Shown here: in pieces, positions 1 to 64,000 of the stretch
Position numbering within the stretch: the stretch's first letter is position 1
Layout: each line of letters opens with the position of its first letter
Assembly: GCA_937868765.1 (NCBI GenBank)
Contig: CALMNL010000004.1
Span: 124,001-188,000 of the forward strand
Direction of reading: 5' to 3'
Source: an uncultured Desulfatitalea sp.
GTDB taxonomy: Bacteria; Desulfobacterota; Desulfobacteria; Desulfobacterales; Desulfosarcinaceae
DNA: 64,000 nt
Program-made: the position numbers and the translations under genes
The notes under the pieces: model-generated
What the model saw: only the letters and a program-made list of their open reading frames with translations
What the model was told of the DNA's origin: nothing
The model's database searches: none

Positions 1-378
1 GCGGTGGGCGCGCACGCAGTGCACGATATTCTGCTTAAGTGCCGGCGCCAGGGGCAGGGGTGCCAGCAGGGTCTGGGCCATGGCCGCGCCGCGCACTGCG
101 TGGCAGAGCGAACCATTGACGGCATCCTGGGCGGCCCGGCCGATGTCGTGCAGATAGGCCGCCGCCTCCAGCACCCGCATGTCCGCCCCCTCCGGGGGGC
201 CGATGCGCCGGCAGAGGCGGTGGACCCGCAGGGTGTGCTCCCAGTCGTGGCTGCCGCGGGCATTTTCGAAATACCCCTGGGCCGTTCGACGGATATGGGC
301 CAGCCAGTCGCCGCTGTCGCCTGCGGGGGGCCTTACCGCCAAGGCGGCTATGGTGGATGGGGTGTGACCAAAATGCAT
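1..378 (-). CDS. HD-domain phosphohydrolase, 3' part beyond window
   Basis: Reading leftward from ATG at 376-378 gives an open frame of 126 codons that runs off the left edge, so the C-terminus is missing. The protein shows HDWEHTLRV followed by YLHDIG, the two metal-binding histidine/aspartate motifs of HD-domain phosphohydrolases. An AAGAGG ribosome site lies about 10 bases before the ATG. The family hydrolyses phosphate esters of nucleotides and related compounds; the substrate cannot be read here. It diverges from the cell-division cluster and is probably unrelated to it. Start and family are fairly sure, function is general only. Confidence 0.75.
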   Translation of the reverse strand, partial: MHFGHTPSTIAALAVRPPAGDSGDWLAHIRRTAQGYFENARGSHDWEHTLRVHRLCRRIGPPEGADMRVLEAAAYLHDIGRAAQDAVNGSLCHAVRGAAMAQTLLAPLPLAPALKQNIVHCVRAHR

Positions 379-508
379 TGGCTCAAGCCTCTTGTTCCCT
401 GGGTGGAAGTGCCCTTTGAGATAGAGCAGCCCGGGGTTGAAAGTCAATTTCTAAATTTCGGTTAACTAAAAAAAATTATTGCAAAAACATGTATAGCACA
501 CCTGAAAT

Positions 509-543
509 TTGTTCTTGACATCCCCCCCGGAATGTAATTAGTA
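509..543 (+). promoter_or_regulatory. Candidate promoter of the dcw cluster
   Basis: The AT-rich stretch before mraZ contains TTGACA at 515-520 and TGTAAT at 533-538. These two are only 12 bases apart, so they cannot be one promoter. TTGTTC at 509-514 with TGTAAT has an 18-base spacer and fits a sigma70 pattern. The exact -35 is uncertain, but this is the only convincing promoter-like stretch before mraZ. Confidence 0.4.
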
Positions 544-578
544 GGGAAGGAAGTGGGGAAAAAGGGCAAATTGTGGTG
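543..578 (+). promoter_or_regulatory. Candidate MraZ operator repeats
   Basis: G-rich elements occur at 543-547 (AGGGA), 554-558 (TGGGG), 564-568 (GGGCA) and 573-577 (GTGGT), roughly 10-11 bases apart, immediately before mraZ. MraZ is known to repress its own operon by binding TGGG-type direct repeats with a 10-base period. The match is imperfect, so this is an inference from position and spacing. Confidence 0.35.
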
Positions 579-582
579 ATTC

Positions 583-1026
583 GTGTTTAAAGGCTGCCAT
601 CATTATACCCTCGACGAGAAGGGCCGACTGGTTCTCCCCCCTCCTTTCAGGGAGGTGATTCGGGATGCCGGCGGTGAAAGGGTCGTGCTCACGCGAAAGA
701 GCAATATCATCAACGGGTACTCGCTCAACGAGTGGAACATCCTCGAGCAGCGCCTTCTCGAAATGTCGAAAAAGAGCGATGCGATGCGCCGTATCCGGCG
801 ATCCTTTATCGGCAACGCCCATGAATGTCCTTTCGATAAACAAGGTCGGGTCCTCATTCCACCCATGTTGCGGGAAGCGGCGAATCTGGAGAAGGAGATC
901 GTATTGGTTGGCGACCTGGATCATTTCGAAATCTGGCGCAAAGACACTTGGGAACAGGAACAACAGACAGTGCAAAACATGCAAGATCCGGAGGTGCTTA
1001 ACGAGATCGCCCAACTAGGATTATAA
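583..1026 (+). CDS. mraZ: Transcriptional regulator MraZ
   Basis: This 147-residue protein begins at GTG and opens with FKGCHHYTLDEKGRLVLP, the first of two AbrB-like swapped-hairpin domains. The second is near residue 80 (ECPFDKQGRVLIPP). MraZ is the DNA-binding regulator that heads the division and cell wall operon and usually represses it. Length and double domain are normal. No strong Shine-Dalgarno precedes the GTG, but no better start exists because homology begins at residue 2. rsmH follows after four bases, so the two are cotranscribed. Confidence 0.95.
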   Translation: MFKGCHHYTLDEKGRLVLPPPFREVIRDAGGERVVLTRKSNIINGYSLNEWNILEQRLLEMSKKSDAMRRIRRSFIGNAHECPFDKQGRVLIPPMLREAANLEKEIVLVGDLDHFEIWRKDTWEQEQQTVQNMQDPEVLNEIAQLGL

Positions 1027-1030
1027 GCCT

Positions 1031-1975
1031 ATGGCATACCGGCACACGAGCGCCATGCTCCAAGAGGTGATGACCTGTCTGGCCTGCAGCCCCGGGGGCG
1101 TTTACGTGGACTGCACCCTGGGGGGCGCCGGTCACGCGCGTGCCATTTGCGATCGCATTCTGCCGGATGGCCTGTTCATCGGCATCGACCAGGATGCGGA
1201 CGCCATCACCAATGCCTGGGCATCCCTCGAACCGTATGCCGCCAACATACGTCTCTTTCATGATAACTTTATTCACTTACCCGATTTCTTGACCCAACTG
1301 CAAGTGAATGCCGTACAGGGCATCCTGCTCGATCTCGGTCTTTCTCAGCATCAATTAGAGGCCAGCGGCCGTGGATTCACGTTCCAGAAGGACGAACCCC
1401 TGGATATGCGTATGGATACACGCAACCCGAACCGGGCGCAAGATCTGATCGCCGATCTGTCGGAAGAGGCATTGGCCGATCTCTTCCATCGTTATGGGGA
1501 AGAACGTTGGTCCAAACGCATCGCCCGGGCCATCGTGGCCGCCCGTGCCAAGACCCCCATCCGCACCACCGGACAGCTGGTGGCGATCATCCGCACGGCG
1601 GTGCCCCAGGGGGCTGCGGCGCGTTCCAAGATCCATCCGGCCACGCGGGTATTTCAAGCCCTGCGCATCGCGGTCAACCAGGAACTGGACCGCCTGATGC
1701 AATTCCTGGATACGGCCGTGGGTCTGCTCGCACCGGGCGGCCGCATGTGCGTGCTGTCGTTTCACAGCCTGGAAGACCGGCTGGTCAAACAGCGCTTCAA
1801 ACAGCTGGCCCACCCCTGCACCTGCCCGCCCCAGTTTCCCCGGTGCGTCTGCGGCGGCCGGGCCACGCTGCGGTTGGTGACCAAAAAGGCCCTGCGACCG
1901 ACGCCGCAGGAGATTGAGCAAAACCCCATGGCACGCAGCACGCGTCTGCGCTGCGCGGAAAAGCTGGGGGAGTAA
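1031..1975 (+). CDS. rsmH: 16S rRNA m4C1402 N4-methyltransferase RsmH
   Basis: The 314-residue protein transfers a methyl group from S-adenosylmethionine to N4 of C1402 in 16S rRNA. The N-terminus has HTSAMLQEV and the SAM-binding TLGGAGHA; GILLDLGLSQHQL and LSFHSLEDRLVK are further family signatures. Length is as usual. It is the second dcw gene, between mraZ and ftsL, its conserved place. It was formerly called mraW. Confidence 0.97.
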   Translation: MAYRHTSAMLQEVMTCLACSPGGVYVDCTLGGAGHARAICDRILPDGLFIGIDQDADAITNAWASLEPYAANIRLFHDNFIHLPDFLTQLQVNAVQGILLDLGLSQHQLEASGRGFTFQKDEPLDMRMDTRNPNRAQDLIADLSEEALADLFHRYGEERWSKRIARAIVAARAKTPIRTTGQLVAIIRTAVPQGAAARSKIHPATRVFQALRIAVNQELDRLMQFLDTAVGLLAPGGRMCVLSFHSLEDRLVKQRFKQLAHPCTCPPQFPRCVCGGRATLRLVTKKALRPTPQEIEQNPMARSTRLRCAEKLGE

Positions 1976-1978
1976 GCG

Positions 1979-2293
1979 ATGACCGCAAGCCAGACCGCTG
2001 CCAAAACCAAAGAACGGCGCCCGGGACGCCGCCGGAATCTTCTCGTCTGGGCGGCCGTGCTCTCCCTGGTGGTGGTGGAATTCGTCTTTTTCACCTGGTG
2101 CCGGGTGCAGTGCGTAAACACGGGCTATCAAATTACTTACGAAAGCCGCCGGCAGCAGGAGCTTAGCAAGCTTCAAAGCAATTTGAATATCGAGCTGGCG
2201 CGACTGAAGGCGCCGGAAAACATGTCGCGCATCGCCCGCGAGCGGCTCTCGCTGGCCATGCCCGAACCCCAACAGATTGTCGTGGTGCCTTGA
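1979..2293 (+). CDS. ftsL: Cell division protein FtsL
   Basis: A 104-residue bitopic membrane protein: a basic N-terminal tail (to about residue 20), one transmembrane helix (about 22-42, LLVWAAVLSLVVVEFVFF), then a periplasmic stretch predicted to be coiled coil. FtsL forms the FtsQLB subcomplex that activates septal peptidoglycan synthesis. Sequence conservation in this family is low, so the call rests on topology, size and position between rsmH and ftsI. Its stop overlaps the possible TTG start of ftsI. Confidence 0.8.
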   Translation: MTASQTAAKTKERRPGRRRNLLVWAAVLSLVVVEFVFFTWCRVQCVNTGYQITYESRRQQELSKLQSNLNIELARLKAPENMSRIARERLSLAMPEPQQIVVVP

Positions 2294-2295
2294 GC

Positions 2296-4026
2296 ATGAG
2301 AAACGTAAAGCGTCATACGGTCCGGGTGACTTTGGTGAGCGGATGTTTTCTCCTCTGGCTGGTGACAATCGCCGTCACGGCCGGGTATTACCAGTTGGTC
2401 AAGGCCGACTGGCTGTCCCGCAAGGCAGAAGTGCAATACGAGCATGAGTTCACCATCAACGGCAAACGGGGGGCCATTTACGACAGCCGCCATGAAGTCA
2501 TGGCAGTGAGCCTGGAGACCACTTCCATTGCGGCTTACGCGAGCAAGATCAAAGACAAATCCACTGCGGCCGCCCAGCTGGCCAAGGCCCTGCGCCTCAA
2601 CGCCAAAGAAGTGAGACGCAACCTGAACAGCGGCCGTCCCTTCGTCTGGATCAAACGCCAGGCCACCCCCAAAGAGGTCGCCGCCGTGAAGCAGCTGGGC
2701 ATGAAAGAAATCGATTTTCCTTCCGAATACAGCCGCTTTTATCCCAACACCACCCTGGCGGCCCAGGTCCTCGGCTTCACAGGCATCGACGGCCAGGGAC
2801 TGGAAGGCATCGAATCGTTTTACGATCGCGAACTCAAAGGTGCGCCAAAGCGGGTGACCGTTCTGCGCGACGCCCTGGGACGCGGCTTCGATACCGACCG
2901 GCTGGCCGCCATCAGCCAGACCGGCCACAACCTGGTGCTGACCATCGACCGACACATCCAGTATATCGCCGAGCAAGCCCTGGCCGAAGCGGTCACCGAA
3001 TACAAGGGAATTTCGGGCATGGCCCTGGTCATGGAACCGAGTACCGGCGCGGTGCTGGCCATGGCCCATTACCCGTTTTTCAATCCCAACGCGTACAACA
3101 AGTCGGACCGCACCGTCTGGCGCAACCGAGCCGTATCGGATGCCTTCGAGCCGGGCTCGACCATGAAGATCTTCAGCGCCGCGGCGGCGCTGGAGGACGG
3201 CAAGATTCGACCCGATTCGATCTTCTTCTGCGAAAACGGCAACTACCTGGTGGGAGGCCACCGGGTGCACGACACCAAGCCCCACGGCTGGCTCACCTTG
3301 CAGCAGATCGTAAAATTCTCCAGCAACATCGGCGCAGTCAAACTGGTGGAGCAGCTGGGGCCCCAGATCCTCTACGACAACCTGCGCGGATTCGGCTTCG
3401 GCCGACGCACCGGGATCGACTGCAACGGCGAAGCGGCCGGCAGTCTGTCGAACTACCAGCGCTGGACCAAGATCGATGCCGGCGCCATCGCCTTCGGCCA
3501 GGGGGTGGCGGCCACCGCCCTGCAAGTGGTCAGCGCCACGGCAGCCATCGCCAACGACGGGGTCTTGATGCGCCCCTACCTGGTTCAGGCCGTCACCGAC
3601 GACCAGGGCCGCACCGTTCGAGAGATCAAGCCCGAGAGCCTCGGGCGGGTGGTTTCGGCCCGCACGGCCGATACCGTGCGCACCATCCTGCGCACGGTGG
3701 TTACCGAGGGCGGCACCGGGGTCAAGGCGGAAGTGAACGGCTATTCGGTATGCGGCAAGACCGGCACGGCCCAGAAGCTGGAACCGGACGGCGGGTATGC
3801 CCAGGATCGCTATATCGCCTCCTTCGTGGGGTTCGCCCCGGCGGAACGGCCGGCCATCGCGGTGCTGGTGGTGGTGGATGAACCCAAAGGCACCATTTAC
3901 GGCGGACTGGTGGCGGCGCCGGCCTTCAGCCGCATCGTCAAGGAAACGTTGGGCTACCTGAACGTGCCGCCCTCCAACGATTGGCAGAAACTCCAAGTAT
4001 CCAGGGAAACCAAAATCAACGGATGA
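2296..4026 (+). CDS. ftsI: Septal peptidoglycan transpeptidase FtsI (PBP3)
   Basis: The protein has one N-terminal membrane anchor, a PBP dimerisation domain and a penicillin-binding transpeptidase domain. Active-site motifs are STMK (catalytic Ser288), SSN and KTGTA. It cross-links septal peptidoglycan with FtsW. I chose ATG 2296; an in-frame TTG at 2290 overlapping the ftsL stop is the alternative. No PASTA domain follows the catalytic domain. It overlaps murE by four bases (ATGA). Confidence 0.95.
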   Translation: MRNVKRHTVRVTLVSGCFLLWLVTIAVTAGYYQLVKADWLSRKAEVQYEHEFTINGKRGAIYDSRHEVMAVSLETTSIAAYASKIKDKSTAAAQLAKALRLNAKEVRRNLNSGRPFVWIKRQATPKEVAAVKQLGMKEIDFPSEYSRFYPNTTLAAQVLGFTGIDGQGLEGIESFYDRELKGAPKRVTVLRDALGRGFDTDRLAAISQTGHNLVLTIDRHIQYIAEQALAEAVTEYKGISGMALVMEPSTGAVLAMAHYPFFNPNAYNKSDRTVWRNRAVSDAFEPGSTMKIFSAAAALEDGKIRPDSIFFCENGNYLVGGHRVHDTKPHGWLTLQQIVKFSSNIGAVKLVEQLGPQILYDNLRGFGFGRRTGIDCNGEAAGSLSNYQRWTKIDAGAIAFGQGVAATALQVVSATAAIANDGVLMRPYLVQAVTDDQGRTVREIKPESLGRVVSARTADTVRTILRTVVTEGGTGVKAEVNGYSVCGKTGTAQKLEPDGGYAQDRYIASFVGFAPAERPAIAVLVVVDEPKGTIYGGLVAAPAFSRIVKETLGYLNVPPSNDWQKLQVSRETKING

Positions 4027-5594
4027 AGATGAAACAACTCCTGTCCGCCGTAACCCACCTGCTGCCTTCCGCCACTGCTGCGGACGCGGCGGCCCGGCAT
4101 GGCGACATCGAGATCAACGGCCTGTACTGCCGCGCCCAGGAGGTCGCCCCCGGCGGACTCTTCGTGGCGCTCAAAGGTTTTAGTGCCGACGGCCACGACT
4201 TCATCCCCCAGGCCGTGGCGCGGGGCGCCGCGGCCGTGGTGAGCGAACGCCCCGTGGATGCCGGTGCCCCCGTGATTCCGGTGACCAACGGCCGCAAGGC
4301 CCTGGCCCGCCTGGCCGCCGAATACTTCGGCCACCCCTCCCGGCGCATGACCGTGGTGGGCATCACCGGCACCAGCGGCAAGACCACCACCAGCTATCTG
4401 CTTGAAAGCATGCTGCAGGCCGCCGGCCGGAGCGTGGGCGTGATCGGCACGGTGAACTACCGCTATGGCGCCACGGTCCGGCCGAATCCGGTGACCACCC
4501 CCGAGTCCCTGGATCTGCAGCGCATCCTCGCCGACATGTATGCGGCGGGGGTGAGCCACGTGGTGATGGAAATCAGCTCCCATGCCCTGGACCTGGACCG
4601 GGTGCACGCCTGCCAGGTGGATGTGGCCGTGTTCACCAACCTCTCCCAGGACCACCTCGATTTCCACCATGACATGGAAACCTACTGGGCCAGCAAGCGC
4701 CGGCTGTTCGAAGAAATACTGCCGGCCGCCGCGGGCAAATGCAGCGTCCGCGCCGTGATCAACATCGACGATCCCAGGGGCGCCGCGCTGGCCGGCAGTC
4801 TGCCCCTGCGCCACTGGACCACCAGCCAGGCCGGTTCGGCCGACGTGCGTGTCGAAGAGGCCCGTTTCGACCTGAGCGGCATCCGGGCCCGTCTTCATAC
4901 CCCCCGGGGCGCGCTGGCGATCCGATCGGCCCTGGTGGGCCACCACAACCTGGAGAACATCCGCAACGCGGCGGGGGCGGCCCTGGCCCTGGGGTTGCCC
5001 CTGGAGCAGATCGCAGCAGGTGTCGCGGCCCTTGTAAATGTGCCCGGCCGGCTGGAACGGGTGGTCGATCCGGCGGGCCGGCGCTTTGTCTATGTGGATT
5101 ACGCCCACAAGCCCGATGCCCTGGAAAAGGCCCTGCAGGCCCTGCGCGCCGTGACCCGCGACCGGATTATCTGCGTTTTCGGCTGCGGCGGCGACCGCGA
5201 TCGGACCAAGCGGCCGATCATGGGGGCCATTTCCGCCCGCCTGGCCGACCTGACGGTGGTCACCTCGGACAATCCGCGCACCGAATCGCCCGAGACCATC
5301 ATCGAACAGATCGTGGCCGGTGTCCGCCGGGAGATCCCCAAGGGCTACACGCCGGCGGAGATTCAGACCGGCTTCGAACGCAGAGGCTTCGCCGTGGAGC
5401 CGGACCGCCGCAAAGCCATCGCGCTTGGAATCGCCGCGGCGCGGCCGGGGGACACGGTGCTCATCGCCGGCAAAGGACACGAACCGTACCAGATCATCGG
5501 CACCGAGAAGTTTTCGTTCGATGATCGCATCGAGGCCAAACAGGCGTTAACTTTACTCGGAAAACGAAGCAAAGAAGCCGCTAAACGTTTATGA
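4023..5594 (+). CDS. murE: UDP-MurNAc-L-Ala-D-Glu:meso-DAP ligase MurE
   Basis: A 523-residue Mur ligase that adds the third amino acid of the peptidoglycan stem peptide in the cytoplasm, using ATP. GITGTSGKTTT is the ATP-binding loop, and SDNPRTE near residue 415 is the DNPR signature of enzymes that use meso-diaminopimelate rather than lysine. The ATG at 4023 overlaps the ftsI stop; an upstream in-frame start at 3981 would lie deep inside ftsI and is rejected. murF overlaps its end by four bases. Confidence 0.96.
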   Translation: MKMKQLLSAVTHLLPSATAADAAARHGDIEINGLYCRAQEVAPGGLFVALKGFSADGHDFIPQAVARGAAAVVSERPVDAGAPVIPVTNGRKALARLAAEYFGHPSRRMTVVGITGTSGKTTTSYLLESMLQAAGRSVGVIGTVNYRYGATVRPNPVTTPESLDLQRILADMYAAGVSHVVMEISSHALDLDRVHACQVDVAVFTNLSQDHLDFHHDMETYWASKRRLFEEILPAAAGKCSVRAVINIDDPRGAALAGSLPLRHWTTSQAGSADVRVEEARFDLSGIRARLHTPRGALAIRSALVGHHNLENIRNAAGAALALGLPLEQIAAGVAALVNVPGRLERVVDPAGRRFVYVDYAHKPDALEKALQALRAVTRDRIICVFGCGGDRDRTKRPIMGAISARLADLTVVTSDNPRTESPETIIEQIVAGVRREIPKGYTPAEIQTGFERRGFAVEPDRRKAIALGIAAARPGDTVLIAGKGHEPYQIIGTEKFSFDDRIEAKQALTLLGKRSKEAAKRL

Positions 5595-7003
5595 ACTGGA
5601 ACTGCGACCATATCACCCGAGCCACCGGCGGCCGCCTGCTGTACGGCCCGTCCGATGCGCGCTTCGACGGTGTGGCCATCGACTCGCGCACCATCGGCGC
5701 CGCACAGCTGTTTGTGGCCATCCGCGGCGCCACCCATGACGGGCACAGTTTTATCGACCAGGTGGTGGCCAAGGGGGTGCGGGGGATCATCGTCGGCGCC
5801 GATACCGGAGAGACGCTGCCCCATGACCGTTGGCGGGCCCTGGGGGTGACCTGTGTGGCCGTGGACGACACCACCGCGGCCCTGGGCCGCCTGGCCGCCT
5901 ATCAGCGCGGACGCTCAAAGATACCCGTGGTGGCCATCACCGGCTCCAACGGCAAAACCACCACCCGCCAGATGACGACCCTGGTCATGGCCCGGCGGTT
6001 CAACACCCTTTCCACCGAAGGCAACTTCAACAACGAGATCGGGCTGCCCCTGACCCTCTTCCGGCTCACCGACGACCACCAGGCCGCGGTCCTGGAACTG
6101 GGCATGAACCATCCCGGCGAGATGACGCGCCTGGGCGCCATCTGCAAGCCCACCATCGCCTTGATCACCATGGTCGGGCCCGCCCACCTGGAGTTTCTGG
6201 GCTCCCTGGAGGGGGTGGCCCGCGCCAAGGGCGAGCTCATGGCCCAGGTGACCCCCGACGGCATCGTGGCGCTCAACGCCGACGACCCCCATGTGGCGGC
6301 CCTGGTCCGGCACACCGACCGGCACTGCGTTTTCTTCGGCACTGCGGCCGACGCTCATATCCAGGCGCGCCACATCGGCGACACGGAACGAGGCGTGGCC
6401 TTCGACCTGGCGCTGCCCGGGGAGACCGTCCGCATCGCCTTGAAGACGCCCGGCCGCTTCATGGTGACCAATGCCCTGGCGGCGGCCACGGCCGGCCATC
6501 TGGTCGGCTTGACGGCCGCAGAAATCAAGGCCGGACTGGAAGCATTCGCCCCCGGCAAGGGGCGCCTGCATGTGGTGACCTCCCCCCGGGGGGTCCGCGT
6601 CATCGACGACACCTACAATGCCAACCCGGCCTCCATGGCGGCGGCCATCGATACCCTGACGGCTCTGCGCAAGGCGCAGCCGGGCATCATCGTGATCGGC
6701 GACATGCTGGAACTGGGCGAGCAGTCCGAACTGCTGCACCGCCAACTGGGGGCCAAGGCCGGCGCTTCGGGCGCCGCACGGCTGTACGTCTTCGGGCCCC
6801 ATGCCCCCGTGGTACGCGACGGCGCGCTGGGCAGCGGTCTGGCCGCCGAAGACATCTTCGTGGGGACCAAGGAAGCGATCATCGCCGATCTGCTTCCACG
6901 CCTGACCGCCGATCACTGGGTGCTGGTCAAAGGCTCCCGGGGCATGGCCATGGAAACCGTGGTGGCGGCCATCCAACATCAACACCCCAAGGAACAGGCG
7001 TAG
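5591..7003 (+). CDS. murF: UDP-MurNAc-tripeptide:D-Ala-D-Ala ligase MurF
   Basis: A 470-residue Mur ligase that attaches D-alanyl-D-alanine to complete the UDP-MurNAc-pentapeptide. The ATP loop is [24 protein letters not shown] is the MurF-type signature, and [11 protein letters not shown] starts the C-terminal domain. ATGA overlap with murE indicates translational coupling. No D-Ala-D-Ala ligase gene is in the window, so its substrate must be made from a gene elsewhere. Confidence 0.96.
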
Positions 7004-7004
7004 C

Positions 7005-8084
7005 ATGATTTACCACCTATTATATCCGCTGCACACCACCATCTCGGCGTTCAATGTGTTCCGCTATATCACCTTCCGGACCATCTACGCCGTGCTCACC
7101 GCTTTTCTGATCGCTTTCCTGCTCGGCCCGTGGTTCATCCGCAAGCTCTCCCAGATGCAGGTGGGCCAGTATGTCCGGGACGACGGCCCCCAGACACACC
7201 TTAAAAAGGCCGGCACCCCCACCATGGGGGGCACGTTGATCATCTTTGCCGTAGCCGCCTCGACCCTGTTATGGGCGGATCTGACCAACTATTTTGTCTG
7301 GATGGCGCTATTGGTTTTGGTGGGATTCGGCGTGGTCGGTTTCGTGGACGATTACCTCAAACAGGTGGTCAAGCGCAGCAAAGGCCTCAGCGGCCGCGGC
7401 AAACTCATTTTCCAGACCATCATCGCCCTGATCACGGCGGTGCTGGTGGTCTCCCACGAAGGATTCAACACCCAGGTGACCATGCCCTTCTTCAAGCATA
7501 TCTCGCCGGACCTGGGGTGGTGGTACGTGCTCTTCGCCGTCCTGGTGATCGTGGGCGCCTCCAACGCGGTCAACCTCACCGACGGCCTGGACGGCCTGGC
7601 CATCGGTCCCATGACCATCGCCGCGGCGGCCTACATGATCTTCGCCTACGCGGCCGGGAACATCAAAGTGGCCGACTACCTGCAAATCCAGCACGTGCCC
7701 GGCTGCGGCGAGGTGACCGTCTTCTGCGGCGCCATGATCGGCGCGGGCCTGGGCTTCCTGTGGTTCAACGCTTACCCGGCCCAGGTCTTCATGGGCGACG
7801 TGGGTTCTCTTTCCCTGGGCGGGAGCCTGGGGGCCGTGGCCGTGATCACCAAGCAGGAGATCCTCTTGGTGATCGTGGGCGGCCTGTTCGTGATGGAGGC
7901 GTTGTCGGTGATCTTCCAGGTGGGCTACTTCAAGCTGACCCACGGCAAGCGTATCTTCCGCATGGCGCCCCTGCACCATCACTTTGAATTGAAAGGCTGG
8001 CCCGAACCCAAGGTCATCGTGCGATTCTGGATCATCGCCATCGCCCTGGCCTTGCTGAGCATGAGCACTCTGAAACTGCGGTAA
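7005..8084 (+). CDS. mraY: Phospho-MurNAc-pentapeptide translocase MraY
   Basis: A 359-residue integral membrane enzyme with about ten transmembrane helices. It moves phospho-MurNAc-pentapeptide onto undecaprenyl phosphate, forming lipid I. Family motifs visible are [10 protein letters not shown] near the N-terminus, [17 protein letters not shown] (catalytic aspartates) and [12 protein letters not shown] near the C-terminus. Length and position after murF are standard. Confidence 0.97.
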
Positions 8085-8089
8085 AACAC

Positions 8090-9457
8090 ATGAAATTTGA
8101 CGCAAAGAAGGTCGTAGTGGTGGGGCTGGCCCGTTCGGGTCTGGCGGTGGCCCGCTTTCTGAAGGCCCACGGGGCCCGGGTGACGGTCACCGACCAGGCC
8201 GCCGAAGCGGTACTGGGCCACTTTCCCGCAGAGGCCCGCAAACTTGACATCCAGTTGGAACTGGGCGGCCACCGCGGCGCCTCCTTCGAGACGGCCGACC
8301 TGATCGTGATCAGCCCGGGCGTGCCCCACACCATCGAACCGTTGGCCCAGGCCCGCAAGCGCGGTATTCCGGTGATCGGTGAGATCGAACTGGCATGCCG
8401 ATTCATCGAGAAGCCCATCGTGGCCGTCAGCGGCACCAACGGCAAGACCACCACCACCGAACTGCTGGGCCGCATGCTGGCCGAGGCGGGGATGCGCGTC
8501 TTCGTGGGCGGTAACATCGGCAATCCGCTCATCGACATCGCCGGCCGCGACGCGGACCTGGACGTGATCGTGGCCGAGATCAGCAGCTTCCAGCTGGACA
8601 CCACCGTGGATTTCAAACCGCACGTGGCCGTGATGCTCAACATCTCGCCCGACCATCTCGATCGGTATGGCTCGGTGGCCGAGTACGCCCTTTCCAAGGG
8701 GTTGCTCTTCCGTAACCAGGGGCCCGAAGACTTTGCCGTGTGCCATGGCGGCGATCTCCTGGTCCAGCAGCAGTGCCAGCAGATCCGCAGCCAGGTCCTG
8801 AATTTCTACCCCCAGCCGCCCGCCGACGGCGGCTCCCGGCCCGGCGCCATCATCACCCCGCAGCAGATCGCGCTCTTCATTCCGGACGTGCTGGAAGGCC
8901 GCATCGACCTGTCCCGCACGGCCCTGATCGGACCACACAATCGTGAAAACATCGCCGCGGCCTGTCTGGCCGCCGCGGCCGCCGGCGCCGAGTTGGAAGC
9001 CATACAGAAGGCCCTGGACGAATTCCAGCCCCTGGCCCATCGCCTGGAGAAGGTGGCCACGGTCAACGGCGTGCATTTCGTCAACGACTCCAAGGCCACC
9101 AACGTGGATGCGGTGGTACGCGCCCTGGAGTGCTTCGATCATCGCGTGGTGCTGATCATGGGCGGCCGCAACAAAGGGTATGACTTTGCGCCGCTGTTCA
9201 ATCATGTGGCCGCCCGGGCCAGGAAGCTGATCGTCATCGGCGAGGCCCGCGAGGAGATCCTGGCGGCCCTGGCCCAGGCACCGGCCGAAGGGTGCGAGAC
9301 CGCAACGGACATGGCCGATGCCGTGCGCCGCGGGTTCGCGGCCGCCAAGCCGGGCGAGACCGTGCTGCTTTCACCGGCCTGCGCCAGTTTCGACATGTTC
9401 GCGAACTATGCCCAGCGCGGCGAAGTATTCCGTCGTGCGGTGGGAGAGCTGGCATGA
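8090..9457 (+). CDS. murD: UDP-MurNAc-L-Ala:D-Glu ligase MurD
   Basis: A 455-residue Mur ligase that adds D-glutamate to UDP-MurNAc-L-alanine. The N-terminal domain opens with VVVVGLARSGLAVA, the ATP loop is VSGTNGKTTT, and FVNDSKATN and IMGGRNKGYDF mark the C-terminal domain. It follows mraY after five bases and its stop overlaps the ftsW start (ATGA). Confidence 0.96.
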   Translation: MKFDAKKVVVVGLARSGLAVARFLKAHGARVTVTDQAAEAVLGHFPAEARKLDIQLELGGHRGASFETADLIVISPGVPHTIEPLAQARKRGIPVIGEIELACRFIEKPIVAVSGTNGKTTTTELLGRMLAEAGMRVFVGGNIGNPLIDIAGRDADLDVIVAEISSFQLDTTVDFKPHVAVMLNISPDHLDRYGSVAEYALSKGLLFRNQGPEDFAVCHGGDLLVQQQCQQIRSQVLNFYPQPPADGGSRPGAIITPQQIALFIPDVLEGRIDLSRTALIGPHNRENIAAACLAAAAAGAELEAIQKALDEFQPLAHRLEKVATVNGVHFVNDSKATNVDAVVRALECFDHRVVLIMGGRNKGYDFAPLFNHVAARARKLIVIGEAREEILAALAQAPAEGCETATDMADAVRRGFAAAKPGETVLLSPACASFDMFANYAQRGEVFRRAVGELA

Positions 9458-10590
9458 CCCGGAATTCCGCCAAATCCATGGCCTTTCCCGTGACCTACGA
9501 CGTGCGCCTGCTGTTCGCGGTGCTCTTCCTGGTGGGCATCGGGCTGGTCATGGTCTACAGCGCGAGTTCGGCCGTGGCCCTGGACAAATTCAAGAGCGAC
9601 GCCTTCTTTCTCAAGAAGCAGGCCCTGTTCGCCGGGCTGGGCATCGTGTCGCTGGTGGTGTGCAGCCACATCCCCTACCGCCTCTATCGCCTGCTGGCCT
9701 ACCCGCTGATGCTCCTGGGGCTGGGGCTGCTGTTAGCGGTCCATATCCCGGGGCTGGGGCTTTCGGCCGGTGGCTCGCTGCGCTGGCTCCAGTTCGGATC
9801 GTTCTCCTTCCAGCCCATGGAGATGGCCCGCCTGGGCCTGATCTTCTACCTGGCCTACTCCCTCAGCAAAAAGCAGGCCTCGCTGCACATCTTTTCCATT
9901 GGTTTCGTGCCCCATCTGGTGATCCTGGGCTTTTTCTGCATCGCCCTGATGCTGCAGCCCGACTTCGGCTCGGTGGTGATCTTCACTACGCTCACCTGGC
10001 TGCTGATGTTCATCGCCGGCGTGCCCCTGAAGCATCTGCTTTCCGTCATGGTGCCGGTCCTTCCCGCCGGCGTCCTGGCAATGCTCATGGCCGATTACCG
10101 CCTGGCGCGCCTGCTCAGCTTCCTCGATCCCTGGAAGGACCCCACCGGCGCGGGCTACCAGGTGACTCAATCGCTGATCGCTTTCGGGGTGGGAGGCTTC
10201 TGGGGCACGGGCATCGCCCAGGGACACCAGAAGCTTTTCTACCTGCCCGAACCGCACACCGATTTCGTCTTCGCCGTCATCGGCGAGGAGATGGGGTTTT
10301 GGGGCGTGCTTTTCATCCTGGCGCTCTATGCCACGATCCTGTGGCGCGGCTATCGCATCGCCACCGCCTGCGAAGACGATTTCGGCATGCTGGTGGCCGC
10401 CGGCATCACCTTTGCCCTGGCGCTGCAGGTTTCCATCAACATGGGCGTATGCCTGAGTCTGTTGCCGCCCAAAGGGTTGACCCTGCCGTTTCTCTCCTAC
10501 GGCGGCACCTCCTTGATGTTCAACATGGCCAGCATCGGCATCCTGACCAATATCGGAGCACAACATGCCCGGCACACTCGCAAAATTTGA
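9454..10590 (+). CDS. ftsW: Septal peptidoglycan polymerase FtsW
   Basis: A 378-residue SEDS-family membrane protein with about ten transmembrane helices, the glycosyltransferase that polymerises lipid II at the septum together with FtsI. Signatures include VMVYSASS in the first helix region, a long LQPDFGS stretch, and LPFLSYGGTSL near the C-terminus. The start at 9454 gives an ATGA overlap with murD; a longer in-frame start at 9292 inside murD is rejected. Confidence 0.95.
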   Translation: MTRNSAKSMAFPVTYDVRLLFAVLFLVGIGLVMVYSASSAVALDKFKSDAFFLKKQALFAGLGIVSLVVCSHIPYRLYRLLAYPLMLLGLGLLLAVHIPGLGLSAGGSLRWLQFGSFSFQPMEMARLGLIFYLAYSLSKKQASLHIFSIGFVPHLVILGFFCIALMLQPDFGSVVIFTTLTWLLMFIAGVPLKHLLSVMVPVLPAGVLAMLMADYRLARLLSFLDPWKDPTGAGYQVTQSLIAFGVGGFWGTGIAQGHQKLFYLPEPHTDFVFAVIGEEMGFWGVLFILALYATILWRGYRIATACEDDFGMLVAAGITFALALQVSINMGVCLSLLPPKGLTLPFLSYGGTSLMFNMASIGILTNIGAQHARHTRKI

Positions 10591-11728
10591 CCCGGGCGAG
10601 GGGTATCGCCTGATCGTGGCCGGGGGCGGCACCGGCGGCCACCTGTTTCCCGGTGTGGCCGTGGCCCAGGCCTTCCAGGCGCGCCATATCCATAACCGCG
10701 TGCTTTTCGTCAACGCCGGCCGGCCCTTGGACGTCTCCGTGCTGAATCGCTTGGGCTGGCAGCACCGCACCATCGCCATCGAGGGCATCAAGGGCCGCGG
10801 CAAGTGGCGCCAGGCCATGGCCGCCGCCAAGATCCCCAGGGCCATCTGGCAGTCGCGGGGGCTCCTGCTCGAATTCAAGCCCCAAGTGGTGATGGGCGTG
10901 GGCGGCTATTCGGCCGGCCCGGTGGCGGTGGCCGCCTGGTTGATGGGCATTCCCATGGTGATGCACGAGCAGAACCGGGAACCGGGGCTGACCAATCGCT
11001 GGGTGCGGCGCATCGCCAATCGCATCTACCTTTCGTTCGAGGACCGTGGCGGGGAATTCGATGCCCATAAAACGCTGGTCACCGGCAACCCGGTGCGGGA
11101 TGAAATCCTGACCCACGGCGGCAAGGGCCGCGTACCCCATGCGGCCGATACCTTCACGGTGATGATCCTGGGCGGCAGCCAGGGCGCCCACGCCATCAAC
11201 GAAGCCATGGTGGCGGCGCTGCCGCATCTGTCGGCCGTGGGGGGCCTGCGGGTGGTGCACCAAACCGGACGGGACGATGAGATGTGGGTTTCCAAGGCCT
11301 ATGCCGAGGGCGGCCTGGCGGCCACGGTGCGGGCCTTTTTCGACGACATGGCCGAGCGCTACGCCCAGGCGGATTTGATCATCTGCCGGGCCGGTGCCAC
11401 CACGGTGGCCGAGATCACCGTGGTGGGAAGGGCGGCCCTGTTCATTCCCTTTCCCCAGGCCGCGGACGATCACCAGACCGCCAATGCACGGGCTCTGGTG
11501 GATGCGGGCGCGGCGGAGATGATCCCGCAAAGCGAGTTGACCGGCACGGTGCTGGCGGATCGGATTGCGTACTACCGCCGCAATCCGGCCATCATCGGCA
11601 CCATGGCCGCCAAGGCCCTGACCCTGGGGCGTCCCGAGGCGGCCCTGTCCATCGTACGCGACATTTATCGACTGATTGAGAACAAGGGGGAAGGCTCCCG
11701 GCAAGCGGTAATCGGCAAACGGACGTAA
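10565..11728 (+). CDS. murG: UDP-GlcNAc:lipid I N-acetylglucosaminyltransferase MurG
   Basis: A 387-residue peripheral membrane glycosyltransferase that converts lipid I to lipid [18 protein letters not shown] at the N-terminus is the first G loop; GGYSAGPV and [12 protein letters not shown] are further signatures, and [10 protein letters not shown] begins the UDP-GlcNAc-binding domain. The start lies 26 bases inside ftsW, and a further M-free extension is not possible. The roughly 15 residues before the G loop are slightly long for the family. Confidence 0.96.
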
Positions 11729-11729
11729 T

Positions 11730-13115
11730 ATGTATCGCAAAAAATACCATATCCACTTCGTGGGCATCGGCGGTATCGGCATGAGCGGCATTGCCGAACT
11801 GCTGCTGAATCTGAACTACAAGGTGTCGGGTTCGGACCTGAGGAGTTCGGAGATCACCGAACGGCTCGCATCCCTCGGCGGCAAGGTGTACGAAGGTCAC
11901 GCCGCCGAGCAGATCGCCGGCGCCGACGTGGTGGTCGTCTCATCGGCCATCGACCCCTCCAATCCCGAGGTCCACGCGGCCATCCAGGCCGCCGTACCGG
12001 TCATCCCCAGGGCCGAGATGCTGGCCGAGCTGATGCGTCTAAAGTACAGCGTGGCCGTGGCCGGGGCCCACGGCAAGACCTCTACCACTTCGCTGGTGGC
12101 CTCCATTCTGGCCGCCGGCGGGCTGGACCCCACCGTGGTCATCGGCGGCAAGCTCAAAAGCATCGGTTCCAATGCCGTGCTGGGCAAGGGGGACTACATC
12201 GTGGCCGAGGCCGACGAGAGCGACGGCTCGTTTCTGAAGTATTCGCCGGCCATCGCCGTGGTGACCAACATCGACCGCGAGCACCTGGATTTTTACAAGG
12301 ACCTGGAGGACATCAAGCGGGTCTTCCTCAACTTCATCGACCGGATTCCCTTCTATGGCCTGGCGGTGCTCTGCCTGGACAACGAACCGGTGCAGGATCT
12401 GATCCCCCTGGTACGAAAGCGTTTCACCACCTACGGCATGAATCCCCAGGCCGATCTCCAGGCCCGGGACGTGGTGCTGCAGGGCTTGAGCAGCCGCTTC
12501 ACGGTGACGCGCCACAACAGGCCCCTGGGCGAGGTGGTGCTGACCCTGCCCGGTCTGCACAATGTCTATAACTCCTTGGCCGCCATTGCCGTGGGCCTGG
12601 AGCTGGGGATCGATTTTGCCAAGATCAAAAAGGCCCTGGAACGGGTGGAAGGGGTGCAGCGCCGCCTGGAGATCAAGGGCGAAGCCAGGCAGATCACCGT
12701 GGTGGACGACTATGGCCACCATCCCACGGAGATCAAAACCACCCTGGAAGCCATGTCCCACGGCTGGCCAGGGCGGCGCAAGGTGGTGGTCTTCCAGCCC
12801 CACCGTTACAGCCGCACCAAGGCGCTCTTCGACGATTTCGCGCGCAGCTTTTACAGCTGCGATGTGCTGTTGGTGCTGCCGATCTACGCGGCCAGCGAAC
12901 GGCCCATCGAGGGCGTCGAGAGCCGCACCCTGTGCGACAGCATCCGGGCGCGCGGCCACAAGGATGTCCGGTATATGGAAGACATGGAAACGGCCCTGGC
13001 GCATCTGAGCGAGCTGGTCGCTCCGGGGGATGTGGTGCTGACCCTGGGCGCCGGCAACGTCTACCAGCTGGGGGAGCGCCTGGTGGCAAGCCTGAAAGGT
13101 GACGGCAAGGAGTAA
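11730..13115 (+). CDS. murC: UDP-MurNAc:L-alanine ligase MurC
   Basis: A 461-residue Mur ligase that attaches the first amino acid to UDP-MurNAc. [16 protein letters not shown] is the N-terminal UDP-binding loop, [10 protein letters not shown] the ATP loop, and [10 protein letters not shown] and QPHRYSRT lie in the C-terminal domain. Start is one base after the murG stop. In many proteobacteria murB and ddl follow, but here ftsQ does. Confidence 0.97.
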
Positions 13116-13122
13116 AGACACG

Positions 13123-13938
13123 GTGCGCAAGAACCGCTTCAAATCGAACCGCCGCCGCCAGCCGGGAAACTGGAAGCGACGTCTGTTCGCCTGCCTGGCA
13201 CTCACCGCATTGATGCTCGGCCTTCTAGGTATGAGCGTGCTGTGCGTGGCCAGTTATGCCGCCGTGATCCAGGCGAAGTACTTCCAGACCCAGAGCGTCA
13301 AGGTGAGCGGCCAACAGCGCCTGACCGAAGCCCAGGTGCTGCGCCAGGCGGACATCCACCTGGGCGACAACCTGCTGGCCCTCAACCTGCGGGTAGTGCG
13401 TGAACGACTGCTCGACAACCCCTGGATCATGACGGCCCAGGTGGCCCGGGAGATCCCGGACACGCTGGTCATCCGCATCGAAGAGCATGTGCCCCTGGCC
13501 CGGGTGGACCTGGGGCGCAAGTTCTTCATCGACACCGAGGGCCGGATATTCAAGGAGGCGGCCGCGGGAGATCCCGACGATCTGCCCGAGGTGCAGGGCC
13601 TGGGCTTCGGCGACATCCGTCTGGGCGCGGAGGCCCCCGCCCCTGCCCTGGTGGCCGTGGTCGAAGCGCTGCGCATCTGCCAGAACGCCGAAGGGCTCGC
13701 CGCCTGCGGCGATATCGAGCAAGTTCAACTGGACAAGGAACTGGGCGTCAGCCTGATCTTGAGGCCCGACCACCAGCGTATCAAGCTGGGCTTTGACGGC
13801 TACCCGCTCAAATTCGAACGGCTCGCGCAGCTGCGCGACCTTATGGCAAACAATGAGAGCTGGCGGAATTTTCAAACGCTGGATCTGAACAACCCGGACC
13901 GGGTCGTGGTGCAATTGGCCGGTGCGTCGGACGAGTGA
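13123..13938 (+). CDS. ftsQ: Cell division protein FtsQ
   Basis: About 271 residues: a basic cytoplasmic tail, one membrane helix (about residues 20-45, LTALMLGLLGMSVLCVASYA), a POTRA domain (VKVSGQQRLTEAQVL) and a beta domain. FtsQ recruits FtsL and FtsB at the septum. I prefer GTG 13123 because AAGGAG lies about ten bases before it; GTG 13099, inside murC, is an alternative with the same frame. It sits directly between murC and ftsA. Confidence 0.9.
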   Translation: MRKNRFKSNRRRQPGNWKRRLFACLALTALMLGLLGMSVLCVASYAAVIQAKYFQTQSVKVSGQQRLTEAQVLRQADIHLGDNLLALNLRVVRERLLDNPWIMTAQVAREIPDTLVIRIEEHVPLARVDLGRKFFIDTEGRIFKEAAAGDPDDLPEVQGLGFGDIRLGAEAPAPALVAVVEALRICQNAEGLAACGDIEQVQLDKELGVSLILRPDHQRIKLGFDGYPLKFERLAQLRDLMANNESWRNFQTLDLNNPDRVVVQLAGASDE

Positions 13939-13979
13939 TCACGGCAACGACGCGCGGGGCTGAAGTTTCGAGGAGGCAT

Positions 13980-15209
13980 ATGGCGCAGGCCAAGGAGAAC
14001 ATCATCGTAGGGCTCGACATCGGCACGACCAAAATCTGCTGCGTGGTCGGCGAAGTGCGCGGCACCGAAGTCAATATCATCGGCATCGGCACCCACCCTT
14101 CGGTGGGATTGCGCAAGGGCGTGGTGGTCAATATCGAATCCACGGTGGAATCGATCAAAAAAGCCGTGGAGGAAGCCGAATTGATGGCCGGGTGCGAAAT
14201 CTCCCAAGTCTACGCCGGCATCGCCGGCGGTCACATCACCGGCTTCAACAGCCGCGGCATCGTGGCCATCAAGGGACCGGAAATCACTCCGAACGACGTC
14301 GAGCGCGTCATCGACGCGGCGCGGGCCGTGGCGATCCCCATGGACCGGGAAGTGATCCATGTGCTACCCCAGGAGTATATCGTGGACGACCAGGCCGGCA
14401 TCCAGAACCCGGTGGGTATGGCCGGCGTGCGCCTGGAAGCCAAGATCCACATCGTCACCGGGGCGGTGACCTCGGCCCACAACATTGTCAAATGCGCCAA
14501 CCGCGCGGGCCTGGATGTGTGCGACATCGTCCTCGAGTCACTGGCCTCGGGCGAGGCGGTGCTCACCGAAGAAGAGAAGCAATTGGGCACGGCGCTGATC
14601 GACCTGGGCGGCGGCACCTCGGACCTGGCAATCTTCGCCGGGCAAAACATCAAACATACCTTCGTGCTGGCCCTGGGCGGCGACAATTTGACCAACGACA
14701 TCGCCGTGGGCCTGCGGGCGCCGCTGGCCGAAGCCGAGAAGATCAAAAAGAAATACGGCACCTGCCTTTCGACCAACATCAGCACCGAAGAGACCATCGA
14801 GGTCCCGGGCATGGGCGGGCGCAAACCGCGCAAGCTGCCCCGCCAGATCCTGGGGGAGATCCTGGAACCGCGCATGGAAGAGATCTTCACCTTGATCAAG
14901 CGCGAAATCTACCGGTCCGGGATGGAGCACGTGGTCTCCGCCGGCCTGGTGGTCACCGGCGGCACGGCCATGCTCGACGGGGTCACCGAAATCGCCGAGG
15001 CCGTGCTGGGACTGCCCACGCGCCTGGGCAAACCCCAGGGCATCACCGGCCTCACCGATGTGGTCAACAATCCCATGTACGCCACGGGCGTCGGCCTGGT
15101 GCTCTACGGTGCACGCAAGGCGCCGGCCAAGAAGTTCCGCATCCGCGACAAGAATATCTTCAACAGCATCATCCAGCGGATGAAGAAATGGTTTAAGGAA
15201 GTCATTTAA
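13980..15209 (+). CDS. ftsA: Cell division protein FtsA
   Basis: A 409-residue actin-like ATPase that anchors FtsZ to the membrane. GLDIGTTKICCVVGE is the phosphate-1 loop; LIDLGGGTSDLAIF and VVTGGTAMLDG are the other nucleotide-binding motifs. The C-terminus ends in an amphipathic segment (IIQRMKKWFKEVI) that serves as the membrane-targeting helix in this family. AGGAGG precedes ATG 13980 by three to four bases; the frame is open upstream to 13935, but the extension lacks homology. Confidence 0.96.
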   Translation: MAQAKENIIVGLDIGTTKICCVVGEVRGTEVNIIGIGTHPSVGLRKGVVVNIESTVESIKKAVEEAELMAGCEISQVYAGIAGGHITGFNSRGIVAIKGPEITPNDVERVIDAARAVAIPMDREVIHVLPQEYIVDDQAGIQNPVGMAGVRLEAKIHIVTGAVTSAHNIVKCANRAGLDVCDIVLESLASGEAVLTEEEKQLGTALIDLGGGTSDLAIFAGQNIKHTFVLALGGDNLTNDIAVGLRAPLAEAEKIKKKYGTCLSTNISTEETIEVPGMGGRKPRKLPRQILGEILEPRMEEIFTLIKREIYRSGMEHVVSAGLVVTGGTAMLDGVTEIAEAVLGLPTRLGKPQGITGLTDVVNNPMYATGVGLVLYGARKAPAKKFRIRDKNIFNSIIQRMKKWFKEVI

Positions 15210-15245
15210 GAGGGAGAACCGTTAACATAATAGAAGGGGGAGTCT

Positions 15246-16442
15246 ATGTTTAGTTTCATCGAACCGGAGAAGTCGGCAAAAATCAAGGTGATCGGAGTGG
15301 GTGGCGCCGGCGGCAACGCCATCAACAACATGATCGACGGCAACCTGGTGGGCGTCAAATTCATTGCCGCCAACACCGACCTGCAGGCGCTGGAGATCTC
15401 CAAGGCCGAGATCAAGATCCAGCTGGGCGAAAAGCTCACCGAGGGGCTGGGAGCGGGCGCCAATCCCCAAGTGGGACACGATGCCGCCCTCGAAAGCGCC
15501 CAGGCGGTCAAGGCCGCCCTGGCCGACAGCCACATGGTCTTCATCACCGCGGGCCTGGGCGGCGGCACGGGCACGGGCGCGGCGCCGGTCATCGCCGGTC
15601 TGTGCAAGGAGCTGGGGGTGCTCACCGTGGCGGTGGTGACGCGGCCCTTCTCCTTCGAAGGCAAAAAACGCGGCCGCATGGCCGATGAGGGCCTCAATGA
15701 GCTCAAAAAGGTCGCCGACACGGTCATCACCATCCCCAACGACCGCCTGCGCGGCCTGGCCTCCAAGAACGCGCGCATGATCGATATGTTCCGCAAGGCC
15801 GATGAAATTCTGCTGCACTCGGTCAAGGGCATCACCGACCTGATCATGCGGCCGGGCCTGGTAAACCTTGATTTCGCCGACGTCAAGACCACCATGTCCA
15901 AGGCCGGCATGGCCATCATGGGCATCGGTGTGGCCAGCGGCGAAAATCGGGCCTTGGAAGCTGCCGAGCGGGCCATCTCCCATCCGCTGCTGGAAGACAT
16001 AAACATCCGCGGCGCCAAGGGCGTGTTGATGAACATCACCAGCAGCAGCGAACTGACCATGGAAGAGATGACCGAGGCCTCCGACCGCATCTACAACGAA
16101 GTCGGCGACGAAGCCGAGATCATCTGGGGCGCGGTCATCGACGACGACATGGGCGACGAGATGCGCGTCACGGTCATCGCTACGGGCATCGGTGTCGAAG
16201 AAGAGAAGAAGAAGGGGCCGGCGCCGGTCAATGACCCGACCTATGGGGGCAAAGTGCGCGACATCACCCCGGCCGACTTGACCGCGGTGAACGAAAACCT
16301 GGATGTGCCCACTTTCCGTCGGCTGCAGAAGCAGCCGGCGAGCAGTGAGCCCTCGGATGGCATTTTCAGGGGCTACAAGGGCATGGTGATCGACAACAAC
16401 GACCTGGACGTGCCCACCTTTTTGCGCCGCAAGGCCGATTAG
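15246..16442 (+). CDS. ftsZ: Cell division GTPase FtsZ, with duplicated C-terminal peptide
   Basis: A 398-residue tubulin-like GTPase that polymerises into the Z ring. The GTP-binding tubulin signature GGGTGTG is at residues 105-111. The C-terminal tail is odd: the conserved peptide that binds FtsA, normally single, appears twice, as LDVPTFRR (352-359) and as LDVPTFLRRKAD at the very end (387-398). The two copies are 35 residues apart in an otherwise linker-like tail. A GGGGGAG ribosome site precedes the ATG. This is the last gene of the dcw cluster. Confidence 0.98.
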   Translation: MFSFIEPEKSAKIKVIGVGGAGGNAINNMIDGNLVGVKFIAANTDLQALEISKAEIKIQLGEKLTEGLGAGANPQVGHDAALESAQAVKAALADSHMVFITAGLGGGTGTGAAPVIAGLCKELGVLTVAVVTRPFSFEGKKRGRMADEGLNELKKVADTVITIPNDRLRGLASKNARMIDMFRKADEILLHSVKGITDLIMRPGLVNLDFADVKTTMSKAGMAIMGIGVASGENRALEAAERAISHPLLEDINIRGAKGVLMNITSSSELTMEEMTEASDRIYNEVGDEAEIIWGAVIDDDMGDEMRVTVIATGIGVEEEKKKGPAPVNDPTYGGKVRDITPADLTAVNENLDVPTFRRLQKQPASSEPSDGIFRGYKGMVIDNNDLDVPTFLRRKAD

Positions 16443-16443
16443 C

Positions 16444-16494
16444 GTTCCGCCAGGCCGGAACGGCGGCAGGCGGCCCACAGGCGCGCCTGCCGCC
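16444..16494 (+). terminator. Two consecutive hairpins after ftsZ
   Basis: GTTCCG (16444-16449) pairs with CGGAAC (16456-16461), and GGCGGCAGGCG (16462-16472) pairs perfectly with CGCCTGCCGCC (16484-16494). No T-run follows, so this may be a mRNA-stabilising or Rho-assisted end rather than an intrinsic terminator. It lies between ftsZ and the radical SAM gene. Confidence 0.5.
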
Positions 16495-16579
16495 GCGCAA
16501 GACCATGGCCGCACAGACGCGTCGTCCTGCGGAACGGGATGGCATCGATTGCGGCCCTTGCGATTCAGTGGAGCTAGGG

Positions 16580-18325
16580 ATGGCGCCGGCAGCCGACAAA
16601 GAACGGAAAGCCAGACTCGATGCCGAAATCGGAACCATTCGCAAACCGTGGCAAGGTCACCTGCGCGTGGTTCTGGTCTACCCCAACCATTATGCGGTGG
16701 GCATGGCCAGCCTCGGTTTCCAGACGGTCTACCGTCTGCTCAACAGCCTGCCCCAGGTGCTTTGCGAGCGTGCCTTTCTGCCGGAAGGCGAAGATCACGC
16801 GACGCCGCTGGTCTCTCTGGAGTCGGGACGGCCGCTGGCCGAATTCGATGCACTGGCTTTCTCCATCTCCTTCGAGAACGATTACGAGAATGTACTGACG
16901 ATTCTCCAAAAAGCGGGACTCCCCCTGCCGGCCACAGAACGTGGCGGCTCCCTCCCCCTCCCCCTTATATTGGCAGGGGGGGTCTCCTGCTTTCTGAACC
17001 CCGAACCGCTGGCGCCCTTCATCGATTGCTTCCTGCTGGGCGAAGCGGAAGATCTGCTGGCGCCGTTCTTTCAGCGCTTCGATCCGGCCGGAGATCGCCG
17101 CCGGTTCCTGCTGGCGGCGGCCCGGGACCTGCCCGGCGTCTATGTGCCGGACTTCTACCAGGCGGCATACCGGGACGACGGCACCCTGGCCGCCTTCAGG
17201 CCCATCGACGCCGTGCCTGAAAAAATCCGCCGGGTGTACAGCACCGATTTGGCGGGGTTTGCGACCCAAAGCGCCGTGGTCACGCCCCAAACCGGCTTCG
17301 ACGATGCCTATCTCATCGAAGTCAGCCGCGGCTGCCCCCACGGCTGCCGATTTTGCGCCGCCGGCTACATCTACCGCCCTCCGCGTTTCCGTCCGCTGCC
17401 CGGCCTGCTGGCTGCTTTACAGCAGGGGGCCGACCTGAGCCGCAAGGTCGGCCTCCTGGGCGCGGCGGTTTCCGACCTGCCCGAGCTCAAGGCCCTGTGC
17501 GGCCTCGGCCGTCAGCTCGACCTGCAACTCTCGTTCAGCTCCCTGCGCGCCGACGCCCTGGACGACGAGCTCATCGCCGCCTTGCAGTCCGGGCGCCTCA
17601 AGACCGCCACCATCGCCCCCGAGGCCGGCTCCGAGCGCCTGCGCAAGGTGATCAACAAAGGGCTGAACGAAACGGCCATCCTCGGGGCGGCCGAAAGGCT
17701 GGTGGCCGGCGGCATCCCCAACCTGAAACTCTACTTCATGGTGGGCCTGCCCACCGAGACCGAAGCCGACGTGGATGAGCTGGTGGCCCTGGTCAAACGC
17801 ATCAAAGACCGCTTCCTGCGCGCCAGCCGGCCGCGCGGCCGCATGGGCGAGATCACCGTGAGCCTCAACAGCTTCGTGCCCAAGCCGTTCACCCCATTCC
17901 AGTGGACGGCCATGGACGAAACCGCCGCGCTCAAGCAGAAGATTAAGCGGATCAAAGAGGGACTCAAGAAGACCGCCAACGTCCGCGTTCATGCCGATGT
18001 GCCGCGCTGGGCCTATATTCAGGCCCTGCTGGCCAGGGGCGACCGCCGCTGCGGCCGGCTGCTGCTCGAGGCCCACCACAACGGCGGCAACTGGCCGCGT
18101 ACGTTCAAATCCTCCGCCCTGAACCCGGACTTCTACCTCCACCGCGAACGACGCAGGGAAGAACTGTTCCCGTGGGATTTCATCGACCACGGCCTGGACA
18201 AAGAATTCCTGTGGCGGGAGTTTGAGCGGGCGCTGCAAGCCAGGGAGACACTCCCCTGCCCGGCCGATCCGGCCAAGTGCGGGGTGTGCGGGGTGTGCCG
18301 CCGAATGGAAAAGGATCAAAGATAG
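16580..18325 (+). CDS. B12-binding-like radical SAM protein (TIGR03960-type)
   Basis: A protein of about 581 residues. The N-terminal half (LRVVLVYPNHYAVGMASLGF; LAGGVSCFLNPEPLAPF) resembles the cobalamin-binding-like domain found before many radical SAM cores. C252, C256 and C259 in CPHGCRFC form the CxxxCxxC site that binds a [4Fe-4S] cluster and SAM. A Cys-rich tail ends in CGVCGVC. The reaction is unknown. I chose ATG 16580 because GGAG lies just before it; ATG 16505 is an alternative that adds 25 unconserved residues. It stands alone between ftsZ and an HU gene that runs toward it. Confidence 0.8.
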   Translation: MAPAADKERKARLDAEIGTIRKPWQGHLRVVLVYPNHYAVGMASLGFQTVYRLLNSLPQVLCERAFLPEGEDHATPLVSLESGRPLAEFDALAFSISFENDYENVLTILQKAGLPLPATERGGSLPLPLILAGGVSCFLNPEPLAPFIDCFLLGEAEDLLAPFFQRFDPAGDRRRFLLAAARDLPGVYVPDFYQAAYRDDGTLAAFRPIDAVPEKIRRVYSTDLAGFATQSAVVTPQTGFDDAYLIEVSRGCPHGCRFCAAGYIYRPPRFRPLPGLLAALQQGADLSRKVGLLGAAVSDLPELKALCGLGRQLDLQLSFSSLRADALDDELIAALQSGRLKTATIAPEAGSERLRKVINKGLNETAILGAAERLVAGGIPNLKLYFMVGLPTETEADVDELVALVKRIKDRFLRASRPRGRMGEITVSLNSFVPKPFTPFQWTAMDETAALKQKIKRIKEGLKKTANVRVHADVPRWAYIQALLARGDRRCGRLLLEAHHNGGNWPRTFKSSALNPDFYLHRERRREELFPWDFIDHGLDKEFLWREFERALQARETLPCPADPAKCGVCGVCRRMEKDQR

Positions 18326-18395
18326 GAGCAACGCCGTGGCAACGTCTGGAAGGGGCCGGAGGCGTATGGCATTGGCTGGATAACGGCCGGAGGAC

Positions 18396-18671
18396 CTATT
18401 TGTCCACCCGCTCTTTCAGTTCGGCCAGCGGCTTGAAATAGGGCAGCTTCTTGGGCCGAACCGTCACGGCTTCGCCGGTCTTGGGATTGCGGCCCTTGTA
18501 ACTCTTATATTCTTTGACCTTGAAAGCGCACAGTCCGCGGATTTCCACGCGATCCCCCCGGGCGAGGGCATCGGACATGGCGTCGAAGAAGAGGGAGATG
18601 TAGCGACGGGCTTCGGCCTTGGAGAGTTTCTGTTCCTCAGCAAGGATGGCGATCAGGTCTTGTGTGTTCAT
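18396..18671 (-). CDS. HU/IHF-family nucleoid DNA-binding protein
   Basis: A 91-residue histone-like protein. Residues such as VEIRGLCAFKVKEYKSYKGRNPKTGE match the beta arm region that wraps DNA, with GRNPKTGE being the family signature. Such proteins bend DNA and support transcription and replication. The ATG at 18669-18671 has GAGGGG before it; the frame stays open to 18800 but without homology. It resembles IHF alpha/beta or HU about equally, so no symbol is given. A perfect palindrome sits just upstream. Confidence 0.9.
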   Translation of the reverse strand: MNTQDLIAILAEEQKLSKAEARRYISLFFDAMSDALARGDRVEIRGLCAFKVKEYKSYKGRNPKTGEAVTVRPKKLPYFKPLAELKERVDK

Positions 18672-18687
18672 GGGTCCCCTCGATTGG

Positions 18688-18708
18688 GAGATCCCCCGGG
18701 GGGATCTC
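18688..18708. repeat. 21-base perfect palindrome upstream of the HU-like gene
   Basis: GAGATCCCCC at 18688-18697 is the exact reverse complement of GGGGGATCTC at 18699-18708, with one central G. It begins 17 bases before the start codon of the HU-like gene, so it would lie in its leader or promoter. It could be an operator or an mRNA hairpin that affects translation. Confidence 0.6.
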
Positions 18709-18846
18709 GGTCCGTGGCATATACCGTTGGCTCTCACCGGCGCCGGACTGGCAAGGCGCTTCCCTGCGAGGACATGGGCGGTGGGAAGCGATCCTTGCAT
18801 GTCACGAAGCGTATGGGCATCTCACGCCCCGGGCGGTCGGACGGGA

Positions 18847-19050
18847 TCATCCGCGAACGCGTTTGATGGTTCCGTTGCTGATCATTTCCTGAAACTGTGC
18901 CAGAAGCGCCTTCTCTTCATTGTCCAGATGGGCGTCCGCATGGGCCAGATCCATGATCTGGTTATACTCCTTGGGTGTCACCTCGCAATCTTGAATGGCA
19001 TGATTGATCAGTTCCATGAGCTTGCCTGCGCTCTGACTCGGCTTCTTCAT
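18847..19050 (-). CDS. Small TerB-like hypothetical protein
   Basis: A 67-residue acidic protein. The segment QIMDLAHADAHLDNEEKALL has the spacing of acidic residues seen in TerB-like (tellurite resistance) domains, though it is much shorter than a full TerB domain of about 120-150 residues. ATG 19050 has a GGGGGA site nine bases before it; the ATG at 19080 lacks one. Function is unknown. It diverges from vgrG and lies 175 bases upstream of the HU gene on the same strand. Confidence 0.6.
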   Translation of the reverse strand: MKKPSQSAGKLMELINHAIQDCEVTPKEYNQIMDLAHADAHLDNEEKALLAQFQEMISNGTIKRVRG

Positions 19051-19301
19051 CGCGGTAAGTCCCCCTTTTGATTGTGGCATTTGCTGCGAACCAGTCTCGT
19101 TAAAGCGACCGTTTTCATATATAACAGAATTTGTTCAAAAGCTGGAGCCTTTTGTTTGCCCTTTGCCGGGACCGGTGGTAGCATCGGAACCACTGGATAT
19201 TCTTTCAGCTTTTACATACCCTGACCGTGGATTCAAATCGGCGCCGGATGGTATCCTGCCGGCGCGGACGCCAATATACTCACAACAAAGGGGGAACCTG
19301 C

Positions 19302-21530
19302 ATGGCAAGCAGCGCCGTCCGTTTCGATTTTGAAATCGCGGGGTTTGAGACCCGGTTCCGAGTGCTGAGCTTTTCCGGTGCCGAAGGCCTGTCGCAACTG
19401 TTCCGCTACGATCTTTTCCTGACGGCCGAAGGCGGCGAAATCGACCTGGAACGGATCATCGGCCTGCCCGCCACGCTGGCCATCAGTACCGGCGAAGATA
19501 CCCGCCGCTTGTGCGGCATGGTCTCGCGTTTCTGGTGGGTCGGCGAAAGCGGCGACCTGAACGCCTACTACGCCGAACTGGTGCCGGTGCAGTGGTTGCT
19601 CTGGCATCGGTACGACTGCCGCATTTTTCAAAACCTGTCGGTGCCGCAGATCCTCGCCCGGGTGATGCAGGCGGCCAACATCGCCGCCGACAGCCTCGAC
19701 GCGACATTGCTGCGCAGAAATCACCCGCCCCGTGAATACTGCGTCCAGTACCAGGAGACCGATTTCAATTTCGTCTCCCGCCTCATGGAAGAAGAGGGCA
19801 TTTTTTACTTTTTCCGCCACGAATACGAGGCCCAAAGCCGCCGCGGCCGCCACGTGATGGTGCTGGGGGACGACCCCTCCTGCCATGCGGCCATCAGCGG
19901 CAAATCGTCGGTGATCTTCAACGAACCCAGCGGCCAGGTGCCCAGCGAAGAGTACGTCTATGAATTCCAGTTTGGCCATCAGACCCGCCCTGGTCGCGTG
20001 GCGCTGTGCGACTACAACTACCTGCGCCCTGATCTGGATCTCAAAGCCGCAGCCGGCGCCCAACAGTTCACCCACCTGGAACTCTACCACTACCCGGGCG
20101 GATATGAAACCCAGCCGGCCGGCGACGCCCAGACCAGACTACGCCTGGAAGAGATGCAGGCCCTCACCCGGCTGGGCATGGGACGCAGCGTCTGCTGCCG
20201 TTTCCTGCCGGGCCACTTCTTCAAACTGAAGGATCACCCCCATAAGAAGTTCAACCAGGAGTATCTGCTGTACTCCGTGAGCCAGAACGGCGCCCAGCGG
20301 GACGTCTCGTCGGAGAGCCAGTCGAGCGATCTGGAAAAGATTCTGGAACAGCTCATGGGCTACATTCCCCTGCCCTCCATCGGCCCCTTCTCCATTCAAC
20401 AAATCTACGACAATCTTAAAAAAGGTTTGGAATATCTCTTCGGCAAAGAGAAGGAATATTACTACGGCAACCAGTTCCATTGCCTGCCACTGGCCACGCC
20501 CTACCGGCCGGCGCGCCTTTCGCCCAAACCCTTCGTGCGCGGCCCGCAAACCGCCAGCGTGGTGGCCACCGGCCAGGAAAAGGTACAAATGGATGAATTG
20601 GGCCGGGTCAAGGTCAAGTTCCACTGGGACCGCGCCGACCAGGCCGACGACTTCAAGCGCACCTGTTTCCTCCGCATGGCCTACAGCTATGCCGGCGGTA
20701 ACCATGGCATCCAATTCCCGCCCCTGGCCGGCGACGAGGTGGTGGTGGATTTCATCGACGGCGATCCGGACAAGCCGCTGATCACGGGCGCCGTCTACAA
20801 CGGCCTCAATCGACCGCCGCTCAAGCCCGAGGAGAAAATCGAGAACATCATCCGCACGCCGGCCCAGCACCGGCTGCATTTCAGCGACCGGGAGGCCTCG
20901 GTTACGCTCAGCACCGGCGGCGGTGAAACCCTGCTGCTCAAAGACGGAGAGCAGCACACCGACCTGGGCCGCCACATCCAGCTGACGACGGCCGACCAGC
21001 ACAGCCTGACGCTGGCCAAGGGGGCCAAAGCGAGCGGCATCAAACTGGAAACCCAGGCGGGCCAAAAGATCGTCATGTGGGACGAACCGCAGCCGGATGG
21101 CATTCTGCTCGAAGACCGGACCGGACTGCTCAGCCTACAGCTCAACTCCCAGGACACCCTGATCCTGCTCAAGAACAAGTCCAGCCAGAAGATCGTCATC
21201 GATTGCAGCAGCGGCCAGGTGAGCATCCAGGGCGGCGGGGTCGAGGTGGTGGGCGGCCAGGTGAACGTCAACGGCAGCAGTGACGTCAAGATCACTTCGG
21301 GCGGCAAGGTGGCCATTGAGGCGCCCGCCATCGAAGCCACCGGGGCGGGTTCGATCAAGCTGACCGCCCCGGACATCACCCTGGAGGGTGCCCAGATCAA
21401 TCTCAACGCCCCGGTGGTGAACGCCATGAGTATCCTGAGAGCGGGCCAAGTGATCCAGGCACCGATTGTGAGCGCTTCCACCACCGTGGCCGCGCCGGCC
21501 TACACCCCCGGCGTTGGCAATCTCATGTAA
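19302..21530 (+). CDS. vgrG: Type VI secretion spike protein VgrG
   Basis: A 742-residue protein. The first part matches the phage gp27-like hub (FEIAGFETRFRVLSFSGAEGLSQLFRYDL; YCVQYQETDFNFVSRLMEEEGIFYFF). The gp5-like OB fold follows (MDELGRVKVKFHWDR; FPPLAGDEVVVDFIDGDPDKP). The C-terminal 170 residues are a repetitive beta-helix tip. An unusual stretch of about 50 mostly helical residues (DNA about 20300-20460) separates hub and OB fold. No toxin domain is fused. AAAGGGGGA precedes the ATG. No other type VI genes are in the window, so this is an orphan spike. Confidence 0.9.
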   Translation: MASSAVRFDFEIAGFETRFRVLSFSGAEGLSQLFRYDLFLTAEGGEIDLERIIGLPATLAISTGEDTRRLCGMVSRFWWVGESGDLNAYYAELVPVQWLLWHRYDCRIFQNLSVPQILARVMQAANIAADSLDATLLRRNHPPREYCVQYQETDFNFVSRLMEEEGIFYFFRHEYEAQSRRGRHVMVLGDDPSCHAAISGKSSVIFNEPSGQVPSEEYVYEFQFGHQTRPGRVALCDYNYLRPDLDLKAAAGAQQFTHLELYHYPGGYETQPAGDAQTRLRLEEMQALTRLGMGRSVCCRFLPGHFFKLKDHPHKKFNQEYLLYSVSQNGAQRDVSSESQSSDLEKILEQLMGYIPLPSIGPFSIQQIYDNLKKGLEYLFGKEKEYYYGNQFHCLPLATPYRPARLSPKPFVRGPQTASVVATGQEKVQMDELGRVKVKFHWDRADQADDFKRTCFLRMAYSYAGGNHGIQFPPLAGDEVVVDFIDGDPDKPLITGAVYNGLNRPPLKPEEKIENIIRTPAQHRLHFSDREASVTLSTGGGETLLLKDGEQHTDLGRHIQLTTADQHSLTLAKGAKASGIKLETQAGQKIVMWDEPQPDGILLEDRTGLLSLQLNSQDTLILLKNKSSQKIVIDCSSGQVSIQGGGVEVVGGQVNVNGSSDVKITSGGKVAIEAPAIEATGAGSIKLTAPDITLEGAQINLNAPVVNAMSILRAGQVIQAPIVSASTTVAAPAYTPGVGNLM

Positions 21531-21555
21531 CCGGCGATATCCCGGAGGAAAAGCA

Positions 21556-22533
21556 GTGCACAGCCAAACAATCGAATTGACGCCGGCGGACCAACCTGCC
21601 CACCTCGTGTTGCCGCTGCTGGCGAAGCTCTATGCGGCGCCGGAGGATCCCTCCCCCCAGGCCCGGCAGGTGTCTGCTTGCCTGGGGCATTCGGATGCGG
21701 CCGTCCGTCAAACAGCCATGCTGGTACTGGCCCGATGTGGACCGGCCGGCGTTGCCCCCCTGGAAGCACTTCTCGCCCCGGATCGGTCGCCGGCAGAGCG
21801 TGCCGCCGCGGCGGCTTGCCTGGGCTGCATGGGTGTCGCGGCCGCAGCCGCGGCAGCGGCCCTGGGCCGATGCCTGGAAGCGCAAGACGATTCCCTCCGG
21901 GCCAATGCGACCTTCGCTTTGGGCCGTCTGGGACCGGAAGCCGTGCCGGTATTGCGGCCATTGCTGGTTTCGTCGGATGGGAAGATAGCTACCGCGGCCC
22001 TGGAGGCCCTGGGCCGCATCGGACCATCGGCCGCTTCTGCGGCGGGCGATATCCGCGCTTTGCTGACCCACGAAGATCTTCTGCTGCAAACCGCCGCCGC
22101 CGGATGCCTGACGCAGGTCGACCCTGCAGATCCGGACGGTCTGCAGCGTCTGGCGGCGGCCCTGGCCCGACCCGAAGTGCCGGTGCGGGCCGAAGCCGCC
22201 CGACGCCTCGGCGAGTTGACCACTGCGGCCGCCGGCGCTTTGCCAGACCTGATCCACTGTTTAGAGGACGAGGCCCCTGCGGTGCGCGCCGCGGCCGCCC
22301 TGGCGCTGGTCCGGGTCAAGGCCGAGGCTGTAGAGGCCGTGGCCTCCCTCTGCGGCCTGCTGGGCGACGCCGACCCGGCCGTGCTGGTCAACGCCGCCCT
22401 GGCCCTGGGCACCATCGGGGCTCCGGCCGCGGCGGCCGCGGCATCGCTCTCGGCCCTGCAGGGTCACCCCGACCAGCAGGTGGCGCAGATGGCCGCAGCG
22501 GCCCTGAGCCATATCGTTCCTAAATCTCGATAG
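21556..22533 (+). CDS. HEAT-repeat protein behind VgrG
   Basis: A 325-residue Ala-rich protein consisting almost entirely of HEAT or PBS-lyase-type helical repeats of about 30 residues (for example LRANATFALGRLGPEAVPVL and VRAEAARRLGEL). Such solenoids bind other proteins. It starts at GTG 21556 with GGAGG eight bases before, only 25 bases after vgrG, so the two are likely cotranscribed and it may be an adaptor or chaperone for the spike; that is an inference. Its last 14 bases overlap the end of the convergent dehydrogenase gene. Confidence 0.8.
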   Translation: MHSQTIELTPADQPAHLVLPLLAKLYAAPEDPSPQARQVSACLGHSDAAVRQTAMLVLARCGPAGVAPLEALLAPDRSPAERAAAAACLGCMGVAAAAAAAALGRCLEAQDDSLRANATFALGRLGPEAVPVLRPLLVSSDGKIATAALEALGRIGPSAASAAGDIRALLTHEDLLLQTAAAGCLTQVDPADPDGLQRLAAALARPEVPVRAEAARRLGELTTAAAGALPDLIHCLEDEAPAVRAAAALALVRVKAEAVEAVASLCGLLGDADPAVLVNAALALGTIGAPAAAAAASLSALQGHPDQQVAQMAAAALSHIVPKSR

Positions 22534-23692
22534 CCCCCTTGCGCAACGTTTCGGTGGGCATGAACCATTGGATGCCCAGTCGTTTGGAGATCGCCTCGCA
22601 CTGGGTCGCCACCTTGGCCCACCCCATGCCTTTGGCCAGGGCAAAGGGGCCGAAGGCCGCGCCACCGCCATTGATCACGGCCTTGTCGATCTCCGCCGCG
22701 CTGTGGGTCACGCCGGCTTCGAGCAGTTTGGTGCCCTCGTTGACCTGCAAGCAGATAATATCGGTGACATCGAAATTGGGGTCGGCCTTTTTCAGATCGA
22801 TGGCCGGCCGGTTGCCGCCGGGCCAGGCGAAGATGCCGGCGCCGGTCTTCTTGCCCAGCTTGCCCTCGGCCACCAGGCGCTTCATCCAACCCCGGGGCTT
22901 GAACTCCGGGGAGAGGGTCTGGGCGAAGTACTCGTTGCCGTGCAGATTCACGTCCAGGCCGGTGAAATCCATGATTTCGTAAGGCCCCATGGGCGCCCCG
23001 ATGGAACGGATCTTGGCGTCCACCGCCTCCGGTTCCACCAGGCCACGCTCGTAGAGTTCGGCCATATAGAGGCCGATGGGTGCCCCCAGGCGGTTGTAAA
23101 TGAATCCGGGCGTGTCCTTTTCCACGCGCACCGGCACCATGGCCCCCCGGAAATTCTTCATGCGGGCCATGAGCTGGAAACCGGTCTCCATGGTCTCCGC
23201 GCTGGTGCCGCTGCCGCGGATGATCTCCACCAGGGCCATGAGCATCACGGGATTGAAGAAATGCACGCCCACCACCTGCCCCGGTCGCTTCGTGGCGGCA
23301 CCCATCTGGGTGATGCTCATGTTGGAGGTGTTGGAGGCCAGAATGGCATGCTTGGGCGCATGGGCATCGGCCTCTTTGAAGATCCGGGTCTTGAGGTCCA
23401 GCACTTCGGGTGCGGCCTCGATCATGAAGTCGATGCCCTGGACGGCCTTTCCCAGCTCGGTGAAGCCCTGGATGGCGTCAAGGGCGCTGGTCATGGCACC
23501 GGCGGCCAGTTTCTGCTTGGACACCTGCTTTTCCAGGCTCTCCTTGATCCGGTTGCGGCCGCGGGCCACGAACTCTTCCTTGATGTCGTACAAATGGACC
23601 TTGAGGCCGCCCAGGGCGCACAGTTCGGCGATGCCGTGGCCCATGTCGCCGGCACCGATGATGGCAATGGTTTTGATCTCTTCTGCTTTCAT
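22520..23692 (-). CDS. 3-hydroxyacyl-CoA dehydrogenase
   Basis: A 390-residue NAD-dependent dehydrogenase. The N-terminal Rossmann motif is IAIIGAGDMGHGIAE, followed by the 3HCDH NAD-binding region (LASNTSNMSITQMG; VGVHFFNPVMLMALVEII) and a helical C-terminal domain longer than the single domain of short forms. It oxidises the 3-hydroxyl of acyl-CoA intermediates, as in beta-oxidation. ATG 23692 follows GAGGAGGGAAG; an upstream start at 23734 is less likely. It is the last gene of a six-gene leftward operon. Confidence 0.92.
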   Translation of the reverse strand: MKAEEIKTIAIIGAGDMGHGIAELCALGGLKVHLYDIKEEFVARGRNRIKESLEKQVSKQKLAAGAMTSALDAIQGFTELGKAVQGIDFMIEAAPEVLDLKTRIFKEADAHAPKHAILASNTSNMSITQMGAATKRPGQVVGVHFFNPVMLMALVEIIRGSGTSAETMETGFQLMARMKNFRGAMVPVRVEKDTPGFIYNRLGAPIGLYMAELYERGLVEPEAVDAKIRSIGAPMGPYEIMDFTGLDVNLHGNEYFAQTLSPEFKPRGWMKRLVAEGKLGKKTGAGIFAWPGGNRPAIDLKKADPNFDVTDIICLQVNEGTKLLEAGVTHSAAEIDKAVINGGGAAFGPFALAKGMGWAKVATQCEAISKRLGIQWFMPTETLRKGAIEI

Positions 23693-23746
23693 TTTCTTCC
23701 CTCCTCTTGAATTTGCGTTGAGATAATCAGGCAATCCTGATTTAGT

Positions 23747-24349
23747 CTACATTTCCCAGGTCGCGTCCCCGCAAAACCGGCCGTGATCCTTGGCCAGGAA
23801 GCGTTCCACCGCCGGCCGGACGTCTCCCAGGCGGAAGGCGGCGCCGTGACCGGGATGACAGACGGTGTCGTCGGACCAGGATAGAACCACCCGGCGCAAG
23901 GTGGTCAGAGTGGTCTGAAAATCTTCCGCGGACCAGGTCTTGCCCGGCCCGCCGTCGAAGATGGTGTCGCCCACGATCACATCCGGCCGGTCTTCCACGC
24001 CGAAGCAGAGCTGATCCGCCGTATGGCCGGGCGCGGCATGCACCCGAAGATGCCGGCGGCCCACTGCCAGGCGCTCTCCGCCGAACAGCTGCTGGTCGGC
24101 CTGGACGGCTCCCCCGCCATGGGCCATGACCGGCACCTGAAGCCGCCGGCGCATCTCGACCAGAGCGCCGATGTGGTCGGGATGGGCATGGGTCACCAGG
24201 ATGGCGGCCGGCCGGGTGCCGGAGAGCATGGCTTCCAGCGTCTCCGGATCGTCGCCCGGGTCGACGAGGACGCTGGCCCGGGTCTCGGGGCAGACCAGCG
24301 CATAAGCGTTCATGGACCAGGGGCCCACGGCACGACGGCGCAGTTCCAT
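23747..24349 (-). CDS. Metallo-beta-lactamase-fold hydrolase
   Basis: A 200-residue protein with the zinc motif THAHPDH (H54, H56, D58, H59), later APGHT, GDTIFDGG and CHPGHG, as in glyoxalase II and related thioester or lactone hydrolases. In this operon of CoA enzymes a thioesterase role is plausible, but the family is broad and the substrate cannot be deduced. It lies 34 bases after the Fe-S subunit gene and 54 before the dehydrogenase. Confidence 0.85.
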   Translation of the reverse strand: MELRRRAVGPWSMNAYALVCPETRASVLVDPGDDPETLEAMLSGTRPAAILVTHAHPDHIGALVEMRRRLQVPVMAHGGGAVQADQQLFGGERLAVGRRHLRVHAAPGHTADQLCFGVEDRPDVIVGDTIFDGGPGKTWSAEDFQTTLTTLRRVVLSWSDDTVCHPGHGAAFRLGDVRPAVERFLAKDHGRFCGDATWEM

Positions 24350-24383
24350 GGCAAGCTCCTAATTAGTGCCCACCCGAGGATGG

Positions 24384-24938
24384 CTATTTAGATCTAAAGA
24401 CCACTGCCGGCCGCACCCGCTTGGCGTATTTGAACCCCACGGCGCTTTGCCGGTCGCCATACCGGGCACGCAGCGTCGCAAGCGGACCGGCATCCAGGGC
24501 GCGCACCGGACAGGCCTCCACGCAATCGGGCAGCTTGCCCGCTTCGACGCGTTCCAGGCAGAAGTCGCACTTGCCCATTTTGGCACCGGCGGCCGGGCCG
24601 AACTGGGGCGCATCGTAGGGGCACGCCTTCTTGCACTTCTCGGGACAGGCGGCGTTGCCCAGGCAGGCTTCGCGGTCCACGGTCACGATGCCGTCCGCTT
24701 CGCGCTTGCCAAGGGCGCCCACCGGACAGGCCGGCACGCATACCGGGTCCTGGCAATGCCAGCAGGGGGTCACCAGGTAGCTGACCTGCACATCCGGACA
24801 GACGCCCTTTTCATGATAATGGATGCGCATCCAGTTCTCCGGCCCGGCGGGGATGTCGTTCCAATCCTTGCAAGCCACCCGGCAGGCGCCGCAGCCCGTA
24901 CAGCGGGTCTGGTCGAAGTAGAATCCGATCTGGTTCAT
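24384..24938 (-). CDS. DmsB-like four-cluster ferredoxin subunit
   Basis: A 184-residue protein with four groups of cysteines, starting with CTGCGACRVAC (C13-C23), then CWHCQDPVCVPACP, CLGNAACPEKCKKACP and CDFCLERVEAGKLPDCVEACP. This is the standard electron-transfer subunit of DMSO-reductase-family enzymes with four [4Fe-4S] clusters. It should pass electrons to or from the adjacent molybdoenzyme. No signal peptide and no membrane anchor gene are nearby, so the complex is probably cytoplasmic. ATG 24938 (AAGGATAG before it) is preferred over 24956. Confidence 0.9.
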   Translation of the reverse strand: MNQIGFYFDQTRCTGCGACRVACKDWNDIPAGPENWMRIHYHEKGVCPDVQVSYLVTPCWHCQDPVCVPACPVGALGKREADGIVTVDREACLGNAACPEKCKKACPYDAPQFGPAAGAKMGKCDFCLERVEAGKLPDCVEACPVRALDAGPLATLRARYGDRQSAVGFKYAKRVRPAVVFRSK

Positions 24939-25002
24939 AACTATCCTTGCAAACATAACCGCATCGCAAAAGCAAGATGCTTCTTGGTTTCAGGTGTCCG
25001 GT

Positions 25003-27222
25003 TCAGCTTTGCTCCTTTACCACCTCGACCAGCGACGTGTTCAGCACCGCCGCCCCCCCTCCCGAGTAGGCATCCCGGGTGAGGGTATTGGCGCAGCCGC
25101 CGCGATCGATCCCCTTTTCATCGGGTGCATACCAGGCGCCCTCGAACACCGACACCACGCCGGGCATGATGCGCTCGGTGACAAAAGCCGGCAGTGCGAT
25201 GCGGCCGCGGTCGTTGAAGACGTGCACCATGTCGCCGTCGGCGATGCCGCGCGGCGCCGCATCACTGGCATTGATCCACACCCGGTGCGGCTCGGTTTCG
25301 CGCAGCCACTCCACCTTATACAGTTCGGAATGCACCCGGTTGCGCGGGTGGGGCGTGATCAGCTGCAAGGGATACTTGGCCGCCAGGGGATCGCTGCGAT
25401 CCTCGGGGGTCGGCATGTACTTGGGAATGGGCGGGCACAAGGGGTGCTGGATGTCGGCCGCGCGCTGGGAGTAGATCTCGATCTTGCCCGACGGGGTCTC
25501 GAAGGGGTGGTTCTCCGGATCTTCGATCTGCTTGCGGAAGGCCACCACCGGCTCCTTGAGTTGTACCCGCTGGATGCCGGTGCGTTTGAACGCCTCGTAA
25601 TCGGGCACATGCGTCTTCAAATCGCTGTTGCCCTCAAACAACCGCCGCAGCCACTCCTCTTCGCCGTAGGGATTGAAGTTCTCGATTCCGAGGCGCTCGG
25701 CCAGTTCGCCGGCGATCTGCAGGTCGGACTTGCATTCGCCCAGCGGTGCCAGGGCCCGGTTGCTGAACATGAAGTAAGGCCCCGAGGGCCAGGGCCGCAT
25801 GAAATCGCTGCGTTCGGCCGCGCTGGTCACCGGCAGCAGCAGATCGGCGTAGCGCGCCTGGGCGGTCATGAAGAGCTCCTGGACCGCGAAGAACTCCAGG
25901 CCCTTCAGGGCCCGGGCGGCCTTGTTGCTGTTGCCGGTCTGGTTGAGGTAGTTGTTGCACATGGACCAGGCCATGCGGATGTCCGAAGGATAGCCCCCCT
26001 TTTTGCCCTGCAGGATGGCGTCGAACAAGGTGTTGATGTGGATGCGCTTGATCACCCGCTTGCGGATGTCCAACGTGGCCTTGACCTTGGGCCCCTCCAG
26101 CTCGAAGGGATTCTTGCCGGCCGGGATGCCGGGCGCCCGGAACATGTGGGCCACGGGGATGCCCATGAGCCCGCCGCCGGCACTGCCGCCGGGCCGGCCC
26201 ACGTTGCCGGTCATGGCGCAGAGCGTGGCGGCGCAACGGTTGTACTGCTCGCCCATGGCGCTGCGCGCCGGCCCCTGGCAGTCCATGAGGGCCGCCGGAC
26301 GCGTGGTGGCATACGTCCGGGCCAGGGCCACGATGGTGTCGGCCGGCACCCCGGAAATTTCGGCGGCCCAGGCCGGCGTCTTCTCGATGCCGTCTTCCAC
26401 TCCGAGCACGTACGCCTTGAAGCGATCGAAGCCCACGGTGTAGCGGTCGAGGAACGCCTGGTCGTGCAGCCCCTCGCGAATCATCACCTGGGCCATGGCC
26501 ACCATCACGGCCGTGTCGGTGCCCGGCCGGATGGGGATCCACTGGTGGGCCACGGTGGCCGCCGTATCGTGGTAGCGCGGGTCGATGGCGACGACCCGGG
26601 CGCCGTTCTCCTTGGCCCGGATCAGGTGGTACATGGTGTTGGTGCCCGAGATCATGCGGGCCGGGTCCCAGCCCCACAGCAGGATCAGCCTGGAGTTGAG
26701 CAGATCCTCGCGGCTGTTGCCCACCATCACCGAGCCGTACTGGGTCAACGATGCCCACACGGCCCCTTCGGACGAGATGTTGCCGTAGTGCGTGACGTAA
26801 CCGCCGAACTGGTTGAGCAGCCGCTGGGCCGCGGACCCGCCGCGGTGCAGGCTGGCGAGATACCCCCCGCCGGTCATCAACAGTATAGCCCCGACGCCGT
26901 AACTCTGCTTGACCCGCTTGAGCTCGCCGGCCAGGGTGTCGAGCGCTTCGTCCCAGCTGATGCGCGCAAATTGCCCGGCCCCCTTGGGGCCGGTGCGCTT
27001 CTGGGGATACATGAGCCGCTCGGGGTGGTGGATGTACTGCCGGTAGGCCCGGCAGCGCAGACAGGTGCGCAATTGGCCGGGCTCTTCGGCATCGTCGCCT
27101 TCCATGCGCACGATCACGTTGTCCTTGACGTGCAGCCGCAGCGGGCAACGCCCACCGCAGTCAAAGGCCGATGTGGCCCGCACGATACGCACATTTGTTT
27201 CCTTGAGGCGGGCAGTGCTCAT
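25003..27222 (-). CDS. DMSO-reductase-family molybdopterin oxidoreductase, catalytic subunit
   Basis: A 739-residue enzyme resembling DmsA throughout: RMYPQKR-type region after the cluster site, GGYVTHYGNISSEGA (Ser150/Ser151 region where the Mo-binding serine lies), IPIRPGTDTAVMVAMA, and FEGAWYAPDEKGIDRGGC near the end. The N-terminal cluster site is altered: Ser18, Cys22, Cys26 and Cys54 instead of four cysteines, with an extra Cys57. There is no twin-arginine signal, unlike periplasm-exported relatives, so it is likely cytoplasmic. It may reduce or oxidise an organic compound; DMSO reduction itself is not implied. AGGAGA precedes the ATG. Confidence 0.88.
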   Translation of the reverse strand: MSTARLKETNVRIVRATSAFDCGGRCPLRLHVKDNVIVRMEGDDAEEPGQLRTCLRCRAYRQYIHHPERLMYPQKRTGPKGAGQFARISWDEALDTLAGELKRVKQSYGVGAILLMTGGGYLASLHRGGSAAQRLLNQFGGYVTHYGNISSEGAVWASLTQYGSVMVGNSREDLLNSRLILLWGWDPARMISGTNTMYHLIRAKENGARVVAIDPRYHDTAATVAHQWIPIRPGTDTAVMVAMAQVMIREGLHDQAFLDRYTVGFDRFKAYVLGVEDGIEKTPAWAAEISGVPADTIVALARTYATTRPAALMDCQGPARSAMGEQYNRCAATLCAMTGNVGRPGGSAGGGLMGIPVAHMFRAPGIPAGKNPFELEGPKVKATLDIRKRVIKRIHINTLFDAILQGKKGGYPSDIRMAWSMCNNYLNQTGNSNKAARALKGLEFFAVQELFMTAQARYADLLLPVTSAAERSDFMRPWPSGPYFMFSNRALAPLGECKSDLQIAGELAERLGIENFNPYGEEEWLRRLFEGNSDLKTHVPDYEAFKRTGIQRVQLKEPVVAFRKQIEDPENHPFETPSGKIEIYSQRAADIQHPLCPPIPKYMPTPEDRSDPLAAKYPLQLITPHPRNRVHSELYKVEWLRETEPHRVWINASDAAPRGIADGDMVHVFNDRGRIALPAFVTERIMPGVVSVFEGAWYAPDEKGIDRGGCANTLTRDAYSGGGAAVLNTSLVEVVKEQS

Positions 27223-27253
27223 TTTGCTTCTCCTGTGTTTTACTCCTGAACTA

Positions 27254-28801
27254 CTATAACTGCGCCACGATCACATGGGGCCCCGGCTCGGCCAGGGCCC
27301 GGGCGAGCGCGGCCCGAAAGCCGTCCACGGTGCCGGCCGCGGTCGCCGGCACGCCCTGGCCCTCGGCCAGCTTGACCCAATCCAGGTCGGGGCGGCCCAG
27401 GTCCATGGTGTCCAGGATTCCGGCCGCCGGCGCGTTGAACCCCAGGCGCATCAGCTCGACCTGCAGGATCTGGTATTTGCGGTTGGCGAAGATCACGGTG
27501 ATCACATCCAGCCGCTCCCGGGCCTGGGTCCAGAGGGCCTGGAGGGTGTACATGGCCCCGCCATCGCCCTGCAGACAGAGCACTTTGCGCCCCGGGCAGG
27601 CCAGCGCCGCGCCGGTGGCCACCGGCACCCCCTGGCCGATGGCGCCGCCGGTGAGGCAGAGCCAGTCGTGGGGCGGCGCGCCCATGGTGCCGCGAAAGGC
27701 GAATTCGCCCGAAGTGCCCGACTCGTCCGAGACGATGGCCTCCTCGGGCAGCAGGGCACCGATCACGGCGCCGATGCTCTCGGTGGTCAAGGCTGCACCG
27801 GCAGGCAATTCCGGCCGCTGGGCCCGGACCGTTTCGGGCATTTCCTGTCCGGCGCCCAGGGCCTCGGCCAGGGCCGCCAGGACCCGGGCCCCATCCTGGC
27901 GCGGTCCGGCCAGGGTGTGGACCCTGCAGCCGGCGGCCAGCACGTCGAGCGAACAGTGGGGATAGGCAAAAAAGCTGGTGGGCACGGCGGCATTGATCAC
28001 GATCAATTGGGCGAATTCGGCCAGCCGCTTCCGGGCCCGCTCGGGGAAGTAGGGCAGCCGCCGCACCAGGGGCAACCCGGCCCCCCGGACGAACCGCGCC
28101 GCGAAGGTGTTGGAGAGGATCACCGCGCCGCTCTTTTTGGCGATGCGCGCCGCGGCCCGCAGCCCCGGTTCGAGCAAAGCCGGACCGCCCAGCAGCAGGC
28201 CGGTGGGCACTCCCGCCTGCAGCATCCGCACGGCTTCGGCCAGATCTGCCTCGGCCGGGGGCTCGAACACCGGTTCAGGGCCATCGACCGGGATGGGCGC
28301 GGCCTCGCTCCAGGCGCAGTCGGCCGGCACGACGAGCGAAGCCACCTGGCCGGGCCGGCCCAGGGCGGCCCGCAGGGCCGCGAGGCCCTGCTCGGGCAGA
28401 GCGGCGGCCGAGGCGGCTTCACCCACCCAGCCCGACACCGGCGCGGCCAGGGTGGCGATATCCGACGCCAGGGGCGGGTCGTTGGGACGATGGGCCGCCG
28501 GATGATCGCCGATGAGGTTGACGACGGGCGTACCGGCCCGGCGGGCGTTGTGCAGATTGGCCAGGGCGTTGGCCAGGCCCGGACCCAGGTGCAGCAAGGT
28601 GGCCGCCGGTCGGCCGGTCATGCGGCCGAATCCGTCGGCCGCGCCGGAGCAGACCCCTTCGAAGAGGCCCAGGACCGGCCGGATACGCGGCTCCCGGGCC
28701 AGGGCCGCCACCAGGTGGATCTCGGTGGTGCCCGGGTTGGTGAAACAATGGGTGATCCCGCCATCGGCCAACGCCTGCATCAATGCATCCGCACCGTTCA
28801 T
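27254..28801 (-). CDS. Thiamin diphosphate-dependent enzyme (acetolactate synthase/benzoylformate decarboxylase-like)
   Basis: A 515-residue enzyme of the three-domain IlvB/MdlC type. The N-terminal PYR domain carries the glutamate region LGLFEGVCSGAADGFGR, and the C-terminal PP domain has the ThDP motif starting GDGGAMYTLQAL and ending FANRKY. Members decarboxylate 2-oxo acids or form carboligation products; the substrate cannot be fixed. ATG 28801 has AAAGGATAT before it; the upstream start at 28822 is weaker. It is the second gene of the leftward operon. Confidence 0.88.
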   Translation of the reverse strand: MNGADALMQALADGGITHCFTNPGTTEIHLVAALAREPRIRPVLGLFEGVCSGAADGFGRMTGRPAATLLHLGPGLANALANLHNARRAGTPVVNLIGDHPAAHRPNDPPLASDIATLAAPVSGWVGEAASAAALPEQGLAALRAALGRPGQVASLVVPADCAWSEAAPIPVDGPEPVFEPPAEADLAEAVRMLQAGVPTGLLLGGPALLEPGLRAAARIAKKSGAVILSNTFAARFVRGAGLPLVRRLPYFPERARKRLAEFAQLIVINAAVPTSFFAYPHCSLDVLAAGCRVHTLAGPRQDGARVLAALAEALGAGQEMPETVRAQRPELPAGAALTTESIGAVIGALLPEEAIVSDESGTSGEFAFRGTMGAPPHDWLCLTGGAIGQGVPVATGAALACPGRKVLCLQGDGGAMYTLQALWTQARERLDVITVIFANRKYQILQVELMRLGFNAPAAGILDTMDLGRPDLDWVKLAEGQGVPATAAGTVDGFRAALARALAEPGPHVIVAQL

Positions 28802-28834
28802 GCAATATCCTTTCGCTTGCACCTCAACAGCCTG

Positions 28835-29947
28835 TTAGTGAGCTTTAGCCATTAACCTTTTCTCCACCACGCAATGCAGCCCATGCCCTTCCCTGGCGGC
28901 TTTCATGCATAAATTGTCCGACAGGCAGGTCGCCGGCCGCAGATCTCCGGCCTGCCAGCGCTTGACCAGATGGGGTTCACGGATCAGCGGCCGGGACATG
29001 GAGAAGTAATCGGCCACCCCCTCGGCCAGCAATCGCTCGGCCAGCTGCGGCGATCGAATGCCGCCGACCAATATAATCGGAATGTTCAATGCGGCCTTGA
29101 ACTGTTTGGCGGCTGCGCGGAAATAGGCTTCCCGCGCTTCGGAATCGATCTTCACCCGGGAAGGACTCAGGGGCCCCGAAACCAGGGTGCCGCCGCTGAC
29201 TTCGATGGCATCCACGCCGGCCGCTTGCAGCATGCGCCCGATTTCCAGCGATGCTTCCAAACTCAGGCCGTCGTCCAGGGCGTCTTCGCAGTTGAGTTTG
29301 ACCAGCAGCGGATAGGCATCGCCCACCACTTTGCGCACGGCCGCCACCGTTTCCAAAAGCAGCCGGGCCCGCTTGGCCGGAGTACCGCCGTATTCATCCT
29401 CTCGTTTGTTGAAGACCGGCGAAAGGCTCTGGGAGAGCAGATAGCCGTGGGCCGCGTGCAGTTGAATCCCATCGAAGCCCGCCTCCCGGGCCCGGCGGGC
29501 TGCGGCGACAAAGGCCCCGGGCAATTGCCGCAGATCTGCGGCGGTGGCCAGCTGATACTCGCTCGGATCCTTGCCGGCGCTGGGCGAGAGGAACAGCGGC
29601 GGCTGGCCGGTGAGGTCCCGGCTGGTCAGGCGGCCGGCGTGGGCCAGCTGGGCCACGATCCTGCTGCCGTGGGCATGCGCCGCGGCCACCATGCGCGCCA
29701 GGGGGGCGACACACGCGTCCCGCTCGATGCCCAGTTGCCAGGGGGTGGCCTGACCCTGCCGGGTGACAAAGGCATGGCTGCCGATGATCAGCCCCACTTG
29801 CCCCTGGGCCAGATCGGAGACCAGGTGTTCCAGGCGTGTGGTGCATGTTCCATCGGCCTCCGCCAGTCCCTCCCAGGTGGCCGATCGCACGAAACGGTTC
29901 TTCAGCTCCAGACCCTTGAGGGTGGTCTTGTCGAAAAGCGCAGGCAT
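28835..29947 (-). CDS. Old Yellow Enzyme-family NADH:flavin oxidoreductase
   Basis: A 370-residue FMN-binding TIM barrel. FDKTTLKGLELKNRFVRSAT opens the barrel; LAHAGR and GFDGIQLHAAHGYLLSQSLSP carry the substrate-binding histidines, and VGGIRSPQLAERLLAEGVAD binds FMN phosphate. The C-terminal Fe-S and FAD domains of 2,4-dienoyl-CoA reductase are missing, so this is a short OYE form that reduces activated double bonds. It is the first gene of a six-gene leftward operon and probably lies next to its promoter. Confidence 0.9.
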   Translation of the reverse strand: MPALFDKTTLKGLELKNRFVRSATWEGLAEADGTCTTRLEHLVSDLAQGQVGLIIGSHAFVTRQGQATPWQLGIERDACVAPLARMVAAAHAHGSRIVAQLAHAGRLTSRDLTGQPPLFLSPSAGKDPSEYQLATAADLRQLPGAFVAAARRAREAGFDGIQLHAAHGYLLSQSLSPVFNKREDEYGGTPAKRARLLLETVAAVRKVVGDAYPLLVKLNCEDALDDGLSLEASLEIGRMLQAAGVDAIEVSGGTLVSGPLSPSRVKIDSEAREAYFRAAAKQFKAALNIPIILVGGIRSPQLAERLLAEGVADYFSMSRPLIREPHLVKRWQAGDLRPATCLSDNLCMKAAREGHGLHCVVEKRLMAKAH

Positions 29948-30058
29948 GGCGGACCTCTCTAATAGTTTATGGGGTTGTCCCTCTGGCCTTTCAGGCTACT
30001 ATGCCCCCCCGTATTTTTCAATGCTCAGATGAAAATTTTGTTCCGCATATCCGGTTTT

Positions 30059-30077
30059 TGTTCGATTATACAGAACA
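30059..30077. promoter_or_regulatory. Inverted repeat in the divergent control region
   Basis: TGTTC (30059-30063) and GAACA (30073-30077) form an inverted repeat with a nine-base AT-rich centre. It lies between the divergent OYE operon and the crotonase/TRAP genes, where a shared operator would be expected. The 29948-30223 region holds no gene that I can support. Confidence 0.35.
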
Positions 30078-30223
30078 TAAGGGCCTGTCTCGAAAGGCGC
30101 CGTATTGTCTCGCGATCCTGTTTCGGGTATGTGTGGTGCCTTGGCGCTTTGTTCGACCGCGGCCACCAGACATGGTGCGCGGCGGCGAGACTTGAAATCC
30201 TACATTATTAAAAAGGAGCAGCA

Positions 30224-31030
30224 ATGAGCGACCTGGTAACCATCCGCATCGAGAATCACGTGGCCGATGTCCGGCTCAATCGGCCCGACAAACTCAACGC
30301 CTTGAACCCGGAGATGTTTGAAGCCATCGTGGCGGCCGGCCTGCGCCTGGCCAAGGAGCCCGGCGTGCGGGTCGTGGTGCTCTCGGGCGAAGGCCGTGGC
30401 TTTTGCGCCGGCCTGGATTTCATGGGCTTTGCCCAGATGGGCCAAGGCCCCAAAGGGGCCATGAGCCTGCTGGAACGCCAAGAGGGCCAGATCGGCAACC
30501 GGGCCCAGATGCCGGGGATGGTCTGGAAGCAGTTGCCGGTGCCGGTGATCGCCGCCCTGCACGGCGTGGTCTTCGGCGGCGGCCTGCAGATCGCCCTGGG
30601 CGCCGACATCCGACTGGCCGCCCCCGATAGCCGCCTGTCGGTGATGGAAATGAAATGGGGCATCATTCCGGATATGTCCATCACCCAGACCCTGCGCGAC
30701 CTGGTGCGCCTGGACGTGGCCAAGGAACTTACCTTTTCAGGGCGCATCGTCGAGGCCGAGGAGGCGGCGCGGTTGGGACTGGTGACCCGGGTATGCGCCG
30801 ATCCCCTGGCCGAAGCCCGCAAGCTGGCCGCCGAGTACGCCGCCAAGAACCCCCACGCCATCGTGGCGGCCAAGCAGCTGCTGGAAAGCGCCTGGCACGG
30901 CACCGGCGCGGAAGGGTTGCGACTGGAGGAAAAGCTGCAGCGCACGCTCATCGGAACCCCCAACCAGGTCGAAGCCGTCATGGCCAATTTCGAAAAACGG
31001 CCACCACGGTTTCAGGATCGCGAGATCTGA
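30224..31030 (+). CDS. Enoyl-CoA hydratase/isomerase (crotonase) family protein
   Basis: A 268-residue crotonase. VRLNRPDKLNALNPEMFEAI and GEGRGFCAGLDF contain the first half of the oxyanion hole; VFGGGLQIALGADIRLAAP is the second. MEMKWGIIPDMS carries the acidic position used by isomerases and hydratases. Family members hydrate, isomerise or cleave acyl-CoA thioesters, so the reaction is uncertain. AAGGAGCAGC precedes the ATG. It is followed by a strong terminator and stands apart from the TRAP genes. Confidence 0.9.
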   Translation: MSDLVTIRIENHVADVRLNRPDKLNALNPEMFEAIVAAGLRLAKEPGVRVVVLSGEGRGFCAGLDFMGFAQMGQGPKGAMSLLERQEGQIGNRAQMPGMVWKQLPVPVIAALHGVVFGGGLQIALGADIRLAAPDSRLSVMEMKWGIIPDMSITQTLRDLVRLDVAKELTFSGRIVEAEEAARLGLVTRVCADPLAEARKLAAEYAAKNPHAIVAAKQLLESAWHGTGAEGLRLEEKLQRTLIGTPNQVEAVMANFEKRPPRFQDREI

Positions 31031-31062
31031 GCCGGACGGGCGTTCCCCCCTTTTTTCAGCCA

Positions 31063-31103
31063 GGCGGTCCGGCACCTTAGCATGCCGGGCCGCCTCTTTT
31101 TTT
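31063..31103 (+). terminator. Rho-independent terminator after the crotonase gene
   Basis: GGCGGTCCGGCA (31063-31074, starting at GG) pairs with TGCCGGGCCGCC (31083-31094) with a single mismatch, followed by TCTTTTTTT. It ends the transcript of the crotonase gene. Confidence 0.85.
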
Positions 31104-31436
31104 GATATCTGGCGCCCCCGCCAGTTTCCTACCACCGCCCAGCAATTATTGGCTCGAACATCGGCTGATCGCCATTCATCTAATAAATATCCAATATTCT
31201 TGAAAATCATCGCCACACCCCTTGAGAATTGGCAAGTGCTATACTAAGAGGGGCTTTGTCCCATAACAGCAAAAACAAGGGTTATGTTACACGGATTTGA
31301 TTTGTAACACCACCTTTTCACGACTTACCCCTCCTGGTGGGTGATCAGTGGGGGGTTCATTTAACGCGGGTCGCTGTGGTGAAGCCAATGGGGAATTTCC
31401 GCGCGATCCGAATAAACCGTTCAAGGAGTAAAGAAG
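31104..31436. other. Leader and control region of the TRAP operon
   Basis: No gene is seen. TGCTATACT at 31237-31245 reads as an extended -10 promoter element, though no good -35 is correctly spaced. CATAAC (31262-31267) and GTTATG (31281-31286) form one inverted repeat, and a second, perfect one follows at 31285-31309. AAGGAG at 31423-31428 is the ribosome site of dctP. Confidence 0.5.
31285..31309. promoter_or_regulatory. Palindromic operator candidate before dctP
   Basis: TGTTACA (31285-31291) and TGTAACA (31303-31309) are perfect inverted half-sites separated by 11 bases. Their position 40-64 bases downstream of the candidate -10 fits a repressor site, or an activator site for another promoter. 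The binding protein is unknown. Confidence 0.45.
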
Positions 31437-32447
31437 ATGATGAAGAAGATTGCATTGACGGTATTGTGCCTGGTGTGCGCGGCGGCTTTGCTGCCCATGG
31501 CGGCCCCTGCGGCCGAAGTCGAACTCAAGCTGGCCACCTGGGGACCTCCCAAACACTTCATTGCCGAGGCGAGAGCGCAATGGATCGAAGAGGTCAACAA
31601 GGCCCTGGCAGGTCGCTACAAAATCGTGGACTACCCCGGCGGACAGTTGTTCGGGCCCAAAGACATGCATCTGGCGGTGGCCAAGGGCCAGGTGGAACTC
31701 GGTCTCGTGCTTCAGCCCTCCATGCTGGCCATGGTCCCCATGCTGCAAGGGGTGTACCTGCCGTTCGCCTTCGACAACCTGGACCAGGTCAATCAGGCCT
31801 ACTCCGGAAAGACTCTCGAAATCATTGAAAAGGCCATGGAAAAGAAGAATCTGAAGCTGATCTACGTCAGCTATACCGATGGCGTCCAGCTTTTCAGCAA
31901 CAAGAAAAACATCGAAACAGTTGAAGATCTCAAAGGCTTGCGCATTCTATCGGCCAGCCCGATCTTCTCCGAAATCATGGTCAAGCTGGGGGCGGCCCCG
32001 GACACCTCGATTCCTTACACCGAGCAGTACATGGCGTTGCAGCGCAAGGTAGCCGACGCCATGGCGGCTTCCACGGTCGGCGGATATTTCGAAAAAACCC
32101 ACGAAGTGGCCCCCTACCTCACCAAGATGGACATGAGCTTTGCGACGATACTAGTGGTTGCCAACTTAAAGACATGGAAGAAGCTGCCCCAGGATGTCCA
32201 GGACACCATCATTACCCTCGGCCGCCAGAAGACGCCTGTCAGCCTGGCCATGGCCAAAGGCTGGGAGCAGAAATTCACCGGCGACATGGAAAAAGCCGGC
32301 GTCAAAATTACACGCATTCCCGATGCCGAACGCGATAAGATCAAACAGGTCAGCAAAGAAGTCTGGAACAATTGGGCCAAAAAGAACGGCAAAGATGCAG
32401 AAGAACTGCTCAATCTGAGCCTGCAGATCGTGACCGCCGCCAATTGA
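31437..32447 (+). CDS. dctP: TRAP transporter solute-binding protein (DctP family)
   Basis: A 336-residue periplasmic protein with a Sec signal peptide (MMKKIALTVLCLVCAAALLPMAAPAAE, cut after about residue 26). The mature protein begins VELKLATWGPPKHF; PGGQLFGPKDM and VEDLKGLRI are typical of DctP proteins, which bind organic acids and deliver them to the membrane permease. The ligand cannot be predicted without structure. AAGGAG eight bases before ATG 31437 supports the start. A hairpin separates it from the permease genes. Confidence 0.92.
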   Translation: MMKKIALTVLCLVCAAALLPMAAPAAEVELKLATWGPPKHFIAEARAQWIEEVNKALAGRYKIVDYPGGQLFGPKDMHLAVAKGQVELGLVLQPSMLAMVPMLQGVYLPFAFDNLDQVNQAYSGKTLEIIEKAMEKKNLKLIYVSYTDGVQLFSNKKNIETVEDLKGLRILSASPIFSEIMVKLGAAPDTSIPYTEQYMALQRKVADAMAASTVGGYFEKTHEVAPYLTKMDMSFATILVVANLKTWKKLPQDVQDTIITLGRQKTPVSLAMAKGWEQKFTGDMEKAGVKITRIPDAERDKIKQVSKEVWNNWAKKNGKDAEELLNLSLQIVTAAN

Positions 32448-32458
32448 TCTTAATTTTG

Positions 32459-32507
32459 AAGGTTCCTTGCCGTTGCAGATACGCTGACGATGGCAAGGAA
32501 CCTTTTT
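32459..32507 (+). terminator. Hairpin with T-run between dctP and dctQ
   Basis: AAGGTTCCTTGCC (32459-32471) pairs perfectly with GGCAAGGAACCTT (32492-32504), followed by further T residues. It looks like an attenuating terminator inside the operon. Such sites can let the binding protein be made in excess of the permease. Confidence 0.75.
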
Positions 32508-32547
32508 CGATGGAATCGCCGTTCCTGCATCGCGTACAGGAGAATTT

Positions 32548-33051
32548 ATGCACACGCCTCCCCGAAAACCCATGCTTCTTCGCTGGATCGACTCTGCCTG
32601 CGACGCCGGCGGGGTCGTCGCCGCCGTCTGCCTGGTGCTGGTGACACTCTTTATCTGCTATGATGTCTTCATGCGCTATTTCTTCAGCGCCCCTACGGTC
32701 TGGGTGCAGGAGATGAGCATCTACCTGTGCATCGCCATCGGCTATCTGGCCTGCGGCTATGCCTTGAAGAACGACAGCCACTTTTCCATTACCATTCTCG
32801 TGGATCACCTGACGCCCAAAAACCGTCGCCGGATGAAAATCTTCACTTGCCTGCTCGGCATCGCCTATGCGGCCGTCTTCGTGGTCAAGGGCATCGAGAA
32901 CACGAGGTTCTCCTATGAGATCGGCGATACCAGCACGGGCCTGATGGCCACTCCCCTGTGGATTCCATGGACGCTGGTACCCATCGGCGGATTGCTGCTG
33001 GGGCTTCAGTTTTTCAACAAGCTGGTTCAAGAGATACAGAATCGCAAATAG
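32548..33051 (+). CDS. dctQ: TRAP transporter small permease (DctQ family)
   Basis: A 167-residue membrane protein with four hydrophobic segments (starting at about residues 18, 55, 95 and 135). FICYDVFMRYFFSAPTVWVQEM is the typical DctQ signature. It pairs with the large permease to form the TRAP channel driven by a sodium or proton gradient. GGAGAATTT precedes the ATG. Confidence 0.9.
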   Translation: MHTPPRKPMLLRWIDSACDAGGVVAAVCLVLVTLFICYDVFMRYFFSAPTVWVQEMSIYLCIAIGYLACGYALKNDSHFSITILVDHLTPKNRRRMKIFTCLLGIAYAAVFVVKGIENTRFSYEIGDTSTGLMATPLWIPWTLVPIGGLLLGLQFFNKLVQEIQNRK

Positions 33052-33109
33052 GCCTGGACCGCGTGTTTTCTGACCGCTTGGATTCTCATCCAGAATTGAG
33101 GGTATTGAC

Positions 33110-34462
33110 ATGACGCTGTATGTGATCGGTTTTATGATATTGTTCCTGCTGGTGCTGGCCTCGGGAATTCCGGTGGGCTTCGGACTGGGCGTTCTGGCCT
33201 TCGGCATCTTGACGGCCTACCTGGGCTTCGACGCCGCCATGAGCACCGGCGTATCCAAGGCCTATGCGTCGCTGGATACCAGCACGCTGGTGGCCATTCC
33301 GCTGTTTATTCTGGCGGCGCAACTGATCGCCGAATCGGGTATGGGCAAGCGGCTTTTCGATGCCGCCCGCGCCTTTATGGGGCGCTTCAAATCCGGCCTG
33401 GGCCCGGCCACCGTGGTCAGCAGCGGCGTTTTTTCCGCCATGACCGGGTCGAGTTTCGTGGCCGCTTCCACCATGGGGCTGATCGCCATCCCCGAACTGC
33501 GCAAGGCCCGCTACTCCGACACCATCATCGCCGCCTCCATCTCCGCCGGCGGTTCGCTGGGCAGCGTCATTCCGCCCAGCCTGGTGATGATCATCTACGG
33601 GTATCTCACCGACGAATCGGTGGGCAAACTTTTCATGGCCGGCATGATCCCCGGCCTGGTCCTGATCTTTCTCTACTCCGTGGCGCTCTCGGCGACCACC
33701 AACATCAGCTTAGCGCGCAAGCGCAAAAAGGAGTTGCTGCAACAGGGGGTGCTGGCCGCGGGGGTAGCGGCGGATGCGGTGGCCGTTGCCGAGGAGGCGC
33801 CGCCCATGGGCAAGCTCACCGCCTTGAAGGAAGCCTTCTGGGGATTGATGGCACCGGCCATCATCCTGGTGGGCATCTATTTGGGAATCTTCACGGCCTC
33901 GGAAGCGGCCGCGGTGGCGGTGGTCTACTGCGCCGCCGTGGGTTTGTTTGTCTACCGCACCCTGACCCTGAAGAAATTGTGGGCCATCGTGATGTCGTCG
34001 GCCAACATCTCGGCCATGGTGGCCGGCGTGGTCATCGGCGGGTACGTATTGGGGTTCGCCGTGGTATTGGGAAGGGTGCCCCAGCAGATCCTGGAGCTGA
34101 TCGTGGCCCAGAACTTCTCTTCCACGACCCTTTTCATCATGGTCAACATCATTCTGTTCGTCATGGGCATGTTCCTGGAGAGCCTTTCGCTGATCTATCT
34201 GGCGATCCCGTTGCTCTACCCGGTGGTGCTGCACATGGGTTGGGACAATATCTGGTTCGCCGTGATCCTGCTGATCAATGTCAACCTGGGGCTGATCACG
34301 CCGCCCATGGGCGGGGTACTGTTCATCATTTCCCAGATCGGCGCCATCCCCATCAACACGGTCATCAAGGGCGCGCTGCTGCCCGTGGCGGTTCTGCTGG
34401 TCCTGCTCGCGTTGCTGCTGATCTTTCCACAAATGGCCACCTGGTTGCCGAGCATGATGTGA
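33110..34462 (+). CDS. dctM: TRAP transporter large permease (DctM family)
   Basis: A 450-residue permease with about 12 membrane segments. PVGFGLGVLAFG and FVAASTMGLIAIPELRK as well as GGSLGSVIPPSLVMIIYG are DctM signatures, and NVNLGLITPPMGGVLF comes from the second repeat. A soluble loop of about 40 residues around residues 205-245 is slightly unusual but lies in the known cytoplasmic loop position. It completes a dctPQM set. Confidence 0.92.
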   Translation: MTLYVIGFMILFLLVLASGIPVGFGLGVLAFGILTAYLGFDAAMSTGVSKAYASLDTSTLVAIPLFILAAQLIAESGMGKRLFDAARAFMGRFKSGLGPATVVSSGVFSAMTGSSFVAASTMGLIAIPELRKARYSDTIIAASISAGGSLGSVIPPSLVMIIYGYLTDESVGKLFMAGMIPGLVLIFLYSVALSATTNISLARKRKKELLQQGVLAAGVAADAVAVAEEAPPMGKLTALKEAFWGLMAPAIILVGIYLGIFTASEAAAVAVVYCAAVGLFVYRTLTLKKLWAIVMSSANISAMVAGVVIGGYVLGFAVVLGRVPQQILELIVAQNFSSTTLFIMVNIILFVMGMFLESLSLIYLAIPLLYPVVLHMGWDNIWFAVILLINVNLGLITPPMGGVLFIISQIGAIPINTVIKGALLPVAVLLVLLALLLIFPQMATWLPSMM

Positions 34463-34517
34463 TCAACAGGACCAGGCGTTTACGGCTTCTCGGTTCAAGG
34501 TATTTTGGGAGGGTAAA

Positions 34518-35042
34518 ATGGTTCATCAATTCAAACGAATTCTTTACACGACCGATCTTTCCGAAAGCTCGATCAAAGTCTTCGAACAGACGGTGGTGCT
34601 GGCTGCCCAGACAGGCGCCTCCATCGTCATGCTTCACGTCATCGAGGACGGTTCTTCGGGACAGCAGAACCGGCTGATCCACCTGGTGGATAAGACGGCT
34701 TACGAGAAGATCCGCCAGGAGAGCCGGGAGACGATCAAACATGTGCTCATCGGCAAGCAGCGCACCATCCCGCTGATCCAGGACGCTCTCAAGAAACTGT
34801 GCGATTCCACGTCCGAAAAGATCTGCGGTGCCGACAACCCGGTGGCCATCGACGGCATCGAAGTCAAGTACGGCAACGTGGCCGCAGCGGTTCTCGAGGT
34901 GTGCGAGGCGGCCCAGTGCGACCTGGTGGCCCTCGGCTACTACCAGAAAGGCTCGCTGCTCAAGGCCCTGATGGGCGGTCACGGCAAAAGCGTGATTCAG
35001 CAGAGCAAGACGCCGGTTTTCCTGGTACCCATAGAAGCTTAG
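34518..35042 (+). CDS. Universal stress protein (UspA family)
   Basis: A 174-residue Rossmann-like protein. FKRILYTTDLSESSIKVFEQ begins the fold and the end, GGHGKSVIQQSKTPVFLVP, fits the ATP-binding signature GxxGx(9)GS/T of Usp proteins. Usp genes commonly follow TRAP transporter genes and are thought to tune their activity. GGGAGGG precedes the ATG and the dctM stop is 55 bases away, so it is probably in the same transcript. Confidence 0.88.
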   Translation: MVHQFKRILYTTDLSESSIKVFEQTVVLAAQTGASIVMLHVIEDGSSGQQNRLIHLVDKTAYEKIRQESRETIKHVLIGKQRTIPLIQDALKKLCDSTSEKICGADNPVAIDGIEVKYGNVAAAVLEVCEAAQCDLVALGYYQKGSLLKALMGGHGKSVIQQSKTPVFLVPIEA

Positions 35043-35049
35043 CGGCACC

Positions 35050-35088
35050 GGCCGGTGGGCGCGGGAGCAGGCCCACCGGCCTTCCTTT
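35050..35088 (+). terminator. Rho-independent terminator after the UspA gene
   Basis: GGCCGGTGGGC (35050-35060) pairs perfectly with GCCCACCGGCC (35071-35081), followed by TTCCTTT. It ends the TRAP-usp transcript and sits before the convergent crotonase gene. Confidence 0.8.
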
Positions 35089-35123
35089 CAGAGCGGTTCT
35101 TTCCGGTGATCGATGGCACGCGC

Positions 35124-35891
35124 CTATTTCTTGCGGCGGGCGGCCAGTTCGGCCTGGAGCGCGTCGATGCGCCGGTGGTTGTCTTCCGAACCGATGTAGC
35201 TGCGGAAGAGCCATTCCTGCAGGCGCATGGCGCCGTCCAGATCCTGGTCCAGGATCATGTTCCCCAACTGCTTGGTCTCCTTGAGGCAGGTGCGGTCATA
35301 GGCCGCCATCTGCGTGGCGATGGCGTTCACCGACGAAAGCAGTTGGCCTTCGGCAAAGACCTTGCTCACGTATCCCATGCGCTCGGCCTCGTGGGCGTCG
35401 TAGATCCGGCCGGTCAGGGCCACCTCCTTGGCCCGTCCCAGGCCGATGATGCGCCAGAGCGGGTCCATGATAGGCGTCAAGGAGAGCGCAATCTCCCGCT
35501 GGCCGAACTTGGCCCGTTCGGAGGCGTAGCGGATGTCGCACATCAGGGTCAGGTCGAAGCCGCCGGCAATGGCCGGACCGCCCACGGCGCAGATGACCGG
35601 CTGGTGGCAGAAGAGAATGGCCCGGTAGGCCCGGTGAAACAGGGCGGTGTAGCTTTCGTTGGAGACCTTCTCCAGTTTGCGGATCTCGTTGAGATCGAAG
35701 CCGGCCGAAAAGTAGCGTTCGCCGCCGGTGAGCACGATCACGTGGACATCTTCGCGGCCGCTGAGTTCGGTGAACAACCCTTCGATCTCCACCAGGACCT
35801 CCGGTGACAGGCTGTTGCCCTTGTCCGGTCGATGAATGGTGACAGTGGCCACGTTGGATGCCACCGACAGCAGCAGATGTTTGGTTTCCAT
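35124..35891 (-). CDS. Enoyl-CoA hydratase/isomerase family protein (second copy)
   Basis: A 255-residue crotonase: TIHRPDKGNSLSPEVL, TGGERYFSAGFDLNEI and GGPAIAGGFDLTLMCDIR form the oxyanion hole halves. It differs clearly from the 30224 copy, so it is probably a paralogue with another acyl-CoA substrate. It lies 44 bases after the MerR-TetR regulator on the same strand and is probably under its control. Confidence 0.9.
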   Translation of the reverse strand: METKHLLLSVASNVATVTIHRPDKGNSLSPEVLVEIEGLFTELSGREDVHVIVLTGGERYFSAGFDLNEIRKLEKVSNESYTALFHRAYRAILFCHQPVICAVGGPAIAGGFDLTLMCDIRYASERAKFGQREIALSLTPIMDPLWRIIGLGRAKEVALTGRIYDAHEAERMGYVSKVFAEGQLLSSVNAIATQMAAYDRTCLKETKQLGNMILDQDLDGAMRLQEWLFRSYIGSEDNHRRIDALQAELAARRKK

Positions 35892-35935
35892 AAGCGATCT
35901 CCTTTGCGAATTTGGGATGGCCTGCCGTTTTCGAA

Positions 35936-36856
35936 CTACTCTTTTGCCGGTTCCCGGGATTTATAGAAAATATTGAACAGCTGCTTGCCTCTTTCAGTCA
36001 GAAAGGCGTTGTTGAGCATATCGCCGACGAAATACATCACGTCATCCAGGCTGTAGGTATCGTCCATGGAGGCCAGCTGAATGGCGACCTCGTCGATGGC
36101 CAGATTGAAATAGGCCAGCAGCACGGGATTGACCGGGCGCATGATGCCGTTTTTGATCGCTCCTTGAATCTCCTTGATCAGGTCGCCCATCATCTCCCGG
36201 TACAAGCGGGAAAGGCGGTCCTTGGCCCAGGGATCGCCGATGATGACCCCCGAGCGCAGCTGGTTGAGGATTTCGCCGATCTTGGGGTAATGGGCCTGAA
36301 AGGTGGTGAACATGATGATCGATCGTCTGGCCAGATCCTTTTCGCCCTTGAGGGCCTCCTGGATCTCCTTTTTGAAATTTCGGACCACATACTCGACTGT
36401 CTCGACGAAGAGCTCCCGCTTATCTTTGAAGTAACGGTAAAAGGTCGGAGAAGAGATGCCGATGGCCTTGGTGATGTCCCGGATATTGGTCAAGGAATAG
36501 CCGCGATGGGCATAGAGTTTGAGGGTGGCTTCGATAATTTTCTCTTTTTTCTTCCGCCCCCTGGTCCCGTTTTTGACAGCCCGGGCTTGACTCTCTTCCT
36601 GCACGGGCTTCACCAGCGAATAGCCCTCGCTCAACCGGTGTTTTATGAAATCGATGGGAATCCGGGATGTCTTGGCGCTTTTCAGGTAGTCGAGCTTGAT
36701 CCGCTGGATGGTTTCCAGTCGCTTGACGTGGCTTTGATCGTACGAGGCCATGGTCCGGCCTGATTTGGTGGGACGGTGCAACAGACCGGCATTCAGATAG
36801 TGATGGATGGTGGAACGCGGAATGCCGGTGATGGTTTCCAATTCGCTGATCTTCAT
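35936..36856 (-). CDS. MerR-TetR fusion transcriptional regulator
   Basis: A 306-residue protein with two DNA-binding domains. Residues 1-70 are MerR-like (MKISELETITGIPRSTIHHY, a winged helix). Residues 104-151 are a TetR helix-turn-helix (IIEATLKLYAHRGYSLTNIR followed by ISSPTFYRYFKDKRELF), then an all-helical ligand domain. A basic linker (RGRKKKEK) joins them. It starts at ATG 36854-36856. It probably represses itself and the divergent nitronate monooxygenase genes. Confidence 0.88.
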   Translation of the reverse strand: MKISELETITGIPRSTIHHYLNAGLLHRPTKSGRTMASYDQSHVKRLETIQRIKLDYLKSAKTSRIPIDFIKHRLSEGYSLVKPVQEESQARAVKNGTRGRKKKEKIIEATLKLYAHRGYSLTNIRDITKAIGISSPTFYRYFKDKRELFVETVEYVVRNFKKEIQEALKGEKDLARRSIIMFTTFQAHYPKIGEILNQLRSGVIIGDPWAKDRLSRLYREMMGDLIKEIQGAIKNGIMRPVNPVLLAYFNLAIDEVAIQLASMDDTYSLDDVMYFVGDMLNNAFLTERGKQLFNIFYKSREPAKE

Positions 36857-37171
36857 AAAACCTGTGGTCCCGCTATCAAGTGAAACTATAAAGTTATGCT
36901 ATAGAGCAAATTCATGGACGTTAAAAGGATAATCTTGTTTTCCAAGGAGTTGAATCGCGACACGGATTTTAACATGGTTTTTTCTGTTCTCATTATTTTC
37001 TTTAATTCAATTGGTTATGTCCTGTTTCAGCGTTAAAGGGCTTTCATCTTTCCATTTGACAAGCTTCTTCCTTTTGGGTCAAGAATAGAACTCACCTTAA
37101 CACAGCATAACGTATTTTGCCATCCAATAAACCGTCGCGGCGACGCGGGGTCACCCAAAGGAGAAGAATTC
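36857..37171. promoter_or_regulatory. Divergent control region, MerR-TetR gene and nitronate monooxygenase
   Basis: AT-rich region of 315 bases without a gene. TTGACA (37056-37061) with AAGAAT (37081-37086) is a candidate rightward promoter with a longish 19-base spacer. CTATA (36886-36890) and TATAG (36900-36904) flank a nine-base centre near the regulator's start and could be part of an operator. No clear repeat fits both domains of the fusion regulator. Confidence 0.35.
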
Positions 37172-38284
37172 ATGTTAAACACGGAACTTTGCAAACAATT
37201 GGGCATCAAGTATCCTATCATCCAGGCCGGCATGGGGCCGTTCAGCAATAACAAACTGTGCATCGCCACGGCCAACGCCGGCGTGCTGGGCCTGCTTTCT
37301 ACCAGCGGCATCACCACCAAGCAAGATCAGCCGGGCATTTACAAGCATTTCGCGGAGACCGGCGGCGCTTCGCCCGACGATGCCCCCGAAGTGATCTTCC
37401 GGAAGATTTATCAGCAGACCTTCGAGATGACCCGGGCCAGCGGCGGCATCTTCGGCGTCAACGTCATGGTGTCGGCCGAACTCAAGCCGATCGCGGAGAT
37501 GATCATCAACACGGCCATCAAGATGCGCAAAGAGAATCCCGAGATGCACGACCGCTTCAAGGTGATTTTCACCTCCGCCGGCGATCCCATGGGCTGGGGC
37601 GAGAAGATCAAGGGCGCCGGCTTCAAATGGCTGCACGTGGTGCCGTCGGTCAAGGGCGCCGAGCGCTGCCGCAAGGCAGGCGTCGACATCATTGTGGCCT
37701 CGGGGCACGAGGGCGGCTTCCACACTTCCTGGGAACCGGTGCACAGCATGATCCTGCTGCCCGCGGTAGCCGAAGCCATGGCCCCCCATGGCGTTCCCGT
37801 GGTCGGTGCCGGCGGCTTCTGCGACGGCAAGACCTTGACCGCGGCCCTGGCCCTGGGCGCGGCCGGCATTCAGATGGGCACCCGCTTCCTGGCCACCAAG
37901 GAGAGCGATTTCGCCGAACTGTGGAAGCAGGGCATCGTCAAGGCCGGCGACCGCGGCACCCTGGTGGCCCGCGGCTTCGTGGGACCGGCCCGCTGGATCA
38001 AGACCCCGGCCAGCCTTCAACACCAACAGAACACCCTGCAAAAGGCGCCGGGGGTCTTCCTGGGCGTGCCCGACGACGGCATGAGCCAGGGCGCCCGCGA
38101 GTTGATGGATTTCGAAAAAGAGGGTATCGACGCCACCTTCGCCGGCGACGAAAGCAAAGCGCTGTATGCCGGCGGCGAGTGCGCCCAGCGCATCAACGAC
38201 ATGCCCACGGCCAAAGAGCTGGTGGACCGGATCGTTGCCGAAGCCCGGGAGATCATCAAGGGCTTCCCCCAGCGCTACGTGTAG
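37172..38284 (+). CDS. Nitronate monooxygenase-family FMN protein
   Basis: A 370-residue TIM-barrel flavoprotein. YPIIQAGMGPFSNNKLCIA opens the barrel, IIVASGHEGGFH holds the catalytic-site histidine region, and VVGAGGFCDGKTL with GAAGIQMGTRFLATKES binds FMN phosphate. Classic members oxidise nitronates, but related enzymes such as enoyl-acyl reductases of the FabK type share the fold. In an anaerobe a reductase-like role is at least as likely. GGAGAAG precedes the ATG. Confidence 0.88.
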   Translation: MLNTELCKQLGIKYPIIQAGMGPFSNNKLCIATANAGVLGLLSTSGITTKQDQPGIYKHFAETGGASPDDAPEVIFRKIYQQTFEMTRASGGIFGVNVMVSAELKPIAEMIINTAIKMRKENPEMHDRFKVIFTSAGDPMGWGEKIKGAGFKWLHVVPSVKGAERCRKAGVDIIVASGHEGGFHTSWEPVHSMILLPAVAEAMAPHGVPVVGAGGFCDGKTLTAALALGAAGIQMGTRFLATKESDFAELWKQGIVKAGDRGTLVARGFVGPARWIKTPASLQHQQNTLQKAPGVFLGVPDDGMSQGARELMDFEKEGIDATFAGDESKALYAGGECAQRINDMPTAKELVDRIVAEAREIIKGFPQRYV

Positions 38285-38348
38285 CCGGCCTGGGGCCGCG
38301 TGTGCAGGCCCAATGGGAGGGCTTATTATAGAAGAAGAGGTGAAGACC

Positions 38349-39218
38349 ATGAAGACGAGAAAGATAACGGTTTCACGGGGTGTATTCAATGTGCGGGAAG
38401 GAGGAAATCCCCAGGGGCTTCCTGTGGTCATGCTGCACGGCTGGCCGGAGAGCTCCTACTGCTGGGAGGGGGTCGCCACCCATCTGGATCCGGCCTTGCG
38501 CGTGATTGCCCCCGATTTACGGGGGCTCGGCGACAGCGAACGCACCTTGAACCTCAAGGCCTACCAGAAGATGGAATTGGCCAAGGATATCATCGAAATC
38601 GTGGATGCCCTCGGCGTCGACACCTTCCTGCTCGTGGGCCACGACTGGGGCGGCATCGTGGCCCAGGAGCTCGCCCTGCTGGTTCCCCAGCGGGTCAAGC
38701 GCCTGGTCATCCTGAACATCGCCGTCCTGACCAACCCCAAAGGCACCATGGAGGCCCGCCAGATCATCTTCAACCAGGGCGCCGTCCCCTTCTGGTATCA
38801 GTATTTCCAACAGATGCCCGGCTTGCCGGAAGCCATGATCAAGGGCAACGAAAAAGTATGGGTCTCGTTTTTCTTCGGCAAAGCCGGCCAGGAAGGCATC
38901 ATTCCGGCCGAAGCCATCGCCGAATACATCCGCTGCTACAGCATCGAGAACACGCCGGCCACGGCCGCGTCCTACTATCGGGCCATGCAGATGGACGCCC
39001 AGCACTGGGCCACCCTCGCGGGCAAGAAATTTTCCATGCCCAGCCTCTACATCCACGGCAAGCGGGATACCGTGATCATCCCGGCGTTCCTCAATCATAT
39101 CGAGGACGGCTTCGAGTCGATTCAAGTGGAGACTGTGGACGCCGCGCATTTCCTTCAGGAAGAAAAGCCCAAAGAAGTCGCCCGGCTGATGAATGAATTC
39201 TTGAAAAAGGGCATGTGA
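38349..39218 (+). CDS. Alpha/beta hydrolase, epoxide hydrolase-like
   Basis: A 289-residue alpha/beta fold enzyme. HGWPES provides the oxyanion region and GHDWGG has the nucleophile Asp of epoxide hydrolases and dehalogenases. YIHGKRDTVI and DAAHFLQEEKP supply the acid and the catalytic His. The reaction is therefore hydrolysis of an epoxide or carbon-halide bond, or a related ester; the substrate is unknown. ATG 38349 has AGAGGTGAAG before it. A longer frame to 38166 overlaps the previous gene and is rejected. Confidence 0.88.
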   Translation: MKTRKITVSRGVFNVREGGNPQGLPVVMLHGWPESSYCWEGVATHLDPALRVIAPDLRGLGDSERTLNLKAYQKMELAKDIIEIVDALGVDTFLLVGHDWGGIVAQELALLVPQRVKRLVILNIAVLTNPKGTMEARQIIFNQGAVPFWYQYFQQMPGLPEAMIKGNEKVWVSFFFGKAGQEGIIPAEAIAEYIRCYSIENTPATAASYYRAMQMDAQHWATLAGKKFSMPSLYIHGKRDTVIIPAFLNHIEDGFESIQVETVDAAHFLQEEKPKEVARLMNEFLKKGM

Positions 39219-39268
39219 GTCGGTTTCTACAAGACTGAAGCAGCAACCGAAAAGGAGGACCGGAGCCA

Positions 39269-39664
39269 ATGAGCGGCATTCAAAGCAACCAGGATCAGTT
39301 CCAGGCGCTGGCGGCCAATGCGAAAAAGGACGAGGCGCCGTTCGTCATGCTCAATCTGCTCAAGTTCAAAGCACAGGGCGGCCGGGAGGCCTATCTGCGC
39401 TATATCAAGGAATCGGGCCCCTATGTCGCCGGCGTGGGGGCCAAGGTGCTCTACTTCGGCAAGGCCAACGAGCTGCTCAACGGCGCGGAGACGTGGGATG
39501 TGGTCATGCTCGTCCAATACCCGTCCCGCAAGGCGTTTCTGCAGATGGCCAACAACCCCGACTACCTCAAGGTTCACGAGTATCGCGCGCAAGCCCTGGA
39601 GCGCGCGGTGCTCTATGCCACCGACCCGATCGGTTACAAGGAGATCGTGGCCGGGGGAGCATGA
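39269..39664 (+). CDS. DUF1330-family protein
   Basis: A 131-residue ferredoxin-like dimeric alpha+beta barrel protein. VMLNLLKFKAQGGREAYLRYI and WDVVMLVQYPSRKAFLQM are typical of the DUF1330 family, whose function is not known; relatives bind small hydrophobic molecules. GGAGGACC precedes the ATG. It is third in a set with the monooxygenase and hydrolase. Confidence 0.85.
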   Translation: MSGIQSNQDQFQALAANAKKDEAPFVMLNLLKFKAQGGREAYLRYIKESGPYVAGVGAKVLYFGKANELLNGAETWDVVMLVQYPSRKAFLQMANNPDYLKVHEYRAQALERAVLYATDPIGYKEIVAGGA

Positions 39665-39995
39665 AAAGCCGGTTAATGTCCCCGGGTGCGGCGAGCGTCC
39701 GGGGCACGAATTTTGGATCGCCATGACGGGGCCCTCGATTCCCTGGGCCCATCGACGCTTTTATCCACTTTTTGACCACCTTGTGATATCTATTGCTGTA
39801 TAAGCGTTGCGAGTTTCGTTCAGGTATTGCCGCGCCCTGGTTTCCTTCCCGGGCAAAGCGCCACCGCACATGACGTGATAGGTGCGTTCCGGCGGGCTTT
39901 TTGGGAAACGGGGGATCAGGCGATCGGGCATGGCTCGGGCCGATACCGCCGGGAACACGCCCCCCCCTTCATTCCGAAAAAGGAGACCTATCGAC
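39665..39995. other. Intergenic region before the winged-helix ferredoxin
   Basis: 331 bases without a convincing gene. A weak hairpin (CCCCGG at 39680-39685 with CCGGGG at 39699-39704, then TTTT) may end the previous transcript. TTGACC at 39772-39777 and the AT-rich TGTATAAG near 39797 may form a promoter with a poor spacer. AAGGAG shortly before 39996 is the ribosome site. Confidence 0.35.
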
Positions 39996-40988
39996 ATGAC
40001 CGACATGGCGTTGTGCAAGGAACTGGCCAAGGCCATCGGGGCCGGCGAGTCGCCCCTGATGCCCAGGATATTCGAAGCCCTGGTCGATGATGATGAGGCC
40101 AGAGTGATGCTGCTGGCGGCCCCTCCAGCAACAGCGCAAGAGCTGGCCCAAAAGTCGGGGCTGTCCGAAGCGACCGTCTCGGCCATGCTGGCTTCCCTGT
40201 TTCATCGGGGACTGATGTTCAAGGCCACCCGAGGCGGCGACAAGAAATGGTACCGGGTCAAGACCGTCCCCCAGATGCACGATTCCACCAGCCTGACCCC
40301 CGGCATGTCGCGGCGGGTTCTGGATCTGTGGAAGGCGTACATGGAAAAGGAGTGGCCCACCTATGGCCGGGTCATCATGGAGATCATGCCCGGGGCCATC
40401 ATGCGGATCATCCCCGTCAACGAGAGCGTCGCCCCGCAATCCCAGGTGCTGGCCTATGACGACGTGGTGAAGATCGTCGAAAATGCCAGGACCCTGTCCG
40501 TAACCAGATGCTCCTGCCGCGTGATCTCCGGTGATTGTACCAAGCCACTGGAGGTTTGCATGCAGGTGGACCGCGCCGCCGAATATAACATCGAACGGGG
40601 CACGGGCCGGGCGCTTTCCAGGAGCGAAGCCATCGAAATCTTGAAAAAGTGCCGGGAGGAAGGATTGGTCCACACGGTGGACAACCGCCAGACCGTGGGC
40701 CATGTGATCTGCAACTGCTGTAAGGATTGCTGTCTGAATTGGGCTGTGATGAAGGGGCCCAAAAACTGGGTGGCCCCGAGCCGATTCCAGGCGGTTGTGA
40801 ACAGCGAGCTGTGCAGCGGCTGCGAAAGCTGCATCGAGCGCTGCTTTTTCGATGCCCTCGCCATGGCCGATGATCACGCCGCGGTGGATACGGAAAAATG
40901 TCTGGGCTGCGGCGTCTGCACGGTGGTTTGTCCCACGGAGGCCCTGAAGCTCATCGAAGTCCGGCCGTCGGACTTTGTGCCGGCTTAA
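39996..40988 (+). CDS. Winged-helix ferredoxin-domain protein
   Basis: A 330-residue protein. Residues from about 40 to 90 look like a winged helix-turn-helix (TAQELAQKSGLSEATVSAML). A Cys-rich middle part (CSCRVISGDC; CNCCKDCCLNW) and two C-terminal [4Fe-4S] motifs, CSGCESCIERC and CLGCGVCTVVC, follow. The combination is common in anaerobic Desulfobacterota near acyl-CoA genes, with an unknown role in electron transfer or redox sensing. ATG 39996 has AAGGAG before it; the longer frame to 39882 is rejected. Confidence 0.85.
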   Translation: MTDMALCKELAKAIGAGESPLMPRIFEALVDDDEARVMLLAAPPATAQELAQKSGLSEATVSAMLASLFHRGLMFKATRGGDKKWYRVKTVPQMHDSTSLTPGMSRRVLDLWKAYMEKEWPTYGRVIMEIMPGAIMRIIPVNESVAPQSQVLAYDDVVKIVENARTLSVTRCSCRVISGDCTKPLEVCMQVDRAAEYNIERGTGRALSRSEAIEILKKCREEGLVHTVDNRQTVGHVICNCCKDCCLNWAVMKGPKNWVAPSRFQAVVNSELCSGCESCIERCFFDALAMADDHAAVDTEKCLGCGVCTVVCPTEALKLIEVRPSDFVPA

Positions 40989-41011
40989 AGAAAAACGGAT
41001 AGGCCCAAGCC

Positions 41012-41362
41012 ATGCATGAACTGCCGGTCACCGAAACCATCCTGAAGATCGCCCTGGCCCACGCGGAAAAGCACGATGTCCGCCGGATCGTGACGATCCA
41101 CCTGCAAGTCGGCAACCTGAGTGATCTGCAGGGCGACTGGATGCAGCGCTACTTCGATCACCTCAGCCGGGGAACCGCGGCCGACGGCGCCAGGCTTCAG
41201 ATCGAGCGCACGCCGATACGGTTGCAGTGCAATGGCTGCACCGCAACCTATAGCGTGGAAGCGGCCGACGGGCTCGACGCGGCCTGCCCGGAATGCGGCG
41301 GGAAGGATGCCCGGCTGGTCTCCGGGCGGGAATATTTCATCACGAACATGGAGGTGTTTTAA
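41012..41362 (+). CDS. hypA: HypA-like nickel/zinc metallochaperone
   Basis: A 116-residue protein beginning MHE, the nickel-binding N-terminus of HypA, with zinc ligands C73, C76 (CNGC), C92 and C95 (CPEC). HypA inserts nickel into NiFe hydrogenases. No hydrogenase or other hyp gene is in the window; it lies between an Fe-S protein and 4-hydroxybutyryl-CoA dehydratase. It may serve a distant hydrogenase or a local metal-dependent step. Confidence 0.88.
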   Translation: MHELPVTETILKIALAHAEKHDVRRIVTIHLQVGNLSDLQGDWMQRYFDHLSRGTAADGARLQIERTPIRLQCNGCTATYSVEAADGLDAACPECGGKDARLVSGREYFITNMEVF

Positions 41363-41444
41363 CATCAGCTAATCGCTGGTCTGCGGTGGAAGAAAGATCG
41401 CTGCCGAGTTCCGCAAGAAAAAAGAAGAGAAAGGAGAATTTACC

Positions 41445-42938
41445 ATGAGGACAAAGCAGGATTACATCAACGGCCTTTCCAGGATGAAGCGCAACGTATA
41501 TTTCAATGGCGAGCGCATCGACCGTACCGACGAACTGCAGATGGCATGTCTCAACACCATCGGCACCACCTATGACGAGGCCGAGAAGCCGGAGAACCGG
41601 GAACTGTGCACCGCTATTTCCCATCTCACCGGCGAGCGCATCAACCGCTTCAACCACATCCACCAGAACACCGACGACCTGCACAACAAGCAGGACATGA
41701 CCCGCATGCTCTGCCAGAAGGTGGGCGGTTGCATCCAGCGCTGCATGGGCATCGATGCCACCAACGCCATCTACAATGTCTCCTTCGAAGCCGACAAGAT
41801 GAACAAGGGTGAGACCCGGTACCACGAAAATTTCAAGAAATGGCTCACCCGCTTTCAAACCGAAGACCTGGTGGGGTGTGCGGCCCAGACCGATGTCAAG
41901 GGCGACCGCATGCTGCGACCGGCCGAGCAGCCCGACCCGGGCGCTTATGTGCACATCAAGGAGCGGCTCAAGGACGGCATCGTGGTGGAAGGCTGCAAAC
42001 TGCATATCTCCGAAGCCTCGGTGGCCGACGAGGTGCTGGTGATTCCCACCCGCGCCCTGCGCAAGGAGGACAAGGACTACGCCGTGGCCTTCGCCGTTCC
42101 GGGCGACTGGGACGGCCTGAAGCAGGTGGTCACCATCCACAACCTGCGCCGCCGGGAGCATTACCAACGCGGCTTTATGCAAGGTGCCACCGACTCCTAC
42201 ATGATCTTCGACAACTGCTTCGTGCCCTGGGACCGGGTCTTTCTGGCCGGAGAGCATCAGCACGGCGGTATCCTGGCCCTGCTCTTCGCCCTGTTCCACC
42301 GCCACTCCTACTCGGGCTGCAAGCCGGCCATCGGCGACATCATCCTGGGCACCGCGGCCCTGGCCGCCGAGGTCAACAACGTGCACAAGGCTTCCCATAT
42401 CCGCGAGAAGCTGGCCGAGATCATCATGACCACCGAGTTGGGCTATGCCGCCGGTTACACCGCCTCGGACCTGGGCAAGCCGGAAGTGTATATCCCGGGC
42501 CTGGGCTTCTGCCCCTATGGCCCGGGCTCCTACATCCCCCATTCGATCTACTGCAACGTGGGCCGCTGCCTGTCGGGCGAGGCGGTCTATCGGGAAGGCG
42601 AGATGCTGTGCGATATCGCCGGCGGTGTGGTGGCCACCTTCCCCCATGAGCGGGATTTCGCCAACCCCGAAACCGGCGATTTACTGCTCAAATACACCAA
42701 GCGCAATCCCGACATGCCGGTGGAGGACCAGGCCCAATTCTGGCGCTATCTTGGCGACATCCTCTGCTCGGCCACCGGCGGCATCGCCAATGTGGGCAAC
42801 TATCACGGCGGCGGATCACCGATCATGGAGCAGATCGCCATTACGACCCAGTACGACATCGAATCCCGCAAGAAGCTGGTGCGCTATATCGCCGGCATGA
42901 GCGGCGGGGATCGCGATGCCCTGGCCAAGAAGAAATAA
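41445..42938 (+). CDS. 4-hydroxybutyryl-CoA dehydratase / vinylacetyl-CoA isomerase-like
   Basis: A 497-residue FAD and [4Fe-4S] enzyme of the HpaB/AbfD family. Cluster ligands match AbfD spacing: C96 and C100 (GGCIQRC), H285 and C292 (HRHSYSGC). AbfD dehydrates 4-hydroxybutyryl-CoA to crotonyl-CoA by a radical route. FAD regions resemble acyl-CoA dehydrogenase. The flavin hydroxylases of the family lack these ligands, so the dehydratase reading is favoured; the precise acyl group is uncertain. AAGGAG precedes the ATG. Confidence 0.9.
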   Translation: MRTKQDYINGLSRMKRNVYFNGERIDRTDELQMACLNTIGTTYDEAEKPENRELCTAISHLTGERINRFNHIHQNTDDLHNKQDMTRMLCQKVGGCIQRCMGIDATNAIYNVSFEADKMNKGETRYHENFKKWLTRFQTEDLVGCAAQTDVKGDRMLRPAEQPDPGAYVHIKERLKDGIVVEGCKLHISEASVADEVLVIPTRALRKEDKDYAVAFAVPGDWDGLKQVVTIHNLRRREHYQRGFMQGATDSYMIFDNCFVPWDRVFLAGEHQHGGILALLFALFHRHSYSGCKPAIGDIILGTAALAAEVNNVHKASHIREKLAEIIMTTELGYAAGYTASDLGKPEVYIPGLGFCPYGPGSYIPHSIYCNVGRCLSGEAVYREGEMLCDIAGGVVATFPHERDFANPETGDLLLKYTKRNPDMPVEDQAQFWRYLGDILCSATGGIANVGNYHGGGSPIMEQIAITTQYDIESRKKLVRYIAGMSGGDRDALAKKK

Positions 42939-43082
42939 AGGGTTCGGTGCAGGGCTTCGGATTTCGAACAAGCCCCGAGGCGTTCAGTGCAACCGGGGCC
43001 CTGCACAAGAAGCTGGACATGCACCGCGTGCTGTGCCAAAAGAGACACCCAACTTCGCAACGAACGCAGAAAGGATTGCTTT

Positions 43083-43541
43083 ATGCCGGAAAGATTACCG
43101 TTGGAGAAATTCAAAAAGCTCATCGGACAGGATAACGGCACCACCGAATGGATCCTCATCGATCAGGATAAGATCAATCGCTTCGCCGAAGTGACCGGAG
43201 ATCATCAGTGGATCCATGTCGATATCGAAAAGGCCAAGCAGGGCCCCTTCGGCACCCCCATCGCCCATGGGTTCCTGACCCTCTCCCTGCTTCCGGTGTT
43301 CAGTTATTCGGGCAAATATGCCATCGAAGGCGCCAAGATGACCATCAATTACGGATTGAACAAAGTCCGTTTCATCAACCCGGTGCCGGTGGGCTCCCGG
43401 GTGCGTTCGAAAATGGTGATCACGGCGGTGGAGGAGAAAAAACCCAACCAGATTCTGGTCACCAACACCCATACCATCGAGATCGAAGGACAGGAGAAGC
43501 CGGCCTGCATTGCCGAAGCGCTCGGAATGTTCTTCCTGTAG
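43083..43541 (+). CDS. MaoC-like (R)-specific enoyl-CoA hydratase
   Basis: A 152-residue hot-dog fold protein. FAEVTGDHQWIHVD and GPFGTPIAHGFLTLSLLP carry the Asp/His catalytic pair of MaoC hydratases, which add water to enoyl-CoA to give the (R)-3-hydroxy form. ATG 43083 has AAAGGA before it; longer readings from 42987 are rejected. It fits after the dehydratase, which yields crotonyl-CoA. The spacing of 144 bases from the dehydratase holds no other gene. Confidence 0.9.
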   Translation: MPERLPLEKFKKLIGQDNGTTEWILIDQDKINRFAEVTGDHQWIHVDIEKAKQGPFGTPIAHGFLTLSLLPVFSYSGKYAIEGAKMTINYGLNKVRFINPVPVGSRVRSKMVITAVEEKKPNQILVTNTHTIEIEGQEKPACIAEALGMFFL

Positions 43542-43593
43542 TTTCCTGTTCATATGCGTTGCCCCCTTTTTGGCCCGCGGGAATCCCCTGATT

Positions 43594-44733
43594 ATGCTCA
43601 CCAAGGCAGAGATCGTTCACAAGGCAGTACAAATCGGGTTCGATGACATCGGTTTTACCGGCATCGAACCCTTTGCTTCCCAACTGGATTTGCTCAAGCA
43701 GCGGCAAGGTTCGTACGATTGGGTCGAGCGCCGGGGGCTGGCGCTCCGGCAAGGCACCGACCCCGGCACCGTCATGCCGGACGGCAAGACCCTCGTCGTA
43801 TTGATCTCGGTATACTATCGCCAGGGTTACCCCGATTATATGGAAGGCCATTTCGGCCGATGCTACCTTGATGACGATCGCATCACCAAAGACGGCCTGG
43901 CACTGCAGATCAAAGCCTTTCGCCGCTTCTTGGGCGATCACGGGGTCGCCTCCAAACTGGCGCCGAATCTGCCTCATCGCCTGGCCGCCGCCCGGGCGGG
44001 CCTGGGCACATTCGGGAAGAATTGTCTCTTCTTCTCCCGCAAAGCGGCCCGACAAAGCTCATTCGTGCTGCCCATCGCCATGGTAGTCGACCGCTGCTTC
44101 GCGCCGGACCCGCCCACTGTTGCAGTGGGATGCCCCGACTGGTGCCGCAATGCCTGCATTGCCGCCTGCCCCACGCGGGCGCTCAAAGGGCCGTGCCACA
44201 TCGAGCCGCGCCGATGCATCTCGTATTTGAGCTACTATGGCGAAGGCATGACACCCCTGGAACTGCGCGAACCCATGGGGCTGTATGTCTATGGGTGCGA
44301 CCGCTGCCAGAATGTGTGCCCGCGCAATGCGGCCCGGCTGGCCGAACCCTTGCCCATGAACGCCAAGGTAGCGGCCAAGGAACCGGATTTCCAGCTGGAG
44401 CGGCTGTTGCGCATGGATAAGGCCTATTTCGAAACGAAGATCTGGCCCCACATGTTCTACATGCCCGCCGATGACCTTTGGCGCTGGCAGATGAACGCGG
44501 CCAGGGCCATGGGCAACACCCGGGATCCGAAGTATATCGATGACCTGACAGCCGCCTGCAAGGAAAACGCCGACGAAAAGGTCCGCGCCATGGCCGCCTG
44601 GGCCCTCGGCCGCATCGGTGGCGGTCCGGCGCGCACGGCTTTGGAAGCGTTGAAGCTTGGTGCCGACGGGGTCTTCTTACAGGAAATTGAGTCGGCCTTG
44701 GATGGGTTCGCACTCAGTGGCGGATCCGTTTAG
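43594..44733 (+). CDS. QueG-like double [4Fe-4S] protein with HEAT tail
   Basis: A 379-residue protein resembling epoxyqueuosine reductase and reductive dehalogenase-related proteins. Two [4Fe-4S] motifs, CRNACIAACP and CDRCQNVCP, are followed by a HEAT-type tail (VRAMAAWALGRIGG). The first motif deviates from the CxxCxxCxxxCP of true QueG (here C-x3-C-x3-C-x3-CP). A role in queuosine synthesis is possible but the catabolic setting argues against a firm call. The start is uncertain between 43594 and 43510; the latter overlaps maoC. Confidence 0.75.
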   Translation: MLTKAEIVHKAVQIGFDDIGFTGIEPFASQLDLLKQRQGSYDWVERRGLALRQGTDPGTVMPDGKTLVVLISVYYRQGYPDYMEGHFGRCYLDDDRITKDGLALQIKAFRRFLGDHGVASKLAPNLPHRLAAARAGLGTFGKNCLFFSRKAARQSSFVLPIAMVVDRCFAPDPPTVAVGCPDWCRNACIAACPTRALKGPCHIEPRRCISYLSYYGEGMTPLELREPMGLYVYGCDRCQNVCPRNAARLAEPLPMNAKVAAKEPDFQLERLLRMDKAYFETKIWPHMFYMPADDLWRWQMNAARAMGNTRDPKYIDDLTAACKENADEKVRAMAAWALGRIGGGPARTALEALKLGADGVFLQEIESALDGFALSGGSV

Positions 44734-44886
44734 AGGAAACCTGATGTTCATCACACCGCGCCGGCATCGATCATTCTGCAACATCTTATGGCTGTTTCAG
44801 ATCGGTGGCTGATTCCCCTTGGGCGCTTGGCCGGTGGGAAATGCCTGTTTCCCCGAAACCGACTCCCTTTCAAAACCAGTCGTCTC

Positions 44887-45930
44887 TTATCGCGATGCTT
44901 TTGGCCCGCACAAATCCATTAGAATCCGGTGCGCCATTCCGAGGAAAGTGGCAATCCATGCCGCCATTGCCACGTAAATGAATACCTTGGGAATGGCGCC
45001 GATCACTGGCGCCGCAGTCACTTCGGCCAGGCGGTGGGTGCAGGCCGTGTACATCCCCAGCGGGAAGACGGCGCCCCAGAACAGCGGGCTGTATTGCAAA
45101 GGGAAGCGGCGGAGCCCGTGGCGCCATACGCCCAAGATCACCAGCATTGGAATCCACCAGGTCGCGGTGGCCCAGAAGAAGAAGGTGAACCCCTTCAGAA
45201 AGGGCATCAGTCCCGAGAAAAACGGAGACGACGCGGCATCGGCGATCAGTCCGGTGCCGCCCAGGGTGGTGATGGCCACGGCGCCCATGTTGATCCAATA
45301 GGGCGGGGTCAGGTCTTGGGGCGAGAAGTGGAAAAACAGATAGCGATAGAAAATAAGCGAGATGATCCAGATATAAAGCATGCCGCCGAACAACCAGGTC
45401 ATAAACGCCAAAAACAGCAGCGGTTCACGATATAATTGGGAAAAAGGCGCAATGGCCGTGCTCAGCACGGTGACCGCCTGGGTGGCCACAATCGCCAGCA
45501 GCCAACCGCCATTGATGCCTTCGGCGATGGTGGGTTTGGTCTCCTTGGTGATCAGCCCGGTGAACAGCCCGTAAATCAGGCAGAGCCACAAGGCGATGGT
45601 GATCCACCACAAAATCACCGCGAAGATAAGGCGCCCGGTGAGCAGGAGCACCTGGCTGCCCAACACCCCGGAAGCGGCCACGGCCGTGAAGAAGCCCATG
45701 CCCAGCATGTGGTCGCGAAAGTCGTGACGAAAACGGCGCGTGAAAAAGATGATCCGGGCGATATACAGGATCCAAAGGATGACATATGCGGCCAGATTGA
45801 ATTTGAAAAGCAGGGCGGCGATCAGGTCCAGTCCCTGGTAATGGGCGGCAATCGAGATGATCCCGGTGGACATCACCAGGGCGAAATAAGCCGGGCTGAG
45901 GTTTTCGAGTTTGTCGGCCAATATCGGCAT
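44887..45930 (-). CDS. TehA/SLAC1-family (TDT) anion transporter
   Basis: A 347-residue membrane protein with about ten hydrophobic segments. LSPAYFALVMSTGIISIA opens the TDT/TehA family signature. The family includes bacterial TehA, fungal malate carriers and plant SLAC1/SLAH anion channels, some of which pass nitrate. It lies 23 bases behind narI on the same strand, in the place where a NarK-type nitrate transporter would be expected. A role in nitrate or nitrite movement is an inference. Confidence 0.8.
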   Translation of the reverse strand: MPILADKLENLSPAYFALVMSTGIISIAAHYQGLDLIAALLFKFNLAAYVILWILYIARIIFFTRRFRHDFRDHMLGMGFFTAVAASGVLGSQVLLLTGRLIFAVILWWITIALWLCLIYGLFTGLITKETKPTIAEGINGGWLLAIVATQAVTVLSTAIAPFSQLYREPLLFLAFMTWLFGGMLYIWIISLIFYRYLFFHFSPQDLTPPYWINMGAVAITTLGGTGLIADAASSPFFSGLMPFLKGFTFFFWATATWWIPMLVILGVWRHGLRRFPLQYSPLFWGAVFPLGMYTACTHRLAEVTAAPVIGAIPKVFIYVAMAAWIATFLGMAHRILMDLCGPKASR

Positions 45931-45953
45931 GCGCCTTCCTTATTCCAGAATTT

Positions 45954-46628
45954 TCAGGATTGCCCCGCGAGGCGCCGAAACACGATCCGACGCCTGAGCA
46001 AGTAGAATACCGGCGCACTCCAGATGTGCACCAGGCGGCTGAAAGGCGAGAAGCCCAGCAGGGTCCAGGCCGCGATCACATGGATTTTGTAGCTGAGGGG
46101 CACCGCTTTCATCAGCATGGCATCGGGCGTGAAGGTGACGATCCCCCTGATCCAGGGAGCGACGGAGTACAGCACGTTGTAGTGCCCGAACACCACGTTG
46201 TAGATCCCGGCACCGACCACCAGGCAGATCGCGCCGATGGTGATGGTGTCGTTGAGCCGGCGAACGGCTTTCAAGCGGGGGTGCGTCAGCCGCCGCTGCA
46301 ACAGGAGCAGCGCGCCGATGAAAGCCGCAATGCCGACGGCCAAACCACTCCAGTAGGCGATCTCCATATGCACCTGGCTGTCGATGCCCAAACGGTCCAG
46401 GATGCGCTGCGGCATCAGCAGACCGGCGGCATGGCCGAAGAAGGTGCCCACGATGCCCCAGTGAAAAATAACCGATCCGGCAAAAAGCGATTTTTTTTCG
46501 AGAAATTCACTGGACCGGGCGTTCCACCCGTAGCGGTCGGTGACGTAGCGGTAGGCGTGGCCGACCAGAAATGTGGCGAGGCACAGATACGGAAAGACGG
46601 TGAAGATCAGCGTGTAAGCAGGGTCCAT
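45954..46628 (-). CDS. narI: Respiratory nitrate reductase gamma subunit NarI
   Basis: A 224-residue membrane cytochrome b with five hydrophobic segments. HWGIVGTFFGHAAGLL and SYKIHVIAAWTLLGFSPFSRLVHIWS provide the histidines for two hemes. NarI oxidises quinol and feeds electrons to NarH. Length and motifs are normal. It follows narJ after 18 bases. Confidence 0.92.
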   Translation of the reverse strand: MDPAYTLIFTVFPYLCLATFLVGHAYRYVTDRYGWNARSSEFLEKKSLFAGSVIFHWGIVGTFFGHAAGLLMPQRILDRLGIDSQVHMEIAYWSGLAVGIAAFIGALLLLQRRLTHPRLKAVRRLNDTITIGAICLVVGAGIYNVVFGHYNVLYSVAPWIRGIVTFTPDAMLMKAVPLSYKIHVIAAWTLLGFSPFSRLVHIWSAPVFYLLRRRIVFRRLAGQS

Positions 46629-46646
46629 GGACTTTCCTCCTTCGGG

Positions 46647-47207
46647 CTACTCATTTACTTCGAAGGGATGATCGCAGTGGTCATCCGCTGCGCACTGTTC
46701 TATGGCCATGGGGACGATGGGGCGCAGCAAACCGGCATAGATCGGCTCGATTTTCTCCAGACGTTCGACCAGCGGCGACAGGCCTTGCAGGCACCGCCAG
46801 ACCGGCGCGGTATGCGCCGGATGTGGACAGATCGAGAGAAATTCCAACATTAGAGGAAGGTAATCGGGCAACTCTCCCGAGATGCGCTCCCACCCGGCCT
46901 GCGCGTAAGTGTGCTGCAGGCGCGCCAGGGCCCCGGCCCGTTTTTCGTTGTCGCCGAACGCGTGGTAGGTCACGTTCAGAGTGGTGGCCGGATTCATGTC
47001 GAACACGGCCGTATATCTCTCCTGAACGTGGATCGGGGCATGGGCACGAAGATAGTGAAGATATGCCTGGACCGCGGATTGAATCTCCGCTGAAAGCAAA
47101 CGCTCGGCGAAGGAGCCAATCTCATCCAGGCGGCTGAACAGCTCTTCATCGGGATAGTGCAACACCACCGAGAGTACTTGTAGCGAATCGTTGATGCTCC
47201 TGGCCAT
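46647..47207 (-). CDS. narJ: Nitrate reductase assembly chaperone NarJ
   Basis: A 186-residue helical chaperone. LQVLSVVLHYPDEELFSRLDEI and ERYTAVFDMNPATTLNVTYH are NarJ-type signatures, with DHC near the acidic tail. NarJ binds apo-NarG, helping molybdenum cofactor insertion and membrane docking. ATG 47207 with AAAGG before it is preferred to the longer start at 47237 that overlaps narH. Confidence 0.9.
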   Translation of the reverse strand: MARSINDSLQVLSVVLHYPDEELFSRLDEIGSFAERLLSAEIQSAVQAYLHYLRAHAPIHVQERYTAVFDMNPATTLNVTYHAFGDNEKRAGALARLQHTYAQAGWERISGELPDYLPLMLEFLSICPHPAHTAPVWRCLQGLSPLVERLEKIEPIYAGLLRPIVPMAIEQCAADDHCDHPFEVNE

Positions 47208-47233
47208 CTTACAGCCTTTCTGCGCGTCCGCGG

Positions 47234-48658
47234 TCAAACGGCGTCGCCAAAGCCGCAGCGGCCCTGGCGGGTGTAGTTCTCTGCTTCTCCCACGACCGGC
47301 TTGGTGGGCAGTACGAAACGGTCCTCCAGGCGCGCCAACGCCAGCAGTCGGTACATCTTCTCGACATCGCCCGCGTCGAGTTCAACCGCATCGAGCAAGC
47401 CGGTGTCGGTCCGATTTTCCAGGCGTCGGGTGCGCATGTAGCCGCGAAGGGCCGCAAGGCGCTGGAGGGCCCTGCGCACCGGCGCCTCGTCGCCGGCGGT
47501 CAGCAGGTTGGCCAGGTAGGTGATGGGAATGCGCAGGCGGTCGATCAGATCCGCTTCCCGGCCGGGCGCCACCTGACTGCTGATCGGACTCAACGGCGGC
47601 ACATACCACACCATGGGCAGGGTCCGAAATTCAGGGTGCAGCGGCAGCGCCAGGCGCCACTGTTTGATCAACGCGTAAACCGGTGAGCGTTTTGCGGCGG
47701 CCATAATGTTCGCAGAGATGCCCTGGTCATCGGCGTGGTGCTGGACGTCGGGGTCGTGGGGGTCGAGCAGGATCTCCAGATGGGCTGGGTAAACAGCCTC
47801 GTCCGACGGTGCCGAGGCCGCCCCGGCGATGCGGTCCGCATCGTAAAGCAGCACGCCCACGTAACGGATGCGGCCGACGCAGCTGTGGGCGCACAGGGTG
47901 GGCAGGCCGGCTTCGATGCGGGGATAGCAGAAGATGCACTTTTCCGCCCGCCCGGTCTTCCAGTTGAAGTAGACTTTCTTGTACGGACAGCCCGACACGC
48001 AGTAACGCCACCCGCGGCAGCGCTCCTGGTCCACCAGCACGATGCCGTCCTCTTCCCGCTTGTACAGGGCGCCGGACGGACAGGAGGCCACGCAGGCCGG
48101 ATTGAGGCAGTGTTCGCACAGGCGCGGCAGCCAGAACATGAACACATTGTGGAACTGCAGATAGGTCGTCCACTCCAGATTCTTGAAATTGGGGTCTCCA
48201 CCGCCCGTTTCGCCCAGGCCGGCGAGATCATCCTCCCAGTTGGGGCCCCACTTGAGGACCATCGGTTCGCCGGTCAAGCGGGAATGCGGACGCACCGACG
48301 GCTGGTGTTGGCGCTTGGGGCTTTCGATGAGGCGGGCATAGTCGTAATTCCACGGTTCGTAGTAGTCGTCGATGACGGGCAGATCGGGGTTGTGAAAAAT
48401 GTTGAGGCCTTTGTGCAGTCGGCCGCCGGCTTTGAGTTCCAGGCGGTCCCGGCGCAGTTGCCAGCCTCCCCGGTAGTGCGCCTGGTTCTCCCATTTTCGG
48501 GGGTAGCCGATACCGGGTTTGCATTCCACGTTGTTGAACCACATGTATTCGGCGCCGTCGCGGTTGGTCCACACATTCTTGCACGGAATGCTGCAGGTAT
48601 GGCAGCCGATGCACTTGTCCAGATTCAGCACCATGGCATATTGGGCTTTAATCTTCAT
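47234..48658 (-). CDS. narH: Respiratory nitrate reductase beta subunit NarH
   Basis: A 474-residue iron-sulfur protein. C16, C19, C22 and C26 (CIGCHTCSIPC) start the first cluster; CEHCLNPACVASCP and CRGWRYCVSGCP contain the others, and the tryptophan in the latter replaces a cysteine so that this site holds [3Fe-4S] as in NarH. It carries electrons from NarI to NarG. It overlaps narG by 11 bases. It is about 40 residues shorter than the Escherichia coli protein. Confidence 0.95.
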   Translation of the reverse strand: MKIKAQYAMVLNLDKCIGCHTCSIPCKNVWTNRDGAEYMWFNNVECKPGIGYPRKWENQAHYRGGWQLRRDRLELKAGGRLHKGLNIFHNPDLPVIDDYYEPWNYDYARLIESPKRQHQPSVRPHSRLTGEPMVLKWGPNWEDDLAGLGETGGGDPNFKNLEWTTYLQFHNVFMFWLPRLCEHCLNPACVASCPSGALYKREEDGIVLVDQERCRGWRYCVSGCPYKKVYFNWKTGRAEKCIFCYPRIEAGLPTLCAHSCVGRIRYVGVLLYDADRIAGAASAPSDEAVYPAHLEILLDPHDPDVQHHADDQGISANIMAAAKRSPVYALIKQWRLALPLHPEFRTLPMVWYVPPLSPISSQVAPGREADLIDRLRIPITYLANLLTAGDEAPVRRALQRLAALRGYMRTRRLENRTDTGLLDAVELDAGDVEKMYRLLALARLEDRFVLPTKPVVGEAENYTRQGRCGFGDAV

Positions 48659-51600
48659 ACCAGTCCACCTTTCCGGCTTTGCGCACGATGATCGTCTCGT
48701 CGCGCTGGGCGCCGATGGGGCCGTAATAGTTGAATCCGTAGCTCAACTGCGCATACCCGCCGATCATATGGGTCGGCTTGACCATGATGCGGGTGACGCT
48801 GTTGTGGGTCCCGCCGCGTTTGCCGGACAGCGTCGATCCCGGCGTGTTGATCAGGCGTTCCTGGGCATGGTACATGAACGCCTTGCCCGGCGGAATGCGC
48901 GGGCTCACCACGGCCTTGGCCATCACCACGCCATTGGCGTTGAAGCACTCCAGCCAGTCATTGTCCCGCACGGCGATCTTGCGGGCGTCTTCGTCATTGA
49001 TCCAGATCGCTTCGCCGCCGCGGAACAGGGTCAGCATGGTCAGGGTGTCCGAATAGGTGCTGTGAATCGACCATTTGGAGTGGGGCGTCAGATAATTGAG
49101 GACGATCTCCCGTTCCGGTTCACGGGCGACCCCGGCCGGTTCGGTGTCTTTTTCGTCCAGGGGCGGCCTGTAGACCGGCAGGTGTTCGCCGAAGTCACAC
49201 ATCCAACGGTGATCCTGGTAGAACTGGGCCCGGCCCGTGAGAGTCCGGAACGGCACCTTCTCCTCGACGTTGATGACAAAGGGCGAATAGCGGCGCTCCT
49301 CGGATTCGATGCCGCTCCAGATGGGCGAGGTGATGATTTTGCGCGGCTGTACCGTCAGGTCGTCGAACCGGAAACGTTCGCCCTGCCGGCGCAGGCTCAG
49401 GTGCTGGAGTGACAGCCCGGTTCGTTTTTCCAGGCCCGCCCAGGCCTTGACCGCCGTCTCGCCGTTGGTTTCCGGTGCCAGCATCAGAATGGTTTCGGCG
49501 GCCTGTTTGGCCGTTTCCATGGCCGGACGCCCCTGGCCGGCGCCTTCCTCCATCACGCTGCCCAGTTCAGCCTTCAGCGCTTCGATTTCTTCCCCGGCCT
49601 TCCACATGACGCCCTTGGACCCGACGCCCACGGAACCGGCCAAGGGTCCCAGGGCGGTCATCATGCGATAGACCTCCGGGTAATTGCGGGTCACCACCGC
49701 CATGTTCGGCATGGTCCTGCCCGGCTGCGGCTCGCACTCGCCGCGGCGCCAGTCCCGGACCTCGGGCTGGGCGATTTCGCCCGGGCTGTCGTGCATCAGC
49801 GGCGTGGCTACCAGTTCCTTGACCAACCCCAGGTGGTCGGCCGCCAATTGCGAAAATTTTTCGGCGATGGTTTTAAACTGCTCCCAGTTGGTGCGCGTCT
49901 CCCAGGGGGGATCGATGGCCGGATTGAAGGGGTGGATGAACGGGTGCATGTCGGTGGTGTTCAAATCGTGCATCTCGTACCATCCGGCGGCCGGCAGGAC
50001 GATATCGGCGTACATGGCGCTGGTGGACATGCGCAGTTCCAGGGTGACCAGCAGGTCCAGCTTGTTTTCCGGCGCCGGATCGCGCCAGGTGATCTCTTCG
50101 GGGCGCAGGTGGCTGTCGGTGTTCAGCACCGCGTGGTCGGCGCCCAGCAGATGCTTGAGAAAGTATTCGTGCCCCTTGCCGCTGGCGCCCAGCAGGTTGG
50201 CCCGCCACAGGAACAGCACCCGGGGGAAATTCACCGGGTTGTCCGGATCTTCCACGGCAAAGCGCAATTCCCCCTTTTTCAGTTTTTCGACGGCGTAGGC
50301 CACGATCTGTTCGTCCGAGGAAGCGCCGTGGGCCATGGCCTCACGCACCAGTTCGATGGGGTTCCGGTCGAACTGCGGATAGGAGGGCAGCCATCCCAGG
50401 CGGGCGGCGATCACGTTGTAATCGGCCATGTGCGGCAACGGCCGCTGGTCCGAGAGCGGTGAAAGCACGCTGTCCGGCCGCAGGTGGTCGTAGCGCCACT
50501 GATCGGTGGCGAAGTAGTAAAACGAGGTGCCGTTTTGCTGCCGCGGCGGCCTTTGCCAATCCAGTCCGAACGCCACCTGGGACCAGGCCGCCTGGGGCCG
50601 CACTTTTTCCTGCCCCACGTAGTGCGCCCAGCCGCCGCCGTTGACCCCCTGGCAGCCGCACAGGGTGGTCAAGTTGATGATGGTCCGGTAGATCATATCG
50701 CTGTGATACCAGTGGTTGGTGCCGGCCCCCAGAAAGATCATGGACTTGCCGCGGGTCTTTTCGGCATTGTCGGCGAACTCGCGCGCCACGCGGATGGCAT
50801 CGGCCGCCGGCACGCCCGTGATGGCCTCCTGCCAGGCGGGGGTGTAGGGTTTGAGATCGGAGTAATCCTTCGGGTAGTCCGGGCAGTCGTCGGCCAGGGT
50901 CGCCGGTGCTTGCTTGGGCAGCAGGCCCAGTTGGGCGGCCATCAGGTCGAAAACCGTCGTCACCCGCAATTCGCCCGCAGCGGTTGCAATCTTTTTATAA
51001 GGCACCCGGCCTCGCCGGATGCCGCTGCCGGCCGCCGCGAACACCGGGAAGGAGACCGCCTGCCAGCCGTCGTTTCGGTCGGCGAAACTCAGCAGCGGAT
51101 CGATGGGCCGGTCGCCGTCCTCCATTTTCAGATTCCAGCGCCCTTCTTCGTTCCACCGGAACCCGATGCTGCCGTTGGGCACGCGAAAATCACCGCCGGC
51201 CGCATCGACCACCACGGTTTTCCACTGCGCATTGTTGGTTCCCCCCCCCAGGTCGGCGGCCCGCAGGAACCGGCCGGGCGTATGGTGGCCGCCGTGATCT
51301 TCGAGCACCACTGCAAACGGCAGATCGGTATACTGCTTGGCGTACTCCCTGAAATAAGGCACCTGGCGGTCAATGTAGAACTCCTTGACGATCACATGGG
51401 TCATGGCCATGGCCAGGGCCCCATCGGTTCCGGCTTTGGCCGGCAACCAGGTGTCGGCGAACTTGACATACTCGGCGTAATCGGGCGCCACCGCGGCCAC
51501 CCGGGCGCCCCGATAGCGCGCCTCGGTGTAGAAATGGGCATCGGGGGTGCGGGTCATGGGCAGGTTGGTGCCCCAGACGATAAAATAGCTCGATTCATAC

Positions 51601-52358
51601 CAGTCGGCGCTCTCCGGCACGTCGGTCTGCTCTCCCCAGATTTGCGGCGAGGCAGGGGGCAGATCGCAATACCAGTCGTAGAAACTGATCATGGCCGCGC
51701 CGATCAGGGACAAGAAACGCGCACCCGAGGCGTAGCACACCATCGACATGGCCGGGATCGGTGAAAAGCCGAAGATGCGGTCCGGCCCGTATTGCTTGAT
51801 GGTATGGATCAACCCCGCGGCGATCAGGGTGGCGGCCTGGTCCCAGGTGAATCTCACGAATCCGCCCTTGCCGCGCTCCCGGTGGAACCGGCGGCGTTTT
51901 TCCTCGTCGGCGACGATGCTCCCCCAGGCGGAGACCGGATCGCCGTTCTGCTCCAGCGCCTCGCGCCACATCTGCATCAAACTGGATCGGATCAGCGGGT
52001 ATTTCAAGCGGACCGGGCTGTAGGTGTACCAGGAATAAGTCGCCCCGCGCGGGCAGCCCCGCGGTTCATGATTGGGGAACCCTGCGCCGCACGCCGGATA
52101 GTCCGTGGCCTGGGTTTCCCATACCAGGATGCCGTCCTTCACGTAGACTTCCCAGGAGCAGGAACCTGTGCAGTTGACCCCGTGGGTGGAACGCACCTTC
52201 TTGTCGTACTGCCAGCGGCGGCGATACAGATCCTCCCATTCTCTTTGGCCGCAGCGGATCTGCGCCCAATCGTCGGCCGTTTTTTCCTCCAGGCAGCCGT
52301 GCGAGGGGCCTTTGGGTCGGAAAAACCTTAGCGCGCGAAACAATGAAGATCGGCTCAT
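48648..52358 (-). CDS. narG: Respiratory nitrate reductase alpha subunit NarG
   Basis: A 1236-residue molybdoenzyme that reduces nitrate to nitrite at the cytoplasmic side of the membrane. The cluster site is H59, C63 and C67 (HGVNCTGSCSW), with the histidine ligand typical of NarG. GEQTDVPESADWYESSYF is the region of the molybdenum aspartate ligand. The N-terminus (RSSLFRALRFFRPKGP) is a relic twin-arginine-like tail as in cytoplasmic NarG. Closest homologues are of membrane NarGHI. It follows a PP2C gene and is followed by narH. Confidence 0.97.
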   Translation of the reverse strand: MSRSSLFRALRFFRPKGPSHGCLEEKTADDWAQIRCGQREWEDLYRRRWQYDKKVRSTHGVNCTGSCSWEVYVKDGILVWETQATDYPACGAGFPNHEPRGCPRGATYSWYTYSPVRLKYPLIRSSLMQMWREALEQNGDPVSAWGSIVADEEKRRRFHRERGKGGFVRFTWDQAATLIAAGLIHTIKQYGPDRIFGFSPIPAMSMVCYASGARFLSLIGAAMISFYDWYCDLPPASPQIWGEQTDVPESADWYESSYFIVWGTNLPMTRTPDAHFYTEARYRGARVAAVAPDYAEYVKFADTWLPAKAGTDGALAMAMTHVIVKEFYIDRQVPYFREYAKQYTDLPFAVVLEDHGGHHTPGRFLRAADLGGGTNNAQWKTVVVDAAGGDFRVPNGSIGFRWNEEGRWNLKMEDGDRPIDPLLSFADRNDGWQAVSFPVFAAAGSGIRRGRVPYKKIATAAGELRVTTVFDLMAAQLGLLPKQAPATLADDCPDYPKDYSDLKPYTPAWQEAITGVPAADAIRVAREFADNAEKTRGKSMIFLGAGTNHWYHSDMIYRTIINLTTLCGCQGVNGGGWAHYVGQEKVRPQAAWSQVAFGLDWQRPPRQQNGTSFYYFATDQWRYDHLRPDSVLSPLSDQRPLPHMADYNVIAARLGWLPSYPQFDRNPIELVREAMAHGASSDEQIVAYAVEKLKKGELRFAVEDPDNPVNFPRVLFLWRANLLGASGKGHEYFLKHLLGADHAVLNTDSHLRPEEITWRDPAPENKLDLLVTLELRMSTSAMYADIVLPAAGWYEMHDLNTTDMHPFIHPFNPAIDPPWETRTNWEQFKTIAEKFSQLAADHLGLVKELVATPLMHDSPGEIAQPEVRDWRRGECEPQPGRTMPNMAVVTRNYPEVYRMMTALGPLAGSVGVGSKGVMWKAGEEIEALKAELGSVMEEGAGQGRPAMETAKQAAETILMLAPETNGETAVKAWAGLEKRTGLSLQHLSLRRQGERFRFDDLTVQPRKIITSPIWSGIESEERRYSPFVINVEEKVPFRTLTGRAQFYQDHRWMCDFGEHLPVYRPPLDEKDTEPAGVAREPEREIVLNYLTPHSKWSIHSTYSDTLTMLTLFRGGEAIWINDEDARKIAVRDNDWLECFNANGVVMAKAVVSPRIPPGKAFMYHAQERLINTPGSTLSGKRGGTHNSVTRIMVKPTHMIGGYAQLSYGFNYYGPIGAQRDETIIVRKAGKVDWYED

Positions 52359-52392
52359 GGAAAACCTCCAACGCAGGTAAAGGTTCCAGGAA

Positions 52393-52429
52393 GGCCTTAC
52401 AGCTCTCGGTAAGACCAGCTCGCAGCTGG
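52393..52429. repeat. Two inverted repeats upstream of narG
   Basis: GGCCTTAC (52393-52400) and GTAAGACC (52409-52416) pair with one mismatch. CCAGCT (52415-52420) and AGCTGG (52424-52429) pair perfectly around CGC. They lie 35-71 bases before the narG start in the 151-base gap to the PP2C gene. They may be a regulator site or an RNA hairpin that separates expression of the signalling genes from the reductase genes. Confidence 0.4.
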
Positions 52430-52509
52430 CACAACGGCAGGCGAGTCATCGCATGCGCATGTCAGGGCGGTCTGCAGCCGGGATTGAATGGGGCGGGGCC
52501 GGCGTGAAT

Positions 52510-53370
52510 TCATAGACAGGTTACCTGCCTGCCCCTTGATCTGCAACATATTTCGGTCCATGCATTTGACCCAGATCGATCCATCCCCTTTTCCAATGCA
52601 TCCTTTCCCGACTCACTTGCGCTGCCCCTGCGCGCGCAGACGACCAACGTAATGTCGTCCTCGGCGCCGTTTCGAATGGCCGCTGCCACCAGCGCGGCGG
52701 CCGCCTCCTGCGGCGTCGTTCGCGCGCTGAAAACGGCTTGCAGCTCGGCCGAAGTCAGGGCGCGGTGCAACCCATCGGAGCAAACAAGGAATTGGTCATC
52801 CAACCGGATTTGCATCGCGCCGGTTTCGGGCTCGCAATGGCCGCAGCCGATATATTGATCCATGACGTGACGCGAATAGTGCCCCGGCATCTGCTCCGCC
52901 GAAATCTCGCCCTCTTGGAGCAGAAAGCGCCCCAGGGTCTGATCCTCGGTGACCTGGGTCAACATGCTGTCGCGCCACAGGTAGAGACGGCTGTCGCCCA
53001 CGTGAAGCCAGTGCAGCCGATGGCTGCTCAGCAGCGCGCAGACCAGGGTGCTGCCCTTGCCCTGAAACTCCCCGTCGCGAAAATTGTGCCCATGGACCGC
53101 ACGGTCGAGCTCCATTACCCGCTGCTGCAATTCCGAGAACGCTTCTGCATGAGCAATGGCGTCCAGCGCGTCAATGACGGTCTGCGCGGCCCATGCGCCC
53201 CCGCCGCTCAATCCATCGGCCACGGCGACCAAAACACAGGCCTCCGGCAGGGCCTTGATCAAAGAGCGATCTTCATTGGTCGGACGGCAAGGGCCTTGAT
53301 GGGAAAGGCCGAACGCCGAGAAGGCGCCATGGAATAGGGCCGTGGGGTATGGGGGCCGAGCGCGGTTCAC
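52510..53370 (-). CDS. PP2C-family Ser/Thr protein phosphatase
   Basis: A 286-residue protein with all PP2C motifs: TNEDRS (D34), AVADGLSGGG (D52), HVGDSRLYLW, CSDGLHRAL and GAEDDITLVV, which bind two metal ions. It removes phosphate from serine or threonine. It starts at GTG overlapping the kinase stop by four bases (GTGA), so kinase and phosphatase are made together and probably act on the same proteins. The last 30 residues are non-conserved. Confidence 0.92.
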   Translation of the reverse strand: MNRARPPYPTALFHGAFSAFGLSHQGPCRPTNEDRSLIKALPEACVLVAVADGLSGGGAWAAQTVIDALDAIAHAEAFSELQQRVMELDRAVHGHNFRDGEFQGKGSTLVCALLSSHRLHWLHVGDSRLYLWRDSMLTQVTEDQTLGRFLLQEGEISAEQMPGHYSRHVMDQYIGCGHCEPETGAMQIRLDDQFLVCSDGLHRALTSAELQAVFSARTTPQEAAAALVAAAIRNGAEDDITLVVCARRGSASESGKDALEKGMDRSGSNAWTEICCRSRGRQVTCL

Positions 53371-55034
53371 ATTTCACCTGCCCGCATATCAATGTTTTCC
53401 GTCAGCTCAACCTCCACGCCCATGGCGCCGGCCTTGGCCTTGAAGGTTTGGATCAGCGCATTGAGCGCCTTGCCATGTTCATCCTTAAAAGCGAGACACA
53501 GGGCGGCGCGCCGCTTGTCGGCGGCCCTGGCCAGGCCCAAGTCGGTATTGCCCAACAGGGAGCGCAGGGCCGCCCGGGCCTGGTGCATGGTCTGGTAACG
53601 TTGCGCCGGATCGCGACGCCCGCAGCGCTGCACAAACGCACGCAGCAACGGAGGGATGTCGGCCTTGACCAGGCCCGGATCGGCGACATCCCGGCGCAGG
53701 TGCAGATCGATCAGCGTCCTGGCTTCCTTTGCTTCGAAGGGGCGCCGGCCGCTGAGCATCTCGTAGGCCGTGACGCCCAGGGCATAGATATCGGCGCGGG
53801 CATCCACCGGATCGCCGCGGATCTGCTCCGGAGAGACGTAATGGGCGGTTCCGGGATTCGAGAAATCTTCGGTGCCGGCCGCACAGGCCAACCCGAAATC
53901 GAGCACTTTGACCTGATCGTTGGGCTGAACGAGGATGTTGGCCGGGTTGATGTCGCGATGGATGATACCGCGCTCATGGGCGTAGGCCAGCGCATCGCAG
54001 AGCTGGTAGAGATAGCGGGCCGCCGGATAGGGCGCAATGGCGCGCAGGTGGGCGATCATTTGCTTGAGGGAATCGCCCCGCAGATATTCCATGATGATGA
54101 ACAAGGTGCGATGACGCTCTTCGAAATCATACACCTTGACGATATGAGGATGGGACAGCCCGGCGATGATCTTGGCTTCATCGTAGAAGCTTTGAAAGAA
54201 ATCGGGCTGCAGGGCCATGTGGTGGCGCATCATTTTGATGGTCACCGGCATGTTCAGGTCCTTGTGCACCCCCTTGTAGACGATGCTGAAAGCCCCGCGG
54301 CCGATGATGTCGGTGGCGATGTACTTGCCGATGGTGCGGTATGCCGTGGGCCGGCGGCTGTCCAGACGGTCGGCCACCAGTTCGGTGATGAACGCCAGCA
54401 GGTCGGGGTCATTATCGGCGAAATCGTCGAACTGCTCCCGGGTCATTTCCCAAAGCAGCATGTCGGTTTCGGCTTCCACATGGGCGCGGCGCGGCTCGCC
54501 GGTCAAAATTCCCAGACCGCCGACGATGTCTCCTTCCCCATAGTGGTCCACCGGGTGCAATTGGCCCTCTTTTTCCACGATGACCAGGCAGGAACCATGC
54601 TGGATGATATAGGCCTTGTCCTCCACGGCCCCCTGCATCACGAAACGCTCTCCGGCCTTGACATGGCGGCAGGTCATCTCGTCGAAAAAGGGGCTGCGGT
54701 GCTCCCGGTTGACGAATTGCAGGAATTTGATCCTGGAGCCGGCGTGTCGTTCCTGTTCCTGAACCATTTGGTAGAAGGCGCAGTTGCGGCAGGAGGGGCG
54801 TTTTTCGGCAAAAGAGCCTTGCAGGCAGCCGCCGCAATAGGTTCCGGCTACGGCCCAGCACACCCTGCCGGCGTTTTGACCGGAGTTGATCCCATCGAAG
54901 GAGGTGTCGGTCGCGGCCGGACACGCACCGAATTCGGCGACTTTTTTACCCCCCTGTTCGAGTCCGCAGTCCATTACCTGCCAGCAATTGAGCCGGCCGG
55001 ATGGGCATTTGCCGTTGGACGAACGCTGCGTCAT
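53367..55034 (-). CDS. Two-CW / cyclic-nucleotide-binding / Ser/Thr protein kinase
   Basis: A 555-residue protein with three parts. Residues 10-95 hold ten or more cysteines in the two-CW pattern (CWQVMDC at 17-23; CWAVAGTYCGG at 59-69; CRNC at 82-85), a probable metal or redox sensor. Residues about 115-230 are a cNMP-binding domain (IIQHGSCLVIVEKEG). Residues about 238-495 are a kinase: GRGAFS 245-250, K267, HRD 359-361, DFG 379-381. In HRDINPAN the usual Lys after HRD is Asn363. An extra C-terminal segment of about 55 residues follows. It heads a set with PP2C and narGHJI. Confidence 0.93.
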   Translation of the reverse strand: MTQRSSNGKCPSGRLNCWQVMDCGLEQGGKKVAEFGACPAATDTSFDGINSGQNAGRVCWAVAGTYCGGCLQGSFAEKRPSCRNCAFYQMVQEQERHAGSRIKFLQFVNREHRSPFFDEMTCRHVKAGERFVMQGAVEDKAYIIQHGSCLVIVEKEGQLHPVDHYGEGDIVGGLGILTGEPRRAHVEAETDMLLWEMTREQFDDFADNDPDLLAFITELVADRLDSRRPTAYRTIGKYIATDIIGRGAFSIVYKGVHKDLNMPVTIKMMRHHMALQPDFFQSFYDEAKIIAGLSHPHIVKVYDFEERHRTLFIIMEYLRGDSLKQMIAHLRAIAPYPAARYLYQLCDALAYAHERGIIHRDINPANILVQPNDQVKVLDFGLACAAGTEDFSNPGTAHYVSPEQIRGDPVDARADIYALGVTAYEMLSGRRPFEAKEARTLIDLHLRRDVADPGLVKADIPPLLRAFVQRCGRRDPAQRYQTMHQARAALRSLLGNTDLGLARAADKRRAALCLAFKDEHGKALNALIQTFKAKAGAMGVEVELTENIDMRAGEM

Positions 55035-55399
55035 GCACCCAACCTCACGATGGGGTCCGTTGCGCGGACCGGGTGTTCAGTGCCTTGCCCTATGATGGCT
55101 TGGTCTCCACCGTAGAACAAAGAAAAAGCCGTCTCCTTGACTTAAATCAAATATAAAATCATTCGATCGTAACCGGGCCCCTCAAGCATTACGCCCCCTC
55201 CTCGGCCGATCCTCGAACGCGACACCCGGCGCAATGACGCCCTGCTCATCGCTCATGGCGGAGCCGCAGATGCAATCACATGGGAGACAGCGTCATTTGT
55301 CCAAGGCAACTGCCGGGAGGGGCACCCTAAAATACTTACAAAATTTACGCCAAAAGGGTTATAGTTTAGAAAAAATCGAACTTTGAACGGAAGCAACCC
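55035..55399. other. Divergent control region, kinase-nar genes and histidine kinase
   Basis: 365 bases without a gene. It holds an FNR-like box (55137-55150) and AT-rich DNA around 55320-55380 where TATAGT (55362-55367) may be a -10 for the rightward histidine kinase gene, although no good -35 was found. No sigma54 GG-N10-GC pair was found in either direction. Confidence 0.5.
55137..55150. promoter_or_regulatory. FNR/CRP-type palindrome upstream of the kinase-nar genes
   Basis: TTGACTTAAATCAA matches the FNR consensus TTGAT-N4-ATCAA at nine of ten defined positions. It is centred 109 bases before the kinase start codon, at a distance that could place it about 40 bases before a leftward transcription start. 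FNR-type proteins switch on nitrate respiration when oxygen is absent, which fits the genes downstream. Confidence 0.6.
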
Positions 55400-56521
55400 A
55401 TGCAAGAAGAAGAATTGAAGCGGGAACGGGCGCGACTGATCGAACGCAACAAGGAATTGACCTGTCTGTATGAAATCGCCAAGATCATGGCCGACAAGCA
55501 GAAGAACTTTCCCCAGATGCTGCAGGCGATTCTGGTCCTTCTGCCGCCGGCCTTCCAGCATCCGGACAGGACCGGCGCCCGCATCGCGGTCGGTGATCTG
55601 ACCTTCGCAACGGAAGGTTTCGAAATCTCACCGCACATGATCCGCGAGCCCTTGATGATCCAGGGCCGCGCACAGGGGGTAATGGAGGTGGTTTGCTGCC
55701 GGGCCGACGGCGAGCGCGACCCCTTCCTGCCCGAAGAACGCGCCCTGCTTCGCACCATTGCCAGCCAGAGCGCCCTGATGATCGAAAAAAAGCTCGCCAG
55801 CGACAAGCAGGCCGAACTGGAGGGCCAACTGCGCCATGCCGACCGCCTGGCCAAAATCGGTCAACTCACGGCGGGCATGGCGCACGAATTGAACGAGCCT
55901 TTATCAAGCATTTTGGGGTTTGCCCAATTGGCCGCCAAAAAAATCGATTCTCCCGAGGTCGCGGCCCGCTACCTCGATCGGATCGTGCATTCGTGCCTGC
56001 ATGCACGCGAAATTATCCGCAAAATGATGCTCTTCAGCAGCCCGATGCCCCAGCGCAAGCGTCGGGTCGATCTGAATCGGCTCCTCGCCGAGGGAATGCT
56101 CTTCATCGAACCGCGGTTTCCCCAATCCGCCATCCGCTTCGAAAGCAGCTTCGATCCGACGCTGCCGACGATCCTTGCGGATAGCTCGCAAATCACCCAG
56201 GTGCTGGTGAACCTTGTGATCAACGCCATCCACGCCATGCCCGATGGCGGGAGCCTCGTGCTGAAAACCGTCGCCATGCAGGGTCGAGCGCGCATGATCG
56301 TTCAGGACACAGGGATCGGAATGGACGCGCAGACCCGGGAGCAGATCTTTCTTCCATTTTTCACGACAAAGGATGTGGATCAGGGCACGGGGCTGGGACT
56401 GTCGGTGGTGCACGGCATCGTGACGGCCCATGGCGGTACGATCGAAGTGCAGAGCCAAATTGGGCGGGGCGCCACGTTTATCATCGACTTTCCGGCGGAT
56501 GAACAGGAGGAGGCGCCATGA
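55400..56521 (+). CDS. Soluble GAF sensor histidine kinase
   Basis: A 373-residue kinase without membrane segments. A short helical start is followed by a GAF-like domain (about 25-130), HisKA with H162 in GMAHELNEPLSS, and HATPase with NLVINAIHAMPDGG, DTGIGM and GTGLGLSVVHGI. It should sense a cytoplasmic signal and phosphorylate the regulator encoded next, which overlaps it by four bases. Confidence 0.93.
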   Translation: MQEEELKRERARLIERNKELTCLYEIAKIMADKQKNFPQMLQAILVLLPPAFQHPDRTGARIAVGDLTFATEGFEISPHMIREPLMIQGRAQGVMEVVCCRADGERDPFLPEERALLRTIASQSALMIEKKLASDKQAELEGQLRHADRLAKIGQLTAGMAHELNEPLSSILGFAQLAAKKIDSPEVAARYLDRIVHSCLHAREIIRKMMLFSSPMPQRKRRVDLNRLLAEGMLFIEPRFPQSAIRFESSFDPTLPTILADSSQITQVLVNLVINAIHAMPDGGSLVLKTVAMQGRARMIVQDTGIGMDAQTREQIFLPFFTTKDVDQGTGLGLSVVHGIVTAHGGTIEVQSQIGRGATFIIDFPADEQEEAP

Positions 56522-57855
56522 ACGCGGCATCCGAAGGGAAAGCTGTCCCTTTCAGGATCCTGGTGGTCGACGACGATGCCGATTCCCGGGAGGTGATCCA
56601 GGCGCACCTCGAGGATGAGGGCTACCGGGTGCGCACCTGTCCAGGTGTCCCCCAGGCCTTGCAGGCCCTGGCTCAGGACACTTTCGATGTCATCATCACA
56701 GACCTGCGGATGCCAAGGGCCAACGGCCTGGAGCTCATTCGGCATGTGCGCCAGAACCAGCAGGACGTCGAGATCATGATGGTCACCGGCTATCCCTCCA
56801 TCGAAGGGGCCGTCGAAGCGGTAAAGTCCGGCGCCGAGCACTATCTGGCCAAACCCTTCACCGATGCGGAACTGCTCACGGCCGTGCGCGCCGTGATCGA
56901 AAAATTGGTCCGCAAGCGCATGGTGCGCAGTGAAAACGTCGCCGGCCGCACCTATGGCATCATCGGCGAATCGGCCGCCATGCAAAAGGTCTTCAAATTG
57001 ATCGCCAAAGCCTGCCAGAGCAACGCCAACGTGCACATCAGCGGAGAAAGCGGCACCGGTAAGGAGTTGGTGGCGCGCGCCGTTCATTACGCAGGGCCTC
57101 GGCGTTCGGCGCCGTTCGTGTCCGTCAACTGCACCGCGATCCCCGAAAGCCTGATCGAAAGCGAGCTGTTCGGCCATGCCAAAGGTGCTTTCACCGGTGC
57201 CGGCGAGGCACGTACCGGCTTTTTCCAGATTGCCCACGGCGGCACCCTGTTTCTCGATGAAATCGGGGATGCCAGCCTTTCCATGCAGGGCAAACTGTTG
57301 CGCGCCATCCAGGACAAAACCATCTACAAGGTGGGCTCCAGCCGCCCCATCCAAGTGGACACGCGCCTCATCTGCGCCACCAACAAAGACCTGTTGCAGC
57401 TTATCAAAAAAGGCCTTTTCCGCGAGGATCTTTACTACCGAATCAATGTGATCGATATCACCGTCCCCTCGCTGCGTGAACGGGGGGCGGACATTTTTCT
57501 GCTCGTCAGTCACTTTCACGCCAAATTCGCCAAGGACCTCGGACGCAAGGTGCCCGCCTTCAGCGACGAAGTGCTGCGACAGATGATGGCCTATCACTGG
57601 CCCGGCAACGTGCGCGAACTTGAAAACCTGGTTCAAAAGCTGGTCCTGGTGGCCGAAGGCGACACCATCATGCCCACCGACCTGCCATCCGCCATGCGGT
57701 TCAGCGCGGCGGGCAGCCGAAGGCTCGATCGCAGCCTGGCCGAGATGGAATCCGAGTACGTTCACGACGTGTTGGCCAGTGTGGACGGCAACAAGACGCG
57801 GGCGGCCGCCATCCTCAAAATCGATCGCAAGACCCTGCGCGAAAAACTCAAATAG
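56518..57855 (+). CDS. NtrC-family sigma54-dependent response regulator
   Basis: A 445-residue regulator: a receiver domain with D62 (DVIITDLRMP), an AAA+ domain with GESGTGKE and the sigma54 contact motif GAFTGA, and a Fis-type helix-turn-helix at the very end (KTRAAAILKIDRKTLREKLK). It activates promoters with sigma54 after phosphorylation by the adjacent kinase. Targets are unknown; the divergent nar set is a possibility but no sigma54 site was found there. Confidence 0.95.
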   Translation: MNAASEGKAVPFRILVVDDDADSREVIQAHLEDEGYRVRTCPGVPQALQALAQDTFDVIITDLRMPRANGLELIRHVRQNQQDVEIMMVTGYPSIEGAVEAVKSGAEHYLAKPFTDAELLTAVRAVIEKLVRKRMVRSENVAGRTYGIIGESAAMQKVFKLIAKACQSNANVHISGESGTGKELVARAVHYAGPRRSAPFVSVNCTAIPESLIESELFGHAKGAFTGAGEARTGFFQIAHGGTLFLDEIGDASLSMQGKLLRAIQDKTIYKVGSSRPIQVDTRLICATNKDLLQLIKKGLFREDLYYRINVIDITVPSLRERGADIFLLVSHFHAKFAKDLGRKVPAFSDEVLRQMMAYHWPGNVRELENLVQKLVLVAEGDTIMPTDLPSAMRFSAAGSRRLDRSLAEMESEYVHDVLASVDGNKTRAAAILKIDRKTLREKLK

Positions 57856-57879
57856 CGACTCGTCTCAGCCGTCTGCGAA

Positions 57880-57914
57880 TGGGGAAAAATTCCCCGGCGG
57901 CCGGAATTTCCCCA
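57880..57914. repeat. Imperfect palindrome behind the response regulator
   Basis: TGGGGAAAAATTCCCCGG (57880-57897) and CCGGAATTTCCCCA (57901-57914) form an imperfect inverted repeat, and GGGGAA-AAA-TTCCCC inside the left half is itself palindromic. No T-run follows, so it is not a simple terminator. It lies in the 222-base gap before the Rnk-like gene and could be an operator or a transcript-end hairpin. Confidence 0.45.
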
Positions 57915-58077
57915 CCCCGACCGGCGACGACCGGGCCAGAGAAGCTCACGAAGATCCCCTGTCGCTGCCCACCGCCGTTTTGCTGCCGGCTGGCCTTTGG
58001 CGGCATGCCTCTTGCTCTTCCCCTCGCAAAGCGGATGAACTTTTCCCCGCATAGCGGCATGACAAGGGGGCCGACCG

Positions 58078-58512
58078 ATGCAGCGCAAGACCATCTACAT
58101 AACCAAAAATGACAAGGCGCGCCTCGACCGGATGATGCTCTTCCGGGACCTCTTCGTGGCGCGGGAGCGCCGGACCATGCGCCGGCTCGATTACGACATT
58201 TCCCGGGGCCGCGTGGTGAGCGCAGAGGAGATTCCGCCGGACGTCGTGACGACCCATTCCCAGGTAGTCCTGGAGGAGATCGACGGAAAAGTGGTGTTCA
58301 CCGCCACGCTGGTCTTCCCCGAAGATGCCGACGATGCGCACTGCCGGATATCGATCCTGACTGCTCTGGGTTCGGAATTGATCGGCAGCCGCACCGGCGA
58401 TGTGATCGAATGGTCATCGTCCGGCGGCACCCGCAGGCTTCGGATCCGAAGAACGTGCCATGTTCCGGAAATCGTCCCGCCCGCGCAGGGCCAGGCCCAG
58501 GGGGGCATATGA
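58078..58512 (+). CDS. Rnk-like GreA/GreB C-terminal domain protein
   Basis: A 144-residue protein with a short N-terminal helical part and an FKBP-like GreA/GreB C-terminal domain (PDVVTTHSQVVLEEIDGK; LTALGSELIGSRTGDVIEW), the layout of Rnk, the regulator of nucleoside diphosphate kinase that binds RNA polymerase. It likely tunes transcription. GGGGG and CGATG context before ATG is moderate. It heads a small rightward set of four genes. Confidence 0.82.
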   Translation: MQRKTIYITKNDKARLDRMMLFRDLFVARERRTMRRLDYDISRGRVVSAEEIPPDVVTTHSQVVLEEIDGKVVFTATLVFPEDADDAHCRISILTALGSELIGSRTGDVIEWSSSGGTRRLRIRRTCHVPEIVPPAQGQAQGGI

Positions 58513-58548
58513 TCGGCGGGGCGCATCGCCCCCCTGAAGGAGGAGACA

Positions 58549-58848
58549 ATGAAGCTATATCGCAACGTCGCGTCCGGACGGTTGTTCATCGGCATCAGCG
58601 AAGACCTGGAAGTCGTCGAAGATGCGGACGGCCTGCTGTTGATCACACCGGAAGGGAAGATAAAACAACTTGAAGAACATCTATTCGAGCCCGTGGATGG
58701 TGGCGAAGCCGCAACCGGCAAGGAGGCTGTCATCGGGTTGACCCGCGAGCAGCGTGAGAAGCATCATGAAGTGTTGAGCAGGCTTCTCATGCATCCTAGT
58801 GAGGCCAAAACAGCGCAAAAGAAGCCGGCAGGAAGGAATCTATCATGA
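58549..58848 (+). CDS. Hypothetical protein
   Basis: A 99-residue acidic protein with no recognised domain. The first 45 residues (MKLYRNVASGRLFIGISEDL onwards) look like beta strands, the rest is polar and helical. AAGGAGGAG precedes the ATG. Its stop overlaps the start of the next gene (ATGA), so the two are translationally coupled. Confidence 0.65.
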   Translation: MKLYRNVASGRLFIGISEDLEVVEDADGLLLITPEGKIKQLEEHLFEPVDGGEAATGKEAVIGLTREQREKHHEVLSRLLMHPSEAKTAQKKPAGRNLS

Positions 58849-59306
58849 AACAAGACCCGTTCGGGAATTTGAAGGAGTGGGGTGCGGTCCTCGACCTTTT
58901 AAGTCAATTGGATCAAAAAGGGGTCCTGGGCGAATGCCAGCGGGGCATGATCCGCATTCTGCGTTACAAGGAGAACTGGCGTTTGCGCGAAGAGGTTCTC
59001 AAGCGCAGTGCAACGCTCGAAAATCCCTCACAGAATCTGGTTCAACAGATCATGGCCATGATCGTGGATGAAACGATCTACTACGAGGCGAGGGTCTTGG
59101 CCTTGCACGCCCTGGCGCGTCTGGCCGCAGAGGGCCGAATCCCATCGGCAACGGCCGGTCGCATGGGGTGGACGCTCGCGCTGCAGCGCCTGCTGGCCGC
59201 CCATCAGCCACCGCTTTTGGCCAATGCCCTGGCCGATTGCCTGGTCTACCTGGACGAATCATCCCAGGGACGACCCCGTGAGGACGCTTGCCGACAGGCT
59301 GTCTGA
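58845..59306 (+). CDS. Hypothetical helical protein
   Basis: A 153-residue mostly helical protein with a possible HEAT-like pair (YYEARVLALHALARLAAEGR). No catalytic motif was seen. It overlaps the 99-residue gene upstream and ends one base before the transhydrogenase-like gene, placing all in one operon. Confidence 0.65.
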   Translation: MKQDPFGNLKEWGAVLDLLSQLDQKGVLGECQRGMIRILRYKENWRLREEVLKRSATLENPSQNLVQQIMAMIVDETIYYEARVLALHALARLAAEGRIPSATAGRMGWTLALQRLLAAHQPPLLANALADCLVYLDESSQGRPREDACRQAV

Positions 59307-59307
59307 T

Positions 59308-59988
59308 ATGATCGAAAGATCGAAACGGTTCATCCAATCTGCAAAAAACCTGGCAGCGGGACTGCCCGCGCGGTGGCGACGCGCCGTGCGAGCCCTCGCC
59401 GATGACCTGCGCGCCGGGCATTGCGATACCCAGCGCCCCCCGGAACGGTGCCTGGATAGCCTGTTGGCGGCCATCGGAGCGCTGGACAGGGCTGGGAAGG
59501 TCGTCATCATCCCCGGACATGGCTTGTGCCAGTCTGGTGCCCGCCACATGCTGCTCCGTTTGTCCGAGCATTTGCGGAAGACGGGGAAAATCGTCCGTCT
59601 GGCGATTCATCCGGCCGCCGGATGGTTTCCCGGACACATGCTCGCCCTGCTGGGAGAGGCCGACAACCTGCTGACCGCAGTGGCGCCGATAAACCAGACC
59701 CTGGCGGCTTCCGATCTGGCGCTGATTGTCGGGGCCTGCGATATCGTCAATCCAGGCCTGTCACAGGTCGAGGGACCTGACCAGCGCATGCACAGGGTCC
59801 TCCAAGTAGAAAACGCAACAGACATTGTCGTATGCAACCAGGACTTCCTGCCGGGACCCTCCGGCGCCCGAAGCATCTTATACGAAAACCCGCGCACGAT
59901 CTTTCTGCCAGGCGACGCCTGGCAGACGCTTCAAACCTTGATCGACAGCCTCGTGCCGCCCGGCCGCAATGGCTGCGCCGGAGGTTGA
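59308..59988 (+). CDS. Stand-alone transhydrogenase domain III-like protein
   Basis: A 226-residue protein. Residues about 64-216 resemble the NADP(H)-binding domain III of proton-translocating transhydrogenase PntB: VVIIPGHGLCQSGA (65-78), AIHPAAGWFPGHM (99-111), GACDIVNP (142-149) and FLPGDA (199-204). The KRS motif that holds the NADP 2'-phosphate in PntB is replaced by CNQ (176-178). No membrane domain and no PntA gene are nearby. The start ATG 59308 has a weak ribosome site; GTG 59278 is an alternative. Confidence 0.8.
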   Translation: MIERSKRFIQSAKNLAAGLPARWRRAVRALADDLRAGHCDTQRPPERCLDSLLAAIGALDRAGKVVIIPGHGLCQSGARHMLLRLSEHLRKTGKIVRLAIHPAAGWFPGHMLALLGEADNLLTAVAPINQTLAASDLALIVGACDIVNPGLSQVEGPDQRMHRVLQVENATDIVVCNQDFLPGPSGARSILYENPRTIFLPGDAWQTLQTLIDSLVPPGRNGCAGG

Positions 59989-60002
59989 CGGCGCGCGGCC
60001 GG

Positions 60003-60854
60003 TTACCAGTGAGGCTGATTGCCTACCCGCACGCCTGTCACGTCCTCGGCCGGCATCAAGGCAATGAAGGCCTTGGGATCTTCTTCGAGCACCATCCGCT
60101 TGAGCGCGGCGATGTCTTTGCGTTGCACCACGGAGTAAAGAATTGTCCGGTCACTGCCCCCGAAACCTCCCCTGCCGTCAATTCTTGTCACGCCGATACG
60201 GCGCAGGTGGGTTAACTTATGCAGGATAACCTCCCATTGGTTCGAAATGATCAGCGCCGCCTGACGCCGGGCCAATCCATGAAAGACAAAGTCGGTCGCC
60301 TGGGTGCTCACCACCGCATACACAAGGGTATAGAGCACCTTTTCCATCGGGAAAAGCAGGGTCGAGACGGTCAGCACAACGGCATTGATCAGCAATGCGC
60401 CGGTTCCGACAGATATCGAAAAGAGCTTGTTCATGACCACGCACAAAACCTCGGACCCGCCGGTCGAGCCGTACGAACGCAATATGATGGCGATGCCGAG
60501 CCCCACACAGCCACCCGCCACGACCGCACCGAGCATCGGATCGCTGATGGCCGCCTGATAGGAAATCAGAAACAGCATCAGCGCATAGATTAACATGCCC
60601 CAAAGGGAGTATAAAACGAAGCGCAGACCGGCAAAGCGCCATCCCAACAAGAAGACGGGAATATTGATCAGCAGGTACAGTACTTCGACGGAGACGACCG
60701 GATAGCGGTAGTAAATAATCAACGCTGCGCCGGTAAGCCCGCTGGACAAAAAACCCTGCGGAATCAGGATCGCCTTGACGGCCAATGCGCAAAGGGCGCT
60801 GCCCAGTGCCAACAGCGCGGTATGGCGAAACCAGTCGCCCAGCTTTTCTTTCAT
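60003..60854 (-). CDS. YitT-family membrane protein
   Basis: A 283-residue protein with about five to six membrane segments (first part, DUF161-like) and a soluble C-terminal DUF2179 domain (about 205-275, RTILYSVVQRKDIAALKRMV). LIPQGFLSSGLTGAALIIYY and RSYGSTGGSEVLCVVMNK are typical of YitT. The function is unknown; transport has been suggested. It is convergent with the transhydrogenase-like gene, whose stop is 14 bases away. Confidence 0.88.
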   Translation of the reverse strand: MKEKLGDWFRHTALLALGSALCALAVKAILIPQGFLSSGLTGAALIIYYRYPVVSVEVLYLLINIPVFLLGWRFAGLRFVLYSLWGMLIYALMLFLISYQAAISDPMLGAVVAGGCVGLGIAIILRSYGSTGGSEVLCVVMNKLFSISVGTGALLINAVVLTVSTLLFPMEKVLYTLVYAVVSTQATDFVFHGLARRQAALIISNQWEVILHKLTHLRRIGVTRIDGRGGFGGSDRTILYSVVQRKDIAALKRMVLEEDPKAFIALMPAEDVTGVRVGNQPHW

Positions 60855-60914
60855 GTCCGTATTCTCTTTCTATCTTCCCCGCCGCATCGCCCGGGACCGG
60901 GATCGGCGCCTTTT

Positions 60915-61829
60915 TCAGCCGCTCTGAAGCGTTTCCGAGTTCCTGAAATCCGTGTAGGCTTCTTCGTCCAGAGGAAAATCCCATGTGCCGCTGCGATGCA
61001 CAATGCGGCCGCCGAAGCCGCTCTTAAAACGGTAGAGCCCGAAAAACCGGTGCGCTGGATCCCTTCCCGGAGATACTGCCCCCATGTCGTATGTACGGCA
61101 TTGGCATGATCGCGCATACTGAATGGCGGCCCAGTGAAGCGCGTAGGGCCCCATATGATCCCGTTTCACATTGGCCGAAGCCCCATGCAGAAAAACAGCC
61201 CCCTTGCGCGATATGGCAATGATCGCGCCAGCCAGCACATCGCGGCCATGGGTGGCCATCAGCAGGGCGACCTCCGGCGCCGGGCTTTCTCCGCCGCGCG
61301 CCGCAAAAAGTGCCATAAGGTGATCCAATTCGCACGCCAGGAACTTGTTGCGCCGGGCGGTTTCACGATGCAACGCATAAAAGGCAGGCAGTTGCCGGAC
61401 AGAGGCGGACCGCACACAGACCCCTTTGCGCGCTGCGAGCCGGATATTGTATCGCGTCTTAGGTTTCATGCGCGCGAAAATTTGTTCCGGGCTGCCGCCG
61501 ATATCAACGATGGCGCTATGGGTGACCATCATGTTCACCGGCGCTTTCCTAAGATTGCAGTGCCGGGTCCCGAAGTTCATGCGCATCTCCTGGATGCGGG
61601 GCTCCGGATAGTCCCACCATCCCTTTTCGGCCATATCTTCGGCATATGGCGACTTCCAGGGCAGATCGTAACGGATGAAGGCAAGCCGTGAATTCAGGCC
61701 CTCGACGATCGACGCGGACAATGCTTCCAGGAAAAGACCATGCTTCTCCTCCTCAGGGGCGAACTCCGGCCCCTGGGGCACATAGGCGACCGCATTGTGG
61801 CCGGAAAGCGACTTGATCAAAACAAGCAC
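60915..61829 (-). CDS. FemAB-type peptidoglycan aminoacyltransferase, start disrupted or unusual
   Basis: A GNAT-like transferase of at least 304 residues of the FemAB family that adds amino acids to lipid II stem peptides or related substrates. RMKPKTRYNIRLAARKG and FFGLYRFKSGFGG are its signatures. The GTG at 61827-61829 is not the true N-terminus: in the same frame, sequence continues upstream as LFQTEYWGKVKNRLGW, matching the family N-terminus, until a TAG at 61944-61946 directly after an ATG at 61947-61949. The real start is therefore uncertain: perhaps CTG 61938-61940, or the gene is damaged. Confidence 0.8.
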   Translation of the reverse strand: MLVLIKSLSGHNAVAYVPQGPEFAPEEEKHGLFLEALSASIVEGLNSRLAFIRYDLPWKSPYAEDMAEKGWWDYPEPRIQEMRMNFGTRHCNLRKAPVNMMVTHSAIVDIGGSPEQIFARMKPKTRYNIRLAARKGVCVRSASVRQLPAFYALHRETARRNKFLACELDHLMALFAARGGESPAPEVALLMATHGRDVLAGAIIAISRKGAVFLHGASANVKRDHMGPYALHWAAIQYARSCQCRTYDMGAVSPGRDPAHRFFGLYRFKSGFGGRIVHRSGTWDFPLDEEAYTDFRNSETLQSG

Positions 61830-61949
61830 ATCTTGCCCGGCCGAGAATGGTTCGATGTCGAAAGCAAAAGGGGTCCAGCCGAGCCGATTCTTAACCTTGC
61901 CCCAGTATTCCGTTTGGAAAAGGATATCGGTGGGGTTCAGGGCCTACAT

Positions 61950-62247
61950 CTTTTTGCGTGCCAGTCGGATATTCACGGTATACCTCGGATCAATAATTTT
62001 TCGGACGACCGGCTTTCCAGGAATTCAATTGCTCGGATCGTTCACATGGCATCAAGGTAAAGCAACTTACATGCCGAGGAACAGAAGAGCAGGCAAGGAC
62101 CAAATCGAATCAAGACCGATGGGGCTGATGTCCATAGAAAGGAGGAAAAACGCCATGCAGGACAGCGGCGCATCGGCAGGTAGAACCCAGACGGATCAGG
62201 CGCGTGCGGGTGGCCTTGCGGCGCTCTTGGAAGACATTGGGCTGAAG
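61950..62247. other. Gap between FemAB and activase genes
   Basis: About 300 bases with no convincing gene. It contains the disrupted FemAB start at its left edge and a strong ribosome site AAAGGAGG (about 62140-62147) eight bases before ATG 62155 on the + strand. That ORF runs to 62574, but beyond 62247 it is antisense to the activase gene. Confidence 0.45.
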
Positions 62248-63039
62248 CTATGTCCTTTTATGCTCCGCCGCCAGGCATGCGGCGCCGAAAGCGGCTGTCA
62301 GCCTGGGGTTTTCCGGCACCAAAATTGTCAGCCCCAGCGCTTGACCCACGGCCTGCACCAGGCCGGCATCTTCGCCGCCGCCGCCGGTGAGCACCACGTC
62401 GGCTTCCAGTTTGACTCGCTTTACCAGCATCTTGACCTTGGCGGCCATGGCGCGGTGCACACCGGCCAGGATATCGGCCGGTCTGGCCCCTTCGGCGATG
62501 CGGGAGATGGTCTCCGATTCTGCGAAAACGGCGCAGTTGGTGGAGAACTCCACCGGGTGTTGCGCTTGCAGTGAAAGCGGCCCGATCTCTTCGATGGGGA
62601 TGTGCAGGATCCGGGAGATCACCTGCAGGAATCGGCCGGAGCCGGTGGCGCACTTTTCGCTCATCAGAAAGTCGGCAATGCTCCCCTGGGGGGTGATGCG
62701 GGCGGCCTTGGTGAACTGGCCGCCGATATCGATGATGGTGCGCGCCGAGGGGAATAAAGCGTGGCACCCCCTGGCGTGACAGGAGATATCCGAGAGCTGC
62801 GGGGCGTCCCAGGGCGCGCTCTGGGCCCCCAGGCCGGTGACGACCATGCCGGACAGATCGTCCGAAGCAATCCCCGCCCTGGCTAAAACTTCTTCCATGA
62901 CCTTGGCGGCCGCGGCTTTATAGTTGCCGCCTGCGGGGGTCAGGCCGGAGGCGGCCACGCGGTCGTTTTGCAGGATCAGGGCCTTGACGGACACCGAGCC
63001 CATGTCCAGGCCGGCGAAGTATCGGGAATCGGCGTTCAT
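62248..63039 (-). CDS. 2-hydroxyacyl-CoA dehydratase activase-type ATPase (first)
   Basis: A 263-residue ASKHA ATPase of the BcrAD/BadFG/HgdC family. GLDMGSVSVKALI is the phosphate loop, IIDIGGQFTKAA the second phosphate loop, CATGSGRF and TNCAVFAESET hold the cysteines that bind the single [4Fe-4S] cluster between two subunits. It delivers ATP-driven electrons to a dehydratase or benzoyl-CoA reductase-like enzyme. It overlaps the second activase by four bases. Confidence 0.9.
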   Translation of the reverse strand: MNADSRYFAGLDMGSVSVKALILQNDRVAASGLTPAGGNYKAAAAKVMEEVLARAGIASDDLSGMVVTGLGAQSAPWDAPQLSDISCHARGCHALFPSARTIIDIGGQFTKAARITPQGSIADFLMSEKCATGSGRFLQVISRILHIPIEEIGPLSLQAQHPVEFSTNCAVFAESETISRIAEGARPADILAGVHRAMAAKVKMLVKRVKLEADVVLTGGGGEDAGLVQAVGQALGLTILVPENPRLTAAFGAACLAAEHKRT

Positions 63040-63866
63040 GAGTAAAAGGTGACATCCTCCCGCTTGCGGGGGCGCTGCGGCTTGATACCCCGCCGGAAGA
63101 GATCCATGCCTGCCAGGGCCGCGCCCAGCGCGCCGGTGATGAAGGGTTCGGGCGGGGTGAGCACCGCAAATCCCACCTGCGCTTCGATGGCCTTGACCAG
63201 GCCATTGTTCTTGGCGCCGCCGCCGGTGACCACCACCTCTTTTTCGATGCCCAGCCGGCGGGTCATGTTGACCACGCGGGTTGCGATGGCCTGGTGCAGG
63301 CCGGCCGCGATGCGGCCCACATCGGCGCCTTCGGCCAGCCGCGAAGTGACTTCATGCTCGGCGAAAACGGTGCAGATGTTGGAGATCTGCACGATGCCGT
63401 CGGCCGCAAGGGCGATGTCGCCCATGGCCGCGAGGTCGATGCCCAGGGTCTCGGCGATCACTTCCAGAAAGCGGCCGGTGCCGGCGGCACATTTGTCGTT
63501 CATAACGAAGTCGCTGACCTTGCCGTCGCCGTCCAGCTTGATGCCCTTGGAATCCTGGCCGCCGATATCGATGATCATCCTGGCCGACGCGAAGAGCGCG
63601 CGGACGCCCCGGGCATGGCAGGTGATTTCGGTGAGCTGTTTGTCGGCAAAGGGCACATTGATGCGGCCGTAGCCGGTGGCCACGATGAAATCCAGGGCCT
63701 CGAACGAGAGACCGGCGCTCAGGACGGTCTCGTCCATGACCTTGAGGGCCAGGTGGCGGTGTTCCACACCGGTGGGCCCGATATGGGCCGCGAGCACGGC
63801 CTCCTGGTCGTCGGCGATCACCACCTTGGTCATGGTGGAGCCAATATCGATTCCGGCGAAAGGCAT
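63036..63866 (-). CDS. 2-hydroxyacyl-CoA dehydratase activase-type ATPase (second)
   Basis: A 276-residue ATPase of the same family: GIDIGSTMTKVVI, IIDIGGQDSKGIKL, CAAGTGRF and ICTVFAEHEV. The canonical GIDIGS and GGQDSK motifs are closer to HgdC/BadG than those of its neighbour. The tandem pair resembles BcrA/BcrD or BadF/BadG of class I benzoyl-CoA reductase, where two different ATPases form a heterodimer. A partial dehydratase-type gene lies upstream. Confidence 0.9.
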   Translation of the reverse strand: MPFAGIDIGSTMTKVVIADDQEAVLAAHIGPTGVEHRHLALKVMDETVLSAGLSFEALDFIVATGYGRINVPFADKQLTEITCHARGVRALFASARMIIDIGGQDSKGIKLDGDGKVSDFVMNDKCAAGTGRFLEVIAETLGIDLAAMGDIALAADGIVQISNICTVFAEHEVTSRLAEGADVGRIAAGLHQAIATRVVNMTRRLGIEKEVVVTGGGAKNNGLVKAIEAQVGFAVLTPPEPFITGALGAALAGMDLFRRGIKPQRPRKREDVTFYS

Positions 63867-63870
63867 GCGT

Positions 63871-64000
63871 TTATGCCCGCCTGGCCCGGGCCGCGAGGGC
63901 GTCCATGAAGGCGCCGATCTGGGCCTTCCACTGGGCTTCGGAGTAGTCCCGCAAATCCACCATGTCCGAGACCAGTTGCATCATGGGCAGATCGCAATGC
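63871..64000 (-). CDS. 2-hydroxyacyl-CoA dehydratase/benzoyl-CoA reductase-type subunit, C-terminal end
   Basis: 43 codons entering from the right edge, ending with TAA at 63871-63873, four bases before the activase gene start. The visible end (CDLPMMQLVSDMVDLRDYSE) looks like the C-terminus of HgdB or BcrB/BcrC-type subunits. The rest lies outside the window, so the family call relies on this tail and the two activase genes behind it. Confidence 0.6.
   Translation of the reverse strand, partial: HCDLPMMQLVSDMVDLRDYSEAQWKAQIGAFMDALAARARRA

Follow-up and report, generated by a model that had tools for sequence, protein, structure and literature searches.

A two-CW Ser/Thr kinase and a PP2C phosphatase ahead of narGHJI suggest a phosphorylation switch in the nitrogen-oxide response of a sulfate-reducer-like bacterium

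Gene content of the locus

The analyzed window (64,000 nucleotides) belongs to a sulfate-reducer-like bacterium in which the nitrate reductase genes are placed behind a kinase and an opposing phosphatase. A Ser/Thr kinase of 555 aa (53367-55034), a PP2C-type phosphatase of 286 aa with a GTG start (52510-53370), narG (48648-52358), narH (47234-48658), narJ (46647-47237), narI (45954-46628) and a SLAC1/TehA-type anion channel (44887-45930) form one packed unit on the minus strand with a palindrome (TTGACTTAAATCAA) upstream, confirming the single-strand arrangement with short gaps or overlaps that had been described in a sequence-only reading. Overlaps of 4 bp (kinase/PP2C), 11 bp (narG/narH) and 4 bp (narH/narJ) and gaps of 151 bp (PP2C-narG), 18 bp (narJ-narI) and 23 bp (narI-SLAC1) separate the genes. 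All four nar products scored above the NCBIfam equivalog cut-offs (TIGR01580 for NarG with 1846.7 bits vs. a cut-off of 1084, TIGR01660 for NarH, TIGR00684 for NarJ and TIGR00351 for NarI), which identifies them as a NarGHJI respiratory nitrate reductase. The promoter gap upstream of the kinase is shared with a divergent pair encoding a histidine kinase and an NtrC-type response regulator (55400-57855, plus strand; gene calls and domain matches). A scan of positions 44700-55500 recovered 2 promoter-like sites (3.2 expected) and 13 terminator-like sites (9.8 expected), and these counts were set aside.

The channel matched PF03595 (3e-50; 171.7 bits vs. a cut-off of 27.9), its score with TIGR00816 (tdt) was 82.9 bits vs. 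a cut-off of 237, and a sequence search against solved structures gave no match at 0.001. Elsewhere in the order, nar operons have a NarK-like gene in its slot. In plants, the SLAC1 anion channel is under the control of the OST1 kinase and the ABI1 PP2C phosphatase, and the locus can be likened to this system in gene content, as a SLAC1-family channel is encoded together with a kinase and a PP2C.

The kinase and the phosphatase

Three domains make up the kinase: a two-CW domain (residues 15-93, 54756-54992; NF045718, 103.6 bits vs. a curated cut-off of 35), a cNMP-binding-like domain that resembles the PKA regulatory subunit (residues 123-208, 54411-54668; PF00027) and a protein kinase domain (residues 241-483, 53586-54314; PF00069). 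The catalytic Lys, HRD and DFG of Hanks-type Ser/Thr kinases are all in place; K267, E286, H359-R360-D361 and F380-G381 are kept in 27/27 aligned kinases, and N366 and D379 in 26/27. Seven Cys of the two-CW domain are invariant among the aligned kinases (17, 23, 38, 59, 67, 82, and 85). This domain was matched in 133 of the 395 genomes of the phylum (117 above the cut-off), a sequence search for a solved relative returned antibody chains alone (E at least 0.21), and no paper was found in a literature search for "two-CW domain".

In cAMP receptors, the ribose is contacted by a conserved Glu of the phosphate-binding cassette. Alignment to the PKA regulatory subunit places Gly173 of the window kinase at this position, and Glu is missing there in 26 of the 27 aligned kinases (G in 12, M in 8, I in 4, V in 2, E in 1), while Arg182 is kept in 23. 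A functional cAMP/cGMP-binding domain, and with it cAMP sensing by the kinase, thus appears disfavored. The kinase is similar to PKA and PKG in the fusion of a cNMP-like domain to a kinase, and differs from them in lacking this Glu, so that it is not an established cAMP sensor. The earlier proposal that both domains serve as kinase inputs has to be qualified for the cNMP-like one.

The phosphatase scored above the cut-offs of PF00481 and PF13672 and below that of NF033484, carries the conserved Asp motifs of PP2C enzymes (NEDR, ADG, GDSR, CSDG, and DDIT), which serve as metal sites, and is without a two-CW domain; two-CW motifs were also present on the phosphatase in 9 of the 25 PP2C genes listed. 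As in PknB/Stp pairs (a Hanks-type kinase with a Stp1-type PP2C), two antagonistic enzymes with their catalytic motifs in place adjoin each other. In contrast to those pairs, the kinase bears two-CW and cNMP-like domains and no PASTA match (276.9 bits with NF033483 vs. a cut-off of 450, through the kinase part alone), and the phosphatase may also have a two-CW domain. A defense system was considered and rejected: the 25 listed of the 37 PADLOC matches of the kinase cover its kinase domain, a result that any such kinase would yield, and the PP2C matched a single model with 29.5 bits.

The upstream palindrome

The FNR-like box that the sequence-only reading had placed before the kinase is present as TTGACTTAAATCAA at 55137-55150 (no strand assigned), 102 bp upstream of the kinase ATG. 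The form TTGAYNNNNRTCAA had two matches in the window vs. a mean of 0.16 in shuffled sequences, at least two being reached in 1 of 100 shuffles. The delta-proteobacterial HcpR motif is given as wyTTGACnnnnGTCAArw in PMC1274295, where the HcpR regulon is said to contain hcp, nrfHA, nar, and often hemerythrin-like genes. The palindrome fits this NO-response motif as a predicted site, in the variant TTGAC-N4-ATCAA, with ATCAA instead of GTCAA as the second half-site; the full TTGAC-N4-GTCAA was found in 7 of 15 kinase-unit sites and in 17 of the 30 listed sites overall.

The same type of palindrome accompanies hcpR itself. In the genome of the window, an hcpR-like gene (G000:C4:442734-443396, minus strand) is divergent from hcp (443666-445276, plus strand), and a site like that of the kinase lies at 443552. 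TTGAYTNARRTCAA, a form picked after the sites had been seen, occurs at five places in this genome (reversed control: 0), namely the kinase promoter, the hcpR-hcp gap, a 4Fe-4S and CCG-domain (HdrCB-like) pair, a GATase gene and a DUF3786 gene. Among 12 fetched hcpR-like loci, 10 have a TTGAY-N4-RTCAA palindrome; hcp is in view at seven, and in all seven the palindrome lies in the gap between it and hcpR.

A strict box preceded 12/38 kinase units and 10/226 control units, leaving 26 of the 38 kinase units without one. This set of units also takes in relatives without the two-CW domain and is distinct from the 38 loci counted for neighbors below. Left out were units close to a contig edge, along with control units that were < 150 aa or had nitrogen-oxide-set genes. 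Four of the ten control matches (WIN, L074, L090, and L103) share the box of a kinase unit divergently, and at L071, L072, and L096 the unit rule passed over a box close to the start of the kinase or of hemerythrin. As a predicted site, the upstream box would tie the unit to an anaerobic/nitrogen-oxide regulator.

Linkage to nitrate reductase in other genomes

The gene order was found once more within the genus, in genome G002 (kinase-PP2C-GATase-narGHJI-SLAC1, followed within about 27 kb by hemerythrin, NO reductase, CBS, HPP, and hcp), although the intact pair precedes nar in only 2 of the 12 nar-bearing genomes. A regulator dedicated to nar, in which kinase and PP2C directly control the nitrate reductase or the transporter and all other contexts are cases of re-use, would agree with the same-strand genes and short gaps of the window, with the similar order in G002 despite the intervening GATase gene, and with the 151-bp PP2C-narG gap, in which no second box was found, so that nar may here depend on the kinase promoter. 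Against it, nar of G002 has its own box behind the PP2C, kinase and nar are both present but unlinked in G039 and G005, and the two kinases linked to nar do not group as sisters in the tree. Moreover, G007 has lost the pair, with a scar left by the deletion, and has kept box and nar. A scar search upstream of narG at nine other loci, which missed the known scar of G007, gave no kinase match and one PP2C match (E 0.66), and so carries no weight. As narG lies near just 2 of 38 two-CW kinases (hemerythrin near 13, HPP near 11), these comparative data weaken nar-specific regulation as the main role; the claim of a dedicated nitrate reductase controller is not borne out, and we consider such a regulator distinctly unlikely.

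Literature searches for a kinase or PP2C with narG in Desulfobacter found no paper, and the kinase term was absent among the matches listed for nasA. A search on nitrate reductase (NarG) and phosphorylation by a kinase such as PknB returned mycobacterial papers.

Neighbors of two-CW kinases

Within 5 kb of 38 two-CW kinase loci, hemerythrin was recorded at 13, HPP at 11, CBS at 8, NO reductase at 4 and narG at 2. In this count, L065/L028 and L033/L103 were reduced to one record per genome, G056 (L031/L076), G005 (L029/L069) and L128-L131 (G100, G135, G444, and G095) were left out, and the non-two-CW relatives L034-L036 and L098-L102 were excluded. Hemerythrin was concentrated close to the kinases (13 loci within 3 kb vs. 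0 at 5-10 kb). The HPP family includes nitrite transporters according to PMC4137279; of the 7 nar genomes with HPP, 5 carry it no more than 30 kb from nar, and in the genome of the window it is 1.2 Mb away from nar and the kinase. Further neighbors were NapH-like, NrfD, and HdrBC-like redox genes.

A wider set (hemerythrin, HPP, CBS, NO reductase, Hcp, NarG, GATase, NapH-like, and octaheme cytochrome) was represented within 1.5 kb at 22/37 two-CW kinase loci vs. 0/18 other kinase loci (Fisher p = 1.4e-5, a flattering value, because the set was picked after the neighbors had been seen). The corresponding PP2C count for the two-CW family (37/37 loci) was not used, being inflated by matches of the query's own two-CW domain to the kinase.

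An ordinary pair of Ser/Thr kinase and PP2C, merely carried along in the nar operon and with targets unrelated to nitrogen oxides, would account for the unremarkable catalytic domains and for the commonness of such adjacency (PP2C within 1.5 kb in 9/18 other kinase loci). It would also suit the 17 of 38 two-CW loci, many of them on short contigs, whose 5-kb surroundings contain no hemerythrin, HPP, NO reductase, Hcp, narG, octaheme cytochrome or NrfH. Six additional two-CW kinase loci (G005, G056, G095, G100, G135, and G444) had no nitrogen-oxide-set gene in the stretches examined. The repeated occurrence, across several branches of the family, of hemerythrin, HPP, CBS, and NO reductase as neighbors and of an HcpR-type box makes an ordinary pair unlikely.

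Hemerythrins bind O2, and a hemerythrin neighbor can signify oxygen. An oxygen or redox switch under FNR-type control, with hemerythrin and the two-CW Cys sensing O2 or redox state and nitrogen oxides being secondary, would draw on this, on the redox genes among the neighbors and on TTGAT-N4-ATCAA, the FNR form, at L094 and L095. We find it the least probable of the alternatives, as the neighbors also include NO reductase, HPP, Hcp, and nar, and 17 of the 30 listed sites have the HcpR form published in PMC1274295.

A candidate switch in the nitrogen-oxide response

Since the pair is commoner in relatives beside other nitrite- and NO-handling genes than beside nar, a role in nitrogen-oxide stress is suggested. 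We estimate a probability of about 55% that kinase and PP2C are an antagonistic switch of the HcpR-type NO/nitrite stress regulon of Desulfobacterota, here heading nar. Counting against this reading are the dispensability of the pair, which is missing or decayed in G006, G007, and G010, the two-CW loci with no nitrogen-oxide-set neighbor, the kinase units that have no strict box, the variant second half-site in the window, the distance of HPP from the kinase in this genome and the possible link of hemerythrin to oxygen. On the gene evidence, such a phosphorylation switch, so far undescribed, would act in nitrogen-oxide stress and not on nitrate reductase alone; of the original idea that phosphorylation may control nitrate respiration, the linkage and the box stand, while the narrow nar claim largely fails by the criterion of conserved linkage that the sequence-only reading itself had set, and gives way to a broader nitrogen-oxide response.

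In such a switch, HcpR or a close CRP/FNR relative would bind the box and turn on kinase-PP2C-narGHJI-SLAC1 as one transcript under anoxia and nitrogen oxides, and the kinase may sense a second signal via its Cys-rich two-CW and non-canonical cNMP-like domains. It would then set the phosphorylation state of nitrogen-oxide-handling proteins (candidate substrates are the SLAC1 channel, CBS/HPP proteins, and Nar subunits), and the PP2C would reverse it. The putative switch would be packed with nar in this genome and, in relatives, with hemerythrin, HPP and CBS proteins or NO reductase. More tentatively, and with considerable doubt, the two-CW domain could be a nitrosative sensor (seven invariant Cys, perhaps with a metal) on the kinase and, in the 9 of 25 listed PP2C genes, on the phosphatase, giving a two-layer NO/nitrite response in which proteins would be made via HcpR and then tuned through phosphorylation by kinase and PP2C.

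Nitrite and NO are inhibitors of sulfate reducers and influence where nitrate respiration meets sulfate respiration. The control of the nitrite/NO response described in PMC1274295 and PMC5701242 is transcriptional (HcpR, NrfS-NrfR), and a Ser/Thr kinase-PP2C switch, if true, would add a post-translational layer to the HcpR regulon, provide the first role for the two-CW domain and supply concrete candidate substrates. The locus resembles the HcpR regulon of these two sources in its palindrome type and in the hcp, nar, and hemerythrin-like targets; it differs from the published regulon in its kinase, as the main text of PMC1274295 never uses the word "kinase". No "protein kinase" mention was found in the matches of a literature search on HcpR and hemerythrin. 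PMC5701242 uses "kinase" 6 times and never "phosphatase"; among the mentions are a histidine kinase, a lab enzyme and an unspecified "Kinase", with no kinase-PP2C pair among these, and the unspecified one, Ddes_1324, is reported there as changed by NO.

Gene content of the window locus and its linkage to nar

The reading frames of the kinase-nar locus matched those proposed in the sequence-only reading and lie well beyond chance. All lie on the minus strand: a 555-aa kinase (53367-55034) with two-CW (NF045718, cysteine-rich and N-terminal), cNMP and kinase domains recognized by Pfam and NCBIfam models, a PP2C phosphatase (52510-53370; Pfam/NCBIfam), narG, narH, narJ and narI, each above its NCBIfam equivalog cut-off, and a SLAC1-family channel (44887-45930; PF03595). 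The two-CW domain scored 103.6 bits to NF045718 (cut-off 35), catalytic motifs were present in the kinase and the PP2C, and intergenic distances from kinase to channel ranged from -11 to +151 bp. The box reported ahead of the kinase was also recovered (TTGACTTAAATCAA, 55137-55150, 102 bp 5' of the start codon). Matches to TTGAYNNNNRTCAA numbered two in the window vs. 0.16 expected, the second (TTGATCACGATCAA, 27993-28006) being a palindrome of like general form. The box region is common to the kinase and to a divergent histidine kinase and NtrC-type regulator (55400-57855); regulators resembling the latter occur close to the kinase in L093, L104 and L035, the L035 protein having a GAF domain.

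Conservation of the linkage between the kinase-PP2C pair and nar was largely not borne out by gene order in relatives. In 60 genomes, including the window's own, narG was found in 12 (E ≤ 1e-100), and all 12 upstream regions were inspected (~2.2 kb or more visible in each). An intact pair preceded narG in two only, the window and G002, in which a GATase gene sits between PP2C and narG. In the syntenic G007 the pair is cut to a scar of kinase start and PP2C end (recognized by eye, such short scars at other loci being beyond reliable search), and box, GATase and nar are kept despite this loss. Kinase and nar are both present in G039 and G005, but distant or on separate contigs, while G006 and G010 hold decayed pair copies and gave no narG hit. 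In the tree, the window kinase grouped with that of G008 (support 100/99), a 64% complete genome in which narG was not found, and the G002 kinase grouped with those of L071/L072, whose neighbours are HPP and NO reductase genes. Because of the 2/12 linkage, the scar, the unlinked copies and the tree placement, we conclude that nar does not need the pair and that no tie by descent exists between them. Decay or internal deletion of the pair within the genus, with flanking genes retained, was seen at L056 (G007), L037 (G006) and L038 (G010).

Distribution and neighbours of the kinase family

The genome collection was scanned with two patterns derived from sequences of the window's order, which distant relatives may escape, yielding 42 kinase loci: 31 labelled as Desulfo- taxa or, in a single case, as Syntrophobacteraceae, seven only as Deltaproteobacteria, three only as Proteobacteria, and one symbiont 'Delta 1'. 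In an even draw across the phylum, the family was detected in 14/395 genomes (E ≤ 1e-100), in six of which the match extended from the two-CW domain onward. Related cNMP-like kinases without a two-CW domain occur at L098-L102 and L034-L036; that of L101 has a PilZ-like N-terminus (score below cut-off) and adjoins PP2C and hemerythrin genes.

Genes ≤ 5 kb of the kinase were clustered for 38 two-CW loci, with identities assigned from representative proteins and counts being lower bounds, as many contigs are short: PP2C (23/38), hemerythrin (13), HPP (11), CBS-domain protein (8), NapH-like Fe-S protein (6), quinol-type NO reductase (4), HdrB-like protein (3), and narG, Hcp, GATase, CRP-family regulator and octaheme-like cytochrome (2 each). 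Of a nitrogen-oxide gene set (hemerythrin, HPP, NO reductase, Hcp, narG, octaheme cytochrome, NrfH), 21 loci had one member or more within this distance and 17 had none. Hemerythrin genes numbered 13 at ≤ 3 kb vs. none at 5-10 kb, and HPP genes 11 vs. two. A wider gene set was found ≤ 1.5 kb in 22/37 two-CW-family loci vs. 0/18 other kinase loci of the same genomes; as this set was chosen after the neighbours had been inspected, weight is placed on the contrast and not on a p value. At six more two-CW loci that were not part of this tally (G005, G056, G095, G100, G135, G444), no member of the nitrogen-oxide set occurred in the available stretches of 3.7 to 19.9 kb.

HPP lies ≤ 30 kb from nar in G002, G007, G009, G028 and G039, 1.2 Mb from it in the window's genome, and on contigs other than that of nar in G005. 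L125/L127 (G002, G007) form a nitrogen-oxide island of nar, SLAC1, DHOD-like, hemerythrin, NO reductase, c12 (conserved, but matched by no Pfam or NCBIfam model), CBS, HPP and hcp genes; c12 and the DHOD-like gene recur by CBS-HPP in several genomes.

The HcpR-type box

The motif given for HcpR, a NO-response regulator, in delta-proteobacteria outside Desulfovibrio is wyTTGACnnnnGTCAArw; in Geobacter and Desulfuromonas its regulon is described as including nar and nrfHA, and hemerythrin-like genes are among its frequent members (Rodionov et al. 2005, PMC1274295). A TTGAY-N4-RTCAA palindrome occurred in 10/12 fetched hcpR-like loci, and between hcpR and hcp in all seven with hcp in view. The TTGAC-N4-GTCAA form, of which the window site falls slightly short, accounted for 17/30 listed sites (7/15 at kinase units). 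Strict boxes lay ≤ 400 bp upstream of 12/38 kinase units vs. 10/226 control units; four of these ten are divergent from a kinase unit and share its box.

The form TTGAYTNARRTCAA, which was defined once sites were already known, matched the window's genome five times (0 in the reversed control): in the kinase promoter, between hcpR and hcp, and 5' of a 4Fe-4S plus CCG-domain protein pair (HdrCB-like), of a GATase gene and of a DUF3786 gene (L143:1549-2433, contig C4). L078, L081 and L094 likewise carry such an HdrCB-like pair close to the kinase. Boxes head the GATase-nar unit in G002, G005, G007 and G009, and narG in G003; nar of G002 thus has its own box, located behind the kinase pair. The 151-bp gap ahead of nar in the window contains no box, so nar may depend here on the kinase promoter.

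SLAC1 channel and NarK

SLAC1 genes end six nar loci (G001, G002, G007, G009, G039 and the window's genome, G000) and NarK-like MFS genes four (G003, G017, G028, G051), the two occurring together in 0/10 within the regions in view; contigs of G005 and G020 end too early for this comparison. The exchange is seen at the window, L030, L055, L056, L057 and L059 vs. L054, L058, L061 and L064. The top NarK-family score in SLAC1-type genomes was 80.5 bits vs. 177-190 for the NarK-like genes, themselves under the family cut-off of 311.7. The channel thus seems to substitute for NarK, and would then transport nitrate or nitrite.

Sensor domains and proposed mechanism

Seven two-CW cysteines (17, 23, 38, 59, 67, 82, 85) and both CW tryptophans were invariant in 27 aligned kinases, as were Cys149, His164 and His185 of the cNMP-like domain. 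The latter aligns with PKA regulatory subunits, in which Glu binds ribose at a position that is Gly in the window domain; as only 1/27 kinases has Glu in this column, cAMP is an unlikely ligand.

Gene order, motif and architecture are read directly from the locus. In the mechanism we infer, HcpR would bind the box and switch on a co-transcribed kinase-PP2C-nar-SLAC1 unit once nitrogen oxides appear; the kinase would take its input signal through the two-CW and cNMP-like domains and phosphorylate nitrogen-oxide-handling proteins, and the PP2C would undo this. Nitrite flux as a common theme fits the inclusion of plant and cyanobacterial nitrite transporters among HPP proteins (PMC4137279). Against such a HcpR-regulon switch stand the loci without nitrogen-oxide neighbours, the box-less kinase units, the dispensable pair and a possible oxygen role of hemerythrin.

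Kinase-PP2C pairs as such are ordinary, since 9/18 control kinase loci have a PP2C ≤ 1.5 kb away. What appears novel is the pair's place in the HcpR regulon together with the two-CW domain on both arms, of which no description was found in the open-access literature searched. Two CW motifs precede the phosphatase in 9/25 listed PP2C genes (resembling those of the adjacent kinase; L067, L080, L082, L085, L089, L091, L093, L096 and L106), and that of L085, the single one scored, reached 99.8 bits to NF045718; the window PP2C is without CW motifs. At L094:4651-7053, a single 800-aa open frame spans kinase and PP2C, possibly a natural fusion.
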